DNA of 64,000 nt from Pseudomonadota bacterium (GTDB lineage: Bacteria; Desulfobacterota; Desulfobacteria; Desulfobacterales; JAHIVH01), in assembly GCA_018816735.1 (NCBI GenBank), contig JAHIVH010000061.1, positions 372,001-436,000 of the forward strand. Reading direction: 5' to 3'. Below the pieces are notes generated by a model. That model saw only the letters and a list, made by a program, of their open reading frames with translations. It was not told the DNA's origin and searched no databases. The position numbers and the translations under genes were made by a program. Of this stretch, positions 1 to 64,000 are shown in pieces (position 1 is the stretch's first letter; each line of letters opens with the position of its first letter).

Positions 1-551
<551 letters not shown>

Positions 552-596
552 TTAACCGTTTGTTGTATTTGAAAGTGTGTTGATGGTTTGGTTTAT

Positions 597-635
597 GGGT
601 CTTCATAAGGTATCAAACTTACCTCATAAAGACCC
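597..635 (-). other. Stem-loop between amtB and nifH
   Basis: An imperfect inverted repeat (GGGTCTTCATAAGGTA against TACCTCATAAAGACCC, two weak positions) folds into a 16-base stem with a 7-base loop. No T-run follows it in the direction of transcription, so it does not look like a standard intrinsic terminator. A processing or mRNA-stabilising hairpin ahead of nifH is more likely; this is inference. Confidence 0.55.
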
Positions 636-663
636 GGAATCCCAAAACGCTCTTTTTCTATAT

Positions 664-2070
664 TCAGGCTTCCGCCATTTTACTGACTTTTTTATAGGAA
701 ACGGCTGTTTCCAGTCCACCTTTTCCACCTGTTGATTCAATGCCTCTGTGTGTGGAGGATACCGCAAAATCAGGATATGCCGTTCCGCCATGTTCTACAA
801 AATCAAGTCCTTCAAGTTCTTCTTCAGCAGAAACCCTCAATCCGATTGTGGCATTGATGATCTTGAATAAAATAAAGGCTGTACCGAATGCCCATATAAA
901 GCATGTGCCGATTCCCAGAAGCTGCACGCCGATCATTTTAACTGATGTTCCGCCCATATTGAAAATACCTGCGGCAAGTGTTCCCCATGCGCCACAGACA
1001 CCATGTACGGATACGGCACCGACCGGGTCATCTATCTTGATCGCATCAAAGAAAACAACGGAGAAGACAACGATCACACCGGCAATTGCACCAATAATGA
1101 TTGAACTTGTAGGTGACACATTGGCACAACCTGCGGTGATACCAACCAGACCGGCGAGTGCACCATTTAAACTCATGCCCACATCCGGTTTACCGAATTT
1201 CAACCATGAAATGATCATGGCCATGACACATCCGGCGGCAGCTGCAAGATTGGTATTGACAAAAATCATGGCAATGCTTTTATCTGCTGTTGTTGTTGAA
1301 CCCGGGTTGAACCCGAACCATCCCAGCCAAAGGATAAAAACGCCCAAAGCAGCCAGGGGGATGTTATGGCCCAAAATCGGTGTCACTTTTCCGTCTTTTG
1401 TGTATTTTCCAATCCGGGGTCCCAACACAATGGCGCCAGCCAATGCACACCATCCGCCTATGGAGTGGACAACTGTTGATCCGGCAAAATCGATAAACCC
1501 GAATCCCTCGAGCCAGCCGCTGCCATGGAAAAGACTTCCCCATGCCCAGCTGCCGAATATAGGATACACAACTGCAGAGATCACCATGCTGTAGAGAATA
1601 TATCCGATGAACTTTGTTCTTTCGGCCATGGCACCGGATACGATTGTGGCAGCAGTTGCTGCAAAAACAACCTGGAACATCCAGAATGCCAGAACCCAAG
1701 GATCACCATCCGGTGTGAAGTCACTTAAGAAAAAACCGGACGTCCCAAACCAACCTGTTGAGGTTATGCCAAACATGAGTCCAAATCCGATGGCCCAGAA
1801 AGCAATGGAGCCAATGGCGAAATCCATCAGGTTTTTCATCATGATATTGATGGCGTTCTTTGCCCGCGTGAAACCTGTTTCCACCATTGCGAAACCGGCC
1901 TGCATGAAGAAGACAAGTGCGGCAGCAACGAGCGTCCACATATAATTGGCATGGGTCTGAACCAGGTCGATGGCTTCCTTGTTAGATAGAACTGTTGGTG
2001 CATCGTCTGCACCCCATGCGCATGTAATCCAAATTATTCCCAAAATGATTGCAGATATTATTTTTTTCAT
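664..2070 (-). CDS. amtB: Ammonium transporter AmtB
   Basis: Inner-membrane ammonium channel, trimeric in the family, blocked by unuridylylated GlnK. The protein begins with a cleavable signal peptide (MKKIISAIILGIIWITCAWG, then ADDAP) followed by about eleven membrane segments. Family landmarks include FFMQAGFAMVETG, FAFWAIGFG-like pore helices, and the conserved histidines in VVHSIGG and SVHGVCGAWGT. About 468 residues is normal for Amt proteins. A GTG at 2079 gives three more residues, but AGAGGTGAG is spaced correctly for the ATG at 2070, so that start is preferred. glnK lies upstream on the same strand, the classic glnK-amtB pair, with a structured spacer between them. Confidence 0.96.
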   Translation of the reverse strand: MKKIISAIILGIIWITCAWGADDAPTVLSNKEAIDLVQTHANYMWTLVAAALVFFMQAGFAMVETGFTRAKNAINIMMKNLMDFAIGSIAFWAIGFGLMFGITSTGWFGTSGFFLSDFTPDGDPWVLAFWMFQVVFAATAATIVSGAMAERTKFIGYILYSMVISAVVYPIFGSWAWGSLFHGSGWLEGFGFIDFAGSTVVHSIGGWCALAGAIVLGPRIGKYTKDGKVTPILGHNIPLAALGVFILWLGWFGFNPGSTTTADKSIAMIFVNTNLAAAAGCVMAMIISWLKFGKPDVGMSLNGALAGLVGITAGCANVSPTSSIIIGAIAGVIVVFSVVFFDAIKIDDPVGAVSVHGVCGAWGTLAAGIFNMGGTSVKMIGVQLLGIGTCFIWAFGTAFILFKIINATIGLRVSAEEELEGLDFVEHGGTAYPDFAVSSTHRGIESTGGKGGLETAVSYKKVSKMAEA

Positions 2071-2140
2071 TTTACTCACCTCTATCCTCCCGTTTGTTTT
2101 TAATTATTTTTCATTTTTTTGATTTTACATTTTTCTTAAA

Positions 2141-2290
2141 GGGCCTGCCGGCTTTCAAATTTCCGGAAATTTTTTATATTCCGGTATCACATGGAACTTC
2201 TTTTTCCTGACATGGGAACACTTGAGAGGGTAGTTCCATTCGTCAGTTACATCGATCACACACCTTTTATTCTTTCAGGCCGGCAAGCCC
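2141..2290 (-). promoter_or_regulatory. Structured intercistronic leader between glnK and amtB
   Basis: An outer helix pairs 2141-2152 with 2279-2290 (11 of 12 bases). An inner perfect 8-bp helix pairs 2191-2198 with 2232-2239. The nesting gives a closed, about 150-nt fold that ends roughly 70 bases before the amtB start. It resembles no riboswitch class I recognise. It could be an attenuator, a processing site that sets the GlnK:AmtB ratio, or a protein-binding element. Confidence 0.5.
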
Positions 2291-2320
2291 GGTGTTACAA
2301 AATTGTCGTCGCCCTATGAC

Positions 2321-3068
<748 letters not shown>

Positions 3069-4094
3069 ATGAAAACAGGACGCCTGCTGAAATCAATGAT
3101 GCTGTTTTTCGCTTCATTTAAAAAAAATGCCTCAAAATCTTTGATACCCTATTTTTTATTGACAGCATGTATCATTTCAAGTTGCGGGGATTATGCCGAA
3201 TATCACAACTACGACGAGTTGGGCTTCGAACTGGCGGACCTTGCAAATTTATTCCCCTCTGTCAGCAGACTGTCCACCATAGGCCACACCCACGAAAATA
3301 GAGCCATTTGGGCCCTTAAAATAAGCGATAATGTGGAAACAGACGAAGATGAACCTGTGGTATATATTGATGGTGGCATACACGGTAACGAATGGATTGC
3401 GGTTGAAGTCGCTTTGTTTACGGCCAAACACCTATTGGAAAACTATGAATCCGATAACCGGATCCGGAATATCGTCAATGGCGCAGAGATCTGGATTGTT
3501 CCCATGCTCAATCCCGACGGGCACAGCGCCCTTGAGATTCAATCCAATCCTGAATTGGCAAGTCTTCAGGAAATTGGCCGTAAAAATGGCCTTGATAACA
3601 GCGAGATCAATCCCGGTGTGGATTTAAACAGAAATTATGACAGCAACTGGGGAAATGAAGATGATGGCACGTCCCATACACCATCTTCGGCCTATTATTG
3701 TGGAGAATTCCCGTTTTCAGAACCGGAAGCCTTGGCGGTCAAAGATTTTCTTGATATCCATCCCCCTTCTGCTTCCATTTCCTATCACTGTTACGGGCAG
3801 TATATTGCGTATGCCGGTGGTACTGATTCGAATTCAATCTATCTGGCTGAGAATATGGCATCCCTGATTACAGGTGTGAATGGCGTAAATTATGATTTCA
3901 AGCACACGTATAAGAGTGGAGGCGAAAAAGAGTGGATATATGACACATTTTCTATCCCTGCTTTTGTTGTAGAATTACGCCCCACTGCCATTCCACCCGG
4001 ATACATGCTGCCTGCTGAAGAAATACAGGCAACTGTCAATGAGAACCTGTCAGGGTCATTATTCCTTATGGAATGGGCGATCGACAACTATTAG
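3069..4094 (+). CDS. Secreted M14 zinc carboxypeptidase, possible lipoprotein
   Basis: Predicted exported metallocarboxypeptidase of family M14 that removes C-terminal residues from peptides or peptidoglycan stems. A basic N-terminus and hydrophobic stretch end in LLTAC / SSCGDY, so it may be a lipoprotein. Zinc ligands are visible as H105 and E108 in GGIHGNEW and H240 in SYHCYGQ. The substrate-binding segment DLNRNYDSNW is present, and the catalytic Glu is E302 in VVELRPT. The order and spacing of these motifs fit an intact enzyme of 341 residues. The start follows GCGGAGGAATAC. It stands alone and is followed by a strong hairpin terminator. Substrate is unknown. Confidence 0.9.
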   Translation: MKTGRLLKSMMLFFASFKKNASKSLIPYFLLTACIISSCGDYAEYHNYDELGFELADLANLFPSVSRLSTIGHTHENRAIWALKISDNVETDEDEPVVYIDGGIHGNEWIAVEVALFTAKHLLENYESDNRIRNIVNGAEIWIVPMLNPDGHSALEIQSNPELASLQEIGRKNGLDNSEINPGVDLNRNYDSNWGNEDDGTSHTPSSAYYCGEFPFSEPEALAVKDFLDIHPPSASISYHCYGQYIAYAGGTDSNSIYLAENMASLITGVNGVNYDFKHTYKSGGEKEWIYDTFSIPAFVVELRPTAIPPGYMLPAEEIQATVNENLSGSLFLMEWAIDNY

Positions 4095-4130
4095 TTCCTG
4101 AATACAACCCACACCCTCATTTTAAAGATA

Positions 4131-4163
4131 ATAAAGGCGTGGCCTGAAGAGCCAGGCCTTTAT
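4131..4163 (+). terminator. Intrinsic terminator of the carboxypeptidase gene
   Basis: A 13-bp stem (ATAAAGGCGTGGC against GCCAGGCCTTTAT, one mismatch) with a 7-base loop, followed by TATTTAT. It lies 37 bases after the stop codon. Confidence 0.75.
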
Positions 4164-4467
4164 TATTTATGATGTCGTTAGATAGAAATGTCATAAAATA
4201 TTTAAAATTTAAACATTATGTACATAATTATTATAAAAAATCAGAGTGGCCAATGTGCATTTATTGACCATTACATACCATAACTTATTTACAGTAAAGG
4301 ATTTATAGTAAATTTTACTCACATGGATTTCTGTCATATTTTTCGATAACCAAAATAGTGTTGACTAATAATATGATGATATGCATACATACTGATTATT
4401 TTCAGCCACACATACTGTCAGCTATCATTAAAACAAGAACAATCAACCGCTTTTCAAGGAACATTCA
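4164..4467. other. AT-rich intergenic region
   Basis: About 300 bases with no gene. It holds only AT-rich DNA and, at its end, an AAGGAAC ribosome-binding site for the next gene. A promoter is expected here but no convincing -35/-10 pair was picked. Confidence 0.4.
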
Positions 4468-7125
4468 ATGAATCATTATATCCGTCTGATTTTGACCTGG
4501 CCAAAATCATCTTTGCTTGCGATTATTCTTCTGACCGCTTTTTTCTTTATGGGTATGCCCCATCTCAGATTTGATAACACCATCGATGCATTCATGCCGA
4601 AAAAGGACAGAGAATACCTGTATTACAATAAAGTTAAAAAAATGTACGGAAACAATGATCTGATCTATATCCTTTCAGTCACCCATGACCATTTGTGGAC
4701 ATCTGAAACTTTTGACCTGTTAAATAATTTCATCGTCGACCTTGAAGAATATATTAAATTTGATGAAGAGAAAGAGAACCACAGGCTGACCCGATTAAAT
4801 ACGCTGCTCAAAAAGGAAAAAGTCTCATCAAATGAAATATTGAACGTATTTTCTGATGATCCTGTGTTTCAAAGACTTCTCAATCGGAAATGCCGGGCAA
4901 TACATCAAAACAATCACATTCTCACAAATAAAAATATTGAAAAACTCTATTCCGAAATCCTGAAAACCAGCACCTTAAAGCGGAATCAAACCATTGACAG
5001 GATCATTTCCCTCTTTACCATTTCCGACATTACCGGTGAAAATAATGAACTTGCGACCTTTGATATCATTGATAGAAATCAGAACGGCACGAGAATACTG
5101 CCCAAAACGGACAGAGACTTTGAAATAATAAAGGAAAGATTGAGAAGAAATCCGTCTTTTAAAGACGGGTTATATGCGCTCAATGACAAGACAGGCGAGA
5201 TCACAGATTTTGGAATTTTTATAAAGTTTTCAGAACAGGATGATAATGACCCGATCACACGGGAATTATACGAGATTATCAATTCATACAATTCCCTGAA
5301 AATTGCCTCCTTTGGGCAGCCCTATGTCAATATGATATATAACGATTACATGCGAAAAGATCTATCCACCTTTCTGCCCATTGTACTGATTGTTGTTGTC
5401 TCTGTTTTTTTCTACAATTTCAGATCCATGAGAGGCGTTTTCATTCCTTGTCTCGTCCTGTGTGCGGCAGACATCTGGGTGCTGGGACTAATGGGATACC
5501 TTGGCCACCGAATGACAAGCGTTGGTGTTTCTCTGCCGACATTGATGATTGCTATCGGCAGTTCATACTCCATACATATTCTTAATCAATACTATTTTGA
5601 TTTTGATTTAATCTCCAAAAATGAAAAAAAAGAAGGGTTATACATGTCCATGACCCATATTTCAACAACCGTGCTTTTGGCAGGACTCACAACGATCATT
5701 GCATTCATGACCCTTACATCAAGCAATCTGACAGCGATCAAGGAGTGGGCCTTTTTTTCAGCATTTGGCGTATTTTCTGCCATGATTATCTCACTTACGG
5801 TTATTCCTGCAGGGCTCATGCTTTTACCCCACAAAAAGCCGTCTTTAAAATCCAGCCTGCCAGGCAAACCGTCAAAAACATTTTCCGATCTTCTCATTCA
5901 AATATTTACAACCGTTTCAAAATTACATAGCAAAAAAGTGATCCTTGTTTCAGGTATCATAGTAATCATAGCCTTTTTCGGGTTGTTAAAATTAAATGTT
6001 GAAACCCAGTTTTTACTCAACTTCAAGGAAAATGATCCGGTTAGAATCAACTACAATATTATCAGCGAAAAAGTCGGCGGTGAAATCGGTGTCAATGTTA
6101 TCTTTGATACTGGTAAAGCCTATGGTGCGCTTGAGCCGGAATTTCTTTTATTTATTGAGACGTTTCGCAGTTGGCTTACCGCACCTGAGAATGAATATCT
6201 TCATATTGGACGTACAGATGCATTTGGCGATTTTTTAAAAATAATGCATAAGGCTATGAATAATAATGATGAGGCATTTTACAAAATCCCGGATGACCGG
6301 ATGGAAATCAAAGATTACCTGGAACTTTATTCAGGGGATGATACCAATAACGATGGCAGAGCAGATGATTTTGAGCCGTTTATCGACGAAAATTTTCAGG
6401 CGTGTTCGGTTGCCGCCCGTTTTTCCAAAAAAGACGGCGAGGTGATGGGTACAAACACGATGAAAAAAACAGTGGCCTCGATTAAGGCGTATCTAATAAA
6501 CAACCTGCCGGTTGACAAATGCACCTATGCCATCACCGGTAACAATATCATGATAATTAAATTCTGTGATTTTATTGTGGATGGGCAGATAAAAAGTCTG
6601 ATATCCTCATTGGGCGTTATCGCCATCATCGTTTTTCTTCTTTTTAACAATCTGAATGCGGGTTTATTGGCCCTCATTCCCATGAGCACGGCCGTTATCA
6701 TCAGTTTTGGCATCATGGGATGGTTTGGGATTGATCTCGATATCACCACTTCCATTATCGCAGCGATAACCATCGGTATCGGTGTTGATGACACCATCCA
6801 TTTTCTGAATACCTACAGATATTATTTGTCACAGGGATTAACGGTCAATCAGACCATTGAAAAAACATTGAGTGTTTCCGGAAAAGCCATTATATTTACG
6901 TCATTTGCGCTTATTTTAGGATTTGGTGTCCTTGTCACATCCAGTTTCAAGCCACTTATCCTTTTCGGGTTACTGATGTCAATAACCATGATCACGACAA
7001 CGCTGGGGGCACTTTTGATTCTGCCTTCGGTTATCAAGGTCACCCAGGTTCGCCTTGAAAATACCTTTGAAAATAAAGGGTTAAAAAAATATATCAACTT
7101 TAGCAGAATTTTTGGGCTTGAATAG
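4468..7125 (+). CDS. RND/MMPL-superfamily exporter with an EF-hand-like loop
   Basis: Large inner-membrane protein (885 residues) of the COG1033-type RND exporters, with two repeats of one membrane segment, a large periplasmic loop and a five-helix bundle. Membrane bundles lie at about residues 295-460 and 690-870, and the signature GIGVDDTIHFLNTY is in the second. Proteins of this type move lipids or hydrophobic compounds. The second periplasmic loop (about residues 622-636) holds DTNNDGRADDFE, a textbook 12-position calcium-binding EF-hand loop. An AAGGAAC site sets the start. The next gene, a PP-loop amidotransferase-like protein, follows on the same strand after 96 bases. The substrate cannot be read from the sequence. 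A second, shorter RND protein lies at 25609. Confidence 0.88.
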   Translation: MNHYIRLILTWPKSSLLAIILLTAFFFMGMPHLRFDNTIDAFMPKKDREYLYYNKVKKMYGNNDLIYILSVTHDHLWTSETFDLLNNFIVDLEEYIKFDEEKENHRLTRLNTLLKKEKVSSNEILNVFSDDPVFQRLLNRKCRAIHQNNHILTNKNIEKLYSEILKTSTLKRNQTIDRIISLFTISDITGENNELATFDIIDRNQNGTRILPKTDRDFEIIKERLRRNPSFKDGLYALNDKTGEITDFGIFIKFSEQDDNDPITRELYEIINSYNSLKIASFGQPYVNMIYNDYMRKDLSTFLPIVLIVVVSVFFYNFRSMRGVFIPCLVLCAADIWVLGLMGYLGHRMTSVGVSLPTLMIAIGSSYSIHILNQYYFDFDLISKNEKKEGLYMSMTHISTTVLLAGLTTIIAFMTLTSSNLTAIKEWAFFSAFGVFSAMIISLTVIPAGLMLLPHKKPSLKSSLPGKPSKTFSDLLIQIFTTVSKLHSKKVILVSGIIVIIAFFGLLKLNVETQFLLNFKENDPVRINYNIISEKVGGEIGVNVIFDTGKAYGALEPEFLLFIETFRSWLTAPENEYLHIGRTDAFGDFLKIMHKAMNNNDEAFYKIPDDRMEIKDYLELYSGDDTNNDGRADDFEPFIDENFQACSVAARFSKKDGEVMGTNTMKKTVASIKAYLINNLPVDKCTYAITGNNIMIIKFCDFIVDGQIKSLISSLGVIAIIVFLLFNNLNAGLLALIPMSTAVIISFGIMGWFGIDLDITTSIIAAITIGIGVDDTIHFLNTYRYYLSQGLTVNQTIEKTLSVSGKAIIFTSFALILGFGVLVTSSFKPLILFGLLMSITMITTTLGALLILPSVIKVTQVRLENTFENKGLKKYINFSRIFGLE

Positions 7126-7221
7126 CCTGACACATTCAAACCCATTAATATTTCTATTGAAATCGAATTTTCCTTGTGGTATCTGATCCCATCTGATCCT
7201 TTTATCAAACAGGAGGAACTC

Positions 7222-8382
7222 ATGAAAAGATGTACCCGGTGTATTCTTCCATCCACATATCGAAATATAAAATTCAATGCAGATGGTAGCTGTAACTATT
7301 GCGAAACATTTGATAAAATAAAAGACCGGCTCACAAACTATGAAGAACTTGGAAAGCTCTTCAATCAACGGATTGATCTGTTAAAGGGCAAATACGAATA
7401 TGACGTACTTGCCGGACTCTCCGGTGGCAAAGACAGTTCATATATTGTATATGTCCTTAAGGAAGTCTATGGCTTAAATGTCCTTTCATTTACGTTTGAC
7501 AATCATTTTCTGACAGACTATGGCAGAAGAAATATCGACAGTCTGGTAAAGAAGCTTGACGTCGATCATTTTTATCATCAGATAGACTGGCCCCTGCAAA
7601 AGGAATTTTACCGGAAAGCGACCATGGGATTGGGATTGCCCTGCGTTGCCTGTTCCCAAATGGGATTTGCCCTGATGTATAAAATCGCCTACGACAGAAA
7701 AATTCCCCTTGTCATTCATGGAAGGTCAACGCACCAGATGTTCAAAGAACTCCTTCCAGGATCGAGAGATACATTCCTGCCGCTGATAAAAAGCAATCTT
7801 ACGCCCTACACTGTTGAAGACATCAAAAAAACCCAACTGACCGCTCTTGAAAAAATGGATTACTACCTTAAAAAAATACTTGATGAAAATGCATATAATA
7901 AATTTATGACACTTTACCTGCCGGATATGGAAGAATTCAAAAAAGCCGAAATTGTGCCGGAACTTTTAGGCTTCTTCCTGTTTCATCCCTATGATGAAGA
8001 CATGCTAAAGGATACACTTGAAAAAAATATCGGGTGGCAAAGGCCTGATAACGACAAAAGTCTATCGCATAATGACTGTGCCATTCATGATGCTGCTGCT
8101 TATATATATTCTGAATCGCTGAGCTATCCCCTTATCGCCCAGGAACTAAGCACAGCCATACGGCTGGGGGAGATCACAAGAGAAAATGCGTTAAAACGCC
8201 TTCATGCGGAGACATGCCTCAAATCATGGCCTGAAGCGTCCATGAACATTTTCATGAAAGAACTCGATCTCACAGGCAGCGAGCTTAAAAAAGCACTGAA
8301 AGTAAACAAGATCAAGCACAAGCTGCTGAGGCAGTATTTAAGAGTGAACGCCTTCTTTAAAAAACCTGAATTTGAATTCTGA
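7222..8382 (+). CDS. PP-loop N-acetyl-sugar amidotransferase-like protein (WbpG/PseA type)
   Basis: The N-terminus CTRCILPSTYRNIKF, a nearby CNYC, and the PP-loop SGGKDSS (about residue 66) are typical of the WbpG/PseA/LegG family. That family adenylates a sugar and swaps oxygen for nitrogen, usually with ammonia from HisH-like and HisF-like partners. The start is at 7222, after AGGAGGAACTC; an upstream ATG at 7174 is rejected. 386 residues is normal for the family. No HisH/HisF-like glutaminase pair is nearby, and the usual O-antigen genes are also absent, so the partner may lie elsewhere or the protein may use another nitrogen or sulfur source. It lies between an RND exporter and a solute-binding protein. 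Confidence 0.8.
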   Translation: MKRCTRCILPSTYRNIKFNADGSCNYCETFDKIKDRLTNYEELGKLFNQRIDLLKGKYEYDVLAGLSGGKDSSYIVYVLKEVYGLNVLSFTFDNHFLTDYGRRNIDSLVKKLDVDHFYHQIDWPLQKEFYRKATMGLGLPCVACSQMGFALMYKIAYDRKIPLVIHGRSTHQMFKELLPGSRDTFLPLIKSNLTPYTVEDIKKTQLTALEKMDYYLKKILDENAYNKFMTLYLPDMEEFKKAEIVPELLGFFLFHPYDEDMLKDTLEKNIGWQRPDNDKSLSHNDCAIHDAAAYIYSESLSYPLIAQELSTAIRLGEITRENALKRLHAETCLKSWPEASMNIFMKELDLTGSELKKALKVNKIKHKLLRQYLRVNAFFKKPEFEF

Positions 8383-8482
8383 TGATTATCAGCCTGGATA
8401 GCAAAAAACCCAAAATGCCATCATTATTATGATGGTGGCCGGAATATCTTAAAATCAAACAAAAAATAAACGGAGAATGCAA

Positions 8483-9259
8483 ATGAACCATTTTAAAAAT
8501 CGACATTTTTTTTACATGGCTGTCCTTTGTTTTACCATGTTTTTTGGCTTTGGCCTCACTGGCGCGGAGGATCTGAAAGTCAGCATGGCCTATTTACCCG
8601 ATATATTGGAAACTCCCGATAAAGGCGTATTTGTGGATATTGTAAAATCCATTGATGATGTATATGAAGGCCATATCGAAAGAAAAGTTTTCCCCTTTGC
8701 CAGATCAATGGATAATGTCATCACCGGAAAAGCAGATTTTCACCTGCCCATGATCAGGAATAAAATAGTGCCGGTAGAATCCCTGCCATATGCCTATACT
8801 ACAGAAAAAATGGGGGATGTCTATTTTATCATTTATTCTAATACGGACAATCCAATACCCCTGGATAAAATCAAATCGGCTAAAAATGAAAAACCCTTTC
8901 CTCTGAGAATTGAATCCATGGGAGGGTTTCTTGACTATTTTGACTTTCCGATCACTGAATCATTCAGTGTCGAAAGCAGCCTGAAAAAAGTGGATATCAA
9001 ACGTATTGATGCATTTATTTTTGCTCAGGAAGAATGCGATTTTACGGTAAAACAATTAAAATTGAAAAACGTTCACAGAGAACTCTATGACAGGTTTGAT
9101 GATGTATTCGTTATACCAAAGGGGGATAGAGGAAAAGAAATTGATGCCATTCTGTCCGCGTGTATTGAAAAATTAAAATCCACAGGAGAAATGCAAAAAC
9201 TCCATTTAAAAGTCCATTTGCCATACCAGGAGTGGCAGCCCAATGAGATGGGCTGGTAA
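8483..9259 (+). CDS. Periplasmic solute-binding protein, family 3-like
   Basis: 258-residue secreted protein with a clear signal peptide (hydrophobic core then TGAEDLKVS). The body has the two-lobed family 3 pattern: FARSMDNVITGKADF and a late KLKSTGEMQKLHLK segment like the end of amino-acid-binding and PAS-linked sensor domains. It probably binds a small organic ligand. No ABC permease or ATPase lies beside it, so it may be an orphan or a sensor module. The ATG at 8483 is chosen because GGAG lies seven bases before it; the ATG at 8477 is too close to that site. Confidence 0.75.
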   Translation: MNHFKNRHFFYMAVLCFTMFFGFGLTGAEDLKVSMAYLPDILETPDKGVFVDIVKSIDDVYEGHIERKVFPFARSMDNVITGKADFHLPMIRNKIVPVESLPYAYTTEKMGDVYFIIYSNTDNPIPLDKIKSAKNEKPFPLRIESMGGFLDYFDFPITESFSVESSLKKVDIKRIDAFIFAQEECDFTVKQLKLKNVHRELYDRFDDVFVIPKGDRGKEIDAILSACIEKLKSTGEMQKLHLKVHLPYQEWQPNEMGW

Positions 9260-9288
9260 AGAGGCGATTGTTATTGCAGATGCCGCTA

Positions 9289-9540
9289 TTATTCCAATTC
9301 GTTTTCAAACTCCGGATAGATCTTCACGAAACATTCAGGGCAGATCCCGTGGCTGAAATCTGCCGCTGAATGATCCCGGACATAAATTTCAACCTGTTGC
9401 CAATACCCCTGATCATCCCGAATCTTTTTGCAATTGCTGCATATTGGGATTAAGCCGCTCAGGGTCATTATCTCTTTCAATGCTTTCTCAAGACGTTGCT
9501 TTTCCTCTATCAATTCAGCATAATTGAAGCAAACTACCAT
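9289..9540 (-). pseudogene. Orphan C-terminal tail of a signalling protein
   Basis: 83 residues: a short coiled helix (EEKQRLEKALKEIMTLSG) then IPICSNCKKIRDDQGYW and SAADFSHGICPECF. This cysteine-containing block normally ends PAS, GGDEF and response-regulator proteins in deltaproteobacteria. Here no sensor or receiver domain precedes it. The ORF starts directly after the intrinsic terminator of the neighbouring gene, with no room for a promoter. It is best read as a remnant of a lost signalling gene. A very small functional protein cannot be excluded. Confidence 0.55.
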
Positions 9541-9544
9541 TAAA

Positions 9545-9580
9545 AAAAGGGCAGAACCAAATCAATGATCCTGCCCTTTT
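9545..9580 (-). terminator. Intrinsic terminator of the PEP-CTERM gene
   Basis: A perfect 10-bp stem (AAAAGGGCAG / CTGCCCTTTT) with a 16-base loop. In the minus direction it runs into a T-tract, the standard rho-independent form. Confidence 0.85.
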
Positions 9581-9604
9581 AATGATGTCATTTTTATGAA
9601 CTTA

Positions 9605-10168
9605 TTATTTCTTTTTCCTGACTATCCCGGAGATTCCAATAATGCCAAGACCAAAGAGGAGCATGGTTGCGGGTTCTGGAACAGGAGAACTTGATGATTC
9701 ATTAATCACCATGTTATCAATACTCGGCCAAAATCCGTTATAATGGGGTGAACTACCAGGAGAATAGAATTTTATCATTGAAATATCATTTTTCTCAACA
9801 CTCACTGTCAACCAATTGTTCCATGAGGAATAATTGCTCAAATCAACAGTTTGAAACCAAACAGAGTTGCTATTCATATCAAAGGCTTCAATATCTATCT
9901 GTCCAAGATACCCGCCCCCATAATTTTCCCAGGGCATGCCATTCATCTGGAAACTATTAACGTATGCGCCGTTCAGATCCATTATTGAATCATCATCATA
10001 ATATTGTTCACAGTAAATATGGCCGCCACCCTGACCATTCCAGGTCATGGAGCCGCCTAATGACACCCCCAGGTTGTTGCTGTCGTCAAAATCAAGTGTG
10101 GTGGCGCCTGCCAGCCCAACCCAAATGACCAATAAAAAACTTGCACATAACAAACCGATTTTTTTCAT
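9605..10168 (-). CDS. PEP-CTERM sorting-domain protein
   Basis: 187-residue exported protein. The N-terminal signal peptide starts MKKIGLLCASFLLV and ends near GLAGA. The mature part is rich in Ser, Asn, Gly and Trp, as usual for this class. The C-terminus SSPVPEPATMLLFGLG followed by a hydrophobic stretch and RKKK is a complete PEP-CTERM signal, the tag cut by an exosortase/archaeosortase-type protease. The start at 10168 follows AAAGGAGAG; an earlier ATG is unsupported. No exosortase gene is in the window. Proteins with this tag are usually surface or exopolysaccharide-linked, so a link to the polysaccharide genes after 54 kb is possible but unproven. Confidence 0.88.
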   Translation of the reverse strand: MKKIGLLCASFLLVIWVGLAGATTLDFDDSNNLGVSLGGSMTWNGQGGGHIYCEQYYDDDSIMDLNGAYVNSFQMNGMPWENYGGGYLGQIDIEAFDMNSNSVWFQTVDLSNYSSWNNWLTVSVEKNDISMIKFYSPGSSPHYNGFWPSIDNMVINESSSSPVPEPATMLLFGLGIIGISGIVRKKK

Positions 10169-10434
10169 AAACTCTCCTTTTAAAAAATTCATAACTACAC
10201 ATTCAAACAACCGACAAAGCCATAAAATTACAGGTCTATTATAGCAATAACCGTACCATGACATCAATCCACCTTTAAATCATGGATTGAGCAAGCTTAT
10301 AAAAAAATGAAATCCCTAACCGTTCAATCGCTGAGAAATTATTATCTTACAAATAATTACATTTTATTCCATATAATCGGTAATAATTTTATCATTCCTT
10401 CAAATCCGATAACTTTATCCTTAAAAAAAGAAAA

Positions 10435-11193
10435 TCACGATTTTACGTCAAACGCCATATGCGTTAAGATTCTGCCGCTTTCCTCGATCACATCCACCTG
10501 CCATGATCCAACCTGCTGTTCATTTTTAAGCGTAATTTTACTCCATGTCCGGGTGCGCGGGTACTTGATGGCAAGGGGAATCTCACAATATTTTTCTCCA
10601 TTCAGATAATAAACATGCTTAAGCAGGGCCGGCAGTTTTTTTGATCTGATTTCCGTCCAGACAATGGAACATCTGTCCTGACCAACGTAAAAAACATCCT
10701 GGTTTCCCACAGGATTTCGACCTTTAAGCCTCTTGCATACAGCACTTTCCACCACATAAATATTCTTTTCCCGTTTCTTTACAGGCTGCGCAGGAAGAGA
10801 TGGTGATACTTTCCGGGAATTCTTTTTATATCTATCTTCAACCTTACCGTCTTTATTTGAATGCAGAACCGAAATCGTCATGGAGCCGATTTGAGGATCT
10901 GATTGCGACAGGTTTTTTTCTGACAATTCATCCAAGGATACGGCCGATGATTTTTGGGATGCCGATTGAGCAGGCATTGCCATGTTGATCCCTGCAGTTT
11001 TTTTATTGACGCCTCTATTGCCATCACCTGAATCAAATACAAAATATACCGGCACCAGGCAGCATATAATGACAACACAAAACAGCAGACGGAATAAATG
11101 TTTTTTTTGCTTTACCCTTATATTTTTATTTCTGATGGCGTCGACTTTCTTCAAAAACTCGGCGTCCCTTTTGTTTATCGTATATTTATCCAT
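10435..11193 (-). CDS. Membrane-anchored DUF2914 protein
   Basis: 252 residues. A basic cytoplasmic N-terminus (about 30 residues) is followed by one membrane segment (FRLLFCVVIICCLVPVYFVF), a Ser/Lys-rich linker, and a C-terminal DUF2914 domain (about residues 150-252) with CKRLKGRNPVG, TRTWSKITL and GSWQVDVIEESG. The domain should lie in the periplasm. Its role is unknown. The ribosome-binding site is weak. It is divergent from the next gene and shares a 322-base spacer with it. Confidence 0.7.
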   Translation of the reverse strand: MDKYTINKRDAEFLKKVDAIRNKNIRVKQKKHLFRLLFCVVIICCLVPVYFVFDSGDGNRGVNKKTAGINMAMPAQSASQKSSAVSLDELSEKNLSQSDPQIGSMTISVLHSNKDGKVEDRYKKNSRKVSPSLPAQPVKKREKNIYVVESAVCKRLKGRNPVGNQDVFYVGQDRCSIVWTEIRSKKLPALLKHVYYLNGEKYCEIPLAIKYPRTRTWSKITLKNEQQVGSWQVDVIEESGRILTHMAFDVKS

Positions 11194-11515
11194 TTTGTTG
11201 CGATATTCCAGATATTTCTCTATTCAACGATACTTGGCAGGAATTTCTTCCGGGACTTTGATATTTCTATTATCTGATATGCTGTTTCGTGTTTTGTTTT
11301 TTTCCAGGCAAACCTATTATAATTGAAGGCTTTATGTCAAGAACTTTGTGAGTACATGTGTGATTCAAAAAAGAATTGCCATGTGACTTCTCATTTGATA
11401 GAAATCTTTCATTTGCCATACGCAATCGATTCCAGGATGTTTTTGTTCGAGGTCTGACGAGAGCATTTATGCAAAGCAACCTTTTGTCCAGGGACACTGA
11501 ATAGGATATCGGAAA
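11194..11515. other. Divergent intergenic spacer
   Basis: 322 bases between two divergent genes. It must hold both promoters, but no convincing sigma-70 or sigma-54 pair was found, and no repeats were seen. Confidence 0.35.
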
Positions 11516-12550
11516 ATGAAAGAAGATTGGTTTACCTGCCCAAAGTGCGGCTTTGAATCCCCTTCTCATGATGAATGCTTAAAATGTGGTATTATTTTTT
11601 CAAAATACAAGTCAGCTGACGTGAGACCTTTACCAAAGAATTCCATACCGGAAGGGACGTCGTCCAAAAGTAGAATTGCCCCCCATGATAAAGGCACTCA
11701 GCCAGCTTTCATAAGGCTTGGATTTCCTCTTTTGGTTATATGTTCAGCGATGATTATTCTGGGAGGATATGTGTATTGGCATTATACCGATACATCGAAA
11801 AGCAGTGTGCGATATCAAGCAAAAAAGGTGGAATTGTTACGTAACAATCGGGCGCAGGCATATCGTGATTTTATGCAGGTTAACCGTGCGCTGGAATCCC
11901 AGGGACAGATCGATATCTACTATGGGGACTGTAACGCATCCGGACTTGAGGTTTTTGTAGCGCTCCTAAATGACATCGCGCATGACAGGTTCAATGAAAT
12001 TGCGGGGTGCATTATTCGGTTTCCGGATGTTTCGGTCATTACACCAGTCCTGAATTGGTTTGCTTCATTGGATTTAAACAGGCAAAGAGCAACTGAAAAT
12101 GACTTGAAAACAGTATTTTTAAAGATTGGCGAACCCGCTGTGGAAACGCTCATCGAAAATCTCAACACGCTTGAAAACGCCAAGGCGGCAGCGCTGACCG
12201 CCCAAACACTGGCCCTCATAAATTCAAACGCATCCATCAATGCTTTAGTGGAATTGTTGGAAAAAGGCTCTCAAAAACTGGAGCCGATCCCCACATTTTT
12301 TATTGAAACGGTGCTTTCCAGCAATCATCTGAATGCCGACCGCGCATTCCATCTGGCAGTCAGTCTTTCTCAGAATACCGGCAATGATACCCGGCTGAAC
12401 GTGGCCAAATGCATGGCTGTTTTTGAAGGAGAGCCTGTCAGGATTTGGGCAATCGCAGGGACTTTAGACCCGGATAAACGTATCAGCAAGGCCTGTCGGA
12501 ATCTGTTGGATCAATTTGAAATGAGAAAACGCCAAACTCTCTTTGACTGA
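11516..12550 (+). CDS. Zinc-ribbon membrane protein with HEAT-like repeats
   Basis: 344 residues, not recognised as a named family. The N-terminus has a four-cysteine zinc ribbon (CPKCGFESPSHDECLKCGI). One membrane segment follows (about residues 66-85, LLVICSAMIILGGYVYW), then an alpha-helical body with repeated VETLIENLNTLENAKAAALT-type helices, like HEAT or armadillo repeats. Predicted topology is zinc ribbon inside and repeats outside. Its 3' end overlaps the decayed gene on the other strand by 68 bases. Function is unknown; a scaffold role would fit such a layout. Confidence 0.6.
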   Translation: MKEDWFTCPKCGFESPSHDECLKCGIIFSKYKSADVRPLPKNSIPEGTSSKSRIAPHDKGTQPAFIRLGFPLLVICSAMIILGGYVYWHYTDTSKSSVRYQAKKVELLRNNRAQAYRDFMQVNRALESQGQIDIYYGDCNASGLEVFVALLNDIAHDRFNEIAGCIIRFPDVSVITPVLNWFASLDLNRQRATENDLKTVFLKIGEPAVETLIENLNTLENAKAAALTAQTLALINSNASINALVELLEKGSQKLEPIPTFFIETVLSSNHLNADRAFHLAVSLSQNTGNDTRLNVAKCMAVFEGEPVRIWAIAGTLDPDKRISKACRNLLDQFEMRKRQTLFD

Positions 12551-12824
12551 CACAGGTATTGACATCGTCTTCCTTTGCACGTTGAGGTTCAACTGTATAC
12601 CAGCCATATTCATCAAAGGTGAAGGCGTATTGGCCATCTTCATTGGTTTCTCCAATCCAATAGCTGTTAGTAAGTCCGGTAAAGCACCTGACTTCCACTC
12701 CCTGAACCAGCGATCCATTTGGAGTAATCATGCGCCTTCGATAGTGTATTCATTCCGGATGCTGTCACAGCGTGCCAACAAGGCAACGGGCAGCAAAAAA
12801 AACGGCAAGCAGTATGCGGGTCAT
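12483..12824 (-). pseudogene. Frameshifted lipoprotein with a carboxypeptidase-regulatory-like domain
   Basis: Reading from an ATG at 12824 gives a signal peptide start (MTRILLAVFF). The frame breaks at an 8-base homopolymer (12795-12802); one added T would continue into LLPVALLARCDS, a lipobox-like end. A second shift follows near 12732. The last frame then reads ITPNGSLVQGVEV, GETNEDGQYAF and YGWYTVEP, the pattern of carboxypeptidase-regulatory-like beta domains. Two frameshifts in one short gene indicate decay, although a sequencing error at the homopolymer is possible for the first. The 3' end overlaps the convergent gene. Confidence 0.6.
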
Positions 12825-13097
12825 ATAAATTATTGAAAACTGAAATTGAAAATAGAGTCTCAACAGTTAAGATAGTGAAACATGATCAAGTTCTCTCTTG
12901 ACTCACTCTAACCAGCCGCATCTCTATCCCGATCTACAGGTTCAGCCCCTTATCTTCTCTGCAATTTTTATTGTATTCTTTTATCGTTCCCTGCTTTTTG
13001 AGTCTTGACATCTTTTGAGGATTAAACGCATATTAATAAGGTTTTAGAAAAAATAATAAAAGTATCAAAAACGGCAAATATATCATCGGGAATCATC
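12825..13097. other. Intergenic region before the EndoQ-UvrD gene
   Basis: About 270 bases with no gene, repeat or strong promoter found. GGGAATCATC before 13098 is the likely ribosome-binding site of the next gene. Confidence 0.35.
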
Positions 13098-16000
13098 ATG
13101 GAATTTATTGCAGACCTGCACATTCATTCAAAATACTCCAGGGCAACCGCCAAAAATCTTGATCTTGAGAATCTTTATATCGAATCCCAGAAAAAGGGCA
13201 TTCAGGTATTGGGTACCGGCGATTCCACGCATCCCGGGTGGTTTGCCGAACTCAAGGAAAAGCTTGAACCTGCGGAAGATGGCCTTTTCAAGCTGAAAGA
13301 CGATATCGCGAGAACCCTTGACAAGGAAATTCCGGCTTCCTGCAAGGGGATTGTCCGTTTCATTCTGGAATCTGAAATCAGCAATATTTATAAAAAAAAT
13401 GATAAAACGCGCAAGAACCATAATCTTGTTTATTTTCCGGATTTTGATTCGGCAGAACGGTTCAACCGGAAACTCGATGCCATCGGCAATATCAAATCCG
13501 ATGGCAGGCCCATCCTGGGCCTTGACGCAAGAAACCTTCTTGAAATTCTCCTTGACACGGACGAAACCGGTTTTTTGATTCCGGCGCATATCTGGACCCC
13601 GTGGTTTTCTCTTCTGGGGTCCAAGTCGGGGTTTGATTCCCTTGAGGAGTGCTTTGACGATTTAAGTGGTGAAATTTTTGCCGTGGAAACCGGCCTGTCA
13701 TCTGACCCGCCGATGAACTGGCGGGTTTCCAGCCTGGACGGGCTCACACTGGTATCGAACTCCGATGCCCATTCGCCTTCAAAACTTGGCCGGGAAGCCA
13801 ATCTTTTCAACACGGTGCTTTCCTTTTCCGGTATCAGGAACGCACTGAAAACCGGAAATCCGGAAAAATTCCTGGGGACCTTCGAGTTTTATCCGGAAGA
13901 AGGCAAATACCATATGGACGGGCACAGAAAATGTGGCATTTCTCTGTTGCCGGAACAATCCTCCAGGATGAACGGCATCTGCCCTGAGTGTGGAAAACCG
14001 ATGACCCTGGGTGTGCTCTACCGGGTAAACGAACTTGCTGATCGACAAAATGGCGAAAAACCCAAAATTCATCACCCGTTTGTCAATATCATCCCCTTGG
14101 AGGAAATTATCGCAGAGCTTCTGGGGGTGGGCCCGAAATCCATGAAGGTCCGGCAAAACCTTCATCGGCTCATCCAAACAACAGGCCCGGAATTTGCGAT
14201 TTTAAAAACCATCCCCATAGACTCATTGAAAAAAACCGGTATCCCCCTTCTTCCTGAAGCCATTCAGAAAATGCGGCAAAACGATATTCATGTGATGCCC
14301 GGATATGATGGTGAGTTTGGGAAAATCCGGCTGTTTGATGATGCGGAAAAGATGGAACTCTCCGGCCAGAAACTTCTGTTTCCATTCAAGGCAGCAAGCG
14401 ATGCCAGGACGGGATATATCAAGGCCGGCATGGAAAAGCAGCAGACCATTCACAAAAATTCAAGGACAAAAAAGTCAGAGAAACCCAAAGAGAGAGAGAA
14501 ATCTCATGAACTGAACAGCCTGCAGCTCGAAGCCATCCGTGATGATCATGATGCACTCCTCATCAAGGCCGGGCCCGGCACGGGAAAGACACTGACTCTC
14601 ACCCGGAAAATCGCCTGGCTGATCGAGGAACAACGGGTGCCGGAAGACGACATTCTTGCGATTACCTTTACCCGGAAAGCAGCCGGGGAAATGGCTGAGC
14701 GGCTTCAACGCATATTGAAAAAAAAGCATATTCCACTGACCGCCACGTTTCATTCCCTTTGCCACGAACTGTTAATAGATGAAATGGCCGCGTTTGACCT
14801 CACCTTTTCGGTCATTGATGATGATGAAAAACAGAGACTGATCGCAGAAATTGTCAAGACATGTGAAAACCCGGCATTTAAACCCAAAGTCGTATCTGAA
14901 ATGATCGCGCTTGCCAAACAGCAGATCAAGGGCCCGTCAGACGATCTAAAGGATATAGCTCTAAAATACGGTCAGGATGAAACGATCATTAAAAAAATGT
15001 ATGCGGCCTATCAGGATGCCCTTGAAAGCAGAGGATGGCTTGACTATGACGACCTGATTCTTAAAATCGTTGTCATGCTTGAGACTGATGCAGGTTTCCT
15101 TGAAAAAACATGCAAACGGTTCAGGTATATTTTTGTGGATGAATATCAGGATTTGAACAATGGTCAGTACAGAATTGTAAAAGCCCTTTCTGCTTCAGGC
15201 AATAAGTTATGCGTCATTGGCGATCCGAATCAGGCCATATACGGGTTTCGCGGTGCAGACCCCACCTATTTCGAAGCCTTTCCGGATGATTTCCCCACGG
15301 CCCGTGTCATTCATCTGGAAAGGAATTACCGCTCCACGGAAACCATATTAAAAGCCTCTCACCATGTGATCACCGCCGGAAGAAAAGAAACCGATCTGAA
15401 CCGCGTCTATTCCGGCATTGAAGGCCTGCCGGTCATCCATATCACCCGGCACCGAACCGCCCTTTCCGAAGCGGTTTCCATAGGTAAACGCATTGAACAG
15501 ATGGTGGGCGGGACCGGATTCCATTCCATAGATTTTGGAAAAACAGACGATCGGGTAGACAAGGATGCATTGAGCTTTTCAGATTTCGCTATACTGGTTC
15601 GAACCCTGTCAGAAGGAAAAGCCATTGGTGACATGCTTGAAAAAGGCGGTATCCCCTGCCATATCGCGAGCAGAGAGCAGGCGTTTTCCGAGGATGGCGT
15701 CAAACGGATATTGGCTTATCTGAGAATCATCCATCTGAAGTGCATGGTATCGGACATTGAAATTGTTTTTGGAGAAGACAAAGAAAAAACAAAGGAGTTC
15801 TTAAACGTATGTCATCCGTTTTCTGTTGATCACTTAAATCGTCTTCTATCTGAAAATTCGCAAGATTCATTCCAAAAACCAAAACCCCGGTGGATAAAGG
15901 ACTGGATTTTGACGTTAAATTATCTCAGAAAAAATCTGTTTGACCAGTCTGTAAAAAACCGGATACTCTACCTGTCAAAAGAAATGGCAGATGTAAAAAA

Positions 16001-16478
16001 AGCGGTCTCAAGGACAAAAAAAGGAAAAGAGGCCTTGCATCATCTCCTCCGGATGGCAGAGCCATTTGGCAAGCATGCACTTGAATTTCTGAATACCATT
16101 GCCATGTATCAGGACAGCGATTATGTTCTGCCCCATGTGGAAAAAGTGTCTATCATGACCATGCATGCGGCAAAGGGTCTTGAATTTCCTGTTGTATTCA
16201 TCCCCGGATGCGAAGACGGGAACATACCGTACCAAAGACCTGGAGAGCGCACAACAGATGACGCAGAAGAGAGGCGGCTCTTTTATGTTGCACTGACGCG
16301 GGCCAGGGATCAGCTTCTGTTGTCTTATGCCGATAAACGAACCGTATTTGGGAAAACCCTCAAAAGAGACATCTCGCCTTTTATAAAGGATATCGAAGAA
16401 GGTCTGCTTAAAAAGGAAACCAGTCATCCGGACCGGGAACCCCCATTGAAAAAACCGATTCAATTGACGTTGTTCTGA
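13098..16478 (+). CDS. EndoQ-like PHP nuclease fused to UvrD-type helicase
   Basis: 1126 residues with two clear parts. Residues 1-410 match endonuclease Q: the PHP metal motif DLHIHSKYSRAT, PAHIWTPWFS, VSNSDAHSPSKLGRE, and a zinc module (HRKCG then CPECGKP, about residues 280-298). EndoQ cuts DNA 5' of deaminated bases such as uracil and hypoxanthine. Residues 470-1126 form a superfamily 1 helicase: Walker A AGPGTGKT (about 491), DEYQD, GDPNQAIYGFRGAD, and TMHAAKGLEFPVVF with VALTRARDQLLLS. A linker rich in Lys and Glu joins them. All motifs are intact in both halves. The fusion implies nicking at a damaged base followed by unwinding from the nick. It stands as a single gene between unrelated neighbours. 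Confidence 0.92.
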   Translation: MEFIADLHIHSKYSRATAKNLDLENLYIESQKKGIQVLGTGDSTHPGWFAELKEKLEPAEDGLFKLKDDIARTLDKEIPASCKGIVRFILESEISNIYKKNDKTRKNHNLVYFPDFDSAERFNRKLDAIGNIKSDGRPILGLDARNLLEILLDTDETGFLIPAHIWTPWFSLLGSKSGFDSLEECFDDLSGEIFAVETGLSSDPPMNWRVSSLDGLTLVSNSDAHSPSKLGREANLFNTVLSFSGIRNALKTGNPEKFLGTFEFYPEEGKYHMDGHRKCGISLLPEQSSRMNGICPECGKPMTLGVLYRVNELADRQNGEKPKIHHPFVNIIPLEEIIAELLGVGPKSMKVRQNLHRLIQTTGPEFAILKTIPIDSLKKTGIPLLPEAIQKMRQNDIHVMPGYDGEFGKIRLFDDAEKMELSGQKLLFPFKAASDARTGYIKAGMEKQQTIHKNSRTKKSEKPKEREKSHELNSLQLEAIRDDHDALLIKAGPGTGKTLTLTRKIAWLIEEQRVPEDDILAITFTRKAAGEMAERLQRILKKKHIPLTATFHSLCHELLIDEMAAFDLTFSVIDDDEKQRLIAEIVKTCENPAFKPKVVSEMIALAKQQIKGPSDDLKDIALKYGQDETIIKKMYAAYQDALESRGWLDYDDLILKIVVMLETDAGFLEKTCKRFRYIFVDEYQDLNNGQYRIVKALSASGNKLCVIGDPNQAIYGFRGADPTYFEAFPDDFPTARVIHLERNYRSTETILKASHHVITAGRKETDLNRVYSGIEGLPVIHITRHRTALSEAVSIGKRIEQMVGGTGFHSIDFGKTDDRVDKDALSFSDFAILVRTLSEGKAIGDMLEKGGIPCHIASREQAFSEDGVKRILAYLRIIHLKCMVSDIEIVFGEDKEKTKEFLNVCHPFSVDHLNRLLSENSQDSFQKPKPRWIKDWILTLNYLRKNLFDQSVKNRILYLSKEMADVKKAVSRTKKGKEALHHLLRMAEPFGKHALEFLNTIAMYQDSDYVLPHVEKVSIMTMHAAKGLEFPVVFIPGCEDGNIPYQRPGERTTDDAEERRLFYVALTRARDQLLLSYADKRTVFGKTLKRDISPFIKDIEEGLLKKETSHPDREPPLKKPIQLTLF

Positions 16479-16595
16479 TCGCGCTGTCACGCGGATGGCT
16501 TTAGAAAAATTTAAGTCCCCCCAATGGTATTGGCCTGAATTTTGCTTTTTTATTCAGTTGCGATACGAACGAAACCTCTATGCAGGAGAAAAGAT

Positions 16596-17849
16596 ATGAC
16601 AGAACATACAAGATATAATTATAAAATTCTCGCAAAAAGCCTTGAGTTGCCTTGTGGAAAGACCATCAAAAACCGGTTTATGAAATCAGCCATGTCGGAA
16701 AACCTGGGAACGGTTGACAACCGGATGACCCCTTATATCCCCAGGCTATATGAAACATTTGCCGAGGGAGGCACCGGACTTGTGGTCACAGGAAATGTGA
16801 TGATTGACCAACGCGCACTTGGTGAGGCCAGAAACGTGGTCGTTGAAGATGAAAGGGATTTACCGCTCCTTCAGGAATGGGCAAACGTTGGCACAAAAAA
16901 CAATACGCACCTGTGGGTTCAGTTGAATCATCCGGGAAAACAGATTCCTTCCTTTCTGGCAAAGGAACCGGTAGCACCCTCTGCCGTGCCTCTTGGCGGC
17001 AATCTGGAAAAAGCCTTTAACACACCCCGGGAACTGTTACCGGAAGAAATCGAAGACATTATTCTGCGATTTGCCCGGTCTGCTGAAATCGTTAAAAAAG
17101 CCGGCTTCACAGGTGTTCAGATTCATGGCGCCCATGGATATCTGGTCAGTGAATTTCTGTCCCCCCATCACAACAGAAGGAATGACGATTGGGGAGGGAC
17201 GCCTGAAAAACGTATGAAGTTTGCCGTTGAAGTGTATCGTGCCATCAGAGAGCGTGTGGGAAACGACTTCCCGGTTGGCATTAAACTCAATTCCGCCGAT
17301 TTCCAGCGGGGTGGTTTTTCAAATGACGAATCCCTGGACGTTATGGAAACACTTTCCGGAGAAGGGATGGATTTAATTGAAATATCCGGAGGAAACTATG
17401 AAAAGCCTGCCATGACAGGGGCTTATGTCAGAGAAAGTACACGTGAACGGGAAGCGTATTTTCTTGAGTTTGCCGAAAAGGTCAGACAAAAAATCAATAC
17501 GCCCTTGGTGGTTACAGGCGGGTTCCGAACCGGCTCTGGCATGATCAACGCCGTGGAAAGCGGTGCCACAGATATGATAGGGCTTGCCCGCCCACTGGCG
17601 GTTGACCCGTATCTGCCTTCAAAAATTTTAGCAGGAGAAGACTATACAAGCCCGGTCCACCCCCTATCAAGTGGTTTCAAGGTGATCGATACATTTTCCA
17701 TGCTTGAAGTGTCCTGGTACGCCCAGCAGCTTTTCAGAATGTCCCGAGGGAATCGGCCTGATCCGGATCAGTCTGTATGGACGTCCATTCTAAAAACGTT
17801 CTTCAATAATGGCTACCATGCATTTCAAAAACAGCGGGCCAAACAGTGA
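16596..17849 (+). CDS. NADH:flavin oxidoreductase, Old Yellow Enzyme family
   Basis: 417-residue FMN-binding TIM-barrel protein. Typical segments are KNRFMKSAMSEN, the HPGKQ motif (LNHPGKQIPS), the active-site GVQIHGAHGYLVSEFLSP with HHNRRNDDWGG, and VTGGFRTGSGM at the phosphate-binding end. It should reduce an activated double bond or a related electrophile with NAD(P)H. The length fits single-domain OYE proteins; the longer 2,4-dienoyl-CoA reductase type with an iron-sulfur domain is excluded. The start at 16596 follows AGGAGAAAAGAT. A TIGR01777-type dehydrogenase gene follows after 13 bases, so the two are co-transcribed. Substrate is unknown. Confidence 0.88.
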   Translation: MTEHTRYNYKILAKSLELPCGKTIKNRFMKSAMSENLGTVDNRMTPYIPRLYETFAEGGTGLVVTGNVMIDQRALGEARNVVVEDERDLPLLQEWANVGTKNNTHLWVQLNHPGKQIPSFLAKEPVAPSAVPLGGNLEKAFNTPRELLPEEIEDIILRFARSAEIVKKAGFTGVQIHGAHGYLVSEFLSPHHNRRNDDWGGTPEKRMKFAVEVYRAIRERVGNDFPVGIKLNSADFQRGGFSNDESLDVMETLSGEGMDLIEISGGNYEKPAMTGAYVRESTREREAYFLEFAEKVRQKINTPLVVTGGFRTGSGMINAVESGATDMIGLARPLAVDPYLPSKILAGEDYTSPVHPLSSGFKVIDTFSMLEVSWYAQQLFRMSRGNRPDPDQSVWTSILKTFFNNGYHAFQKQRAKQ

Positions 17850-17862
17850 TGGAGGCGCTTCG

Positions 17863-18771
17863 ATGAATATTCTATTAACAGGCGGTACCGGTTTTGTGGG
17901 CCAGGCACTTACAGCATCTCTGCTGAAAAACGGACATGACATTGCCGCTATCGGCCAATCCCGCTCCCATCTCTTTATTTTAAAGGAAAATTTTCGCTAC
18001 ATTTCAGCAGATACCACCAAAGAAGGCCCCTGGCAGGAAGAAGCGAACACCGCGGATATCATCATCAACCTCACCGGAACCAATATCTTCAGATACTGGA
18101 CGCCTGGGAACAAAAAGAAAATTTATGACAGCCGGGTGTTGACCACCCGACATCTTGTGAACGCCATATCCAAAGAGAAAAACGTGACGCTCATAAACGC
18201 ATCTGCAGCCGGGTATTATGGCGACAGGAAAGATGACGCCATTACGGAAGAGGAGACACCCGGGAATGATTTTCTGGCCCAGGTGTGTGTGGATTGGGAA
18301 AAAGAAGCCTTCCGCGCCGAGGAAAAAAACGCAAGGGTCGTCACCATGCGGTTTGGTGTTGTTCTGGGAAAAAACGGCGGTGCGCTTTCCAAAATGGTCA
18401 TTCCCTATCATCTGTATTTAGGAGGCCCTTTGGGAAAAGGCATTCAATGGTTTCCCTGGATACACATGGATGACCTTGTCCGTGCGGTTATCCTTGTAAT
18501 GGATGACCAAATGGCAAAAGGGCCGGTCAATTTCGTATCCCCCTCCCCTGTCCGGCAAAAAGATTTTGCAAAAGCCCTGGGCAAGGTTTTAAACAAACCC
18601 GCCCTGATGCCCGCGCCTGCGCCGATTATCCGAATGGTCATGGGTGAGCTTGGCAAGGCATTTTTAAGCAGTCAGCGCGTGCTTCCCGAAAAATTGAGTG
18701 ACTATCATTTTGAGTTCAAATTTCCGGAGCTGTCATCGGCACTTGAAGACTGCCTCCTGATGTCCTCTTGA
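17863..18771 (+). CDS. TIGR01777-family NAD(P)-dependent epimerase/SDR
   Basis: 302 residues. The Rossmann motif GGTGFVG lies at residues 7-13, and the extended-SDR features NLTGTNIF, the active-site-like SAAGYYGDRKD and FPWIHMDDLVRA are typical of the YfcH/SulA-like TIGR01777 group. The C-terminal half has the usual FVSPSPVRQKDFAKALG segment. The start at 17863 follows TGGAGGCGC; an earlier ATG inside the upstream gene is rejected. It forms a two-gene operon with the flavin oxidoreductase. The biochemical role of this family is poorly known, so no reaction is assigned. Confidence 0.87.
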   Translation: MNILLTGGTGFVGQALTASLLKNGHDIAAIGQSRSHLFILKENFRYISADTTKEGPWQEEANTADIIINLTGTNIFRYWTPGNKKKIYDSRVLTTRHLVNAISKEKNVTLINASAAGYYGDRKDDAITEEETPGNDFLAQVCVDWEKEAFRAEEKNARVVTMRFGVVLGKNGGALSKMVIPYHLYLGGPLGKGIQWFPWIHMDDLVRAVILVMDDQMAKGPVNFVSPSPVRQKDFAKALGKVLNKPALMPAPAPIIRMVMGELGKAFLSSQRVLPEKLSDYHFEFKFPELSSALEDCLLMSS

Positions 18772-19006
18772 CATGAGACATTTTTGTATCACGGTACGCC
18801 TGATACAATCGGCCATCTGTCATCTGTCATCAGATTGTATGAAGGTTTCAACGGAATGGCCGGTATCTGTTCATGGCTACACTGAAAAAACGAAAGACTG
18901 GCATAAAATTTGGATAGTATAATTTCATGCGGGGCATGAATACAAGGTTTTAAGGTATCCAAGCTGAAACCGCCAACAAAAACAAACCATACGAGGAGGA
19001 AAGGCC

Positions 19007-19237
19007 ATGACGTCCTACCAGTGTAATACATGCGGCAAAATATCAGATAAAAAGGGCCATCTGTGTGACCCGATTTCAGTTGGGACTGGCTATGAATGTG
19101 ACCATTGCGGCCAACAGGTTACAAAAAAACAGCACGTATGCAAGCCGAAAGCTATTAATTTTAAATTTTTCTGCGATGATTGCGGTCGTGTCTCTGTAGC
19201 GGAAAATGAGATCTGCAGTCCGCGGGAAATAAAATAG
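19007..19237 (+). CDS. Small triple zinc-ribbon protein
   Basis: 76 residues made of three related units: CNTCGKISDKKGHLC, CDHCGQQVTKKQHVC and CDDCGRVSVAENEIC. Each has a CxxCG knuckle and a closing Cys, the first two with a His two residues before it. It probably binds up to three zinc ions. The strong AGGAGGAAAGGCC site supports expression. No named family was recognised. Similar small cysteine proteins are common in sulfate reducers and often lie near redox genes, as here. Confidence 0.75.
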   Translation: MTSYQCNTCGKISDKKGHLCDPISVGTGYECDHCGQQVTKKQHVCKPKAINFKFFCDDCGRVSVAENEICSPREIK

Positions 19238-19541
19238 ATCATATAATCAAACCCTTTTTTTCACGATAGCCTTCAATTGGCCTTCTGGCAAGGGTGGGCG
19301 GGCATTATACCTTGACAATCTTTGCTTTGAGGCCATTTGGGTTAAATTCATTCTATATCTCCGATCAACCCAAATATGCCTTTGGATCATAATATAATTG
19401 ACAGCAGGACTGTCAGATAATAATAAAAGACTTCACTGTGATGCGAAGTTGGGTCAACCGTTAAAAATTGATGGCTCAACTCGAAAATATTGGGCCGGGT
19501 TAAATAAACAACAAATATAATAAACGACACGGATGGTAATT
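19238..19541. other. Intergenic region with long inverted repeat
   Basis: 304 bases without a gene. It holds a perfect 9-bp inverted repeat, ATTTGGGTT at 19335-19343 and AACCCAAAT at 19377-19385, and a GTTGGGTCAAC-like stretch further on. No clear promoter was picked. The repeat may be an operator or a leader hairpin for the ferritin-like gene. Confidence 0.35.
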
Positions 19542-20012
19542 ATGGCAAATGATTTTAACATCAATGAAATTTTGGAAATGGCGGAACAGATTGAAAGAAA
19601 CGGTGCAAAATTTTACAGAGGTGCCGCAAAGAACGTAAAAGACAAAAGCCACAACGGTCTTCTGCTTGAGCTTGCAGAAATGGAAGATCAGCATGAAAAA
19701 ACATTTGCCGCACTCCGGGCGGAACTGACTGAAGATGAAAGAAAAAGCACCGTTTATGATCCTGAAGATGAAATGCCTCTCTATCTGCAAGCGCTTGCCG
19801 ATACGCGCGTATTCTATGAAAAAACCGTTGATACCACATCAATTAAAGAAATCCTGAAAGAGGCGATTACCGCTGAAAAGGACTCGATTGTATTCTATCT
19901 TGGCATGAAGGAACTGGTACCCAAACGATTGGGACAGGGCAAAATGGATATCATCATCAAGGAAGAAATGAGCCATATCAGACTGCTTGCCGGTAAATTA
20001 ACCGCGCTTTAG
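19542..20012 (+). CDS. Rubrerythrin-like ferritin-family protein without rubredoxin domain
   Basis: 156-residue four-helix-bundle protein with the di-iron pattern: Glu in EQIERNGAKFY, ExxH in EMEDQHEKTF, Glu in ITAEKDSIVFY, and ExxH in KEEMSHIRLL. It lacks the C-terminal rubredoxin-like domain of classical rubrerythrin. Such proteins are peroxide reductases or of unknown redox use in anaerobes. ATG 19542 (MANDFN) is preferred over 19533 because the GGATGG site is better spaced. A shared hairpin separates it from the convergent dikinase gene. Confidence 0.85.
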   Translation: MANDFNINEILEMAEQIERNGAKFYRGAAKNVKDKSHNGLLLELAEMEDQHEKTFAALRAELTEDERKSTVYDPEDEMPLYLQALADTRVFYEKTVDTTSIKEILKEAITAEKDSIVFYLGMKELVPKRLGQGKMDIIIKEEMSHIRLLAGKLTAL

Positions 20013-20044
20013 CAATCCGGAATCGAGGCATATCTAAAAATTTA

Positions 20045-20073
20045 CCGGCAGGGTTTGGAATAACACCTGCCGG
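20045..20073. terminator. Convergent-gene terminator hairpin
   Basis: An 8-bp GC-rich stem (CCGGCAGG / CCTGCCGG) with a 13-base loop between two convergent genes. In the minus direction it is followed by TAAATTTTTA, so it mainly ends the lipid-locus operon; the plus-strand tail is weaker. Confidence 0.7.
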
Positions 20074-20095
20074 AAATTCTTGATCTCAAGCGGAT

Positions 20096-22780
20096 TCACA
20101 GACCATTGAGGCGCACTTCCCCGGTTTCGCCATCCATGCAGATGACACTGCCGGTTTTAATAAGCTGTGTGGCGTTTTCAACACCTACGATGGTTGGGAT
20201 GCCAAGCTCTCTTCCAATGATTGCCGTATGAGAAAGAATGCTTCCCTTTTCAACAATAAGTCCGGCTGCTGAAATCATCAGAAAAATCCAGCCCGGATCC
20301 GTCATTTCCGATACAAGGATTTTCCCTTCAATGTTTTCAACGGTTTTCGGGTCGTTCACAATAACCGCTTCTGCAGTGACCGTTCCTGTGCTGCAAGCTG
20401 TTCCCTTGATCATGCCTGGCTGATCTGCACCTCCCATCTTCTGTTTGATGTCCTGGGGAATAACGTTTTCATAAACCGTACCTTTGAACATCAAACGGTT
20501 CAACGGACGCCTTTTCTGAAATCGCTCATGGGCTTTTTTTCTCTCGGCAACAATCCATTTTAAAGATGAATTTACGGATGTTCCGTAAATAAAGGATAGA
20601 ACTTCATCTACGGTCAGGTAGTGTATATCTCTTTTATCATCTATAATATCATGATGACTGAAATTCACACCAATCTGATTAAAAATGGTTCTAACAATAC
20701 CAAAGGCACGTGCCCTGTCGATTCGTGAACTCTCCCTGTATTTCAAAGAAATTCTTGCCTGACTGATGAGAAAAGAAAACACCATTCGCCTGGCAGGTTT
20801 TCGATCAAGCACTTTTAACAGTTTTTCTTCTGCTGACGAGCGTATTTCATCTTCTTTTTTCATCATATCAGAGGCATTAATCATTGCCGGAACATAGGAG
20901 AGTACGGTTTTTAATAGCAGCACCGGTGAATCCTTGAATACAATCGTTTCAAGTTTCAGCTCCTCAAGAGAGCGTTCACCATATTTTTCCATATGTTGGT
21001 TAAACTGGCTTGAAAACGGACAGGGTTCGCCACTTGCAAGAAAAACGGCCAGCTCTTTTTCACCATGCGTACTTATGGAAATAGTTTTTAATGTATCAAA
21101 TATTTCGTCATGTGCTCTTAAATATTCGGCCATGCTGACGATCGATCGGACGGGTTCTACACTCTCCATGCCTTTTTCACTGCAGAGAAGTGCGTTGAAA
21201 AGCCGATCCGGTTCCTCTGATGTCAATTTTTTCAGAAACCATTTTGAAAGACTTACAAAGATGACGGCATAGAAATCAAAGAAAAGGGTTATTTCCCAGC
21301 CATACATCAATTTTGAAAAAAAATTATTATGCTGGGTCGCCAGCTCATGGTTGGAGAGGAGCGAATGATTTTTCTTGTAAAATTCCCGGTAAAGGGCGTT
21401 AAATCGTTTTTTAAACCCCATCATCATCCATCTGAGCGACAGAAAATAAAAAAGAACCTTACCGAAAATTTTAAGGAATGACGGTATATCTTTCAGAAAA
21501 CGGATCTTCTTTTTTTCTGTATGATGATTTTTTCTCTCCGATACACCGGCCATTTCCTCCCAGGACCTGGCAAACCGGTTGCCAAAAGGCAGCATGTAAA
21601 AAATCTGGTACCAGTTTGAAATTACGTAATAGACTCTGCCCTCCACATACCCGACCATGTTCTTAAAAATGGATTGATGGGCAAATACTTTTTTACGGGA
21701 TACGCCCATTTTAATGACGACATTTCTGAAGATCGTTTCATAGCAGGATTTTACAAATGAAAACGTCAGCGGCATGGTGATGCCCGGATAACTTTCAACA
21801 ATATTGCTGTTATCAAAAATACTCAACGGCCCCTGGGGAATGGTCGTGATGGGCCGGGTCTGGGTGATATGAAACTGACCGCTCTCGTCCATGGCCCATT
21901 CAATATCCTGATAGTGATCATAAAGGGCTTCGATATCGCGACCGATGACGATCAGCGTTTTTACCTGATCCGAATTTAAAACCGGCGCGTATCTGTCACA
22001 CTCATCCAGCCTGACGCTGACCGTTCCTTTATCAGATAGGGTGTCCCGGACAACCTTCCAGGTTTTTTCCAGATGGATTGTTGATGTTTGCTTGCCTGTG
22101 GTTTTATTCACAATATAGGTATCGGTTTCCACACGATCAGAAACGATGCCTTCGCCAAGACCATATCCTGCGACAATCACGGCTTCATTCAATGATCCGG
22201 TGGGATTGGCCGTGAACATCACGCCTGCGACTCTGCTGTCTACCATCTTCTGAACGACCACTGCCACACGTGTCGACAAAGGATTTTCTTCTTTCAGACG
22301 CAGATATGTTAAAATACGCGGATTAAAGGCAGATGCCCAGCAAGCCTTTACATGCTCAAGCACATCTTCTGCAGGAATATAAAGATAGGTATCCAGAATT
22401 CCTGCAAAGGAGTGGTCACCGGCATCTTCTCCAACCGCTGATGACCTTACGGCAAAAAAGGAGGCATTCAAATCCCTGAACCGGTCATTAAAATCCGCCA
22501 GGTCTTTTTCCTGAAATTCGATTGAGAGAATGATATCTTTAATGTCATGAAAGGCGTTTTCAAGGCTTTCCGCAGATTGATAGTCTATGTCCTTCAAAAT
22601 GGTCTCTATCATCGCCTGTCTGGATTCCAGGCATTTTTTAAAAAAATATGTATTTACACAAAACCATTCGGGTACGGGAATCTGATTCCTTGAAAGTTTT
22701 GCAAGGTTATAGGCTTTTCCGCCAATGATATCCTCTCTCAAGATATCGTCTTTTGCTGAAACAATGGTTCTGATATTCAT
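20096..22780 (-). CDS. Rifampin-phosphotransferase-like dikinase, copy 1
   Basis: 894 residues with the three-part layout of Rph-type dikinases. The N-terminal ATP-grasp (PPDK_N) domain has GGKAYNLAKL, FFAVRSSAVGEDAG, GVMFTANPTGS and TQTRPITTI. A divergent helical middle region (about 330-800) follows. The C-terminal swivelling His domain has GSILSHTAIIGRELG with phosphorylatable His851. The PEP-binding TIM barrel of true PEP synthase is absent, so ATP is the probable donor and the middle region binds the acceptor. The acceptor is unknown; it is not close to the rifampin-binding sequence as far as I can judge. It is the last gene of a minus operon with GNAT-like, UbiA-like and ICMT-like genes, which suggests a lipid or isoprenoid alcohol as acceptor (inference). 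Confidence 0.82.
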   Translation of the reverse strand: MNIRTIVSAKDDILREDIIGGKAYNLAKLSRNQIPVPEWFCVNTYFFKKCLESRQAMIETILKDIDYQSAESLENAFHDIKDIILSIEFQEKDLADFNDRFRDLNASFFAVRSSAVGEDAGDHSFAGILDTYLYIPAEDVLEHVKACWASAFNPRILTYLRLKEENPLSTRVAVVVQKMVDSRVAGVMFTANPTGSLNEAVIVAGYGLGEGIVSDRVETDTYIVNKTTGKQTSTIHLEKTWKVVRDTLSDKGTVSVRLDECDRYAPVLNSDQVKTLIVIGRDIEALYDHYQDIEWAMDESGQFHITQTRPITTIPQGPLSIFDNSNIVESYPGITMPLTFSFVKSCYETIFRNVVIKMGVSRKKVFAHQSIFKNMVGYVEGRVYYVISNWYQIFYMLPFGNRFARSWEEMAGVSERKNHHTEKKKIRFLKDIPSFLKIFGKVLFYFLSLRWMMMGFKKRFNALYREFYKKNHSLLSNHELATQHNNFFSKLMYGWEITLFFDFYAVIFVSLSKWFLKKLTSEEPDRLFNALLCSEKGMESVEPVRSIVSMAEYLRAHDEIFDTLKTISISTHGEKELAVFLASGEPCPFSSQFNQHMEKYGERSLEELKLETIVFKDSPVLLLKTVLSYVPAMINASDMMKKEDEIRSSAEEKLLKVLDRKPARRMVFSFLISQARISLKYRESSRIDRARAFGIVRTIFNQIGVNFSHHDIIDDKRDIHYLTVDEVLSFIYGTSVNSSLKWIVAERKKAHERFQKRRPLNRLMFKGTVYENVIPQDIKQKMGGADQPGMIKGTACSTGTVTAEAVIVNDPKTVENIEGKILVSEMTDPGWIFLMISAAGLIVEKGSILSHTAIIGRELGIPTIVGVENATQLIKTGSVICMDGETGEVRLNGL

Positions 22781-22815
22781 CTGCTTTTCATTCTCGTTTT
22801 TTTATGGGTGTTATA

Positions 22816-23349
22816 TTATTCTTTAAAATAGGTACGGAAGGCGTTTTCCTCATCCTTGATGGCAAAATATATAAAAATAACGAACACCGAAAATATTCCC
22901 ATCATCAAAATACCTGGAACAGCGACAAGCACGCCGGCCATCTGCATCATATTTGCATAATAGATCGGATGATCCATATACCGGTAGGGGCCGGTTTTCA
23001 CCCTTTCCTCAGGCAAATACCCCTTGTTGCATGGTGAAAAATTAACGCCCAGGGTTTTCAGACTGGCATAAAGAACCCACACGCCTGCCATCCCCATTAT
23101 GGCGCCCGTTAAAAACTGCGGGATGGAAGGTGTGCCATCTCCCTTTTGACAGGCAAATGAAACAAGATGAACCATCACACCCAAATAAAGAAAATACTTC
23201 GCTTTTTCAAATAACCGGGTGGGGAAAGATAATGGATACGTCTCCTTCCTCTCGTTTTCTGTATCATTAAATTTAATGTGATGTCTTTTATAAATGACGA
23301 TATTGGCAACAATCATCAACATGAAAAACAAAACGGTAATGAAACCCAT
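22816..23349 (-). CDS. Isoprenylcysteine methyltransferase-like (ICMT/PEMT) membrane protein
   Basis: 177 residues with about five membrane segments. The C-terminal signature GPYRYMDHPIYYANM is the S-adenosylmethionine-binding motif of the ICMT/PEMT/NnrU-like membrane methyltransferases. Relatives methylate prenyl-cysteine, phospholipid head groups or small hydrophobic acids. The start ATG directly follows the stop of the UbiA-like gene (TGA-ATG), so the two are translationally coupled. Context suggests methylation of a membrane lipid. Substrate is unknown. Confidence 0.8.
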   Translation of the reverse strand: MGFITVLFFMLMIVANIVIYKRHHIKFNDTENERKETYPLSFPTRLFEKAKYFLYLGVMVHLVSFACQKGDGTPSIPQFLTGAIMGMAGVWVLYASLKTLGVNFSPCNKGYLPEERVKTGPYRYMDHPIYYANMMQMAGVLVAVPGILMMGIFSVFVIFIYFAIKDEENAFRTYFKE

Positions 23350-24255
23350 TCAGACCCCCCTTAAAAGCGCATAAACAAGTGCACCTGCCTGATAGAGAAT
23401 GATGTAGCTTTCGACAGATTTTTTTACGATATTGGTTTCTTTAACCGGCTTCAGAATGAATCGCAAAATAAGAAGAGAAACCGATGCCCCCAGTATAAGG
23501 TTGTAGTATAAAAACACACCTGAAAAATGGTATGCATTGCAGGTCATCCACCATAAACAGGTTGAGCATAAAATGGCCAGCAAGGGCACAAAAGCCGCCT
23601 TTTTGGCCCCCCAGCGCTTTGAATACGTCAGATAGTCTGTTTCTTCTTCCGGCGCCCTGATCTTCCTGCCATATTCCCATGCAAGGATAGGTGCCCAGTA
23701 TAGCATGCATAATGGTAATGCCAAAGACACATGCATGGGTTCACCAGATACTTCCAGATATACCGTATAGATATAAAAATTGAGCAGCGGCACAAGAGGC
23801 GTATGGGTGACAGTTACCAGCCACAACGTGTTTGAAACTTTTTCAGGAAACAGCCACCATTGCCATGATAAGACCAGAAAGATGAAATAGATAAAAAGTC
23901 CCTGGATGGCCATGCCCCTGCCAAGGTTCAATAAAAGGATGGCTATCATACCGAAGATTGCCATGATTTTAACGTCCGAATATCTAACAGCACCGGTTAC
24001 GAGCGGCCGATTGGGGAAGACAGCTGCATCGACCCCCTCATCTTTTAATTCATCAAAAAACCGTGGTAACAGCATACACAGGAAAAAGGTCAGGAAACCA
24101 AACCACGCACTTGAAAAATATTCAATTTTGCCAAGGCTTATCACCTGAACCATGAAAAAAAAACTCGTAAAAAAAAGAACAGCCGCAACACCATTCACAT
24201 GAAGCGGAAACATGGCCTTAAAATAAATTCGCACTCTACCGAAAAATTCTTTCAT
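23350..24255 (-). CDS. UbiA-family prenyltransferase-like membrane protein
   Basis: 301 residues with about eight or nine membrane helices. The first Asp-rich site is RFFDELKDEGVD followed by NRPLVTGAV, the classic UbiA prenyl-diphosphate site. The second acidic region is EYGRKIRAPEEETDY in place of the canonical DxxxD, so that site is altered but still acidic. The family transfers a prenyl group to an aromatic or glycerol acceptor. A GGAGATT site sets the start. It is coupled to the ICMT-like gene, follows the GNAT-like gene, and shares the locus with CDP-alcohol and CarS-like enzymes, which makes a lipid acceptor plausible. Confidence 0.82.
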   Translation of the reverse strand: MKEFFGRVRIYFKAMFPLHVNGVAAVLFFTSFFFMVQVISLGKIEYFSSAWFGFLTFFLCMLLPRFFDELKDEGVDAAVFPNRPLVTGAVRYSDVKIMAIFGMIAILLLNLGRGMAIQGLFIYFIFLVLSWQWWLFPEKVSNTLWLVTVTHTPLVPLLNFYIYTVYLEVSGEPMHVSLALPLCMLYWAPILAWEYGRKIRAPEEETDYLTYSKRWGAKKAAFVPLLAILCSTCLWWMTCNAYHFSGVFLYYNLILGASVSLLILRFILKPVKETNIVKKSVESYIILYQAGALVYALLRGV

Positions 24256-24337
24256 AATCTCCTCTCAGCAATATCACCTCGCCGATATCTGAACACGCCA
24301 GGTGATATAAATTTATAATGTTGTTTTAAAATATTCA

Positions 24338-25429
24338 TCAAACCAGCGGTCTTTTAAAAGTGATATACCGTTGGGTAATTTCGGACATGCCGGAAAGTTT
24401 CCTGATATAATCATGTTTTATATTGGATCGTCTCCAGGCCAGAGGGTGGCCATATGTTCGCATGGAGTAGTCGGAAATACCCATTACAATCGCCTTGAAC
24501 AAGGCTCCTCCTCTGAAATTCCTGTCAACCGCAACTGTTTTGGTCGCAAAAACCGGTTGATTCTTTTCATTCCCTTCCGGCTTTTTCTTTTGATTATCCG
24601 GGTTGCAAACCCGATCGATGAAATTGTGATAGTTCGAAAGAAACCCGACCAGTTCATCATCCCTGTAATACAGCCACAGAGAGTTTGGATCGGTCATATA
24701 TGAAAGAAGGTTTCGGGTCTGGAATTCAAAGACATCATAGTCAACCGGTGCCAGGCGGTGATCCTCAGCCGAAAAATTCGTGCAGATCAGGTTATATACA
24801 GGTTTCATAAAATCATCGATTGCAATATCGTTTAAATTAACTATTACAATGCCCTGTTTTTCGATTTCCTCTCTGACCGCAGGGTAAATTTTCATGAGTG
24901 TTTCATGATGATCGGGTTTGATGACACCGGAAAATGACGACTCCCCTTTTCCCCAGCCTGCGTTGAAAAAAAGATCGGGATAGAAGGACTGATGATAAGG
25001 GTCCCCAATCCATCGCTCAGATGTGATGCTTTGGGTTAAAAACTGCCAGTTATGAAACGCATTCAGATCTATAGGCCCAAAAATTTCACGGCTCCCCTGT
25101 TCTCTGGATACTTTAAATGCTTCTTCCATGATTTGGTTAAATACATAAGGATTATTTTCACATTCAAAAAATCCGAAAATACCAAATGAATAGGCGTCAC
25201 AACGGCCGACAAGAACTCGTGCGATATCTCTTCCCTTGTTTTCGGCAAGGAGGCATTCGAATGTGTAATCCGGCCTTTTTGCATAATACTCCAGGATTAA
25301 ACGATGCGTATCGTTTTCGGCATAGTAGTAATAGTTATCTTTGTATATGGCATCCCTTACCGATAAAAAACGGTCAAGAAGTTCTTTTGAATGCTGACCG
25401 ACCTGGAAACGATGAATATGTGTTTCCAT
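24338..25429 (-). CDS. YghO-like GNAT-fold protein
   Basis: 363 residues. The first half has GRCDAYSFGIFGFFE, then REIFGPIDLNAFHNWQF, a pattern of the YghO-like group of GNAT-fold proteins. The second half carries LWLYYRDDELVGFLSN and KTVAVDRNFRGGALFKA, the latter like an acyl-CoA-binding strand-loop-helix. It probably transfers an acyl group to an amine, but the reaction of this group is not established. It is the first gene of the GNAT-UbiA-ICMT-dikinase operon, with a good AGGAGAATT site, and is divergent from the RND/PssA operon. Confidence 0.7.
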   Translation of the reverse strand: METHIHRFQVGQHSKELLDRFLSVRDAIYKDNYYYYAENDTHRLILEYYAKRPDYTFECLLAENKGRDIARVLVGRCDAYSFGIFGFFECENNPYVFNQIMEEAFKVSREQGSREIFGPIDLNAFHNWQFLTQSITSERWIGDPYHQSFYPDLFFNAGWGKGESSFSGVIKPDHHETLMKIYPAVREEIEKQGIVIVNLNDIAIDDFMKPVYNLICTNFSAEDHRLAPVDYDVFEFQTRNLLSYMTDPNSLWLYYRDDELVGFLSNYHNFIDRVCNPDNQKKKPEGNEKNQPVFATKTVAVDRNFRGGALFKAIVMGISDYSMRTYGHPLAWRRSNIKHDYIRKLSGMSEITQRYITFKRPLV

Positions 25430-25608
25430 TTTTAATTCTCCTGTTATGTCGAAAATATCAATTTCTCTTGATTATAAAAAAATGTTGTGCTCTCTATAGC
25501 AGTAAAACTTTTATTTTTTCAATTCTTTTTTTTCAAACCTGTTTGATCTTTAAAAATATAAATGTTATCGAAAAACGTCTTCTAACCTTTTAGCAAACAA
25601 GGTGTCAT

Positions 25609-27879
25609 ATGCCGGAATACTTCTTCAGATCAATTATTAAATATCGGGTACTGATTCTTTCAATAAGCGCCATTCTACTGGCAGGAGCCCTGTATCTCGG
25701 AAAAGATGTCAAGCCGGATTTCAGTGTGGAGCAATTTTTTCCGGCTTGGGATCCCGCTAAAATAACTTACCAGCGCTACAAGCAATATTTCCCAAAAGAA
25801 GATACAGGTATTATCCTTTTCTGGGAAGAAAAAGACCCTTTAAATACCGATACATTTCACGACATGGAAAAAGCGGCCGCCATCTTCGAACAACTTGATC
25901 TTGAAGATGTCTCCTGGATCGGCGATATCGAAATCCCTGAAACAGTGATGCTTGATGGCGAAGAAGCCTTATCCATTCATCAGTTGATCAATCGGGAAAC
26001 CCTGTCTGACGATTACCTGAAAAAAAGGATAGACAAATATAAAAATGATCCGATCCTTTCCGGGTATCTCTGGAACAGTGATCTCTCCATACTTGCCATT
26101 TACGGTTATCTCCCCCAGGAACTGAATACCGATGAATCCCGGAGAGAAATTGAAGGCAAGCTCACCAACTTTCTTGAACCGTTTTCTAAACCCGGACGAA
26201 AACTCGTCTTGAACGGAATACCCATTGTCAGGGCTCGCGCCATCAAAACCCTTGCCATTGACCAGTCTGTCCTTCTTGGCATCGGCTTTATATTAATTTT
26301 TGCTATCCTCTATTATTTTTTCCGTCACGCGCTGCAGGTGTTCCTGTGTATTTTTTCAATTCTTCCGGCATACATTATTGTCATCGCCATCATGGGCATA
26401 TGTCATAAACCGATATCTGTATTAACCAGTTTCATGCCACTTATCATTGTCGTCATAGGCATTAGCGATACGATTCATATCCTCGTTCACTACCGAAAAA
26501 TACGTGCGACAGGGCTTGAAAACCATGATGCCATCGCTCAATCCTTTTCCAGACTTTCAACCGCCTGCTTTTTCACCTCCCTTACAACGGCCGTAGGATA
26601 CTTCAGCCTGATCAGCACAAAGATATCGATTGTTGTTGATTTCGCGGTGTTTACCGGAACCGGTGTTCTTTTATCCTATGTGGCTGCAATCGTTTATTTG
26701 CCTATTTTCCTGAGCTATTATAAAAAAAGCCAGTTCAATGATAAGGGTCAAAATACGCTCTGGATGAATTCATTTCTGAATCATGCGGATCATCAAACCC
26801 GGTTAAGACCCAAAATGATTCTTTTTATATCAAGCATCATCCTCATGGGCTCGCTGTATTATGCCACCCGAATTGATGTTAACGCGTTCATGATAGACGA
26901 CATGAAAAAAAGCCATCCCCTGATGAAAGACTACAAATGGGTGGAAAACCACAATTTCGGCATCTTTCAGCTGAACCTTTTTTTAGAAGGCCATTCAGAC
27001 AAACCGCTCCACAGCATCGACAATCTTCAATGGCAGGAGACATTTATCAATTTTGTAAACGATGATGCTCTGGTCTTAAGGATCATCTCCATGAATCACC
27101 TTTTCAAACAGATACGAAACGAATTCATAAACATTAATGATACCCCGGACAAGTTGCCTTCAACAGATCAGGAAGCATCAGATTTTCTGTTTATCGCTGA
27201 TTCCAACTTTTTCAAAGACGTCTACATTGAAGAAGAAAATGTCGGACAGATCATCGTTTTTGTAAAAGATACGGGCAGCAAACACATGGTTCCCTTCATC
27301 AAAAAAATTGATGCCTTTCTCAAAGCATCTCCACCACCGGTGGGTTCGGTCATCTCAACCGGAACAACCCGGATGGCTCAGACCACTTTTGAAAACATCA
27401 TATCCGGTTTTGGTTCCAGCCTTATTCTTGCTATTGTAATCATCTTTTTCATGATCACAGGGTTATTCAGGTCTTTTACATACGGATTTATCGCTCTTGT
27501 AATCAATATCGCACCGTTAATGTTCCTGTTAGGTTTTGTTGCTTTTATGAATTATGATATCAAGCCCTCCACAGTTTTAATTTTTTCAATTGCTTTTGGC
27601 ATTGCCGTAGATGATACCATTCACTATCTGGGTATCTTCAGGCAAAACCAGAAAGACGGTGTTCCACGCAACGTCAATATTTCAAAAACACTGAAAACAT
27701 CCGGTAAGGCCATGGTCATGACAACCGTTATTATCGGATGCGGTTTTTCGGTGTTAATGGTATCTTCATTTGAAATTCTTTTTCTTTTAGGCCTTCTTTC
27801 CGGACTGGCGCTATTATCGGCAGTGGTTGCCGATATTTATGCGCTACCGTCAATTCTCTCACTCATGAAAGGAGAATAA
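25609..27879 (+). CDS. RND/MMPL-superfamily exporter in the lipid locus
   Basis: 756-residue RND protein with the two-repeat topology: an N-terminal membrane segment, a periplasmic loop, a helix bundle (about 220-375), a second segment near 400, a second loop, and a final bundle (about 600-745). The signature GIAVDDTIHYLGIFR is in the second bundle and GISDTIHILVHYR in the first. It probably moves a lipid across or out of the inner membrane. Two bases separate it from the CDP-alcohol transferase gene, so the two form a tight operon. It is divergent from the GNAT-UbiA operon. It lacks the EF-hand-like loop of the RND protein at 4468. Confidence 0.87.
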   Translation: MPEYFFRSIIKYRVLILSISAILLAGALYLGKDVKPDFSVEQFFPAWDPAKITYQRYKQYFPKEDTGIILFWEEKDPLNTDTFHDMEKAAAIFEQLDLEDVSWIGDIEIPETVMLDGEEALSIHQLINRETLSDDYLKKRIDKYKNDPILSGYLWNSDLSILAIYGYLPQELNTDESRREIEGKLTNFLEPFSKPGRKLVLNGIPIVRARAIKTLAIDQSVLLGIGFILIFAILYYFFRHALQVFLCIFSILPAYIIVIAIMGICHKPISVLTSFMPLIIVVIGISDTIHILVHYRKIRATGLENHDAIAQSFSRLSTACFFTSLTTAVGYFSLISTKISIVVDFAVFTGTGVLLSYVAAIVYLPIFLSYYKKSQFNDKGQNTLWMNSFLNHADHQTRLRPKMILFISSIILMGSLYYATRIDVNAFMIDDMKKSHPLMKDYKWVENHNFGIFQLNLFLEGHSDKPLHSIDNLQWQETFINFVNDDALVLRIISMNHLFKQIRNEFININDTPDKLPSTDQEASDFLFIADSNFFKDVYIEEENVGQIIVFVKDTGSKHMVPFIKKIDAFLKASPPPVGSVISTGTTRMAQTTFENIISGFGSSLILAIVIIFFMITGLFRSFTYGFIALVINIAPLMFLLGFVAFMNYDIKPSTVLIFSIAFGIAVDDTIHYLGIFRQNQKDGVPRNVNISKTLKTSGKAMVMTTVIIGCGFSVLMVSSFEILFLLGLLSGLALLSAVVADIYALPSILSLMKGE

Positions 27880-27881
27880 AG

Positions 27882-28481
27882 ATGTTCCTGGGTATCTATA
27901 ATCCTCCGGCAGCCATTTCATTCCTTGGGATCATGCTTTCTTCAACAGCCATCTATCTTTCATTTAACAATCACTTCAACTATGCCGTCATTTGCTTTAT
28001 CTACGCGGGTATCTGCGATCTCTTTGATGGTCTTATCGCCCGAAAATTCGATCGTACGGAAGAAGAAAAACTGTTTGGCGTACAAATTGACTCTATCATC
28101 GATATGGCAAGCTTTGGTATTACGCCCTGTATGCTTATCCTGCATTCAGGGTTTGACACAAAACCGGATCTCTTCCTGATTCTGTTTTATATATGCGCTG
28201 CAGCCATGAGGCTTGCATACTTCAATGTTCACGGGACAAAAGAAATAAAAGGAACAGCCTTTTATACAGGTCTTCCGGTTACCTTCTCTGCCCTCATTTT
28301 CCCCAGTGTTTTTATATTGCATGACATGGCCTGTGAAAATTTATATCGATTTATTGTTCGATCCGTGTTTTTTATCGTAGCTGTTTTGTTTGTTCTTAAA
28401 ATTTCAATACCAAAACCCAAAGGCATTTTCTATTTTGTTTTTCTTCTTCTTGCCATTTTTTATACGGTTTACTGGCTCTGA
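27882..28481 (+). CDS. CDP-alcohol phosphatidyltransferase, PssA-like
   Basis: 199-residue membrane enzyme. The CDP-alcohol motif is complete: DGLIAR, then 11 residues, then GVQIDSIID, continuing into MASFGITPCML as in phosphatidylserine and archaetidylserine synthases. About six membrane helices. It swaps CMP on a CDP-activated lipid for an alcohol such as serine. The R-to-G spacing is longer than the 8 residues common in this superfamily, as in PssA-type members. Start after AAAGGAGAATAAAG. It follows the RND gene directly and converges with the CarS-like gene, whose product should make a CDP-lipid. Serine as the alcohol is a guess. Confidence 0.83.
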   Translation: MFLGIYNPPAAISFLGIMLSSTAIYLSFNNHFNYAVICFIYAGICDLFDGLIARKFDRTEEEKLFGVQIDSIIDMASFGITPCMLILHSGFDTKPDLFLILFYICAAAMRLAYFNVHGTKEIKGTAFYTGLPVTFSALIFPSVFILHDMACENLYRFIVRSVFFIVAVLFVLKISIPKPKGIFYFVFLLLAIFYTVYWL

Positions 28482-28501
28482 TCCATTTTTTCGATCAAAC
28501 C

Positions 28502-29098
28502 CTAACCTGCCTGTTTTTTCAGTCCTACCAGATAAAGCAGGATATTTATAATATAGTGAAACAGGGTCGCAAGTATAATGATGGCGATGGCATCTTTAAA
28601 TGCCGGCACATAAAACACCATCATAAAAATGACACATCCGATAACCGAATCTGTTTGATCTATCACTGTGAATACTTTGCCGATTATGCCACTACCCTGT
28701 TTACCCGGACTGATATCAATCCTTCTTTTAATATAACTGTTCGGCAACTCAAAAAAAACATATCCAAATCCCCAGATGGCTCCCCAAATAAACGAAAATA
28801 CCGGGTTCGGAAATTCACCATAAGGAATCAGACTCAACGTCCTTGCCCACTCAACATGACGATACAACACATCAAACATGAACATGAACAAGGCAGTGAG
28901 AACTATCATCCCGAAAAATCCCTTCCAGGTTTTATGATCGCCCCAGAGCCGTTTCCCATCTGAAAGAATTTTTCCCCCGTCCATGGGTATTTTCAAACTG
29001 TCAAGAACAGGCAGCTTCACAAATACCATATTAAAAATACCAGCGAGAATTACGGGAAGCATAAGATAGCATAACTTCCCCATATGACCCCATTCCAT
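28502..29098 (-). CDS. CDP-archaeol synthase-like (CarS/DUF46) protein
   Basis: 198-residue membrane protein with the CarS-family marks: DGGKILSDGKRLWGDHKTWKG near the N-terminus, then ELPNSYIKRRIDISPG and VIDQTDSVIG. In archaea CarS activates a phosphorylated ether lipid with CTP to give CDP-archaeol. Bacterial homologues with the ELPNS-IKRR motif exist; their substrates are mostly untested. ATG 29098 is chosen because AGGAG lies five bases away; a GTG at 29104 overlaps that site. It is the last gene of the operon with the aminotransferase-reductase fusion and the second dikinase. Confidence 0.82.
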   Translation of the reverse strand: MEWGHMGKLCYLMLPVILAGIFNMVFVKLPVLDSLKIPMDGGKILSDGKRLWGDHKTWKGFFGMIVLTALFMFMFDVLYRHVEWARTLSLIPYGEFPNPVFSFIWGAIWGFGYVFFELPNSYIKRRIDISPGKQGSGIIGKVFTVIDQTDSVIGCVIFMMVFYVPAFKDAIAIIILATLFHYIINILLYLVGLKKQAG

Positions 29099-29132
29099 TT
29101 TCACTCCTTTTTCTTAAAAATCATGATGTGTT

Positions 29133-31742
29133 TCAACCCATAAGTGTCAGGATGCCATTATCCCCATCTATGGAAATTTCCTGACCATCGGTTAAGAGAG
29201 TTGTAATATTTTCAACCGCAAGTATTGCTGGAATACCATACTCCCGGGAAATGACCGCAGCATGCGAGAGAAGACCGCCGGATTCCGTTATCACACCTGA
29301 AAGAAGGCTGAATTTGGGTGTCCACCCCGGATCAGTAAATTTGGTAACCAGGATATCTCCCTTGGAAAGCCTTGATGCGTCGTTGATATCCCTGATCACC
29401 TTGATTTTGCCCATAACAAAACCCGAACTGCATGCGATACCGGTATATTTCTTTTTACCCACATCAATGGAGACATTCACCTTAGCATAACTTCTGCCTA
29501 TTTCATTGGGATTGTTATAATTCCTGAATGAATGATAATATACTTTATTCAAATCTATCATTTTTCTTGCCTGCTCAACCGAAATTTTCTGTTTGCTGAT
29601 TGCAATAATATCAGACACCGGCAGGAAAAATATATCGTCTTCCGTATCGATAATGGACAAATTTTTGAAATGCCTGGCCATGAACAGTGTAAATCGTCTG
29701 ACATAATAATAAAACTGCGTCGACAGATCTCTCAACTCTTCCCGCCACCAGAGAATTTTCCTCAGATCCAGAAGCGCATGTTCCATGTTTTTTTGTTTAT
29801 AAAAAGGCACGAGAGAAAGTAGCTTTTTCTTTTCCAAAAGAAACATTTCAAATTGTTTTCTGTTCAAGGCTCTGGGCTCAAAATGATCGTCCAGGTCGAG
29901 GTTATGTTTCAGACTTTCCATTACAAAACTCGGATCTTCTCCATACCTGGGTACGGTAATGTCAAGCTCCCTTGTGGAGTGAAATTTGTTTTTTTCGATA
30001 TAGAAAGCAACATTTTTCATATAATGATCCTCATATCCGGAACGCCATAATGAGACCAGGTCATCTACAGATGTTTCCTTCCAGAATGAAACCGATGCCG
30101 CATCCATTTTTATCGTTTCCCTCAGATCCCAAAGCTCGTACATGGGAATCAGATGGGACAAATTGGTCAGACCGGAAATCAGATTGGGGTAAATCAACCG
30201 GGATTCTATTTTTTTTAGCCGTTCCTTAAACAGGCTGGCAGTGTTGGATGATGCAAAAATCGTGTTAAAATACGTGGCCTCACTTCGGTAATACTCCTCC
30301 ATAATGAACGTTTCATAGAATTTGAAAAATTCGTCCTGTTTCATGGTTTCAGGATCGATCTGATCAATTTCAAGAAGCTTCTTATGTTGCTGTTCCCGGA
30401 ATATCGGCCACTCTTTTTTCAGTTTTTTAAAACTTTTGGAAAGCTCAAGGAGAACCTTTATTCCGGTTAATAAGGTTTTGACATTGGTCCTGCTGGTAAA
30501 ACCTTCCCCCTTATACGCCACTCTTATTCCCAATGACTCGTCAAAATTTTTTTCTATAAAACCGGGCAGCCGCTTCAGTCCTTCTTTAACGCTGGAAAGA
30601 TTCCAGTAGGGACGGCCGTAGAACATGTCCCCCCAGATAACCCCTTTATCACTTTCAATCAGGTAATGCTGTTTCAGATACGAAGGCATTACCTTTTCCC
30701 AGACAAGATCATATAAAGACCACATAAAGGGGCTGCATACCCCTGAGGAAACCCCGCCATCCCTGAAATCGGCGGTCGTCCATTCATTATTAATGCCACC
30801 ATAACTGATGGTTGTAATGGGCCTGCTCTGCAGGATATAAAATTGATTGTCGTGTTTGGCCCACTCAATATCCACGGGGAATCCGTATTCAGCCTGAATT
30901 TTCAAAGCGATATCAGAAAGTTGTTTCACTTCTTCACGGCTTAATACAGTCTCATGCCTTCTTGATTCGTCATGGGTAATGTGTTTTACAAACGGAGGAT
31001 CGTCCATTGCCAGAACAGCAATCTTTTTGTCGCCGATCACCCGTTTCTTTTCCACCCCATTATACCAGTCATACCCATATTGATCCGGTGTCACTTCACC
31101 ACCCACCAGGGCTTCTCCCAGGCCGAAACAGGCTTCGATAATCATTTGCCGATCATAACCTTTAAGAGGGTCCACCGTAAAAAGAACACCACTTTTTTCA
31201 GCAGGAATCATCTTCTGGATGATAACGGCAATCTTCATATCACTGAAATCAATATTCCGGTTGATGCAATAATTCAGGACCCGCTCATTAAAAAGAGATG
31301 CCCAGCATTCTTTTACGCTATTATAAATACCTTTTCCCGGTTTAACATTCAAAATGGTTGTGTATTGGCCTGCAAACGAGGCATTATCGAGATCCTCCTT
31401 TGTCCCGCTGCTTCGAACCGCAAAATGGAAATCCGGATTTGCCTTAAGCAGGTTTTTGATGCTTTGTTTTAATTTTTCAGGCAACTCCCCTTTTGCAATC
31501 CTTTCACGAAGACATTCTGCTGTCTCCCAAACGCGTTCCGGGTTTGTCCTCATCTCTTCCCGAAGCTTTTGAACAATCTTGTCCATGTCATGCAATGAAA
31601 TAAACGCATCAAATCCCTCGGTCGAAACCACACCACCTTCAGGTACCGGAAGCCCCCAGGCGGTCATGGCAACAAGAGACGCCGCCTTTTTGCCAATTAA
31701 TGATATTTGTGCATCTGTCGTTTGATTAAATAGGTAAAACAC
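29133..31742 (-). CDS. Rifampin-phosphotransferase-like dikinase, copy 2
   Basis: 869 residues, the same length as typical rifampin phosphotransferases. The ATP-grasp part has IGKKAASLVAM, FAVRSSGTKEDLDNASFAGQ, SGVLFTVDPLKG and LQSRPITTI. A helical middle region follows (about 310-780), different from copy 1. The C-terminal His domain has GGLLSHAAVISREYG with His827. No PEP-binding domain. GTG start after GAGGTCAAG. It lies between the aminotransferase-reductase fusion and the CarS-like gene with gaps of 32 and 34 bases. A lipid alcohol, phosphorylated before CDP activation, is the acceptor that context suggests. Rifampin resistance is not supported by context. Confidence 0.82.
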   Translation of the reverse strand: MFYLFNQTTDAQISLIGKKAASLVAMTAWGLPVPEGGVVSTEGFDAFISLHDMDKIVQKLREEMRTNPERVWETAECLRERIAKGELPEKLKQSIKNLLKANPDFHFAVRSSGTKEDLDNASFAGQYTTILNVKPGKGIYNSVKECWASLFNERVLNYCINRNIDFSDMKIAVIIQKMIPAEKSGVLFTVDPLKGYDRQMIIEACFGLGEALVGGEVTPDQYGYDWYNGVEKKRVIGDKKIAVLAMDDPPFVKHITHDESRRHETVLSREEVKQLSDIALKIQAEYGFPVDIEWAKHDNQFYILQSRPITTISYGGINNEWTTADFRDGGVSSGVCSPFMWSLYDLVWEKVMPSYLKQHYLIESDKGVIWGDMFYGRPYWNLSSVKEGLKRLPGFIEKNFDESLGIRVAYKGEGFTSRTNVKTLLTGIKVLLELSKSFKKLKKEWPIFREQQHKKLLEIDQIDPETMKQDEFFKFYETFIMEEYYRSEATYFNTIFASSNTASLFKERLKKIESRLIYPNLISGLTNLSHLIPMYELWDLRETIKMDAASVSFWKETSVDDLVSLWRSGYEDHYMKNVAFYIEKNKFHSTRELDITVPRYGEDPSFVMESLKHNLDLDDHFEPRALNRKQFEMFLLEKKKLLSLVPFYKQKNMEHALLDLRKILWWREELRDLSTQFYYYVRRFTLFMARHFKNLSIIDTEDDIFFLPVSDIIAISKQKISVEQARKMIDLNKVYYHSFRNYNNPNEIGRSYAKVNVSIDVGKKKYTGIACSSGFVMGKIKVIRDINDASRLSKGDILVTKFTDPGWTPKFSLLSGVITESGGLLSHAAVISREYGIPAILAVENITTLLTDGQEISIDGDNGILTLMG

Positions 31743-31774
31743 CTTGACCTCATTCTCTTTATAAAAAATTATTT

Positions 31775-34663
31775 TTAATAGCTTCTGCCTGTTTTGAACT
31801 GACCCAGCGCAAATCCATGAATCTTTGCGATTTCAAGTATTTTTTTCACTTTCAGTTTGCTGATTCTCCCGTAGCTGTAATGCTCTTTGATGCCTGTCAG
31901 GCCCAGCAGAATCGTTTCTGACATACAGGCAAATGCATGGCCCGTTTCAAGGGGAATGCCCGCAATATTAAAATCTGAATTAAAGGGCAGTTTAACCACA
32001 CCGCCTTTGATCAGAAATACATTTTTTTTCTGTTCGGAAACAGATTCATCCACATCCGCAGGGACCGCAATATCGTTTATCACGATCGGCCAGTCATTAA
32101 GATGTTCAGGAAAAATAACCGGTTCTGGCGTACTGCTCGCGCTGATGATGAGATCTGCCATTTTCAAATACGACAATTCGGTTGAAAACAGCACAGGGCT
32201 TCTGTCTTTCATTTCCTTTGTCAGTTCATCCAGAAGCCAGTTTCCTGTATTGCCAATCGTTTCATATTTTCTGAGCACTGTTTTCAGGGTTGCCGTATCA
32301 TAAATTGCTTTTGCAACCCCCTTGAGCGAATTCTCGTCAGCACCATTTGCTTTCATCAAGCGAATATCATTAAACGCATTGATATAAATATCGCTCGCAA
32401 TATCTCTTGCTCTCGAAAGGCTTTTTCCTTTCCGGATAATTAAAATAATTTTGGGAACCGTTTCAGCCATCATTTCAAGATAAGTGCTGCAGATATTTCC
32501 GGTTGCACCGACGCCAGCCATGCAGGCACGAGAAAGATCGATATCAATCATCTCAGAAGCCTTGTAAAGCGCCTCAACGCCCATGGCAACGGTATAAGAA
32601 TTTCCTGAAGTGACAGCAATAGAATCGGTGATCACACTTTGACAATTACGTGTGATAATGGAAGTATAGCCGCCGAACCCCGCAACCTGACACCCCAGAT
32701 CTATGGCGAGATTTACTGCCTCCTTAACCGTCTTTTGAATTGGCTCGAGGTCACCGGAACGTGCATGCTTTTCAATGATTTGAGGGGTTATTTGGAGTCC
32801 GATAAAATTCAGAGCAACTTTCTCACCGGTCAGGGAGTTGACAACCACCTGATCATAGACCTGCGGGGGTACGCACGTGTAGGTTTTTTCAACAAACCGG
32901 TCTGCCTGTTCTTTGTTAAACAACATCAGACTTTCATCAACCAGTTTCAAATGTTCCGAGTCAATCAGATGGCCCAGAAAAGCCACTTTTCGAAGATTTT
33001 CAGGTGCCTTGCCAATTTTCTGTTCCTTTCTGAAATCCCGGATATCACTTTTTCTGTCAGGCTGTTCTTCCCCCACAATGTATTTAATGAGTTCATAAAA
33101 ATTCTGTTTATACAAAATCTCGCAAAGTTGGCTTACGGCATACAAAAACGTTTCGCACTGGTCAAAAGAAATATAGAAAGAGGGTTCAATACGAATCGTC
33201 ACATGGCTGGAAAGTGTGGGGGCTACGCGGATTCTGTGTTCGTGAAACAGATATCCGGCGATTAATGGGCCAAGACGTTTTCCCAGATAAACGGACCGGA
33301 TAAAATTTGAACCTGAGTCTTCCTGGCTCATGAATTCAATACCAAGCATCAATCCTTCACCCCGGACGTCCTTGATCACACCGGGAAATTGATTTTTGAT
33401 CCGGTCCAACCCGGTTTTAATCTGTTCGCCTCTTTTTTTGGCATTTTCCATCAAGGACGGATCTGCTTCAAGAAGGTTTAGTGCGGCCAATGCGATGGCT
33501 GAGCTGTGGTCGTCTTCTGCAAAGGTGGATGTATGAAGGGTGCCAAACTCGTTTTCATAAAGATCGTCCCGGACAAGAAGTGCAGAAATCTTAGACAATC
33601 CGCCTCCCAGACTTTTTGACAACAGATAATAATCAGCCACAACGCCTGATTGCTCGGAAAACAGAAACGTTCCGGTGCGTCCCATGCCACACTGAATCTC
33701 ATCAAAGATCAGGGGAAAATCATTTTCAGAGGCAATCCTTCTTGCATTCTCCAGAAACACACCGGACAAGGGATGTATCCCCCCTTCTCCTTGAAGGGGT
33801 TCAAGAAAGAGGGCGCCGATATTCACATATTTTTTTTCAACCAGAATCAATTCATTGTTTGTGTTAATTTCCGGGAAAAAATAGCTTAAGGCAGCTTGCC
33901 TAACCGTGTTTTCAAGGCTATTGGTATCTCCGGGTTCAATGAACTTGACTTTAATACCTATTCGCTGAAACGGTTTTCTATATGTTTCATTGTGTGTCAA
34001 CTGTAAAGAACCGGATGTTTTACCATGGAACGAACGGTTCAGGCACAAAAAAACCGGCTCTTTTTTGAGCATGCGATAGCATTGACTCTGTATCCAGGAT
34101 AACAGATCCGGCAGGTTGCTGACCGGAATGGTCCCAACATTTTCATTCACCGCCTGCGTAAAAGACTTGGGAACAGAAAATTCACCATCCCGGTATTTCT
34201 GTTTCAAAAGGACCCCCCACGACTTCATGAATGACATAATGTCTTCAATTTTTTTTGCATGGGACAGCTCGGCATGTTTTATTGCTGCTTCAACGGCCTC
34301 CGTACCAGTATTTCCGAAAGTTACGACAAAATTTTTCCCTGTGCTTTTCCGCATGAATTGATTCAGTTTCTGGCTCAAACGGGCTGAACCTGCCCTTACG
34401 CTTCCTTGAGCACTGAAAGGAATTTCCGTTTTAAAATTTTCAATCGCGACATTAACCAAATCCGGGTGGTTATGTCCAAACAGCAAAGAGCCAAAACCGC
34501 CTAAAAAGTCGATGACGCCAATTTCGCTCCTGTTTTCGTCTGTGTAATACATCATATCGCCTCTGGCCCGGTGAAATACGGTATCGAGCCTTATCGATTC
34601 CAGCAGTTTCGCCATATCAGGGCGACAATACTTTTTATACAATTCGGATATTTCTGAAGTCAT
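31775..34663 (-). CDS. Fusion of class III aminotransferase and acyl-ACP reductase-like domain
   Basis: 962 residues. The first half (to about residue 480) is a PLP class III aminotransferase: GNTGTEAVEAAIKHAE, IFDEIQCGMGRTG, and the PLP lysine in LLSKSLGGG. The second half resembles the aldehyde-forming long-chain acyl-ACP reductase of cyanobacteria: FLGHLIDSEHL, CVPPQVYDQVVV, LGCQVAGFGGYTSII, VTSGNSYTVA, the nucleotide site GVGATGNIC, and a late Cys in GHAFACMSET that may be the thioester nucleophile. Together they could make a fatty aldehyde and then an amine. The ATG at 34663 has AGGAAAAGG; an ATG at 34708 lacks a site. First gene of an operon with a dikinase and a CarS-like gene. Chain length and true product are unknown. 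Confidence 0.8.
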   Translation of the reverse strand: MTSEISELYKKYCRPDMAKLLESIRLDTVFHRARGDMMYYTDENRSEIGVIDFLGGFGSLLFGHNHPDLVNVAIENFKTEIPFSAQGSVRAGSARLSQKLNQFMRKSTGKNFVVTFGNTGTEAVEAAIKHAELSHAKKIEDIMSFMKSWGVLLKQKYRDGEFSVPKSFTQAVNENVGTIPVSNLPDLLSWIQSQCYRMLKKEPVFLCLNRSFHGKTSGSLQLTHNETYRKPFQRIGIKVKFIEPGDTNSLENTVRQAALSYFFPEINTNNELILVEKKYVNIGALFLEPLQGEGGIHPLSGVFLENARRIASENDFPLIFDEIQCGMGRTGTFLFSEQSGVVADYYLLSKSLGGGLSKISALLVRDDLYENEFGTLHTSTFAEDDHSSAIALAALNLLEADPSLMENAKKRGEQIKTGLDRIKNQFPGVIKDVRGEGLMLGIEFMSQEDSGSNFIRSVYLGKRLGPLIAGYLFHEHRIRVAPTLSSHVTIRIEPSFYISFDQCETFLYAVSQLCEILYKQNFYELIKYIVGEEQPDRKSDIRDFRKEQKIGKAPENLRKVAFLGHLIDSEHLKLVDESLMLFNKEQADRFVEKTYTCVPPQVYDQVVVNSLTGEKVALNFIGLQITPQIIEKHARSGDLEPIQKTVKEAVNLAIDLGCQVAGFGGYTSIITRNCQSVITDSIAVTSGNSYTVAMGVEALYKASEMIDIDLSRACMAGVGATGNICSTYLEMMAETVPKIILIIRKGKSLSRARDIASDIYINAFNDIRLMKANGADENSLKGVAKAIYDTATLKTVLRKYETIGNTGNWLLDELTKEMKDRSPVLFSTELSYLKMADLIISASSTPEPVIFPEHLNDWPIVINDIAVPADVDESVSEQKKNVFLIKGGVVKLPFNSDFNIAGIPLETGHAFACMSETILLGLTGIKEHYSYGRISKLKVKKILEIAKIHGFALGQFKTGRSY

Positions 34664-34750
34664 TATAACCTTTTCCTCAATTGTTTCATATATTTCATCA
34701 GTTTTCATATACAGGACGCCATATATGAAACCATTTTAACTTTAGTGATT

Positions 34751-34764
34751 AATGAATATTCATT
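34751..34764. promoter_or_regulatory. Palindrome AATGAATATTCATT upstream of the fusion gene
   Basis: A perfect 14-base palindrome 88 bases before the fusion gene, flanked by imperfect arms (TTAGT at 34742, ACTAA at 34766). It resembles TGAATGA-NN-TCATTCA sites of TetR-type fatty-acid regulators such as Bacillus FadR. A related half-site occurs near 34880. No regulator gene of that type is in the window, so the assignment is tentative. Confidence 0.4.
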
Positions 34765-35454
34765 TACTAACACTGATTGCATTCATTAACGCATGGCCCA
34801 TATAATGAAATGCCATCAGGTGGTCAATAAAAAAATAACTTATAATAACTTACGATTAAATTGTAGTAAATGATTAGCCATTCATATTCGTTAGGCAAAA
34901 AACTTTTTATCGGTTCAATAAATGTTTTCGCGAAGTTGATTAGCGTCTATATTAAATCGAATAATTCTTTGTCAAGAAAATTATTTGATTTGCATTAAAA
35001 AATTATAAATATTAAAAATATAATATTAAAATAGTTATATTTTAGTATATTTTAATGCCTTTATTATAGCATTAATACAAAATTTACTATAAAATTAATC
35101 ATTTATAAAAATGTATTTTTGTTAAAACGGCGATTGCCTTATCGTTTTCGAAAAAAAGCAGTCTTTTTGTTTTCGCAACTGAGTTGTTACTCATTTTCAA
35201 AATATTTTTCCCAAATGGATGGGTAATACGGATATAAAAGGCAAACCCGGTGATGAACGTGTCATTTATATTGTATCGTAAAACAATTTGATACATTTAT
35301 GACCGGAAAAACAAATTGAATAGAAATGCTGTTTTTTCCCAATTGTTTATAGGACAGACCAGAAACCTATTATCTAATTTTATATCATAAATACAAGCTG
35401 TTATATATATTTATGCTTTTTTGTTTCATCCTGCATTTCCCCTCATTCGAATCA
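34765..35454. other. Long AT-rich divergent intergenic region
   Basis: About 690 bases of very AT-rich DNA between the lipid-locus operon and the PHA operon. A 65-codon minus-strand reading frame (35099-35296) lacks a ribosome-binding site and family resemblance and is not called. No tRNA or repeat was seen. Confidence 0.45.
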
Positions 35455-35470
35455 TGGTATCCAATTTGCA
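35455..35470 (+). promoter_or_regulatory. Sigma-54 promoter of the PHA operon
   Basis: TGGTATCCAATTTGCA matches the -24/-12 consensus, with exactly ten bases between GG and GC. It predicts transcription from about 35480 and a leader of nearly 100 bases to the first PHA gene. Activator sites were not identified. Confidence 0.72.
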
Positions 35471-35576
35471 AATAACATCGCAGCCAGTTGAATCCGTATG
35501 AAAAGATAGTTTGGGCATCATTTTCTAAGGATTTTGAATATTTATTTGATAAGCGTTGATAGAAAAGGAGTATCTT

Positions 35577-36629
35577 ATGCGTTCTATAATTAATGATATG
35601 ATTAAGTTATGGTCTGAAGCTGTTGTAACTGGAAAACCGGATTGGATCACACCAAATACAAGGGAAACAGATAATAATGCATACGCACTTTTAAATTTTA
35701 CAAACACGGAAAAACGTAAACAGATACCTGTACTGATTCTGCCCCCGCAGGCAGGTCATCATTCATGTATTGTTGATTTTGGATCACCTGAACAAAGTCT
35801 TGTTTCCACCTGTATCCACAACACAAAAAGCCCTGTTTATGCGATAGAATGGAAAAACAGTATCCGAAAAGATGAATCTATTGATGATCTTGTCCGATAT
35901 GTGGATGAGTGTGTTGAAAAAATTGGCGGCAAGGCCGTTCTTACGGGTTTGTGCCAGGGAGGCTGGCTGGCTGCTGTTTATGCATCCCTTTATCCGGAAA
36001 AGGTCAAGGCCATGCTTCTTGGGGCGGCGCCAATCGATTTTACCGCAGGTGGCGGCAAGCTTCAGGATATGGTACAGAATATTCCGCTTTCCCAGTATAA
36101 AATGTTTGTTTTGCAGGGAGGCGGCATTCTTCCCGGGAAAACCCTTCTTGCCGGCTGGAAACTGACAAATGCTTACGACCGGTATATTGGCGATTACTTG
36201 GCGATGTTTAACAACATTGTCGACGATGAAAGGATCAAAAAGACTCGACAATTCAGGACATGGTATGAGTATACTCAGGATATATCCGGCAAATGGTATA
36301 TTCAGGCGGTGAAGAAACTTTTTAAAGGTAATTACCTGATCAAGAAAAAACTTGCAGTAATGGGAGAAATCATTGATCTTGAAAAAATCAATTGCCCTGT
36401 GGCACTTATCGCAGGTGAAAAGGACGATATCACCTTGAAGCCACAAATGTTCAATATGGTTGATCATATTTCAACCGAAAAAGAAAAAATTATAAAAATA
36501 ACCATACCGGAAAGTGGTCATATTGGGGTTTTCATGAGAACAAAATCTCAACCGTACTGGATTGAGGCATTGAACTTTATTTTTGATTCACTGAATGACG
36601 GCAACCGAAAATATAAAAATGCGGCTTGA
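35577..36629 (+). CDS. PhaC-like alpha/beta hydrolase (class III-sized PHA synthase-like)
   Basis: 350 residues. The lipase-like box is GLCQGG with Cys in place of Ser, as in PHA synthases, followed by YASLYPEKVKAMLLG and PIDF as in class III PhaC. A catalytic Asp is likely in GEKDDIT and His in ESGHIGVF. The length is that of class III PhaC, which normally needs PhaE; no PhaE is seen here. The start at 35577 follows AAAGGAGTATCTT. It is followed after 21 bases by a full-length PhaC and lies opposite two phasins. It may polymerise with that PhaC, or act in PHA turnover. Confidence 0.75.
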   Translation: MRSIINDMIKLWSEAVVTGKPDWITPNTRETDNNAYALLNFTNTEKRKQIPVLILPPQAGHHSCIVDFGSPEQSLVSTCIHNTKSPVYAIEWKNSIRKDESIDDLVRYVDECVEKIGGKAVLTGLCQGGWLAAVYASLYPEKVKAMLLGAAPIDFTAGGGKLQDMVQNIPLSQYKMFVLQGGGILPGKTLLAGWKLTNAYDRYIGDYLAMFNNIVDDERIKKTRQFRTWYEYTQDISGKWYIQAVKKLFKGNYLIKKKLAVMGEIIDLEKINCPVALIAGEKDDITLKPQMFNMVDHISTEKEKIIKITIPESGHIGVFMRTKSQPYWIEALNFIFDSLNDGNRKYKNAA

Positions 36630-36650
36630 TCGTATGGAAAGGAGGGAAAA

Positions 36651-38489
36651 ATGAAAGACCAGGCGGAACATCAAACAGAAAAAATAGATACAGAAGGTTT
36701 TTTAGACATTATTTCAAGGCTTTCTGAGCACAGCCTCAAAAAACTTCAGGATTATCTTTCCAAACAGGCAAAAGGCGATTCAGGTGACTCAAACCAGACC
36801 ATGAATCTTTTTTCGGATTTTTTTAAGGTTTATGGGAAAATACTTGAAAATCCATCCCGACTGGCCAATGCCGAGTTGGAATATTTAAAGAACCTTTCGT
36901 TTCTCATCCGTGACAGCACATTAAACATGATGGGCATCCATGAAAATGATCCATCGGATGGCGATAAGCTTAAAAAAAGCGACAAACGGTTTAAAAACAC
37001 GCTATGGGAAGAAAATCCCTGGTTTCGATTTTTAAAAGACCTTTATCTGCTGAATTCAAAAACCATTATTGATGAAATCAGAAAGGTGAACGATATCGAT
37101 CAGAAAACCAAGCTGCGTGTGGATTTTTTTACCCGACAATTTGTCGATGCCGTTTCACCGAGCAATTTTCTTGCCACCAATCCGGAGCTGATTGAGGCCA
37201 CAATTGAGAGTAAAGGGAACAATCTGTTGAGAGGGCTACGGAATCTCCTTGATGATCTGGAAAGGGGCCCTTGTGAGCTTCAGGTGCAAAATACCGATAC
37301 AAAAGCATTTGAAATGGGAAAAGACATTGCGACAACACCAGGATACGTCATCGCCCAGAATGACCTGACCCAGCTCATTCAATATGAGCCCTCTACCCCC
37401 AAGGTTCACAACCGACCCATACTCATTGTACCGCCATGGATAAACAAATATTATATTCTGGATTTGAGACCTGACAATTCTCTGATCAAATACTTCGTGG
37501 ATAATGGGTATACCGTATTTGTCATTTCATGGGTCAATCCGGACGAAAATCATGCGGGTTTTGATTTTGAAGATTATCTGGTTCAAGGGCCGGTTGAAGC
37601 GCTCAAAACAATTGAAGAAGTTACAGGTGTCAAGCAGGTCAATACGATTGGTTACTGCATGGGAGGCACCCTTTTGGCCTGCGCCACTTCCTACTTGAAT
37701 GAAATCAAGGAAGGAGACCGTATTGCCAGCAGCACATACATGGCATCTCTTATTGATTTTTCAAAACCGGGTGACATGGGTGTATTCATCGACGAAGCCC
37801 AGATTGCAGATTTTGAACGGAAAATGAACGAAAAGGGCTTTCTGGATGGCTGCACCATGGCAAACACGTTTAATATGCTGAGGTCAAATGACCTGGTCTG
37901 GTCTTCTGTGATCAATAATTATATGAAAGGAAAAGATCCGGTTCCGTTTGACCTGCTTTACTGGAATTCGGATTCTACAAACATGCCTGCCAAAATGCAC
38001 AGTTATTATCTGAGGAACATGTATCTTGAAAACAAACTCATCACACCAGGTGCTCTGAAACTGAAAGGCGTTCCCATAGATGTGTCAAAAAATAAGAAGC
38101 CATCCTATTTTGTCTCGACCTATGAAGACCATATTGCCCTGTGGGACGGGACGTATCTTGGCGCAAAACGTGTTTCCGGAAATGTACGATTCGTTCTTGC
38201 AGGTTCCGGGCACATCGCGGGCATCGTCAATCCTCCGGCGAACAAAAAATATTATTATATGACAAACAATGATCTGTCTGAAACCGCTGAAAAATGGCTT
38301 GAAAAATCAATACGGAATGAAGGTTCCTGGTGGCCGGACTGGCTCAAATGGAATAAAAAATACAAGGGCAAATCCGTTCCTGCGCGAAATATAGATATCA
38401 AGCGTGTTCTTGATCAGGCACCGGGATGTTATGTCACCCATCACCTGATGCGGCCTGAAACGGCCGAGTGCACAGCGATATTCATATAA
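36651..38489 (+). CDS. phaC: Poly(3-hydroxyalkanoate) synthase PhaC, class I-like
   Basis: 612 residues, a normal class I length. The active-site box is GYCMGG with catalytic Cys, preceded by PPWINKYYILDL and FVISWVNPDE, and followed by ALWDGTYLGA and SGHIAGIVNPP holding the catalytic His region. It polymerises (R)-3-hydroxyacyl-CoA into storage granules. The N-terminal 180 residues are helical and variable, as usual. Strong GGAGGG site. Co-transcribed with the smaller PhaC-like gene from a sigma-54 promoter; phasin genes converge from the right, and a shared terminator lies between. Confidence 0.93.
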   Translation: MKDQAEHQTEKIDTEGFLDIISRLSEHSLKKLQDYLSKQAKGDSGDSNQTMNLFSDFFKVYGKILENPSRLANAELEYLKNLSFLIRDSTLNMMGIHENDPSDGDKLKKSDKRFKNTLWEENPWFRFLKDLYLLNSKTIIDEIRKVNDIDQKTKLRVDFFTRQFVDAVSPSNFLATNPELIEATIESKGNNLLRGLRNLLDDLERGPCELQVQNTDTKAFEMGKDIATTPGYVIAQNDLTQLIQYEPSTPKVHNRPILIVPPWINKYYILDLRPDNSLIKYFVDNGYTVFVISWVNPDENHAGFDFEDYLVQGPVEALKTIEEVTGVKQVNTIGYCMGGTLLACATSYLNEIKEGDRIASSTYMASLIDFSKPGDMGVFIDEAQIADFERKMNEKGFLDGCTMANTFNMLRSNDLVWSSVINNYMKGKDPVPFDLLYWNSDSTNMPAKMHSYYLRNMYLENKLITPGALKLKGVPIDVSKNKKPSYFVSTYEDHIALWDGTYLGAKRVSGNVRFVLAGSGHIAGIVNPPANKKYYYMTNNDLSETAEKWLEKSIRNEGSWWPDWLKWNKKYKGKSVPARNIDIKRVLDQAPGCYVTHHLMRPETAECTAIFI

Positions 38490-38504
38490 TCGTTACCCAA
38501 AAAT

Positions 38505-38547
38505 AAACCCGGTCTCCCTCTTTTTGTTTTTCGGGGAAACCGGGTTT
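38505..38547. terminator. Bidirectional terminator between phaC and phasins
   Basis: AAACCCGGTCTCCCT pairs with GGGGAAACCGGGTTT around a T-rich loop, giving a long GC-rich stem with A/T-rich edges on both sides. It ends the convergent phaC and phasin transcripts. Confidence 0.75.
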
Positions 38548-38594
38548 TCAGTCAGCTTGTCAAACCCTGCCAGATTTGAACTGAACCGCTATAA

Positions 38595-38858
38595 TCAGTG
38601 AGCGACGATATCGCCGGCTTTGCTGAATCCTTCATCTACGATTTTCTTCAGCTGAACCCTGCCATCCTTAAGGTTCTTTGACCACTTGCCAACCTCTTGC
38701 CGCCACTCTTCAGGAACATTCAGATATCTGTCAAGAATTGAATTGGTCAGTTCCTCTGTGTTGTCCTGGTATCTGACCAGCAAGTTAAATGCGTTATCAA
38801 AAATCGTTTTCTGAAATCCCAGTGCTTGTTTGAAAATATGTGTATTTGTATGTGCCAT
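38595..38858 (-). CDS. Phasin-like PHA granule protein, copy 2
   Basis: 87-residue helical protein. The N-terminal GFQKTIFDNAFNLL is the amphipathic phasin-type helix, and EEWRQEVGKWSKNL follows. It probably coats PHA granules and limits their size. It is a paralogue of the upstream phasin (RIQKTVFNSAFN), 14 bases away in the same operon, with a TAAGGAGG site. It is shorter than typical phasins of about 110-180 residues. Confidence 0.8.
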   Translation of the reverse strand: MAHTNTHIFKQALGFQKTIFDNAFNLLVRYQDNTEELTNSILDRYLNVPEEWRQEVGKWSKNLKDGRVQLKKIVDEGFSKAGDIVAH

Positions 38859-38872
38859 GGTAAACCTCCTTA

Positions 38873-39145
38873 TTATCGGTTACTTTGGGGTACGGTTCGT
38901 TTTACGGTTTCAAAACAAAGGCTTTCAAATTTATCAAGTCCCTCATTTACAGATTCTCTGTAGTTCTCCCGAAACGTGTCGCCATAAACCCTGAATTTGT
39001 TAATATAATCGCTGTACTGCGATGGTACATTCACTGTTATTATTGATCCAAGTCTTTCAGCAACCAAATTGGTAATGTTAAATGCTGAATTGAAAACTGT
39101 CTTTTGAATTCTGAACGAATTTTTTATAAATGATTCAATTGCCAT
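38873..39145 (-). CDS. Phasin-like PHA granule protein, copy 1
   Basis: 90-residue helical protein with RIQKTVFNSAFNITN near the N-terminus and a long C-terminal amphipathic helix with EGLDKFESLCFETVKR. The start at 39145 follows ACAGGAGGGATTT; ATGs further upstream are rejected because they overlap the promoter zone. First gene of a two-phasin operon with its own sigma-70-type promoter, so phasins and synthases are separately controlled. Confidence 0.78.
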   Translation of the reverse strand: MAIESFIKNSFRIQKTVFNSAFNITNLVAERLGSIITVNVPSQYSDYINKFRVYGDTFRENYRESVNEGLDKFESLCFETVKRTVPQSNR

Positions 39146-39186
39146 AAATCCCTCCTGTTTTTTGCCATCAGTTGTTCTTGACATAT

Positions 39187-39214
39187 AAGATAGATATTTT
39201 TGGGAGGTTGTCAA
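39187..39214 (-). promoter_or_regulatory. Sigma-70-type promoter of the phasin operon
   Basis: A perfect -35 TTGACA (39209-39214) and a -10 TATCTT (39187-39192) separated by 16 bases on the minus strand. It predicts a start near 39180, about 35 bases before the first phasin codon. Confidence 0.6.
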
Positions 39215-39435
39215 TCATTTTTTTTGCATTGCAGCATTTATTTTTAAATATCGTTTTATTCTATTTTATTAGCATCATACAAAATATATATGAGGCATTC
39301 TCCCTATTTTTTCACGTTGTGATTCAATATATTTGACGCGTTGCATCAAAGGGTAATCCCCATAGGATAAAAGCAGTGGCGTGACAGGATATATTTAACC
39401 GGAAGGCACAAATTGAAAACAAACACGATGGAAAG

Positions 39436-39455
39436 GCCGGGGAACGCGCCCCGGC
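39436..39455 (-). terminator. GC-rich hairpin after the small zinc-ribbon gene
   Basis: A perfect 7-bp stem GCCGGGG / CCCCGGC with a 6-base loop, 9 bases after the stop codon of the minus-strand gene. The T-rich tail is short (CTTTCC), so termination is likely but not certain. Confidence 0.6.
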
Positions 39456-39464
39456 AAATATCAA

Positions 39465-39686
39465 TCAGACTTCAAAATCAATCCACATATCAGCTTCGTT
39501 GCCGCAACTGATACATGTTCCGGTTCCTTTGACCTTAATCTTTTTTCTGGCAGGTTCATTTTTTCCTTCAACAGCCGCTTCCTCATCATCAAAATCATCC
39601 GGCATTGAACATTCAAAATCCATTTCCGCTTCATTCCCACAGTTCTGACAGACACACTCATGTTTAATTATTTTTTTTTGAGTCAT
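39465..39686 (-). CDS. Small two-knuckle zinc-ribbon protein
   Basis: 73 residues. Two similar CxxCGNEA knuckles (CVCQNCGNEAEMDFEC and CISCGNEADMWIDF) flank an acidic and basic middle part. It may bind one zinc ion. A GGAGGTGA-like site precedes the start. No family name recognised. It lies in a group of small redox or metal proteins, next to a glutaredoxin-like gene. Confidence 0.7.
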   Translation of the reverse strand: MTQKKIIKHECVCQNCGNEAEMDFECSMPDDFDDEEAAVEGKNEPARKKIKVKGTGTCISCGNEADMWIDFEV

Positions 39687-39736
39687 GATTCACCTCCACG
39701 TTATAAATGATTCGACCGATATATCAATTGTTGCTT

Positions 39737-39997
39737 TTATCCGGACAGATGATCAACCGCATCTAAAATTTCTTTTTCCCTATACCCCACAATGACCTTG
39801 TCACCAATCACAAGCGTCGGAAAGGATCGCTTGGGATTAATGTTTTTGAGATCAGCCAAAACGGTTTTTCGGTCTTCTTTTTCAAGCCTATCCACATCGA
39901 CAAAATCAAACGGGCACCCGCACTCTTCTAACAGTTTTTTTGCTGTTTTACAATGACTGCAGGTACTAAGCGAGTATAACTTTACAGAAACTGGCAT
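39737..39997 (-). CDS. Glutaredoxin-like protein
   Basis: 86-residue thioredoxin-fold protein. The active site STCSHCKTAKKLLEE has a CxxC pair (CSHC), and the cis-Pro loop is FPTLVIGD. It is in the NrdH/glutaredoxin-like group that reduces disulfides. The ATG at 39997 is preferred over 40003 because GGAG lies eight bases before it. Partners (a reductase) are not in the window. Confidence 0.85.
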   Translation of the reverse strand: MPVSVKLYSLSTCSHCKTAKKLLEECGCPFDFVDVDRLEKEDRKTVLADLKNINPKRSFPTLVIGDKVIVGYREKEILDAVDHLSG

Positions 39998-40586
39998 AAT
40001 CATTTCTCCATTCCCAAGCGAATATTAACAACCAATTTGAAACGTGAAACCCAAAATTCAATAAATTTTATATCAAAATCCATGCCATACAATTCATGAA
40101 TCACATCAAGACGAAAGAAAGGAATCACAGACCAAAGGCAGGTATTTTTATTCTTCAGGCACGCCATTTGAGCATGGGGATTACTATCTGGCCGTCTTTG
40201 CGATACAGATTTGTATCATAATTCTCAAGTTAAATTGGCAAAATGAGCCAATTTAAAAAGCATTGCTTTTTTCAAGTCCATATAAAAATAATCGTATTAG
40301 TATTTACATGAAGTATTTCTTTTTGTACAGAATTGATTTTCCATTCTGAAATGATGGTTTTATATCATGCACACAGTACGATAGCAGCCTTCTATTCGCT
40401 TTTAGGCCATCACCGGCGTGTGATGAATGGATTGATACGCTGGCACAAATTTTGATAGAGCTTGGGGTAAATCATTGGCTTACAGGAAATCTTAAAAACA
40501 AAATTTCATTGTTTCCTGTTGCGTGAGTCTGGCAGAGTGGGCTATTGATCATAAAAACCGACAAATCAGAGAAAGGAGGAGACAAA
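39998..40586. other. Intergenic region upstream of rubredoxin
   Basis: About 590 bases with no convincing gene. It includes a run of three hairpins at 40202-40273, listed separately. Otherwise AT-rich DNA with no repeat or tRNA seen. Confidence 0.45.
40202..40273. other. Cluster of three short perfect hairpins
   Basis: GATACA-GATT-TGTATC (40202-40217), TAAATTGGC-N7-GCCAATTTA (40231-40255), and AAAAGCA-T-TGCTTTT ending in T6 (about 40256-40273). Together they resemble the body and terminator of a small RNA on the plus strand, or a stacked operator. No promoter was identified, so the call is weak. Confidence 0.35.
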
Positions 40587-40745
40587 ATGGATAAGTATGA
40601 ATGCCCATGCGGCTATGTGTATGACCCGGAGGTGGGAGATCCGGATAACAATATTCCAGCAGGGACGGCATTTGAAGATTTACCCGATGATTGGGTTTGC
40701 CCCAAGTGTGATGCGGAAAAAGATTTTTTTGAAAAAATGGAATAA
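40587..40745 (+). CDS. Rubredoxin with a shortened first knuckle
   Basis: 52-residue one-iron electron carrier. The second knuckle is normal in spacing (CPKC) and the middle [14 protein letters not shown] is classic. The first knuckle is CPCG, one residue shorter than the usual CxxCG, and the second lacks the usual Gly after Cys (CPKCD). The DNA reads this clearly. Start at 40587 after AGGAGGAGACAA. Iron binding is still likely, but the redox potential could be shifted. It lies before two cytochrome genes. Confidence 0.88.
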
Positions 40746-40846
40746 CCTGCCGTATTTTGACTGGCGGTAATTCAGATCATGTGGTATCAGATCGGTTTAA
40801 CATTGTCAGACTTGAATAACCATGCTTAAAAAAAATCAGGTGGAAC

Positions 40847-42208
40847 ATGAAAACCGATCTGTACCCATGTATTCGAATTTTATTATTAATTTGTCTTTTT
40901 CTTGTTTCAGGCACACCTCATGTATCTGGAAATCCTTTAAAAATAGATCAGTTTATCTCCCCGGAAACCTGTGGGGACTGTCATGGTGATATTTATCATC
41001 AATGGAAGCAATCCATGCATAATCTTTCCCACCATGACCCTGTTTACTTAGGCCTGTCCACGTTTATTTTAACAGGCCTTCAGGATAAAAATGAGATTGA
41101 TGAAGCAGAATCCTGTGTCAAATGCCATACGCCTGTCGGCAACATTACCGGCTACCCCGAAAAATCATCAGATGACAGAAAAAAGATCCCTGAAATCGCC
41201 ACCTATGGGATTCAGTGTGATTACTGCCATTCTGCGACAGGGGCCAAAAAACCTTATAACAATGGATTGGTTTTGAGCCCTGGAAATGGTGAGAATGATC
41301 CGGGGATAAAACGCGGACCATTTAAAAACTCCGAATCCAGCTTTCATGACACGGCATTTTCAGAATTCCATACCCGCTCGGAAATTTGCGGAACCTGTCA
41401 TAATGTCAAGCATGTGGCGTTCAACACAGACCTAGAAACCACATATGACGAATGGAAAAATGGCCCCTATTATTCTGAAGATGAAGGGAAAATCGTTCTT
41501 TGCCAGGATTGCCACATGTATCAGCGTCCCGGCATACCGGCCACAGGCTCCACAAAACGACCGATGAATCCGGGGACTGCCGCAGATGACGGCCCGTCAA
41601 GAGAACATATCTTCACCCATTATTTCGTTGGCGCCAATGCGTTTGTACCCGGTCAATTCGGCAATGCCGAGAAAAATAAAATGGCCGAAGAAAGGCTTAA
41701 GCATGCCGCCACGCTTTCCATAGTATCTCAAGATATCCACCAGGGCCATTTTGACATTATCATTTTGAACAATGGCGCCGGCCATAAACTGCCCACAGGA
41801 TTAACCGATGTCCGGCAGATGTGGCTTGAGGTTACTGTTTTGGACGAAAAAGGGAGTACACTGCTATCTTCCGGTGAACCGGATAAAAGCGGTTATCTCA
41901 AGGACGGAACCCTGATTTATAATACAATCTTTGGAGATGGCAGGGGTAACCCTGTTCCAAACATTTCCAAGGCCAGGGAAATTTTAAAAGACAACAGAAT
42001 TCCGCCCCGGCAATCGGCAAAAGAAACTTACGCCATCACGCAAAAGAATTGGGAATCCTTAAAAATTAAAGCCAGGCTTCTATACAGAAGTGCGCCTCAG
42101 AAAATTCTCGATACGGTATTGGGAGATAAAACAGTTAAACTGCCGATCATCGTTATGGCAGAAACAGAAAAAGAAATCAAACGCCAGAAGGAGAAATCAG
42201 ATATATGA
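40847..42208 (+). CDS. Five-haem periplasmic cytochrome c (c554-like)
   Basis: 453 residues with an N-terminal signal peptide. Five CxxCH haem sites are visible: CGDCH, CVKCH, CDYCH, CGTCH and CQDCH, all in the first half. This layout is like cytochrome c554-type proteins. The C-terminal half (about 250-453) has no haem site and looks like a beta-rich domain. It should carry electrons in the periplasm. It overlaps the next cytochrome gene by four bases (ATGA), so the two are coupled. Redox partners are unknown. Confidence 0.88.
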   Translation: MKTDLYPCIRILLLICLFLVSGTPHVSGNPLKIDQFISPETCGDCHGDIYHQWKQSMHNLSHHDPVYLGLSTFILTGLQDKNEIDEAESCVKCHTPVGNITGYPEKSSDDRKKIPEIATYGIQCDYCHSATGAKKPYNNGLVLSPGNGENDPGIKRGPFKNSESSFHDTAFSEFHTRSEICGTCHNVKHVAFNTDLETTYDEWKNGPYYSEDEGKIVLCQDCHMYQRPGIPATGSTKRPMNPGTAADDGPSREHIFTHYFVGANAFVPGQFGNAEKNKMAEERLKHAATLSIVSQDIHQGHFDIIILNNGAGHKLPTGLTDVRQMWLEVTVLDEKGSTLLSSGEPDKSGYLKDGTLIYNTIFGDGRGNPVPNISKAREILKDNRIPPRQSAKETYAITQKNWESLKIKARLLYRSAPQKILDTVLGDKTVKLPIIVMAETEKEIKRQKEKSDI

Positions 42209-42543
42209 AAACGTCATTATGGATGTTGTTTGTGATTTTTCTTGTATTTATTTTTGTGTCAGCCGGTCCCTCTGAAAACAAAGGTGCCCCGGATATTTCA
42301 ATTGGCGCAGAAAGTAAGGGCCAGGTCGCTTTCCCTCATAAAACGCATCAGGACACATTAAAAGAGTGCGATACGTGCCACAGCCTTTTCCCCAAAGAGC
42401 CCAATAGCATCCAAAAGCTGATTGGAGAAGGAAAACTTCAGAAAAAACAGGTCATGAACCATTGCCGTGACTGCCACAAGGAAAAAACGGCTGCTGGCGA
42501 AAAAGCAGGGCCGACAAGTTGCGCCACGTGTCATCCGAAGTAA
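42205..42543 (+). CDS. Three-haem class III cytochrome (c3/c7-like)
   Basis: 112 residues with a signal peptide (MKTSLWMLFVIFLVFIFVSA). Three haem sites CDTCH, CRDCH and CATCH, with an early FPHKTH and MNH supplying distal His ligands, as in triheme c7. It is the small partner of the five-haem cytochrome and translationally coupled to it. It converges with the histidine kinase gene. Confidence 0.88.
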   Translation: MKTSLWMLFVIFLVFIFVSAGPSENKGAPDISIGAESKGQVAFPHKTHQDTLKECDTCHSLFPKEPNSIQKLIGEGKLQKKQVMNHCRDCHKEKTAAGEKAGPTSCATCHPK

Positions 42544-42553
42544 AAACGATTAA

Positions 42554-44113
42554 CTATCTCGACATCATTTCCGAAGGCGAGTCAGTGATCGGCAAAGATA
42601 CTGTAAATGTGGTTCCTGCGGCAGAGCTGCCTTTTAAATGGATGTAACCGCCCAGTTTCCGGATAATGCCACGACAGACCGAAAGCCCCAGGCCGGTGCC
42701 CTTGCCTTGCCCTTTTGTGGTAAAAAACGGTTCGAAAATGCGGGACTGAATATGTTCTGGAATGCCAGGGCCATCATCCTGAACGGTGACCAGCAAATAC
42801 CCCGGCAATTTATCCCTTTGAACGCTGATGCGGACATTTCCACCCGGACTCAACGCATCAACGGCATTTAAAATCAGGTTGACAAACACCTGTTTCAACA
42901 TCTGCTCATCTCCATGGATCCGGGGAAGGTTTTCTTCAAACTCGACATCGAGTTTTATTTTGGCAAGCCTGACCTGATTGGCGACCAGGCGAACCGAATC
43001 GTTCACAATTTCGTCAATGTTTAACGGTTTGATAAGGGTTTCACTCTCTCTTGCAAAATCCAGCAGATCTTTGACAATCCTCTGCGACCGCTCTGTTTCG
43101 TTGATGAGATCATCGATCATCTCCAATTTTTCGTCTTCAGAAATTTCTTTAAAATCCTCCTTTAGCATGGAGGCTGTCAGCAACGTATTATTCAAAGGAT
43201 TGTTCAGTTCGTGCGCCACGCCTGCCACCAGCGTGCCAATGGCTCTCAGTTTGTGGGATTCCAGAAGAATCTCATGCCGGTGATTCAGTTCTTTTGTCAT
43301 CCGGTTAAAGGCTTCCGCCAGTTTGGTGAATTCGTCCCTGTATTTCCGAACCGGAACGATAGGTGAGAAATCGCCTTCGCCGATTCGCTTCGTATAATCC
43401 ATAAAGCGTTTAAGGGTCAGAATGACCTGGCGAACCAGCGAGTTGACAACAAACACAACCAAAATCAGTAAAACAAAAATAAAATAGAGAGGCACCCGCT
43501 TGGCCAGCAACAGCATCCGCGCCACACTGCTTCTCTCCTTTTTTACAATTTCCTCAGCAAAGGAGACCATCTGGCTGCCGTATTCCCGAAGCATAGGCAC
43601 GAGTTTTTCTCTGTCCTGGTCATTCTCCACGTCACCCAGAAGTGCAAGCTGATCATGATACTTGGCCATATAAATAATCATTTTGTTAAAGTGCTCTTTT
43701 CCAAGAATCGCTTCAATCGTGCGATTATGTTCTTTGAGAATCGTATTCGCCTTTTTTATATGCTCCAATGCGTCGTTCAGATCCGTACTATAAAGCAGAT
43801 AGTTTTTTTCAAACCGGCGGGCTTGTTGAATTTCTACCATATAATTGTCTGTGATTTCCAGAAAATCTATTTTATGTTCAAGTTGCGTCAGTATCCAGTA
43901 CGACCAGCTGGTGATGGCACAGCAGAAAATAAAAAAAAGCGAAAACGAAATGGTAATTTTGGCGCGAATGCTTTTTTGAGGCCGATTTCTTAACGGAATA
44001 TTATCCGGATCTTCCTGATCATTAATGGTTTTTTTGTCTTTGTTAAAAAAATTCGGTTTCATGGACCGTCTTTCTTTTTTCGGGTTCATGCCAGAATACG
44101 CTATGATTTTCAT
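42554..44113 (-). CDS. Sensor histidine kinase with HAMP domain
   Basis: 519-residue membrane kinase. Two membrane segments (about 55-77 and 205-225) flank a helical extracytoplasmic sensor of the four-helix-bundle type. A HAMP domain (about 225-285), a HisKA domain with phospho-acceptor His301 in GVAHELNNPL, and a HATPase_c domain (GGNVRISV, DDGPGIP, GKGTGLGLSV) follow. The start is uncertain: ATG codons at 44113, 44089 and 44059 are all possible. It is the last gene of the large minus operon and probably pairs with the NtrC-type regulator at 52510 or the receiver at 46658. Confidence 0.9.
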   Translation of the reverse strand: MKIIAYSGMNPKKERRSMKPNFFNKDKKTINDQEDPDNIPLRNRPQKSIRAKITISFSLFFIFCCAITSWSYWILTQLEHKIDFLEITDNYMVEIQQARRFEKNYLLYSTDLNDALEHIKKANTILKEHNRTIEAILGKEHFNKMIIYMAKYHDQLALLGDVENDQDREKLVPMLREYGSQMVSFAEEIVKKERSSVARMLLLAKRVPLYFIFVLLILVVFVVNSLVRQVILTLKRFMDYTKRIGEGDFSPIVPVRKYRDEFTKLAEAFNRMTKELNHRHEILLESHKLRAIGTLVAGVAHELNNPLNNTLLTASMLKEDFKEISEDEKLEMIDDLINETERSQRIVKDLLDFARESETLIKPLNIDEIVNDSVRLVANQVRLAKIKLDVEFEENLPRIHGDEQMLKQVFVNLILNAVDALSPGGNVRISVQRDKLPGYLLVTVQDDGPGIPEHIQSRIFEPFFTTKGQGKGTGLGLSVCRGIIRKLGGYIHLKGSSAAGTTFTVSLPITDSPSEMMSR

Positions 44114-44136
44114 TCACCCTTATATAATAAATACAA

Positions 44137-46623
44137 TCAGGAAAATATACTGTATTTTCCATCCAGGAAATAGCTGGCATACCGTGTGATATCAGAATCG
44201 CGTTTAAGAACAGCATCAAGCTGCCTGGCGCAAACCATTAACCGTCCGAGAACCCAAAGGGCCTTTTCTGAATCTGCCCTTGAATATTTTCTCATCCAGG
44301 CGGTCACCAAATCGCCCTGCTGCTCAACACCAAACCCTGATGCCCGCAGGATCTGTTCCAGAAAACGGGCACGCCGGATTCTATTATCATCGCCCGCGCC
44401 ACCGCCTCTGAATCTGAAATGAACATGATTGTTTTCCGATCCATCCCCCACCATGGCGTCTACCATGGCATAGTGGTAAGCGAATCTTGCATTGATGTTC
44501 ATATAATCTTTTGCGACAATAACGTAGTTCTTGTCTGAAGCGCGCCTGGGCCCTCTGTGCCCTCCCAGCACTGTTTCCTTGAAATCCGACGGCATGCCTG
44601 CCATTTCCTTGTCCCATCGTTCCGGCCAGCCCAATTCCTTATCCGACATCCCGTGCCATAAGGCCAGAAATGGTATGCTTGCCACATCTTCAGGCCTGAC
44701 TTTTTTCATATCCCCGTGAATGGATTTGTCAAGATCAATCAAATAAAACTCAACAGGCAAATCTGTCTGAAGTACTTTTCCCTTATGAAGGAAACCACGC
44801 TTTTGGGTGTCGCCAAATCCAAACATGGAACGAACCGCCATCTCATGCATAAATCGCAGTGTATCATGGACGGACTGGCATGATTTGGGCTTGAATGATG
44901 GGGCGTCCGGGTCCAGAAGGTTTAACCTCAAAACAAGCTCCGAAAGCGGGCCGGATTTCTTGTCCTGTTTCCTGGATGCAATTCTGGCAAGTCCCCTCTC
45001 CCGGATATCCTGCCATCTGACACCCGTATATATGGTTCTTTTGGTTGCATTGACACTCAATATATTTTTCCCGGAAAGTATCTTTGCATTTTTACCCAGC
45101 CTGAAAATACATGGCACGGAAAATTCTCTCACCAATGTGGCAAGATGTCCAACCGGATTTCCTTCCATCACCAGTAGTGCTGAAATCTTAGGCAGGATGA
45201 CCGCAAGCTCCGGCTTGGGTTTTTCCACAAGGACAATCGCGCCTTCGGGCAGTTCAGATGCATTGAACGTGTCTTCCAAAAAATATAAAGGCCCTTCGGC
45301 CCGGCCCGGGAAAATAGTAATCCCGCCCTCGAGAAAGGGCAGTTCGTCTTTTCTTTTTGCCAGATTTACAGCTGTTTCTTCACCGGTCTTTTTCATTTTT
45401 AAAGGGCGCGCCTGAAGAAACCATGCCTTTCCATTCTGATCAATCGCCCATTCCATATCCAGTTCATAGCCGAAAATGACGGCAGCCTTGATTGCCAATT
45501 CGGCAATTTCAAGCAGTTTGTCCGCATGAATATAGGATATGGACGCATCTTTATCCGCATCTCCCTCGGCAGGTATTATTTTTTCCAGTTCCGGATATGC
45601 GCCTTTTGAAAAGATAAAAGTATCTGCGCGTTCTTCCCCTCTGACCATTCCGTGCGCGAGCCCCGGTACAGAATTAATGATCATTTTTTGTGCATTCTGA
45701 TGTTCAAAATCGGCGGTATAGACAACACCTGCCGCAACCGGTTCAATCATCGGCATAAAGAGAACGGCCATGGGCGTGTCGATTTCCCGCAATCCGGTGT
45801 GGATTCTGTATTTTACGGCATGATCGGTAAACCGGCTGGCAAGCACTTCCTTATAGGCGCTCAACAGCCGATCGGTTTCAATCTGGAGTTCAGTATCAAA
45901 TTGCCCTGCAAATGAATACGTGCTGTCTTCGGATACGGCGGACGACCGGACTGCCCAACGCGTATTATTGGAAATTTCAGCAACACTATCTGCAAAATGA
46001 TATATTTCTTCTGCAATATTTTCAGGAATAACTGCTTCTCTGATCCATTTCCGGATCGTACGGGTTCTCAACCGGAACTGGTCCTGATCTGTAGTCACAT
46101 CGATATTGTTCAAAAGGAGACGAATACGATGATGCAGATTATCCTGGTCAAGAATTTTTTTATAGGCAGCCGTAGTGACAACAAATCCTGGCGGAACCGA
46201 ATCCTTGAAATACGTTCCAAGAATCCATGCACCCGCTGCTTTTCCACCAACCAATTTGGCATCAGGTATTTCTTCATGGTCGATCATAAGCGCCAAAGGC
46301 TTTGGCCCTTTTGCCTCATGACTTTTAAACAAGGAATCCGTCTCATTCCTTAAATGAAAAATCGTTTGATATAATTCCCTGTAACGATCTTTTGTTAAAA
46401 GGTTAAGCTCCTGAGCCATAAGGAGAACTTCTGTTATCAGTCTTCTAATTGGTCGTTTTATTCTTTCATCATAGTGGCGGATATGATTTAAATCAGCTTC
46501 AAGGTCGCTCATGATCTGAAGCGCGCTTCCATTTTTATTCAGCAATGACCGAAGCGTTTCATATCGCAACCTGAATTGATAATCCATGTTCGACTGCAAG
46601 CTGGTTTGCGCAATTATAGACAT
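44137..46623 (-). CDS. PEP/pyruvate-binding dikinase-like protein with extra C-terminal domain
   Basis: 828 residues. The N-terminal 110 residues are helical. A PPDK_N-type ATP-grasp part follows (VGGKAAGAWIL, RSSAVSEDSTYSFAGQ, GVVYTADFEH, LQARPLKM). A His domain carries GNPVGHLATLV with His493. The last 270 residues form a distinct domain (AKDYMNINARFAYHY and HVHFRFRGGGAGDDNR) not found in PEP synthase. No PEP-binding barrel. It may pass phosphate from ATP to an unknown acceptor or protein. The start at 46623 has GGGAGG. It sits between a receiver protein and the kinase, suggesting a signalling or regulated metabolic role. Confidence 0.75.
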   Translation of the reverse strand: MSIIAQTSLQSNMDYQFRLRYETLRSLLNKNGSALQIMSDLEADLNHIRHYDERIKRPIRRLITEVLLMAQELNLLTKDRYRELYQTIFHLRNETDSLFKSHEAKGPKPLALMIDHEEIPDAKLVGGKAAGAWILGTYFKDSVPPGFVVTTAAYKKILDQDNLHHRIRLLLNNIDVTTDQDQFRLRTRTIRKWIREAVIPENIAEEIYHFADSVAEISNNTRWAVRSSAVSEDSTYSFAGQFDTELQIETDRLLSAYKEVLASRFTDHAVKYRIHTGLREIDTPMAVLFMPMIEPVAAGVVYTADFEHQNAQKMIINSVPGLAHGMVRGEERADTFIFSKGAYPELEKIIPAEGDADKDASISYIHADKLLEIAELAIKAAVIFGYELDMEWAIDQNGKAWFLQARPLKMKKTGEETAVNLAKRKDELPFLEGGITIFPGRAEGPLYFLEDTFNASELPEGAIVLVEKPKPELAVILPKISALLVMEGNPVGHLATLVREFSVPCIFRLGKNAKILSGKNILSVNATKRTIYTGVRWQDIRERGLARIASRKQDKKSGPLSELVLRLNLLDPDAPSFKPKSCQSVHDTLRFMHEMAVRSMFGFGDTQKRGFLHKGKVLQTDLPVEFYLIDLDKSIHGDMKKVRPEDVASIPFLALWHGMSDKELGWPERWDKEMAGMPSDFKETVLGGHRGPRRASDKNYVIVAKDYMNINARFAYHYAMVDAMVGDGSENNHVHFRFRGGGAGDDNRIRRARFLEQILRASGFGVEQQGDLVTAWMRKYSRADSEKALWVLGRLMVCARQLDAVLKRDSDITRYASYFLDGKYSIFS

Positions 46624-46657
46624 AGTTACATCCTCCCTTACATAAACGTTCAAGTCA

Positions 46658-47038
46658 TCAGGCTCGCAACTCTTTTGATGCGCGTTTTATAATTTCCCTT
46701 AAATCCCCCGGTTTAAACGGCTTGGCGATAAAATCAAAAGCGCCTTTCGAAAGGGCTTCCCTGGCAACTTCAACTGTTGCATAGCCGGTAATGATAATGA
46801 CTTTTGTATGTGGAGACTTGGCATTAATCTGTTCCAATATTTCGATTCCGTCTATTTTTTCCATTCTGATGTCGGTAACGACGATATCAAAAGGCGACTC
46901 GTTGAAACGGGCAAGCGCTTTTTCGCCATCTTCAAATGTCTCAACAATGTCCCCTGTTTTTTCAAGGGCGGGTTTGAGACGCTTGCCAACAATATTTTCA
47001 TCATCTATTACCATTATCTTAAGCTTTTTCTCTTCCAT
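46658..47038 (-). CDS. Receiver-only response regulator (CheY-like)
   Basis: 126 residues, a single receiver domain. The acidic pair is in MVIDDEN, the phospho-acceptor Asp in IVVTDIRM, Thr in IIITGYA, and Lys in AKPFKPGD. No output domain, so it must act by protein contact. It lies between the unknown 325-residue protein and the PEP-binding protein in the large operon. Confidence 0.93.
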   Translation of the reverse strand: MEEKKLKIMVIDDENIVGKRLKPALEKTGDIVETFEDGEKALARFNESPFDIVVTDIRMEKIDGIEILEQINAKSPHTKVIIITGYATVEVAREALSKGAFDFIAKPFKPGDLREIIKRASKELRA

Positions 47039-47084
47039 GGATGATTTTCTCCCTATAGGTTAAACATGGGTATTGACCGGCCAT

Positions 47085-48062
47085 TTATCCGAAGATGTTT
47101 CGGCCAATTGTAATGAGACTGTCTTCTATTGCTTCTGGAAAAACATCGAGTTTCCAGCACAGGAAGCCAGAATCGGTCTTTTCCGTATGAAATCCTTTTG
47201 GTAAAATCTTTTCCGGTTTCAGACGATTATCGGTAAAAACAAAAATGTAATCTGATTTTTCATAACCGCTTGCTGTTGCATCGAGCCGCAAACTGAAATC
47301 GGAATTCATGTTCATCAAACTGACTTCATATTCACTTGCCGAAACAACCCACTCCCCTTCGATGCGATTTTTAGTATTGGCAGAAGAGGACTCACTTAAG
47401 GTTTCCATTAAAAGAAGTTTCAGGGGAATACTTTCAATGTCGGACAATGATCGGGGTTTCAGAACCGGAGCAAAAGCATCTTTCCATAAATCAACAACAT
47501 ATATAGGGTTTCCGGATATTTTTAATCCGCTTTGTTCGGAAAGGATTTGATTTTTCAGGTCATCTATTTTCTCAATTCCCTTGATACCATCGACACATGC
47601 TTTCTTCAAAAGGTTAATGACGGTTATATCTGTCGCTCCGTTAAACCATGACAATACATCTGACAATAACCGGTATTCCGGATCTGTTATGGGTGTTTTG
47701 TCCGAGCCCCCATTCAAAAAAGTTTCTGCCTTTACAAATGGCTTCTTTCCGGCAATCAGTTCTTCGGCTTTCAATTTGTTTGCATCATAGTGTGCATAAA
47801 GGTCTTCTCCCATCTCCGGTGAGAGGGTGCATGCGTCATAGACAATCATCCCCAGTTTTTCTACTACTCTGTCTATAAGAGAAATAACGTAGTGCCTGTC
47901 CAGGATGTATTCACCTCTTATTTTTTCATTGCCATCGTCAATTAAATCCAGCAAGGCATTTGCGTTTTCGAGAAGTTTTTTAAACCGGATTGTCTGGATG
48001 CAGAAATCTCTGATTCCTGAATGCTTATGCCGAATCATGTTCAGCTTTTCTAAAATGGTCAT
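47085..48062 (-). CDS. Unrecognised protein in the SLC13/CLK operon
   Basis: 325 residues with no family recognised. The first third is helical (KFKKLLENANALLDLIDDG-like), the last part is beta-rich (WVVSASEYEVSLMNMNSDF, SDYIFVFTDNRL). No signal peptide or membrane segment is visible, so it is probably cytoplasmic. A strong GGGAG site supports translation. Its fixed place between the cytidylate-kinase-like genes and the receiver suggests a role in the same circuit. Confidence 0.6.
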   Translation of the reverse strand: MTILEKLNMIRHKHSGIRDFCIQTIRFKKLLENANALLDLIDDGNEKIRGEYILDRHYVISLIDRVVEKLGMIVYDACTLSPEMGEDLYAHYDANKLKAEELIAGKKPFVKAETFLNGGSDKTPITDPEYRLLSDVLSWFNGATDITVINLLKKACVDGIKGIEKIDDLKNQILSEQSGLKISGNPIYVVDLWKDAFAPVLKPRSLSDIESIPLKLLLMETLSESSSANTKNRIEGEWVVSASEYEVSLMNMNSDFSLRLDATASGYEKSDYIFVFTDNRLKPEKILPKGFHTEKTDSGFLCWKLDVFPEAIEDSLITIGRNIFG

Positions 48063-48124
48063 TGTCTTCTTCTCCCTTGTTTTTCAAACGACTTCAGCCA
48101 GTATGTATTTTTCAATTTTTGATA

Positions 48125-48955
48125 TCAAGAATTTGCATTTCCAGAAATATCGCCAAACAGGTTATTGGTTACATGGACCTCCACACCTCTCACGCCTTCT
48201 ATTTTTCCTGCCAGGTCCTTGATCTCCTTTATTTTTTCAATTTTCTTCTGTTTGAATGCTTTGGTAAAAACGAGGACCGTACCATCTATTGTCTGCACAC
48301 GAATATCTTGCATCGATTTGAGCAGTGTTGTCCTCACCTTGGCAGAAAGTGCCAGATCCGACAAGGATTTCATCGAATAGGTAATCGGTTGGAATTTCCG
48401 GTAACTCGCAGCGCCGTTGATGGTCAACACCGCTTCATTTAAATCGATTTGATCAAGGTTGATCACCAGATCATATTCGGACGGATCTGTTTCATCACGA
48501 TTAAAGGCAGCAAGCGACCACTTCTTTCGCCTCTGATTTTCCGTGTCCAGCCATTTTTGGGCTCTTTGAACAGGAATGCCCTGTTGTTCAACGATATTTT
48601 CAATACGTGTCTGATTTGCATGAATGATTCTTACCTTCAATGCATGGGAAATGCCCACCACATAAAGATGCGCAGCCAGTCCCCAACACACGGTATTATC
48701 CTTCATCAGGCGTTCTATAACTTCTGCTTCAATACATGCCAACCGGTATTGCCATTTTCCGGACATCATTTTTTCAAAAAAGGACGGCGTTTGTTCCAGG
48801 GTTTCTGCCAACTTGCCTGTATCGATGTGATATTTTGCCTCAACCTCAGACAGGATGCCGGGGTCCACGCCCCCATATCCTTTGACCTGAAGCAATTTTT
48901 TTGCGATTTCCTTCTCTTCTTCTTTAGAATTTGAGGAGAGAATGATAAGTGGCAT
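48125..48955 (-). CDS. Cytidylate-kinase-like protein lacking the P-loop, with BON-like domain
   Basis: 276 residues, a paralogue of the next gene upstream. It shares the lid-type segments (LAAHLYVVGISHALKVRI, ENQRRKKWSLAAFN, YDLVINLDQIDLNEAV). The N-terminus reads MPLIILSSNSKEEEKEIAKK, where the paralogue has the nucleotide-binding GSFSMGKS. The Walker A loop is therefore lost. The C-terminus (about 195-270) is BON-like. It may be a regulatory or dimer partner of the intact copy. Confidence 0.72.
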   Translation of the reverse strand: MPLIILSSNSKEEEKEIAKKLLQVKGYGGVDPGILSEVEAKYHIDTGKLAETLEQTPSFFEKMMSGKWQYRLACIEAEVIERLMKDNTVCWGLAAHLYVVGISHALKVRIIHANQTRIENIVEQQGIPVQRAQKWLDTENQRRKKWSLAAFNRDETDPSEYDLVINLDQIDLNEAVLTINGAASYRKFQPITYSMKSLSDLALSAKVRTTLLKSMQDIRVQTIDGTVLVFTKAFKQKKIEKIKEIKDLAGKIEGVRGVEVHVTNNLFGDISGNANS

Positions 48956-49025
48956 AACAATTTCCTTTTATTTTATATCATTACCGAATCACAACATTAT
49001 TTGAAAAACGATACGAAAGTTCCTA

Positions 49026-49838
49026 TTAAACAGCATCCTCAGGAATCGGTATCCCTGCATGCACTTCCAGGTTATAAATTGTGCCTTTTCTATGACGAAT
49101 CTCATCCAGCCGTTTGCTCAGCTTGCTTGTTACATGGTCCTTGGGTTTCAGATAAATCAGTACATTGCCGTATTCACTTGTGACGCCAATATCCGGAAAA
49201 TCATGCACAAGCGCTGCCTTTACGTGGCAAGCCAGTGCCATATCCTTTATCTTTTGAAGGCTCTTTTCCGTTGTTGTGAATCCGTCAGTTTTAGCGGTCT
49301 GACAAATAAAATTGACGGCATCATCTATTGAAAGCTTGTCAATACGAATCGTCAAATCATAAAGCGAGCTATCCCAGGGGTCCTGACCATAAAGGCTATG
49401 TGTCCATTTTCGTCTCTGATTGTCATTTTCCAGAATAAGGGCATGCGCATCATGGGCTGAAATACCATCTCTTTTCATCACATACGAAATGCGGCTTTCC
49501 ATGTTTGCGGTTATCCGCACCTTAAGCACATGGGAAATCCCTTTTAGCAATAAATGACCGGCAAGACCGTGATATATAATATTGTCATTCACGACCTTAT
49601 CGACCAAGGCAGAACGGATATAGGAGATATATTCCTGCTTTTTATGACTATACCGTTCCAGAATGCCCGGAGCATCATGTATTGCTTTTTCCAGCTTGAT
49701 TTCAGGAATATTATAATGATTGCTGGCATCCAACAGCACCTCACGGCTGATAATGCCATAATTAAGCTTTTCTGCCACTTTTTCGGCAACCGATTTTCCC
49801 ATGGAAAAAGATCCCCTAGATATCGTAATAATAGCCAT
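49026..49838 (-). CDS. Cytidylate-kinase-like protein with BON-like C-terminal domain
   Basis: About 270 residues. An intact P-loop (SRGSFSMGKSVAEKV, about residues 8-22), helical region, GLAGHLLLKGISHVLKVRI, and a lid-like NDNQRRKWTHSL identify the cytidylate kinase-like family (PF13189-type). The last 70 residues (DMALACHVKAALVHDF to YNLEVHAG) resemble a BON domain. The phosphate acceptor is unknown; housekeeping Cmk is normally shorter and has no BON part. ATG 49838 and GTG 49844 are both possible starts. It follows the transporter gene. Confidence 0.78.
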   Translation of the reverse strand: MAIITISRGSFSMGKSVAEKVAEKLNYGIISREVLLDASNHYNIPEIKLEKAIHDAPGILERYSHKKQEYISYIRSALVDKVVNDNIIYHGLAGHLLLKGISHVLKVRITANMESRISYVMKRDGISAHDAHALILENDNQRRKWTHSLYGQDPWDSSLYDLTIRIDKLSIDDAVNFICQTAKTDGFTTTEKSLQKIKDMALACHVKAALVHDFPDIGVTSEYGNVLIYLKPKDHVTSKLSKRLDEIRHRKGTIYNLEVHAGIPIPEDAV

Positions 49839-49865
49839 GTTCACAAATCCTTTTCAATTCTGGTG

Positions 49866-51683
49866 TTATACGCCATAAACAAAACTAATCATTGCAATCA
49901 TCACAGCAATAAAGACAATGCTGACAAGTAGTCCGGCTTTCATGAAATCGATGGTTCGGTAATGGCCAGGGCCCATATACAAAGCATTCACCTGGTGGGT
50001 GGGAAGTATAAACGAATTACTTGTCGCCAACCCGACAACCAGTGCAGCCATTCGTGGATCAGCGTGCGCAGCTATTGCCATGTTCACAACCAGAGGCACC
50101 AGTAAAACGGTAGCACCGACATTGGAAATGACCAGGGTGAACAACGTGGACAAGATACCTATCACGGTCAGCAACACAATGGGAGAAACGGTCCCGATAA
50201 TATCAAGAACGGTTGTTGCAATCCATGCGGCAGTGCCTGTTTTTTCAGTGGCGATACCCAAAGGAATCAACCCGGCCAGTAAAAAAATGGTTCGCCAGTC
50301 AACAGACTGATAGGCCTCGTCAATGGTGAGCACGTTTGTTAAAATCATTCCAAGCGCGCCGGTCATTAAAGATACGGACAGTTGAATTTTAAACCCCATA
50401 ATCATAACCAGTGCAGTGACAAGCCATAAGCCAGCCCATACGGCTTTCCCGGGACGCATGTAATCCGTATCCGATGGCAGGCTGAAAAGAAGACCGCCTT
50501 CCTGCTGCAATTCTTTCAACCGTTTCCACGACCCATAAAGGCTTATCACATCGCCAACCTGAAACCGGATATCATCGAGTTTCACCCGATACGTTTCTTC
50601 CTGCCGGTAAATACTCAAGGGTGTTATGCGATACCGATCCTGGAAATTGATGTCTGCCAGGGTTTTTCCGGCAAGCCATGACCTCGGCGCAATAACCGCC
50701 TCAACAGTTCCTGAATTAAGGGAGTCCAGATTGCTTTTAAATCTTTCAATTGCCTCCTTGACGGCCATCCCTTCGGATTCAGCCATTCGATTCACGTCTT
50801 TTTTATGTCCATAGACAACAATATCAATACCGGACCGGACTTCCGTATCCGGAGATGGAGAAATGATCTTGAAGTCCGGAGGTTCGGTAATTGCGATCAC
50901 GTTCACCAGATACCTGCGTCTTAAATCCTCAACATACAAAGGATCTCTGTAGTGGGAAAAATCTTCCGGCGTGGATAATTCATAATAATCTCCCATCTCT
51001 TCGGTTCCATGTGCATGTTCTCCGGAGGCAGTGTCGTTTCCTTCTTTTGCCTCATGGTCATCCCCCTGTGGGAGAATAAATCGTCCCAGGAGGATAAAGC
51101 ATGCAATGCCTGAAGCAACCAGTGCCAGCCCGATGGGCGTAACATCAAAAAGATTGAATGGTTTCAGATTGAATGGCACGAGCAGGTCATTTAACAAAAT
51201 CAAAGGGCTTGAACCGACGAGTGTCACTGTACCGCCCAATATGGCGCAGAACCCGACAGGCATAAGCAAACGGCTCAGGGGAATATTTTGTTTTTTACTG
51301 ATACGTTGAATCGCAGGCAAAAAAAGCGCTGCCGCACCAATATTCTGCATAAAGCTTGAAATCGTTGCCACTGTTGCGGATATGCAAATGATAATCCGTG
51401 AGGGGCTGTTTCCGGCAATACGCAGCACCGGTGTGACCAGCTTGTTAATGACACCTGTCCGGTCAAGGCCTGCGCCAATGATGATTACGGCAATAATGGA
51501 TACGACAGCATTACTGCTCAGGCCTACAAATGCTTCCTTGGGTGAGACCAGATGAAGCAGCGGCAGTGTAACCATCATGATAATGGCGACCACGTCCACC
51601 CTGACCCATTCTACAATGAATAAAAAAATCGCAATTCCGATCATGATCATTACCCATATCATCTCAACCGTCAATTGTTCCAT
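49866..51683 (-). CDS. SLC13/DASS-type anion transporter with RCK_C domains
   Basis: 605-residue inner-membrane protein with about ten membrane helices in two groups. Family marks are SSFMQNIGAAALFLPA and TLVGSSPLILLND in the first half, and LVISNVGATVLLVP in the second. Two TrkA_C/RCK_C-like domains (about 270-410; DIRFQVGDVISLYG) lie between the halves. A His- and acid-rich loop (about 220-245, SGEHAHGTEEMGD) precedes them. Likely cargo is sulfate or a dicarboxylate. GGAG site before the ATG. Second gene after the UspA-like gene. Confidence 0.87.
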   Translation of the reverse strand: MEQLTVEMIWVMIMIGIAIFLFIVEWVRVDVVAIIMMVTLPLLHLVSPKEAFVGLSSNAVVSIIAVIIIGAGLDRTGVINKLVTPVLRIAGNSPSRIIICISATVATISSFMQNIGAAALFLPAIQRISKKQNIPLSRLLMPVGFCAILGGTVTLVGSSPLILLNDLLVPFNLKPFNLFDVTPIGLALVASGIACFILLGRFILPQGDDHEAKEGNDTASGEHAHGTEEMGDYYELSTPEDFSHYRDPLYVEDLRRRYLVNVIAITEPPDFKIISPSPDTEVRSGIDIVVYGHKKDVNRMAESEGMAVKEAIERFKSNLDSLNSGTVEAVIAPRSWLAGKTLADINFQDRYRITPLSIYRQEETYRVKLDDIRFQVGDVISLYGSWKRLKELQQEGGLLFSLPSDTDYMRPGKAVWAGLWLVTALVMIMGFKIQLSVSLMTGALGMILTNVLTIDEAYQSVDWRTIFLLAGLIPLGIATEKTGTAAWIATTVLDIIGTVSPIVLLTVIGILSTLFTLVISNVGATVLLVPLVVNMAIAAHADPRMAALVVGLATSNSFILPTHQVNALYMGPGHYRTIDFMKAGLLVSIVFIAVMIAMISFVYGV

Positions 51684-51790
51684 ATTTACTCCGCTAAAGA
51701 TTCCTTGATGCTTTATTAAAATAATTATGTTTCTGTTTCAGTTTATTTCCGAATATAGCCATAACGCCCTTAACATGCGATATCCATGGA

Positions 51791-52264
51791 TTAACCCTTA
51801 AATGACCGGGCTTTTATTTGCTTCCTGAACTTATCTTTTACTTCAGGTCTGACAACAGGGCACTGGATGGATGATTTTACTTTCGTAAACCAGTAATCTC
51901 CTTTTTTTTTCACGGTGACTTTTCCGATTTCCTCATTTCCCCCCCAGACAATTGCAGTCAAGGAAGGATTTAGGGCGAGATGCTTCAGAAACGCGGAGGC
52001 TTTGTCGCCATATGCGAAATTACCCTCAGCCGGAATTCCTTCCGCAATTATATTATCGACGGTATGCTTCATCGTATCTTGCATGTCTGAATGATATTCA
52101 TCCCCGTCACTGGTGTTGCCCGCAAGCATTAAAACGGAAATGGCACATGCCATCCGTCTGGCGAATTTTATGGCATAGCAGATACTTTCATCTGGAAATA
52201 ATCCATCCTCCAAAACAAGAAGAATCCATCGTGCTGACATAATATCCTGCTTTTGTTGCGTCAT
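51791..52264 (-). CDS. UspA-like protein heading the sigma-54 operon
   Basis: About 157 residues with the UspA-type alpha/beta order: WILLVLEDG strand, ESICYAIKFARRMACAISVLMLAG, then SLTAIVWGGN and a late SSIQCPVVRP strand typical of the family C-terminus. The ATP-binding glycine motif is not obvious. The start at 52264 is chosen because it lies 46 bases after the predicted sigma-54 start; ATG 52240 has an AGGA site and is an alternative. First gene of the operon. Confidence 0.7.
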   Translation of the reverse strand: MTQQKQDIMSARWILLVLEDGLFPDESICYAIKFARRMACAISVLMLAGNTSDGDEYHSDMQDTMKHTVDNIIAEGIPAEGNFAYGDKASAFLKHLALNPSLTAIVWGGNEEIGKVTVKKKGDYWFTKVKSSIQCPVVRPEVKDKFRKQIKARSFKG

Positions 52265-52320
52265 GATTTCCCGGTTCACGTAAATGTTCGATGATAGCCA
52301 CACGGTTCGACCAGATATTG

Positions 52321-52336
52321 AGCAATTTAGGTGCCA
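52321..52336 (-). promoter_or_regulatory. Sigma-54 promoter of the UspA-SLC13-CLK operon
   Basis: The minus-strand sequence TGGCACCTAAATTGCT is a full match to TGGCAC-N5-TTGCW. It predicts a start near 52310, 46 bases before the first gene. Three palindromes lie 65-185 bases upstream, the usual place for activator sites. Confidence 0.85.
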
Positions 52337-52401
52337 AATCTTGAAAATTATAAAAATGTATAAATCAGGGTGGTTATATCAATTATGACATTTTTTGACT
52401 T

Positions 52402-52416
52402 GTTGCATTATGCAAC
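52402..52416. promoter_or_regulatory. Upstream activator palindrome 1
   Basis: GTTGCAT-T-ATGCAAC, a perfect palindrome containing TTGCA-N3-TGCAA, 65 bases upstream of the sigma-54 promoter. Same half-sites and spacing as the two other copies. Likely bound by the Fis-type domain of the neighbouring NtrC-family regulator. Confidence 0.7.
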
Positions 52417-52466
52417 GAATACTGGATAAACAATTTAGAATAGTTTGGAATTAAAAGGGATTTGCA

Positions 52467-52487
52467 TGTGTTGCATATTGCAACACA
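52467..52487. promoter_or_regulatory. Upstream activator palindrome 2
   Basis: TGTGTTGCA-TAT-TGCAACACA, a perfect 9-bp inverted repeat with a 3-base centre. The longest and probably strongest of the three sites, and the best model for the consensus. Confidence 0.75.
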
Positions 52488-52492
52488 TTTTA

Positions 52493-52505
52493 TTGCAATA
52501 TGCAA
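52493..52505. promoter_or_regulatory. Upstream activator palindrome 3
   Basis: TTGCA-ATA-TGCAA, immediately after the regulator gene and 17-22 bases from the centre of site 2, about two helical turns, so two dimers could bind side by side on one face. Confidence 0.65.
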
Positions 52506-52509
52506 CACC

Positions 52510-53868
52510 TTATTCATCATCAAACGCATACCTTTTGAGTTTGCGATAGAGTGACGCACGATCAATATTGAGTATTTTAGCTGCTTCGGTCTTGTTATGT
52601 TTTACCTGGTCAAGCACCCAACGGATATATTCCTTTTCCATTTCACCAAGCGATTTCAATTTTTCTTCCTGGGTATGAAATGTATAAAGATCATATTCCA
52701 TAATATCCTTTGGCAGATTTTCAACGTCAATCATGCTCCCTTCTGCCATTGATACTGCATGTTCAACAATATTTTCAAGCTCGCGGATATTACCCGGATA
52801 GCCATAACTGCTTAACCGCCCTATGGCTTCATCGGAAAATCCGTTAATTGCCTTACCGACTTTTTCTGCACACCGCCTTAAAAAATAAGACCCCAATAGC
52901 GGGATATCTTCCCGTCGTTCACTCAGATTCGGCATATGGATGGGAATGACGTTCAGGCGAAAAAACAAATCCTGGCGGAAAAAGCCGCTTGCACAAAGCT
53001 TTTTTAAATCCTTGTTGGTTGCGGCAACGATCCTGATATCAACCGGTATGGATTCCGTGCCGCCAACCTTCATCACTTCTCTTTCCTGAATCACTCTTAA
53101 AAGCTTAACCTGCATGGCATTTGGCATATCGCCCACTTCATCCAGGAAGACCGTTCCCTTGTCAGCAGTTTCAAGCAGACCGGTTTTACTTCGGGTTGCA
53201 CCGGTAAATGCATCTTTTTCATGACCAAAAAGTTCATTCGCAATCAGGTCATCGGTAAAGGATGCACAGTTAAACGCAATAAATTTTTCTTTCCGCCTCA
53301 GGCTCGTTTCATGAATGGCTCTTGCAACAAGCTCCTTGCCTGTTCCTGATTCTCCGGTAATCATCACATTGGAATCCGAATCCTTTATCCGCCGGATCAG
53401 CTTTTTGATTTCAACAATTTTTACACTGCTCCCGATAATAGACGGAAAGTCATTTTCTTTTCCGGATTCCAGTTCCTGAATTCTTGCGGTCAGCTGAAGT
53501 TTCTCAGCAGCACGCCTGACAATGTTTCGTACCTCATCCGGCCGGATGGGTTTTTGAAGATAATGGAAAGCCCCCTGTTTGGTTGCCTGAATCGCTGTGT
53601 CAACCGAGGCATGGCCTGTCAAAATAATCACTTCAGTCTCAGGAGACCGCTCCCTGACAGCAGCGAGGATGTCCAGCCCGCTCACGCTATCAATCAGAAG
53701 ATCCGTCAATACGATACCGAATGTTTCAGCCTTGATCATCTCAATGGCTTTTTCCCCTTTTGTCGTTGATTTAACCGCATATCCCTCGCCAGCCAATATA
53801 CGGGCAAGCGATTTTACAGCAACAGGTTCATCATCAACAACAAGCGCAGAAATTTGCTTGTCAGGCAT
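52510..53868 (-). CDS. NtrC-family sigma-54 response regulator
   Basis: 452 residues. Receiver domain (1-120; phospho-acceptor Asp in GIVLTDLLID, Lys in LQKPIRP), AAA+ sigma-54 interaction domain (about 145-375; Walker A GESGTGKE, Walker B GTVFLDEVGD), and a C-terminal Fis-type helix-turn-helix (TEAAKILNIDRASLYRKLKR). The sigma-54 contact loop reads DAFTGA, where GAFTGA is usual. It lies directly upstream of the palindromes and the sigma-54 operon. The partner kinase is probably the one at 42554. Confidence 0.94.
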   Translation of the reverse strand: MPDKQISALVVDDEPVAVKSLARILAGEGYAVKSTTKGEKAIEMIKAETFGIVLTDLLIDSVSGLDILAAVRERSPETEVIILTGHASVDTAIQATKQGAFHYLQKPIRPDEVRNIVRRAAEKLQLTARIQELESGKENDFPSIIGSSVKIVEIKKLIRRIKDSDSNVMITGESGTGKELVARAIHETSLRRKEKFIAFNCASFTDDLIANELFGHEKDAFTGATRSKTGLLETADKGTVFLDEVGDMPNAMQVKLLRVIQEREVMKVGGTESIPVDIRIVAATNKDLKKLCASGFFRQDLFFRLNVIPIHMPNLSERREDIPLLGSYFLRRCAEKVGKAINGFSDEAIGRLSSYGYPGNIRELENIVEHAVSMAEGSMIDVENLPKDIMEYDLYTFHTQEEKLKSLGEMEKEYIRWVLDQVKHNKTEAAKILNIDRASLYRKLKRYAFDDE

Positions 53869-54179
53869 ATGGTTCCTTGTCTTTTTCCAATCAGTTTATC
53901 GGTCTGTTTGGTGAGTGAAGCCACATCATGTTTGATATAGCAGCAACTCGATATCCGTCTGATAATGATGCGGACAATAGCACAAGTATTTATATGAATG
54001 CAAATCTCTAGTTATTTGGGCATGGTAATAAACAAAGACATATGCTATTTGATTTTTTGCGGTGTTGGTGCCCGAATATGTTTTTTTTAAGATGCGCGTT
54101 TCCAATTTTTTTTAAAAACCGGTTGCCAAGCCGTTTCATGTTTTCTGATGAAATCAAATTGCAAAGAGGCTATTCTGTT
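53869..54179. other. Divergent spacer between the regulator and the polysaccharide locus
   Basis: 311 bases without a gene. No TTGCA-N3-TGCAA palindrome and no strong promoter match was seen here, so there is no sign of autoregulation through those sites. Confidence 0.4.
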
Positions 54180-55127
54180 ATGGAAATTAAAAAACGTGTT
54201 CTGGTCACCGGCGGCGCCGGATTTCTTGGTTCTTATCTCTGCGAACGTTTATTGAAGGACGGTTGTGATGTCCTTTGCGTTGATAATCTTTACACAGGTT
54301 CCAAATCAAATATTGCCGGTTTTTTGTATAAAGATTATTTCGAATTAATACGGCATGATATTACGTTTCCTCTCTATGTTGAGGTTGATGAAATTTATAA
54401 CTTGGCTTGCCCGGCCTCGCCGGTCCATTACCAGAATGACCCGGTACAGACGACGAAAACATCTGTACATGGCGCCATAAACATGCTTGGACTCGCAAAA
54501 AGGTTAAAGGCTAAAATTTTGCAGGCGTCGACTTCTGAAGTCTATGGAGACCCGAAGGTCCATCCTCAGGCAGAATCATACTGGGGAAACGTAAATTGCA
54601 TAGGTCCCCGATCGTGTTATGATGAGGGAAAACGATGTGCGGAGACCTTATTTTTTGATTATCATCGCCAACATAAACTTAAAATCAAGGTAGCCAGAAT
54701 ATTCAATACATACGGACCTAGAATGCACCCCAATGATGGGCGGGTCATAAGCAATTTTATTGTGCAGGCATTGCAGAACTGCGACATAACAATTTATGGT
54801 GAAGGATTACAAACCAGATCTTTCTGCTATGTTGAGGATTTGATAGAGGGTCTGGTTTCCCTCATGAAAAGCCCAGACGAGTTTACCGGCCCTGTGAATC
54901 TGGGTAATCCCGAAGAATTCACGATCAGGGAGATCGCGGAAAAAATAATAGAGATGACAGGCTCAAAATCACAGATTATTTACAAACCGCTTCCCGAAGA
55001 CGACCCTTTTCAGAGAAAGCCGGATATTGACCTTGCAACAGAAAAGCTCAATTGGAAACCTAAAATTAAAATCGAAGATGGGTTGAAACGAACAATAGAT
55101 TATTTTGACAACATCTTAAAAATGTAA
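54180..55127 (+). CDS. UDP-glucuronate decarboxylase-like NAD-dependent epimerase
   Basis: 315-residue extended SDR. Rossmann motif [32 protein letters not shown], catalytic Ser in STSEVYGDP, YxxxK as SCYDEGKR, and [18 protein letters not shown] are the hallmarks of UDP-xylose synthase. It converts UDP-glucuronate to UDP-xylose for polysaccharide. The start at 54180 is chosen by homology to the family N-terminus ([12 protein letters not shown]), with AGAGG upstream; a longer frame from 54042 has no support. First gene of the plus-strand polysaccharide operon. Confidence 0.9.
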
Positions 55128-55173
55128 TACCAGATGCGTTCAATAAAAAACAATATAAAATCAGGTGCAATGA

Positions 55174-55863
55174 GTGAAATTATCTATTATCATTCCATGC
55201 TTTAATGAAGTTAAGACAATTAAATCGATCATCGATCTGGTCAAAAAGTCTCCTTACCCGGAAAAGGAAATTATCATCATTGACGATTGTTCGACAGATG
55301 GCTCCCGTGAACTGTTGAAAAATGTCCTGGTATCTGAAGTGGACAAAGTGATATTTCATGATCAAAACAAAGGAAAAGGCGCAGCGCTTAGAAGCGGGAT
55401 CGGGGCTGCGACCGGAGATTTGGTTATTATTCAGGATGCGGATCTGGAATATGATCCCAATGAATATGAAAAGCTGGCTTTGCCGATAGTGGAAGGCAAA
55501 GCCGATGTCGTTTTTGGCTCGAGATTCATTGGCGCGGAGCCGCACAGGGTGCTTTTTTTCTGGCATCGCCTGGGGAATGCTTTTCTGACCTTTTTATCCA
55601 ATATGTTTACGAATTTAAATCTGACAGACATGGAAACCTGTTATAAATTATTCAGGCGGGAAATTATTCAGTCAATCCCTATTGAAGAAAACAGATTTGG
55701 TTTTGAACCTGAAATTACGGCAAAAATTTCCAAACTTGGGTGCAGAATTTATGAAGTGGGCATCTCATATTACGGAAGGACCTATGAAGAAGGAAAAAAA
55801 ATCAACTGGAAAGATGGATTCAGAGCCATTTATTGCATAGTCAAATATAATTTGTTCAGATAG
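55174..55863 (+). CDS. Family 2 glycosyltransferase, dolichyl-phosphate sugar synthase-like
   Basis: 229 residues. GT-A fold: [37 protein letters not shown], and [14 protein letters not shown] with the DxD-type acidic site, then [11 protein letters not shown]. It resembles polyprenyl-phosphate sugar synthases that make lipid-linked sugars for membrane glycosyltransferases such as the one at 56281. GTG start after CAGGTGCA. No C-terminal membrane segment. Confidence 0.9.
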
Positions 55864-55867
55864 AAAA

Positions 55868-56281
55868 ATGACATTCAATCGACCCCAAATTTTAAAAATT
55901 GTTATCGCAATCGTTATTCTTTTTACAATACTTGGTAGTATTAAAAAAGCGCAAAAAGAATGGAAGGATTTTAATCACAACGAGAAAGATATCGCGGTTC
56001 AATATGAAGAAAAACTTGGCCCTGTAAAAAAGTTACTGCCGCCTGGTGTCAATATTGGTTACACGAATGATGACAAAGATAGTGGTAAATTCGCAGAATC
56101 CCTTTATTTAACGCAATATGCATTATCTCCCCACAAAGTGATGAATAATGAAATGGCTGATTTCATTATTGCAAGTTTTACCAACCCTGCCGAGAAGGTT
56201 CAGTTCATCAAAGATAATCACCTAAGCCTTGTGAAAGATATCGATGATAAAATGGCTCTTTATACAAGGAAAACGCAATAA
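55868..56281 (+). CDS. Small single-pass membrane protein in the glycosylation operon
   Basis: 137 residues with one N-terminal membrane segment (ILKIVIAIVILFTILGSI) and a periplasmic part of about 110 residues with no known domain. Its stop overlaps the start of the next gene (TAATG), so they are coupled. It may assist the membrane glycosyltransferase. No family recognised. Confidence 0.65.
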   Translation: MTFNRPQILKIVIAIVILFTILGSIKKAQKEWKDFNHNEKDIAVQYEEKLGPVKKLLPPGVNIGYTNDDKDSGKFAESLYLTQYALSPHKVMNNEMADFIIASFTNPAEKVQFIKDNHLSLVKDIDDKMALYTRKTQ

Positions 56282-57711
56282 TGTTAATTTTATCCCTGAT
56301 TCTTCCCATCACCTTCGCCTTTCTACTCATTCATTTACTGTGGGCTTCCCCCCAAATAATAAACAGTCAAACCGCAATCAAACTGTTTCTTTCTGTTGGG
56401 CTGGGTCTTGGGATCAGTTCATTAAGCTATTGGGTGTTTTTAAATTTATCAGGATCATTTAACAGCTTTTCCATCATACTTGAAGCTGCCGTTTTCATGG
56501 TATTGATTTTGGTATGCGCTGTCATTCAGCTTAAAAGAAAGCCCCTCTGCAACATAAATGAACCTTTTCAAAAAAATGAAAAAGAAAGCCAAGACATACT
56601 AACATGGCACAAAATTCCCTTTTTAACCATAGGGTTTTGGACCGCAATCCTATGTACGGTAGTGTTGTTTGTGACAAGAACATTGAACAATCCGCATGGA
56701 TCATGGGATGCCTGGGCAATATGGAACATGAGGGCTAGATTTTTATATAGATCTCAAGAGCATTGGATAACTGCGTTTTCAAGCATGCACGGATGCACCC
56801 ATACTGATTATCCATTATTGATACCTGCGGCCATTTCAAGAATCTGGGGCTATATAGGTAGCGATACGCTTCATGCGCCCATGATTGTGGCATTTTTGTT
56901 CACGTTTTCAACAGTTGGGTTAATCGTATCCGCCATGATACTTATCAAAAACCGGAACCACGGATATGTAACCGGATTAATATTATTGTCCTTAACCTTT
57001 TTTACGATCCATGGCGCGGGGCAGGTCGCAGATGTGCCTTTTGGCTTTTTTGTACTGTCCACAATGGTTTTATTCTTTCTCAAGGACAAGCTGCCGGAAA
57101 AATCTGCTGTATTTTGTTTTTTAGCAGGCATGATGGCAGGACTGTCTGCATGGACAAAAAATGAAGGATTGCTGTTCATTATCATCATTCTATTTTCCCA
57201 TTTTATCGTTACTGTATTCAAACAGGGACGGGCTTCATATTTTAAGGAAATACGCCCTCTATTTTTAGGATTATCACCCGTAATTCTTATCATTGCTCAC
57301 TTTAAAATGAATCTGGATATATCAAATGACCTGGTGTCCAAAAGAAGTGCCGAGTCATTGGTCAAATTGCTTTTTGACCCTGAAAGATATTTAATCGTAG
57401 GCAAATCATATTTGTACTATTTAAATAAAAAATTCCTGGCAATCATTATCACTTTTCCATTAATGCTTATTGCATTGAAATTATCGGGTGATAAAAACAT
57501 TAAAGTCAGCTCTACAATATCTGCTCTTGCAATACTTCTACTCCTCTTCGGATATTTCATGATTTACATCATCACGCCTCACGATCTGGCGTGGCACGTG
57601 AAAACATCCCTGTCACGCTTATATCTCCAGGTCATGCCAAGTGTTGTTTTTGTTTTTTTTATGTTACTGAATTCGATAGGACGACAACCGGACTATGGCT
57701 CAAGAAAGTAA
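56281..57711 (+). CDS. Membrane glycosyltransferase, GT39/ArnT-like
   Basis: 476 residues with about eleven or twelve membrane helices. A first extracytoplasmic loop (about 130-175) has GSWDAWAIWNMRARFLY and HTDYPLLIPA, an acidic site as in GT-C enzymes that use polyprenyl-phosphate sugars. It would transfer a sugar supplied by the GT2 gene product. Coupled to the preceding small gene. The acceptor is unknown. It converges with the AAC(3)-like gene. Confidence 0.75.
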   Translation: MLILSLILPITFAFLLIHLLWASPQIINSQTAIKLFLSVGLGLGISSLSYWVFLNLSGSFNSFSIILEAAVFMVLILVCAVIQLKRKPLCNINEPFQKNEKESQDILTWHKIPFLTIGFWTAILCTVVLFVTRTLNNPHGSWDAWAIWNMRARFLYRSQEHWITAFSSMHGCTHTDYPLLIPAAISRIWGYIGSDTLHAPMIVAFLFTFSTVGLIVSAMILIKNRNHGYVTGLILLSLTFFTIHGAGQVADVPFGFFVLSTMVLFFLKDKLPEKSAVFCFLAGMMAGLSAWTKNEGLLFIIIILFSHFIVTVFKQGRASYFKEIRPLFLGLSPVILIIAHFKMNLDISNDLVSKRSAESLVKLLFDPERYLIVGKSYLYYLNKKFLAIIITFPLMLIALKLSGDKNIKVSSTISALAILLLLFGYFMIYIITPHDLAWHVKTSLSRLYLQVMPSVVFVFFMLLNSIGRQPDYGSRK

Positions 57712-57722
57712 CTGAAAACCAT

Positions 57723-58628
57723 TTATTCCACCGGTCTTCTTTTCAGGTCCGTGGCTGTGGCATAAATCGTAATGCCTTCTTTCATCAGGCCATTCAGGTG
57801 ACGGTAGAATGCTTCAGCAGGGGCAATCCAGGATGAGGCCCGTCCGATCAGGCCTTGCTTCACGATACCTGCTTGTGTGAATTCTTTCCGGAAATAGGTT
57901 CTCAAGTCTTCTCTTTCCTTGTGATCGATTCGAAAACGCATAAATTTCGGATCCAACGGCCTCACGGGAACGGTGATGATGTCTCCCTGCCAGTTTATAC
58001 ATTTGACCGGAAAGACGTTTTTCATCCGGACCGGAATGGGAAATTGATCCGGCGCCAGATCTTCCAGGGTATGGTAAAAGGTGACAGGTCCCATGGAAAT
58101 GCCAAGTCCCAAAAGTTTGCCATCTCGACGGAGCCAGCGTTCCCAGGGAGAATCCTTGCCAAAGGTTGATTCAGACATATGGTGCGATTCCGTGATGTAT
58201 AAAGCGTCCTTTCCCACGGATGACGTGCAGTGGGTTGGATGAATGCTGGTCCGGACGTCATGAGTCCTAAGCACAGCGGCAGGAATGGCTCCCAATCCCC
58301 GGGTATCTTTTCTTACATCAAATATAAAATGATTATCCATACAGGTTTTGTACATCGATTCCTTCATGCTGTATGTGGGAACGATCAATGTCCCCTCAGG
58401 CCCTATGGTTTCCATAATGGCTGAAGCCACCGTATCGGCTCCGCCGTCCACGTATCCGATGCGTGCCAGGGAAGAATGCAAAAAAAGGAGGTCTCCTTTT
58501 CGGACACCTATTTTGATCAGATCATGGATGATTCGATCTTTGGTTATAACCTCAGCAGATTGCCGGATGGCATTTAATTTTTTTTTGGATTTGTATGCTT
58601 TAAAAAAAGAATATATTTTATTCTTCAT
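57723..58628 (-). CDS. AAC(3)-family N-acetyltransferase-like protein
   Basis: 301 residues of the aminoglycoside 3-N-acetyltransferase fold: LLFLHSSLARIGYVDGGAD, GPEGTLIVPTYS, IHPTHCTSSVGKDA and KDSPWERWLRRDGKLLGLG. The His and acidic residues of the family are kept. Members in polysaccharide clusters acetylate amino sugars, and this location argues against drug resistance. The ATG at 58628 is preferred to a TTG at 58652. First-to-read order places it downstream of the toroid gene in a minus operon. Confidence 0.85.
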   Translation of the reverse strand: MKNKIYSFFKAYKSKKKLNAIRQSAEVITKDRIIHDLIKIGVRKGDLLFLHSSLARIGYVDGGADTVASAIMETIGPEGTLIVPTYSMKESMYKTCMDNHFIFDVRKDTRGLGAIPAAVLRTHDVRTSIHPTHCTSSVGKDALYITESHHMSESTFGKDSPWERWLRRDGKLLGLGISMGPVTFYHTLEDLAPDQFPIPVRMKNVFPVKCINWQGDIITVPVRPLDPKFMRFRIDHKEREDLRTYFRKEFTQAGIVKQGLIGRASSWIAPAEAFYRHLNGLMKEGITIYATATDLKRRPVE

Positions 58629-58669
58629 ATGAAACCGCTTCCCTTTCCCCAATCAATGAACGACAATGG

Positions 58670-59875
58670 TTACCTTGGCGGAGATGCTGATGGGTCATCA
58701 TTGAGTTCAAGTTCCATGATATTGGCGTCAATGAAAAATTTGGCTGCCCAGTTAAGATATTCATATTTTCCATAATCCCCGGAAACAGGAAAGGACCCCT
58801 TGATTCCCCCGCGTGTGCCATCAGGGCCTTCAGTATGCTGGGTTCTCCTGATGTAGCGGTTAACGGATAATGCCGCATCCACATAGGTTTTGTTTCCGGT
58901 CAACCGATACATGACAAACCAGCAATATGCGATCTGAGCACTGCCTGTCAAACAGGCCCAGGAAACAGTTCCTTCCCAGTCGGCTGACAAGCGGCCAGGT
59001 ATGAACCCGTCCTCTCCCAGGGGAACAAGCAGCCCGTCCGAAAGTTTCCGGCAGACCTGAAACAGATCGGGTTTCCGGGTCCGAATGTATGCTTCCAGAA
59101 TCCCGCGAAATACATATCCGAGCGTATGGGTGAGCGGACTATCTGGCTGTTCCAGACAACATTTGCCGAACCACCCGTTGTCATGCTGATGACGAACAGC
59201 CCAGTCGACGTTTAACAGGGCAGACGAAAGATAAGTGGCATTGCTGTCCGCATCCGCGGCTTCCAAAAGGCCCCATGCCACATGGGTTTCATATGTTTTA
59301 TCGCCTGGTGCCGCAAACGGGGTCGGAAATTTTCTCCAGCAACCATCCTCGTCCTGAGTGGCCACCAGCCAGTTGGCGGCTTTATTCATGGGCTTTTTAT
59401 ACCGGTTGCCGAATGTCCGGACACCTGCGGCAAGGCCCAGAAGAATCTGCCCGGTGTTGAACGTGCAGGGAATGGCAGGTCTGTCATTCATGGTGCCTGC
59501 CTGGAAGCCGCCTTCGGAGAACTGGATGGAAACCAGCCAATCCAGCATCTGTTCCGCCCGGTTCATCAAGTCCTCGTTTTTATGGCCTGAGGCATATTTG
59601 ATAATGGTTGGAATAATATACCCGGTGGTTTCCGGATATGAAGGCCCCCACCCTTTTCTGTAACTGTAATGACGAGCCACACCGCCATCTCCGGTGCTGG
59701 AATAATCCTGAGCCCTTACCAGCCAATTGATTGCCTCATCAATACATCGCGATGGCCCTGGATCATATGAGGGAAGGCCTTTTCTGTCCTTCAGGCATTC
59801 AGTTTTACCGGAAAAAGGTGTTCTTGCAAAATCAACGATTTGACGCCCCAGACTGATCACGGATTGAGCGGTCAT
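58670..59875 (-). CDS. Alpha/alpha-toroid protein of the polysaccharide locus
   Basis: 401 residues. Repeated helix pairs with ATQDEDGCWR, SIQFSEGGFQAG and RHQHDNGWFGKC match the alpha/alpha-barrel of terpene cyclase/prenyltransferase and polysaccharide lyase folds. No DDxxD or DxDD cyclase motif was found, so cyclase activity is unlikely. No signal peptide is obvious. It lies between AAC(3)-like and CapK-like genes. It may bind or trim a glycan; function unproven. Confidence 0.65.
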   Translation of the reverse strand: MTAQSVISLGRQIVDFARTPFSGKTECLKDRKGLPSYDPGPSRCIDEAINWLVRAQDYSSTGDGGVARHYSYRKGWGPSYPETTGYIIPTIIKYASGHKNEDLMNRAEQMLDWLVSIQFSEGGFQAGTMNDRPAIPCTFNTGQILLGLAAGVRTFGNRYKKPMNKAANWLVATQDEDGCWRKFPTPFAAPGDKTYETHVAWGLLEAADADSNATYLSSALLNVDWAVRHQHDNGWFGKCCLEQPDSPLTHTLGYVFRGILEAYIRTRKPDLFQVCRKLSDGLLVPLGEDGFIPGRLSADWEGTVSWACLTGSAQIAYCWFVMYRLTGNKTYVDAALSVNRYIRRTQHTEGPDGTRGGIKGSFPVSGDYGKYEYLNWAAKFFIDANIMELELNDDPSASPPR

Positions 59876-59947
59876 ATGAAAACTCCCTTGATGACTTGAT
59901 ACACCATAAAAATTGATTCTGAATACAATGGCAGCCTATTTCCATGT

Positions 59948-61345
59948 TTAAAGAGGCGATCCATCAAGATGCTGGATGCATGGCCTGACTTTTCCTGTTT
60001 CTGATTTTTTCAGATGCGCCACAACATCTATGCTAAATTTTATCCTTTTGCCGACCTGAGATTCCAGTTCATCCCTGATGATTTTTATATCATGGTCATT
60101 GATCGATTTATCGGATACAATATTTAAATCCACCTTTCCGGCTTCCTTCTGCTCAAACTGAAGCTGGTAGACCTTTTCAAAGGAGAGTCCTTGCATATCC
60201 AGAGATGTCAACGGAACCTGTTCATTTTTATTACCGATTAAAAAATCCTGGTTTCTCCGGCCCTTGATTTTTCTTATTCTTGGATACTTTCTCCCGCAAA
60301 GGCAATCCCCGTCTGCATATTCGCCCAGATCCCCTGTTTTGTAACGTATCAAGGGCATGGCCATGTTTATAAAACCGGTCCCAACGATTTCTCCTGTTTT
60401 TCCCGGCTCATTGATCACATTTCCATTTTCATCCACAAGTTCGAGATAACCATATTCGCTGAACATATGATATTCTGATGTTTTTTCACATGCGCCGCCC
60501 ATGACCACTTTTTCTGTCTGTCCATACCAGGCAAGCAAAGGTGCGTGAAAAAAATCTTCAAGAAATACCTTTTGGGACGGAAAAATATTTTCAGAGCCGC
60601 ATAAGGTCCCTTTAATCCCGTTAATTGTTTTGCCGGAATCCTTCAGATGTTTTGCCAGAACAGTTATCGCAGATGCGAAACCGTGAAAAAACTGCGGCTT
60701 GAATGCCTCAAGCTTTTGAATATACTCTTCGACGGAATGCTCGTCCAGATCCTGGGGCGAAAGCTGGAGTTGATTGTTAAAATAATCATATTTCACTATT
60801 TTCTTTTCATTATGGCTTTCTCTGAAAGGCGCTCCCATGAGCGACACTCTTTTTAAAGACGGTTTGTATCCGACCCGCTTCCATATCGTATGTAAAAAAG
60901 CCTCCTCATAGGCGTGCGATTCAACAGACAACAGCAATTTCAGGGGCTGCCCTGTGGTTCCGCCTGTCAGTCCTTCATAACTGTTTAAAAAGGTATAATC
61001 AGTACTTTTGAGTTGTTCATACGAATCAAAAACGGCTTTTTTTGACAACAACGGGACTTCTGCCAAACGGTCAAAAGAACTGAATTTTTCTGGATCAAAA
61101 GCGACTGACTTAAATAAATTTTTGTAATAGGGAACCTTTTTTTCAGCATAACAAAGAAGATGTTTCAGCTTTGAAAGCTGATAGGCATCAAGCTCTTCTT
61201 TGGAGAAGGTTTGAGACTTTTCAAGAAATTTGATCATTTCCCTGTATTTTCTACCCATTCTGTAAGAATACGGGATAAAGGCATAGACTCTTTTTACACT
61301 TTCAGGAGAAGAATTATATAACCCTTTTAAAATATTTTTTCGCAT
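59948..61345 (-). CDS. CapK/phenylacetate-CoA-ligase-like adenylating enzyme
   Basis: 465 residues of the PaaK/CapK group: the phosphate-binding loop LTGGTTGQPLKL, WYGQTEKVVMGG, and GEIVGTGFINMAMPLIRYKTGD. It activates an acid as an acyl-adenylate. CapK members sit in capsule clusters and may add acyl groups to sugars. Start after AGGAAGGAATTTCA. Between a toroid protein and a secreted LamG/GHL10 protein. Confidence 0.87.
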   Translation of the reverse strand: MRKNILKGLYNSSPESVKRVYAFIPYSYRMGRKYREMIKFLEKSQTFSKEELDAYQLSKLKHLLCYAEKKVPYYKNLFKSVAFDPEKFSSFDRLAEVPLLSKKAVFDSYEQLKSTDYTFLNSYEGLTGGTTGQPLKLLLSVESHAYEEAFLHTIWKRVGYKPSLKRVSLMGAPFRESHNEKKIVKYDYFNNQLQLSPQDLDEHSVEEYIQKLEAFKPQFFHGFASAITVLAKHLKDSGKTINGIKGTLCGSENIFPSQKVFLEDFFHAPLLAWYGQTEKVVMGGACEKTSEYHMFSEYGYLELVDENGNVINEPGKTGEIVGTGFINMAMPLIRYKTGDLGEYADGDCLCGRKYPRIRKIKGRRNQDFLIGNKNEQVPLTSLDMQGLSFEKVYQLQFEQKEAGKVDLNIVSDKSINDHDIKIIRDELESQVGKRIKFSIDVVAHLKKSETGKVRPCIQHLDGSPL

Positions 61346-61401
61346 TGAAATTCCTTCCTATTCCGAACCAGGCGAAACCGTACTGCTTTTTGCCATACAT
61401 G

Positions 61402-63285
61402 CTATTTTCCGGAAAAAGGAACAGCTTTTTCCTTAAAACACTGGCTTCCTAACGATTTTACCTGAAGCGTATTCATCATGCTGTAAATATAAACGCCCAC
61501 GCCTGTGTGATATTTTCTCTGAATATATCCGATCAGATCATTCATGTCTTCAGGTTTCCGCGATATGTTCCGTTTGTAGATGATATCATAATTACTAATG
61601 AGCATGATCAGTTGGGCGGAACCATCCAGCTCATCCAGAATCAGATCATATTTTTCGAAATCAGGCTGTTCCGTGTAATCCATGTTGTAAATCACATCCA
61701 CCCACCCGGATTTCGCCCATTTTATTTCACGCCTGCCCTCCCAGCTTGGCGGAAGAATTTTTGGCTTGGGGTGTCCATCCACACTGATGACAAGCCCAGG
61801 CCTGATGGCCTTCCCTTTTTGGGATATTTCTTTTACAATCGAAGCGACTGCGTCATCCTGCCATTTTTGGAGATGAGTGGCCATTCGACCGTTTTCAGGT
61901 CGAAATGCCTGATCGGCCAAGAGGTCACGACCGAATCTGTCCTTGTACGCCTTCTTGCAATACGTGCAGGTACACACGCCCATGGACCGAATATAGTCAA
62001 GGTTAATGCCATCCACATCATACCGACGAATAACGTCCAGTATCAGATCAATCATAAATTTCCTGAATTCAGGTCGATGAAGATCAAATGCACTGGCAGG
62101 CGTCTGGAGCAATGAATAGTAATCATCAAAAAACAGGCGTTGACGCAAGGCCACGCAAAACCATGGATGGACTTGAATACCTTTCTCATGAGCGGTTTTG
62201 ATCAACAAAGCAAGGGGATCTTTTTCCGGCAGTGCCACATTCTCTTCAGACGGGGCCAGGCCCGACGGGTATCTCACACCTTTGCCATGCCAGACACAGG
62301 GCACATAGACATTAAATCCTGCCTGTTCAATTGTATTTAACGTTTCACGCATTCCCAAGGGGGAAACCCAACCTGTTCCCTCATCAAATATGGCTCTGGT
62401 TTCCTTTATCACACCATTCTGATCTCTTGGCGGCGTGTAGGGCTGGTTTAAAACATCTCCGGTCCAGTTGTTGAACCGTGCCTCACAATCGGGCACCTGT
62501 TTTTTACAAATGGAAAGGATGTCGTTTGCCTCAAGCGCCTTGTTAAAAATAACGAGTTCATCGATATCCGAATCCACCCACCGGTTTTTGGCAAGGTCGG
62601 TTCCCTGGTCTGACCCCACAAAAAATTTTCCCACCGGCAGGGGTGTCCGGCTGAAAAACTGCCGCTTTTCATCAACCATTTCTGCATTCCTGAACAGTCT
62701 CACATATCCGGCGGGTCCCATCTTGTAGGAACAGGCCAGATGGATCCATTTGTCCTTCTCATACTGAATTTTTGAATGGGCGTGAAGGTTCATCCGGTTA
62801 TCCGCAACAATCCATGTATAAGGCGCTCCCTTGATTTCCCACCATCCATCGGAGAATACAAAATACCCCCCGTCATTCCAATTGAAAGACATGAATGTAT
62901 GTGACACCGGAATGATATCTTCCACTGCGTCGTAATATCCCCAATGCGGCCTGACCCACATCATGAGAGTGCCTTCCGATTGGGGCAAAACGGATTGGGC
63001 ATCCAAAGTCAAACACTCATTCCCGTTCAATTGAAATGCCTTACCCTTGATGCCATCATTGATCAGCCGGCCACCCTTTTTGTCCACCTGTATATCTTTG
63101 GGGAAATCCGTTAGCGAAGCGTCGTCAAAACTGGCATAAAAAACCTGCCCGAAATTTTCATAAAAACCATCTGCAAAAAGTGGGGGGGAGGATAAAAGAA
63201 ACGACCATAAAAGGATTAGCCCTGTTTTCGCAAGAACAGGCATCTTTCCATCAGAACTGAAACCGGATTTTTTCGTATTCGTCAT
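61402..63285 (-). CDS. Secreted LamG plus GHL10-type glycoside hydrolase-like protein
   Basis: About 627 residues. Signal peptide (KTGLILLWSFLLSSPPLFADG), then a LamG/concanavalin-like domain (about 45-260; GTLMMWVRPHWGYYD, DIDELVIFNKAL), then a TIM-barrel of the GHL10/DUF187 type (WVSPLGMRETLNTIEQAG, GIQVHPWFCV, VDGINLDYIRS). It probably binds and cuts a polysaccharide. Start at 63285 after AGGACAACC; a longer start would run into the upstream glycosyltransferase. A CTCTYCKKAY cysteine cluster follows the barrel motif. Confidence 0.82.
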   Translation of the reverse strand: MTNTKKSGFSSDGKMPVLAKTGLILLWSFLLSSPPLFADGFYENFGQVFYASFDDASLTDFPKDIQVDKKGGRLINDGIKGKAFQLNGNECLTLDAQSVLPQSEGTLMMWVRPHWGYYDAVEDIIPVSHTFMSFNWNDGGYFVFSDGWWEIKGAPYTWIVADNRMNLHAHSKIQYEKDKWIHLACSYKMGPAGYVRLFRNAEMVDEKRQFFSRTPLPVGKFFVGSDQGTDLAKNRWVDSDIDELVIFNKALEANDILSICKKQVPDCEARFNNWTGDVLNQPYTPPRDQNGVIKETRAIFDEGTGWVSPLGMRETLNTIEQAGFNVYVPCVWHGKGVRYPSGLAPSEENVALPEKDPLALLIKTAHEKGIQVHPWFCVALRQRLFFDDYYSLLQTPASAFDLHRPEFRKFMIDLILDVIRRYDVDGINLDYIRSMGVCTCTYCKKAYKDRFGRDLLADQAFRPENGRMATHLQKWQDDAVASIVKEISQKGKAIRPGLVISVDGHPKPKILPPSWEGRREIKWAKSGWVDVIYNMDYTEQPDFEKYDLILDELDGSAQLIMLISNYDIIYKRNISRKPEDMNDLIGYIQRKYHTGVGVYIYSMMNTLQVKSLGSQCFKEKAVPFSGK

Positions 63286-63310
63286 GGTTGTCCTCATGCC
63301 CTTGTATGTT

Positions 63311-64000
63311 TCAGGTAATTTGATCCAGGATTTTCGCAAATTTTCCGGCCATTTTATAATGCGTATATTCATCGATCCGCTCTTCCCTGCCAGTGTACCG
63401 GACGGAACCTCTTTGCTTAAACTCCTGATAGTAGCCCAGGACAATATTTTTCAATCCATCACCATCAAACGCATATTTCCCTGCACCGGTTTCATCCAGA
63501 AGGTCTGTCAACACCCCTTTGGGCGCCCCTATAGACAGGATCGGACGTCTGGCTGCAAAATACTCATACACCTTTCCTGTATATGTTCCCCTTTCTTTGG
63601 GGTCATTCCAGTTTAGTAGAAGAAGCAGCTGGGATTCAAGCTGTTTTGAGATGGCGTCCTGCCGCGCAACCTTGCCATACTGAATCGCCACGTCCTGAAG
63701 ATGATATTTGCCGATCTTTTCCTCAAGCCACCCCTGCAACGGACCGTAAAACCGTATTGCCAAATCGTCTTTCACGATTTTCCCCTCGTCAATCAGATTT
63801 TTCACAGCCATAAAAAGAAGTTCCGGATCTCTTTTACCATCATAGAGTACTCCCGTATATGTGAGCGTAAATTTTTTGCTTAAGCGACTATCCGGATAAT
63901 TTTCAGGATCAAAGCCATTATGAATCACATTTACCCGGGCATTGCCATGGATTGTGGCAAGATCTTCAGCCCATGGCAGGGAGGTGATGCTTAACGCATC
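63311..64000 (-). CDS. Family 4 glycosyltransferase, C-terminal part (cut by window edge)
   Basis: The reading frame is open to position 64000; 229 codons are visible. VNVIHNGFDPENYPD, FTLTYTGVLYDGKRDPELLFMA, FYGPLQGWLEEKIGKYHLQDV and KGTYTGKVYEYFAARRPILSIG are the GT4 C-terminal Rossmann half, with the donor-binding Glu in KVYEYFAA. A GTG at 63928 is not a start, because coding similarity continues upstream (DALSITSLPWAEDL). Transfers a sugar in exopolysaccharide synthesis; first visible gene of the minus operon. Confidence 0.9.
   Translation of the reverse strand, partial: DALSITSLPWAEDLATIHGNARVNVIHNGFDPENYPDSRLSKKFTLTYTGVLYDGKRDPELLFMAVKNLIDEGKIVKDDLAIRFYGPLQGWLEEKIGKYHLQDVAIQYGKVARQDAISKQLESQLLLLLNWNDPKERGTYTGKVYEYFAARRPILSIGAPKGVLTDLLDETGAGKYAFDGDGLKNIVLGYYQEFKQRGSVRYTGREERIDEYTHYKMAGKFAKILDQIT

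Follow-up and report, generated by a model that had tools for sequence, protein, structure and literature searches.

To our knowledge, enzymes that convert fatty acids to fatty amines have been described for pigment and alkaloid biosynthesis and not for membrane-lipid assembly. The tambjamine pathway includes TamQ, a PEP-synthase-like partner enzyme, a likeness to the two dikinases described here. In the tail pathway of tambjamine YP1 from Pseudoalteromonas tunicata (PtTamA, PtTamH), acyl-ACP is supplied by an adenylating enzyme and an ACP, and PtTamH, a transaminase fused to an AAR-like reductase with a conserved Cys, turns C12-ACP into an amine (PMC9594044). Prodigiosin biosynthesis clusters a thioester reductase/transaminase, PigE, with PigC, an enzyme of the PEP-synthase-like superfamily (PMC8341465). 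Acyl-chain thioester reduction and transamination also occur in the koreenceine (PMC6498172) and streptoaminal/5-alkyl-tetrahydroquinoline clusters. The known active Rph-like enzymes with solved structures, Rph and HpeHI, are hydroxyl kinases built from an ATP-grasp, a substrate domain and a C-terminal swivel His domain (PMC12167813). For head groups, archaea pair a CarS-like CDP-archaeol synthase with a CDP-alcohol transferase, archaetidylserine synthase, while bacterial routes use a CDP-lipid, serine transferase, decarboxylase and PEMT, or BtaA.

We analyzed a 64,000-nucleotide stretch of Desulfobacterota DNA (the window) encoding a cluster of about 15 kb that resembles each of these systems in part. 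Like the tambjamine pathway it has the transaminase-reductase fusion with the conserved Cys, and the adenylating enzyme and ACP have counterparts in its relatives; unlike that pathway, the window has no bipyrrole genes among those scanned and instead has CarS, a CDP-alcohol transferase, UbiA, GNAT, MMPL and two Rph-like enzymes. The prodigiosin pairing is also present, though PigE has the reverse domain order and the window proteins fall far under the PigE and PigC equivalog cut-offs. The dikinases share the architecture of LmRPH and HpeHI but only 25-30% identity, and their surroundings are always lipid genes. Among the window genes scanned, none for an isoprenoid ether-lipid core accompanies the archaeal-like CarS and CDP-alcohol transferase pair. 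Unlike the bacterial PS/PE and betaine routes, the locus comes in addition to the CdsA and PssA/Psd that the genome already has, and its core would come from an amine-forming fusion. The streptoaminal producer Streptomyces nigrescens HEK616 shares the fusion (locus L066). The koreenceine and streptoaminal clusters have a polyketide setting with ketosynthases, as do genome G040 and locus L038, and in the fusion tree they fall on a different branch. We found no published pathway with this gene set in open-access papers, and the first-pass annotation, made from the sequence alone, likewise knew of none.

Gene content and family assignments

All nine ORFs are intact and lie in three tight operons (Table 1), as first described, with gaps of 0-82 bp between genes inside operons. 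Most of the original family calls were borne out by matches to PPDK_N, PEP-utilizers, MMPL, CDP-OH_P_transf, CarS-like, Aminotran_3 and AAR-type reductase families; the calls that shifted are noted below.

Table 1. Genes of the cluster (positions 20096-34708 of the window).
Gene product	Operon	Position	Strand	Length (aa)
Fusion, transaminase + AAR-type reductase	c	31775-34708	-	977
Dikinase 2 (dik2), Rph/PigC-like layout	c	29133-31742	-	869
CarS-like CTP:lipid-phosphate cytidylyltransferase	c	28502-29104	-	200
CDP-alcohol phosphatidyltransferase, serine-transferase-like	b	27882-28481	+	199
MMPL/RND (HAE3/HpnN-like) transporter, predicted lipid exporter	b	25609-27879	+	756
Tandem GNAT acyltransferase-like protein	a	24338-25429	-	363
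UbiA-superfamily (prenyl)transferase	a	23350-24255	-	301
PEMT/ICMT-type membrane methyltransferase	a	22816-23349	-	177
Dikinase 1 (dik1), Rph-like layout, clade distinct from dik2	a	20096-22780	-	894

The fusion ORF was present as annotated, except that it starts at 34708, the Met at 34663 being internal. The protein has the domain order of TamH, an N-terminal class III transaminase followed by a C-terminal AAR-type acyl-thioester reductase. The transaminase part matches Aminotran_3 in Pfam (8.5e-64), with CrmG (5dds, 6e-76) and PigE (4ppm, 4.9e-61) as best PDB matches, and the C-terminal part matches the cyanobacterial AAR 6jzu (7.3e-20). The PLP Lys365, within SKxLGGG, and Cys928, which aligns with C294 of SeAAR, are invariant across 15 homologues. 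In the nucleotide motif, GATGNI, Cys740 replaces the third glycine of GxxGxxG. Against the NCBIfam PigE equivalog the protein scores 335.5 bits, under the cut-off of 850. A plain acetylornithine/putrescine aminotransferase was ruled out by the intact AAR domain with its Cys. By analogy with PtTamH, the fusion is predicted to convert acyl-ACP via a fatty aldehyde to a fatty amine. An amine-derived product, one of the options first suggested for the locus, is well supported by a TamH-like fusion with its catalytic residues intact.

Both dikinases match PPDK_N (dik1 1.7e-73, dik2 2.1e-77) and PEP-utilizers (1.6e-23 and 2.8e-24). Their Pfam domains run in the order that defines the Rph-like superfamily, ATP-grasp, middle/substrate domain and C-terminal swivel His domain, with the swivel His invariant in each case. 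Listeria rifampin phosphotransferase is the closest PDB entry to dik2 (5hv2, 4.9e-87; by predicted fold 5hv1, 1.5e-38), and dik1 matches LmRPH 5fbs at 2.4e-67. An identity as PEP synthase or PPDK was rejected because the domain order is wrong, the swivel domain being C-terminal and not before a PEP-binding TIM barrel; the PEP_synth scores are 282 and 352 bits against a cut-off of 739.75. The pair also scores below the Rph cut-off of 999 bits (323 and 376) and the PigC/RedH cut-offs of 1300/1350 bits (dik1 341/328, dik2 359/341). Because both proteins lie under the cut-off of every named NCBIfam equivalog, family membership cannot decide between a ligase and a kinase.

The CarS-like protein scores 64.1 bits against PF01864 (gathering cut-off 22), with conserved blocks GxxKTxxG, ELPNSxxKRR and DQxDS, and 77.8 bits against the archaeal equivalog PRK04032, under the cut-off of 148. 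The CDP-alcohol transferase matches PF01066 (57 bits); its top NCBIfam scores, for archaetidylserine synthase (82 bits, cut-off 240) and pssA (77 bits, cut-off 107), both lie under the cut-offs. As the window genome also encodes four other CDP-alcohol transferases besides its own CdsA, the two locus enzymes are extra copies. The protein first called ICMT-like is a membrane methyltransferase, but it is closer to phospholipid N-methyltransferases (PF04191 PEMT, 8.4e-11) than to ICMT (PF04140, 5e-7), and N-methylation of an ethanolamine head group is a possible function.

The UbiA assignment is borderline: PF01040 is matched at E 3.8e-8 but with 33.4 bits, just below the gathering cut-off of 34.2. 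The first Asp motif, DELKDxxxD, is conserved, and the second is a variant, RKxRxPxEExxYxTYSK. No Pfam family matched the GNAT-like protein, yet the original call was upheld by its AlphaFold model (pLDDT 79), which matches the tandem GNAT 2wpw (best PDB match, E 5.9e-16) and other tandem GNATs over its full length, with two GNAT folds per chain. The transporter matches PF03176 (6.6e-22) and TIGR00921 (8e-43), and its gene precedes that of the head-group transferase by 3 bp.

Recurrence of the gene set in Planctomycetota

The first-pass annotation had proposed a genome-wide co-occurrence search and held that scattered, unlinked genes in relatives would count against a common pathway. We surveyed a sample of 343 Planctomycetota genomes. 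Ordinary class III aminotransferases match the full-length fusion in every genome, so the fusion was surveyed through its reductase domain or with a strict E-value. The fusion is encoded in 16 genomes, CarS in 15 and both in nine, against 0.70 expected (Fisher p=3e-10), or in seven against 0.50 without the seed genomes (p=3e-8), and dik2 orthologues (500 bits or more) are present in 12 of 16 fusion-bearing but 0 of 43 fusion-negative genomes (p=1.6e-9), or 5 of 9 against 0 of 43 without the seeds (p=5e-5), all p-values overstating independence as the genomes are related and often fragmentary.

The fusion, dik2, dik1, GNAT, UbiA, CarS, the CDP-alcohol transferase and the exporter recur together. 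One locus (L205) has fusion-dik2-CarS as a single operon, and another (L065) reads RND-BtaA / dik2 / ACP-FAAL-fusion-dik1-GNAT-UbiA. Elsewhere the set is divided: ACP-FAAL-fusion / dik2 / CDPOH-CarS (L198) with UbiA-dik1-GNAT (L268) in the same genome, and CarS-CDPOH-PSD-GNAT-dik1-UbiA (L239) together with fusion-dik2 (L211). A further linked set (L199, L240 and L269) was counted toward linkage. Orthologues of dik2 adjoin the fusion in L065, L198, L205, L211 and L067, and those of dik1 occur in L065 (34-35% identity), L239 (37-40%) and L236 (34%). GNAT orthologues lie beside dik1 in L065, L239, L264, L268 and L269, and UbiA adjoins dik1 or GNAT in L065, L239, L267 and L268. Near the fusion of G1084 and L067, dik1, UbiA and GNAT are missing. 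CarS adjoins dik2- or dik1-type genes in most CarS-bearing Planctomycetota, relatives of the CDP-alcohol transferase adjoin CarS or PS decarboxylase, and relatives of the transporter are paired with BtaA (L065) or CarS (L235). Relatives carry an additional ACP and fatty-acyl-AMP ligase (FAAL) upstream and a phosphatidylserine decarboxylase downstream; the window locus has neither ACP nor FAAL.

Because the same gene set travels together in unrelated Planctomycetota, the clustering is no accident. Three unrelated operons adjoining by chance might explain the three transcription units, and the three modules do lie on separate contigs in several relatives, but the identical combinations recur across phyla with strong co-occurrence, which already largely refutes this reading; we give it almost no credence. 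The first-pass interpretation is partly supported overall. Its central claim, a single undescribed lipid pathway, withstood that refuting test, the genes being linked or co-inherited in another phylum and no published match for the set turning up in open-access papers.

Several candidates were set aside. In the window's own phylum, two further strong CarS matches (G124, G196) have no other pathway genes nearby. The window genome's second PS decarboxylase (C17) likewise lacks pathway neighbours. The GNAT search in the window's class returned weak paralogues only (20-30%). G040 is the sole genome of the window's order with a strong fusion; the remaining genes are all absent from it, and its fusion lies in a ketosynthase cluster, a different pathway.

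A proposed lipid pathway and its alternatives

It is somewhat probable, in our judgment, that the locus is dedicated to the biosynthesis of a polar lipid whose chain derives from a fatty amine. Acyl-ACP would come from primary fatty acid synthesis here and from the dedicated ACP and fatty-acyl-AMP ligase in relatives. Judging by homology to PtTamH, the fusion would reduce and transaminate it to a fatty amine. Its steady partner dik2, of the swivelling-His Rph/PigC type, may use ATP to activate a backbone carbonyl or carboxyl and couple this to the amine in the manner of PigC/TamQ-type enzymes. Further groups may be attached by dik1, UbiA and the tandem GNAT in the majority of versions, though not in all. 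CarS would then make a CDP-lipid to which the CDP-alcohol transferase attaches serine. Decarboxylation, with PEMT-type methylation here, could yield ethanolamine or N-methylated heads; some relatives would use a BtaA-type betaine head instead. The MMPL transporter may carry the lipid outward.

CarS, the CDP-alcohol transferase and the PS decarboxylase of relatives support a head group of the phospholipid type, for which BtaA is the alternative. BtaA abuts dik2 in one relative (L263, genome G857) and follows the RND gene in another (L065, G770); no CarS match is detectable in either, and BtaA occupies the corresponding positions. As BtaA is present where CarS is absent, the head-group module can be exchanged, and a polar glycerolipid-like molecule is the probable product. 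One BtaA genome keeps the two types of dikinase, which suggests that they build the lipid core.

The first-pass scheme has the same lipid pathway but takes the Rph-like enzymes as lipid-alcohol kinases, with CarS then making the CDP-lipid and the CDP-alcohol transferase adding the head. The closest solved relative is indeed a hydroxyl kinase, rifampin phosphotransferase, HpeHI with the same architecture is a kinase (PMC12167813), and a dikinase still adjoins CarS in three genomes that have no fusion (L244, L245 and L246). However, dik2 lies beside BtaA in the two CarS-free genomes, which have no need of a phosphomonoester, L205, L211 and L212 have a DAGK-type lipid kinase of their own beside the fusion or dik2, and a pair of dik1-like and dik2 enzymes exceeds the need of one phosphorylation. 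We regard kinase roles as possible but doubtful. An archaeal-type isoprenoid ether-lipid pathway, with UbiA as digeranylgeranylglyceryl-phosphate synthase, would account for the trio of UbiA-family protein, CarS and archaetidylserine-synthase-like transferase. It is very improbable: G1P dehydrogenase, GGGP synthase and geranylgeranyl reductase are absent among the window genes scanned and the annotated relatives, the second UbiA motif is unusual, no UbiA lies beside the L205 operon, CarS scores below the archaeal cut-off, and the fusion is left unexplained.

The product might instead be a secreted natural product, an alkyl-amine alkaloid or lipid-like antibiotic. Known TamH and PigE relatives act in tambjamine and prodigiosin, the fusions of S. 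nigrescens HEK616 and G040 lie outside the locus gene set, L199 has a condensation-domain protein and other relatives sulfotransferases, and an exporter is present. We consider this unlikely, as the window genes scanned include no bipyrrole (MBC) genes or ketosynthases, CarS, the PssA-like enzyme, PS decarboxylase and BtaA are membrane-lipid head-group enzymes, and in the fusion tree the Planctomycetota forms stand apart from a ketosynthase/Streptomyces branch (100/99).

Going beyond the polar-lipid pathway itself, we tentatively propose, with less confidence, that bacteria make membrane lipids of a new class, in which the core has a fatty chain attached via nitrogen, coming from a TamH-made fatty amine and ligated by a PigC/TamQ-like swivel enzyme, phospho-ethanolamine/methylated and betaine heads are interchangeable, and the genes have moved between phyla by horizontal transfer. 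If so, a conserved set that links amine formation to head-group machinery of the CDP or betaine type, in two phyla or more, would represent a new logic of lipid biosynthesis. It would open some of the polar lipids still unassigned in environmental lipidomes to genetic study, and it would provide a defined role for the Rph-like "PEP synthase" proteins, which are very common but poorly assigned. This set of genes predicts precisely which genomes should hold the lipid.

Gene content and linkage of the locus

Nine genes in three tight operons, as proposed in the first-pass annotation, span 20096-34708 of the window (C132:372001-436000; genome, 6.5 Mb), with the start of the transaminase-reductase fusion corrected from 34663 to 34708. 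The annotation's family calls held in Pfam and NCBIfam apart from ICMT, the 177-aa methyltransferase being nearer PEMT. The 363-aa protein had no match in the Pfam search; its AlphaFold model (pLDDT 79) is a tandem GNAT match over the full length (2wpw, E 6e-16). One flank of the cluster encodes a UvrD helicase, FMN oxidoreductase, epimerase and rubrerythrin, the opposite flank PhaC and an alpha/beta hydrolase, with no obvious lipid-head-group genes among them. The FMN-dependent oxidoreductase may be a further pathway member, since a homologue (44% identity) adjoins CarS and RND in Planctomycetota G820. Elsewhere the window encodes a second MMPL/RND transporter and a protein with a PEP-CTERM sorting signal.

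Searching named genomes for the fusion turned up Planctomycetota contig L065, and other fusion-bearing Planctomycetota contigs repeat the same modules. A second module consists of dik1, UbiA and GNAT. In a Bacteriovoracaceae contig (L067), dik2 directly follows the fusion; given the neighboring genes, this lineage may make a sulfated product. In three genomes without the fusion (G1098, G793, G916), a dik1-like gene adjoins CarS, with an acyl-AMP ligase near the pair in two, possibly a separate lipid route.

Features of the window and of loci in relatives
Locus	Position (strand)	Content
Window	4468-7125 (+)	MMPL/RND transporter
Window	7174-8382; 8477-9259	ORFs following it, no Pfam match
Window	9605-10267 (-)	PEP-CTERM protein
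Window	16542-17849 (+)	Oxidored_FMN
Window	20096-22780 (-)	dik1
Window	28502-29104 (-)	CarS
Window	29133-31742 (-)	dik2
Window	31775-34708 (-)	fusion
Window	42554-44113	sensor kinase
Window	44137-46653 (-)	PPDK_N/PEP-utilizers protein
L065	16.5 kb	RND-BtaA / dik2 / ACP-fatty-acyl-AMP ligase (FAAL)-fusion-dik1-GNAT-UbiA
L067	2634-15132	fusion-dik2; PAPS-reductase-type, EF-Tu-type GTPase, sulfotransferase, class I/II aminotransferase
L198		ACP-FAAL-fusion / dik2 / CDP-alcohol transferase-CarS
L268 (genome of L198, elsewhere)		UbiA-dik1-GNAT
L205		fusion-dik2-CarS, single operon
L211		fusion-dik2
L239 (genome of L211)		CarS-CDP-alcohol transferase-PS decarboxylase-GNAT-dik1-UbiA
L199		UbiA-C-domain-ACP-FAAL-fusion
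L240 (genome of L199)		CarS-dik2-MMPL
L269 (genome of L199)		dik1-GNAT-PS decarboxylase-CDP-alcohol transferase
L237		MMPL / dik2-CarS / CDP-alcohol transferase-PS decarboxylase
L244, L245, L246		dik1-like-CarS
L235 (G820)	307-1452	Oxidored_FMN homologue
L038 (G040)	8714-19788	fusion homologue, three ketosynthase-like genes, SDR, MMPL transporter

Fusion protein, dikinases and head group

Residues 1-530 of the fusion are a class III transaminase (nearest PDB entries, CrmG and PigE) and the C-terminal 400 residues belong to the reductase type of cyanobacterial acyl-ACP reductase (6jzu, 7e-20). The catalytic C294 of SeAAR is aligned to Cys928, which, like the PLP lysine Lys365, is invariant in 15 homologues. 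PtTamH, with the same domain order, converts C12-ACP to an amine with L-Glu as donor (PMC9594044), and PigE combines both activities with the order reversed (PMC8341465). By this strong homology, a fatty amine is the predicted product.

In both dikinases an ATP-grasp domain is followed by a middle domain, and the swivel domain, its histidine present, lies at the C terminus, a layout shared with rifampin phosphotransferase and different from that of PEP synthase. They form two distinct groups, each with its own orthologues, and fell under every cut-off of the named NCBIfam families. The PPDK_N/PEP-utilizers protein encoded beside a sensor kinase, with a 130-aa N-terminal extension and an internal His domain, is another dikinase type.

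Since CdsA and four further CDP-alcohol transferases are encoded elsewhere in the genome, CarS and the cluster's transferase are additional copies. The latter scored best against archaetidylserine and phosphatidylserine synthases, under their cut-offs, and a PS decarboxylase adjoins it in relatives, making a serine or ethanolamine head likely; the window's PEMT-type protein is a candidate for methylating this head. In G770 and G857, which gave no CarS match, a BtaA-type DUF3419 gene is present instead. Such a gene adjoins dik2 at the CarS position in L263 and directly follows RND, at the position of the window's CDP-alcohol transferase, in L065. BtaA uses diacylglycerol and CarS/CdsA-type enzymes phosphatidate-like lipids, which makes a glycerolipid-like core probable.

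The smallest recurring pair is the fusion and dik2, resembling TamH/TamQ and PigE/PigC of known pathways. Dik2 is kept in BtaA genomes, where a phosphorylated lipid is not needed, and several loci have separate DAGK-type lipid kinases. On these grounds dik2 is somewhat more probably an ATP-dependent ligase, which would link a carbonyl-bearing backbone to the fatty amine, than a kinase, the latter being the less probable but still substantial reading. Gene content, residues, linkage and co-occurrence are observed, whereas all reactions after the amine, their order, export and membrane location are inferred. Open-access papers yielded the individual parts and no pathway with this gene set.

Distribution and origin

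The fusion is encoded in 16 and CarS (by profile) in 15 of the same 343 Planctomycetota genomes. The first-pass annotation had suggested looking for conserved co-occurrence, and it was found: CarS and the fusion are together in nine genomes versus 0.70 expected (Fisher p=3e-10), or seven versus 0.50 without query and anchor genomes (p=3e-8), and dik2 orthologues are in 12 of 16 fusion-bearing versus 0 of 43 fusion-negative genomes (p=1.6e-9), or, once seed genomes are left out, 5 of 9 versus 0 of 43 (p=5e-5), the p-values being upper limits on confidence because the genomes are phylogenetically non-independent. Orthologues of dik2 were counted by profile at 500 bits or more, across a clear gap (527 vs 397 bits), and include a partial match in G820.

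In the fusion tree, the Streptomyces and G040 proteins form a joint group (100/99) separate from the main Planctomycetota clade. For the window fusion the tree gives no firm placement; by path it is nearest that clade, with which it has the GATGNIC motif in common. G040 belongs to the window's own order, and its fusion, related to that of Streptomyces nigrescens HEK616, is encoded beside ketosynthases; this locus (L038) is a polyketide-type alkylamine cluster.

The gene set is nearly absent from the window's phylum. Strong CarS matches occur in three of 247 genomes, the window's included, the other two being without other pathway genes, and in a set of 395 from the phylum the window's own fusion reductase domain was the sole match to score over 50 bits. 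This distribution fits horizontal acquisition of the set.
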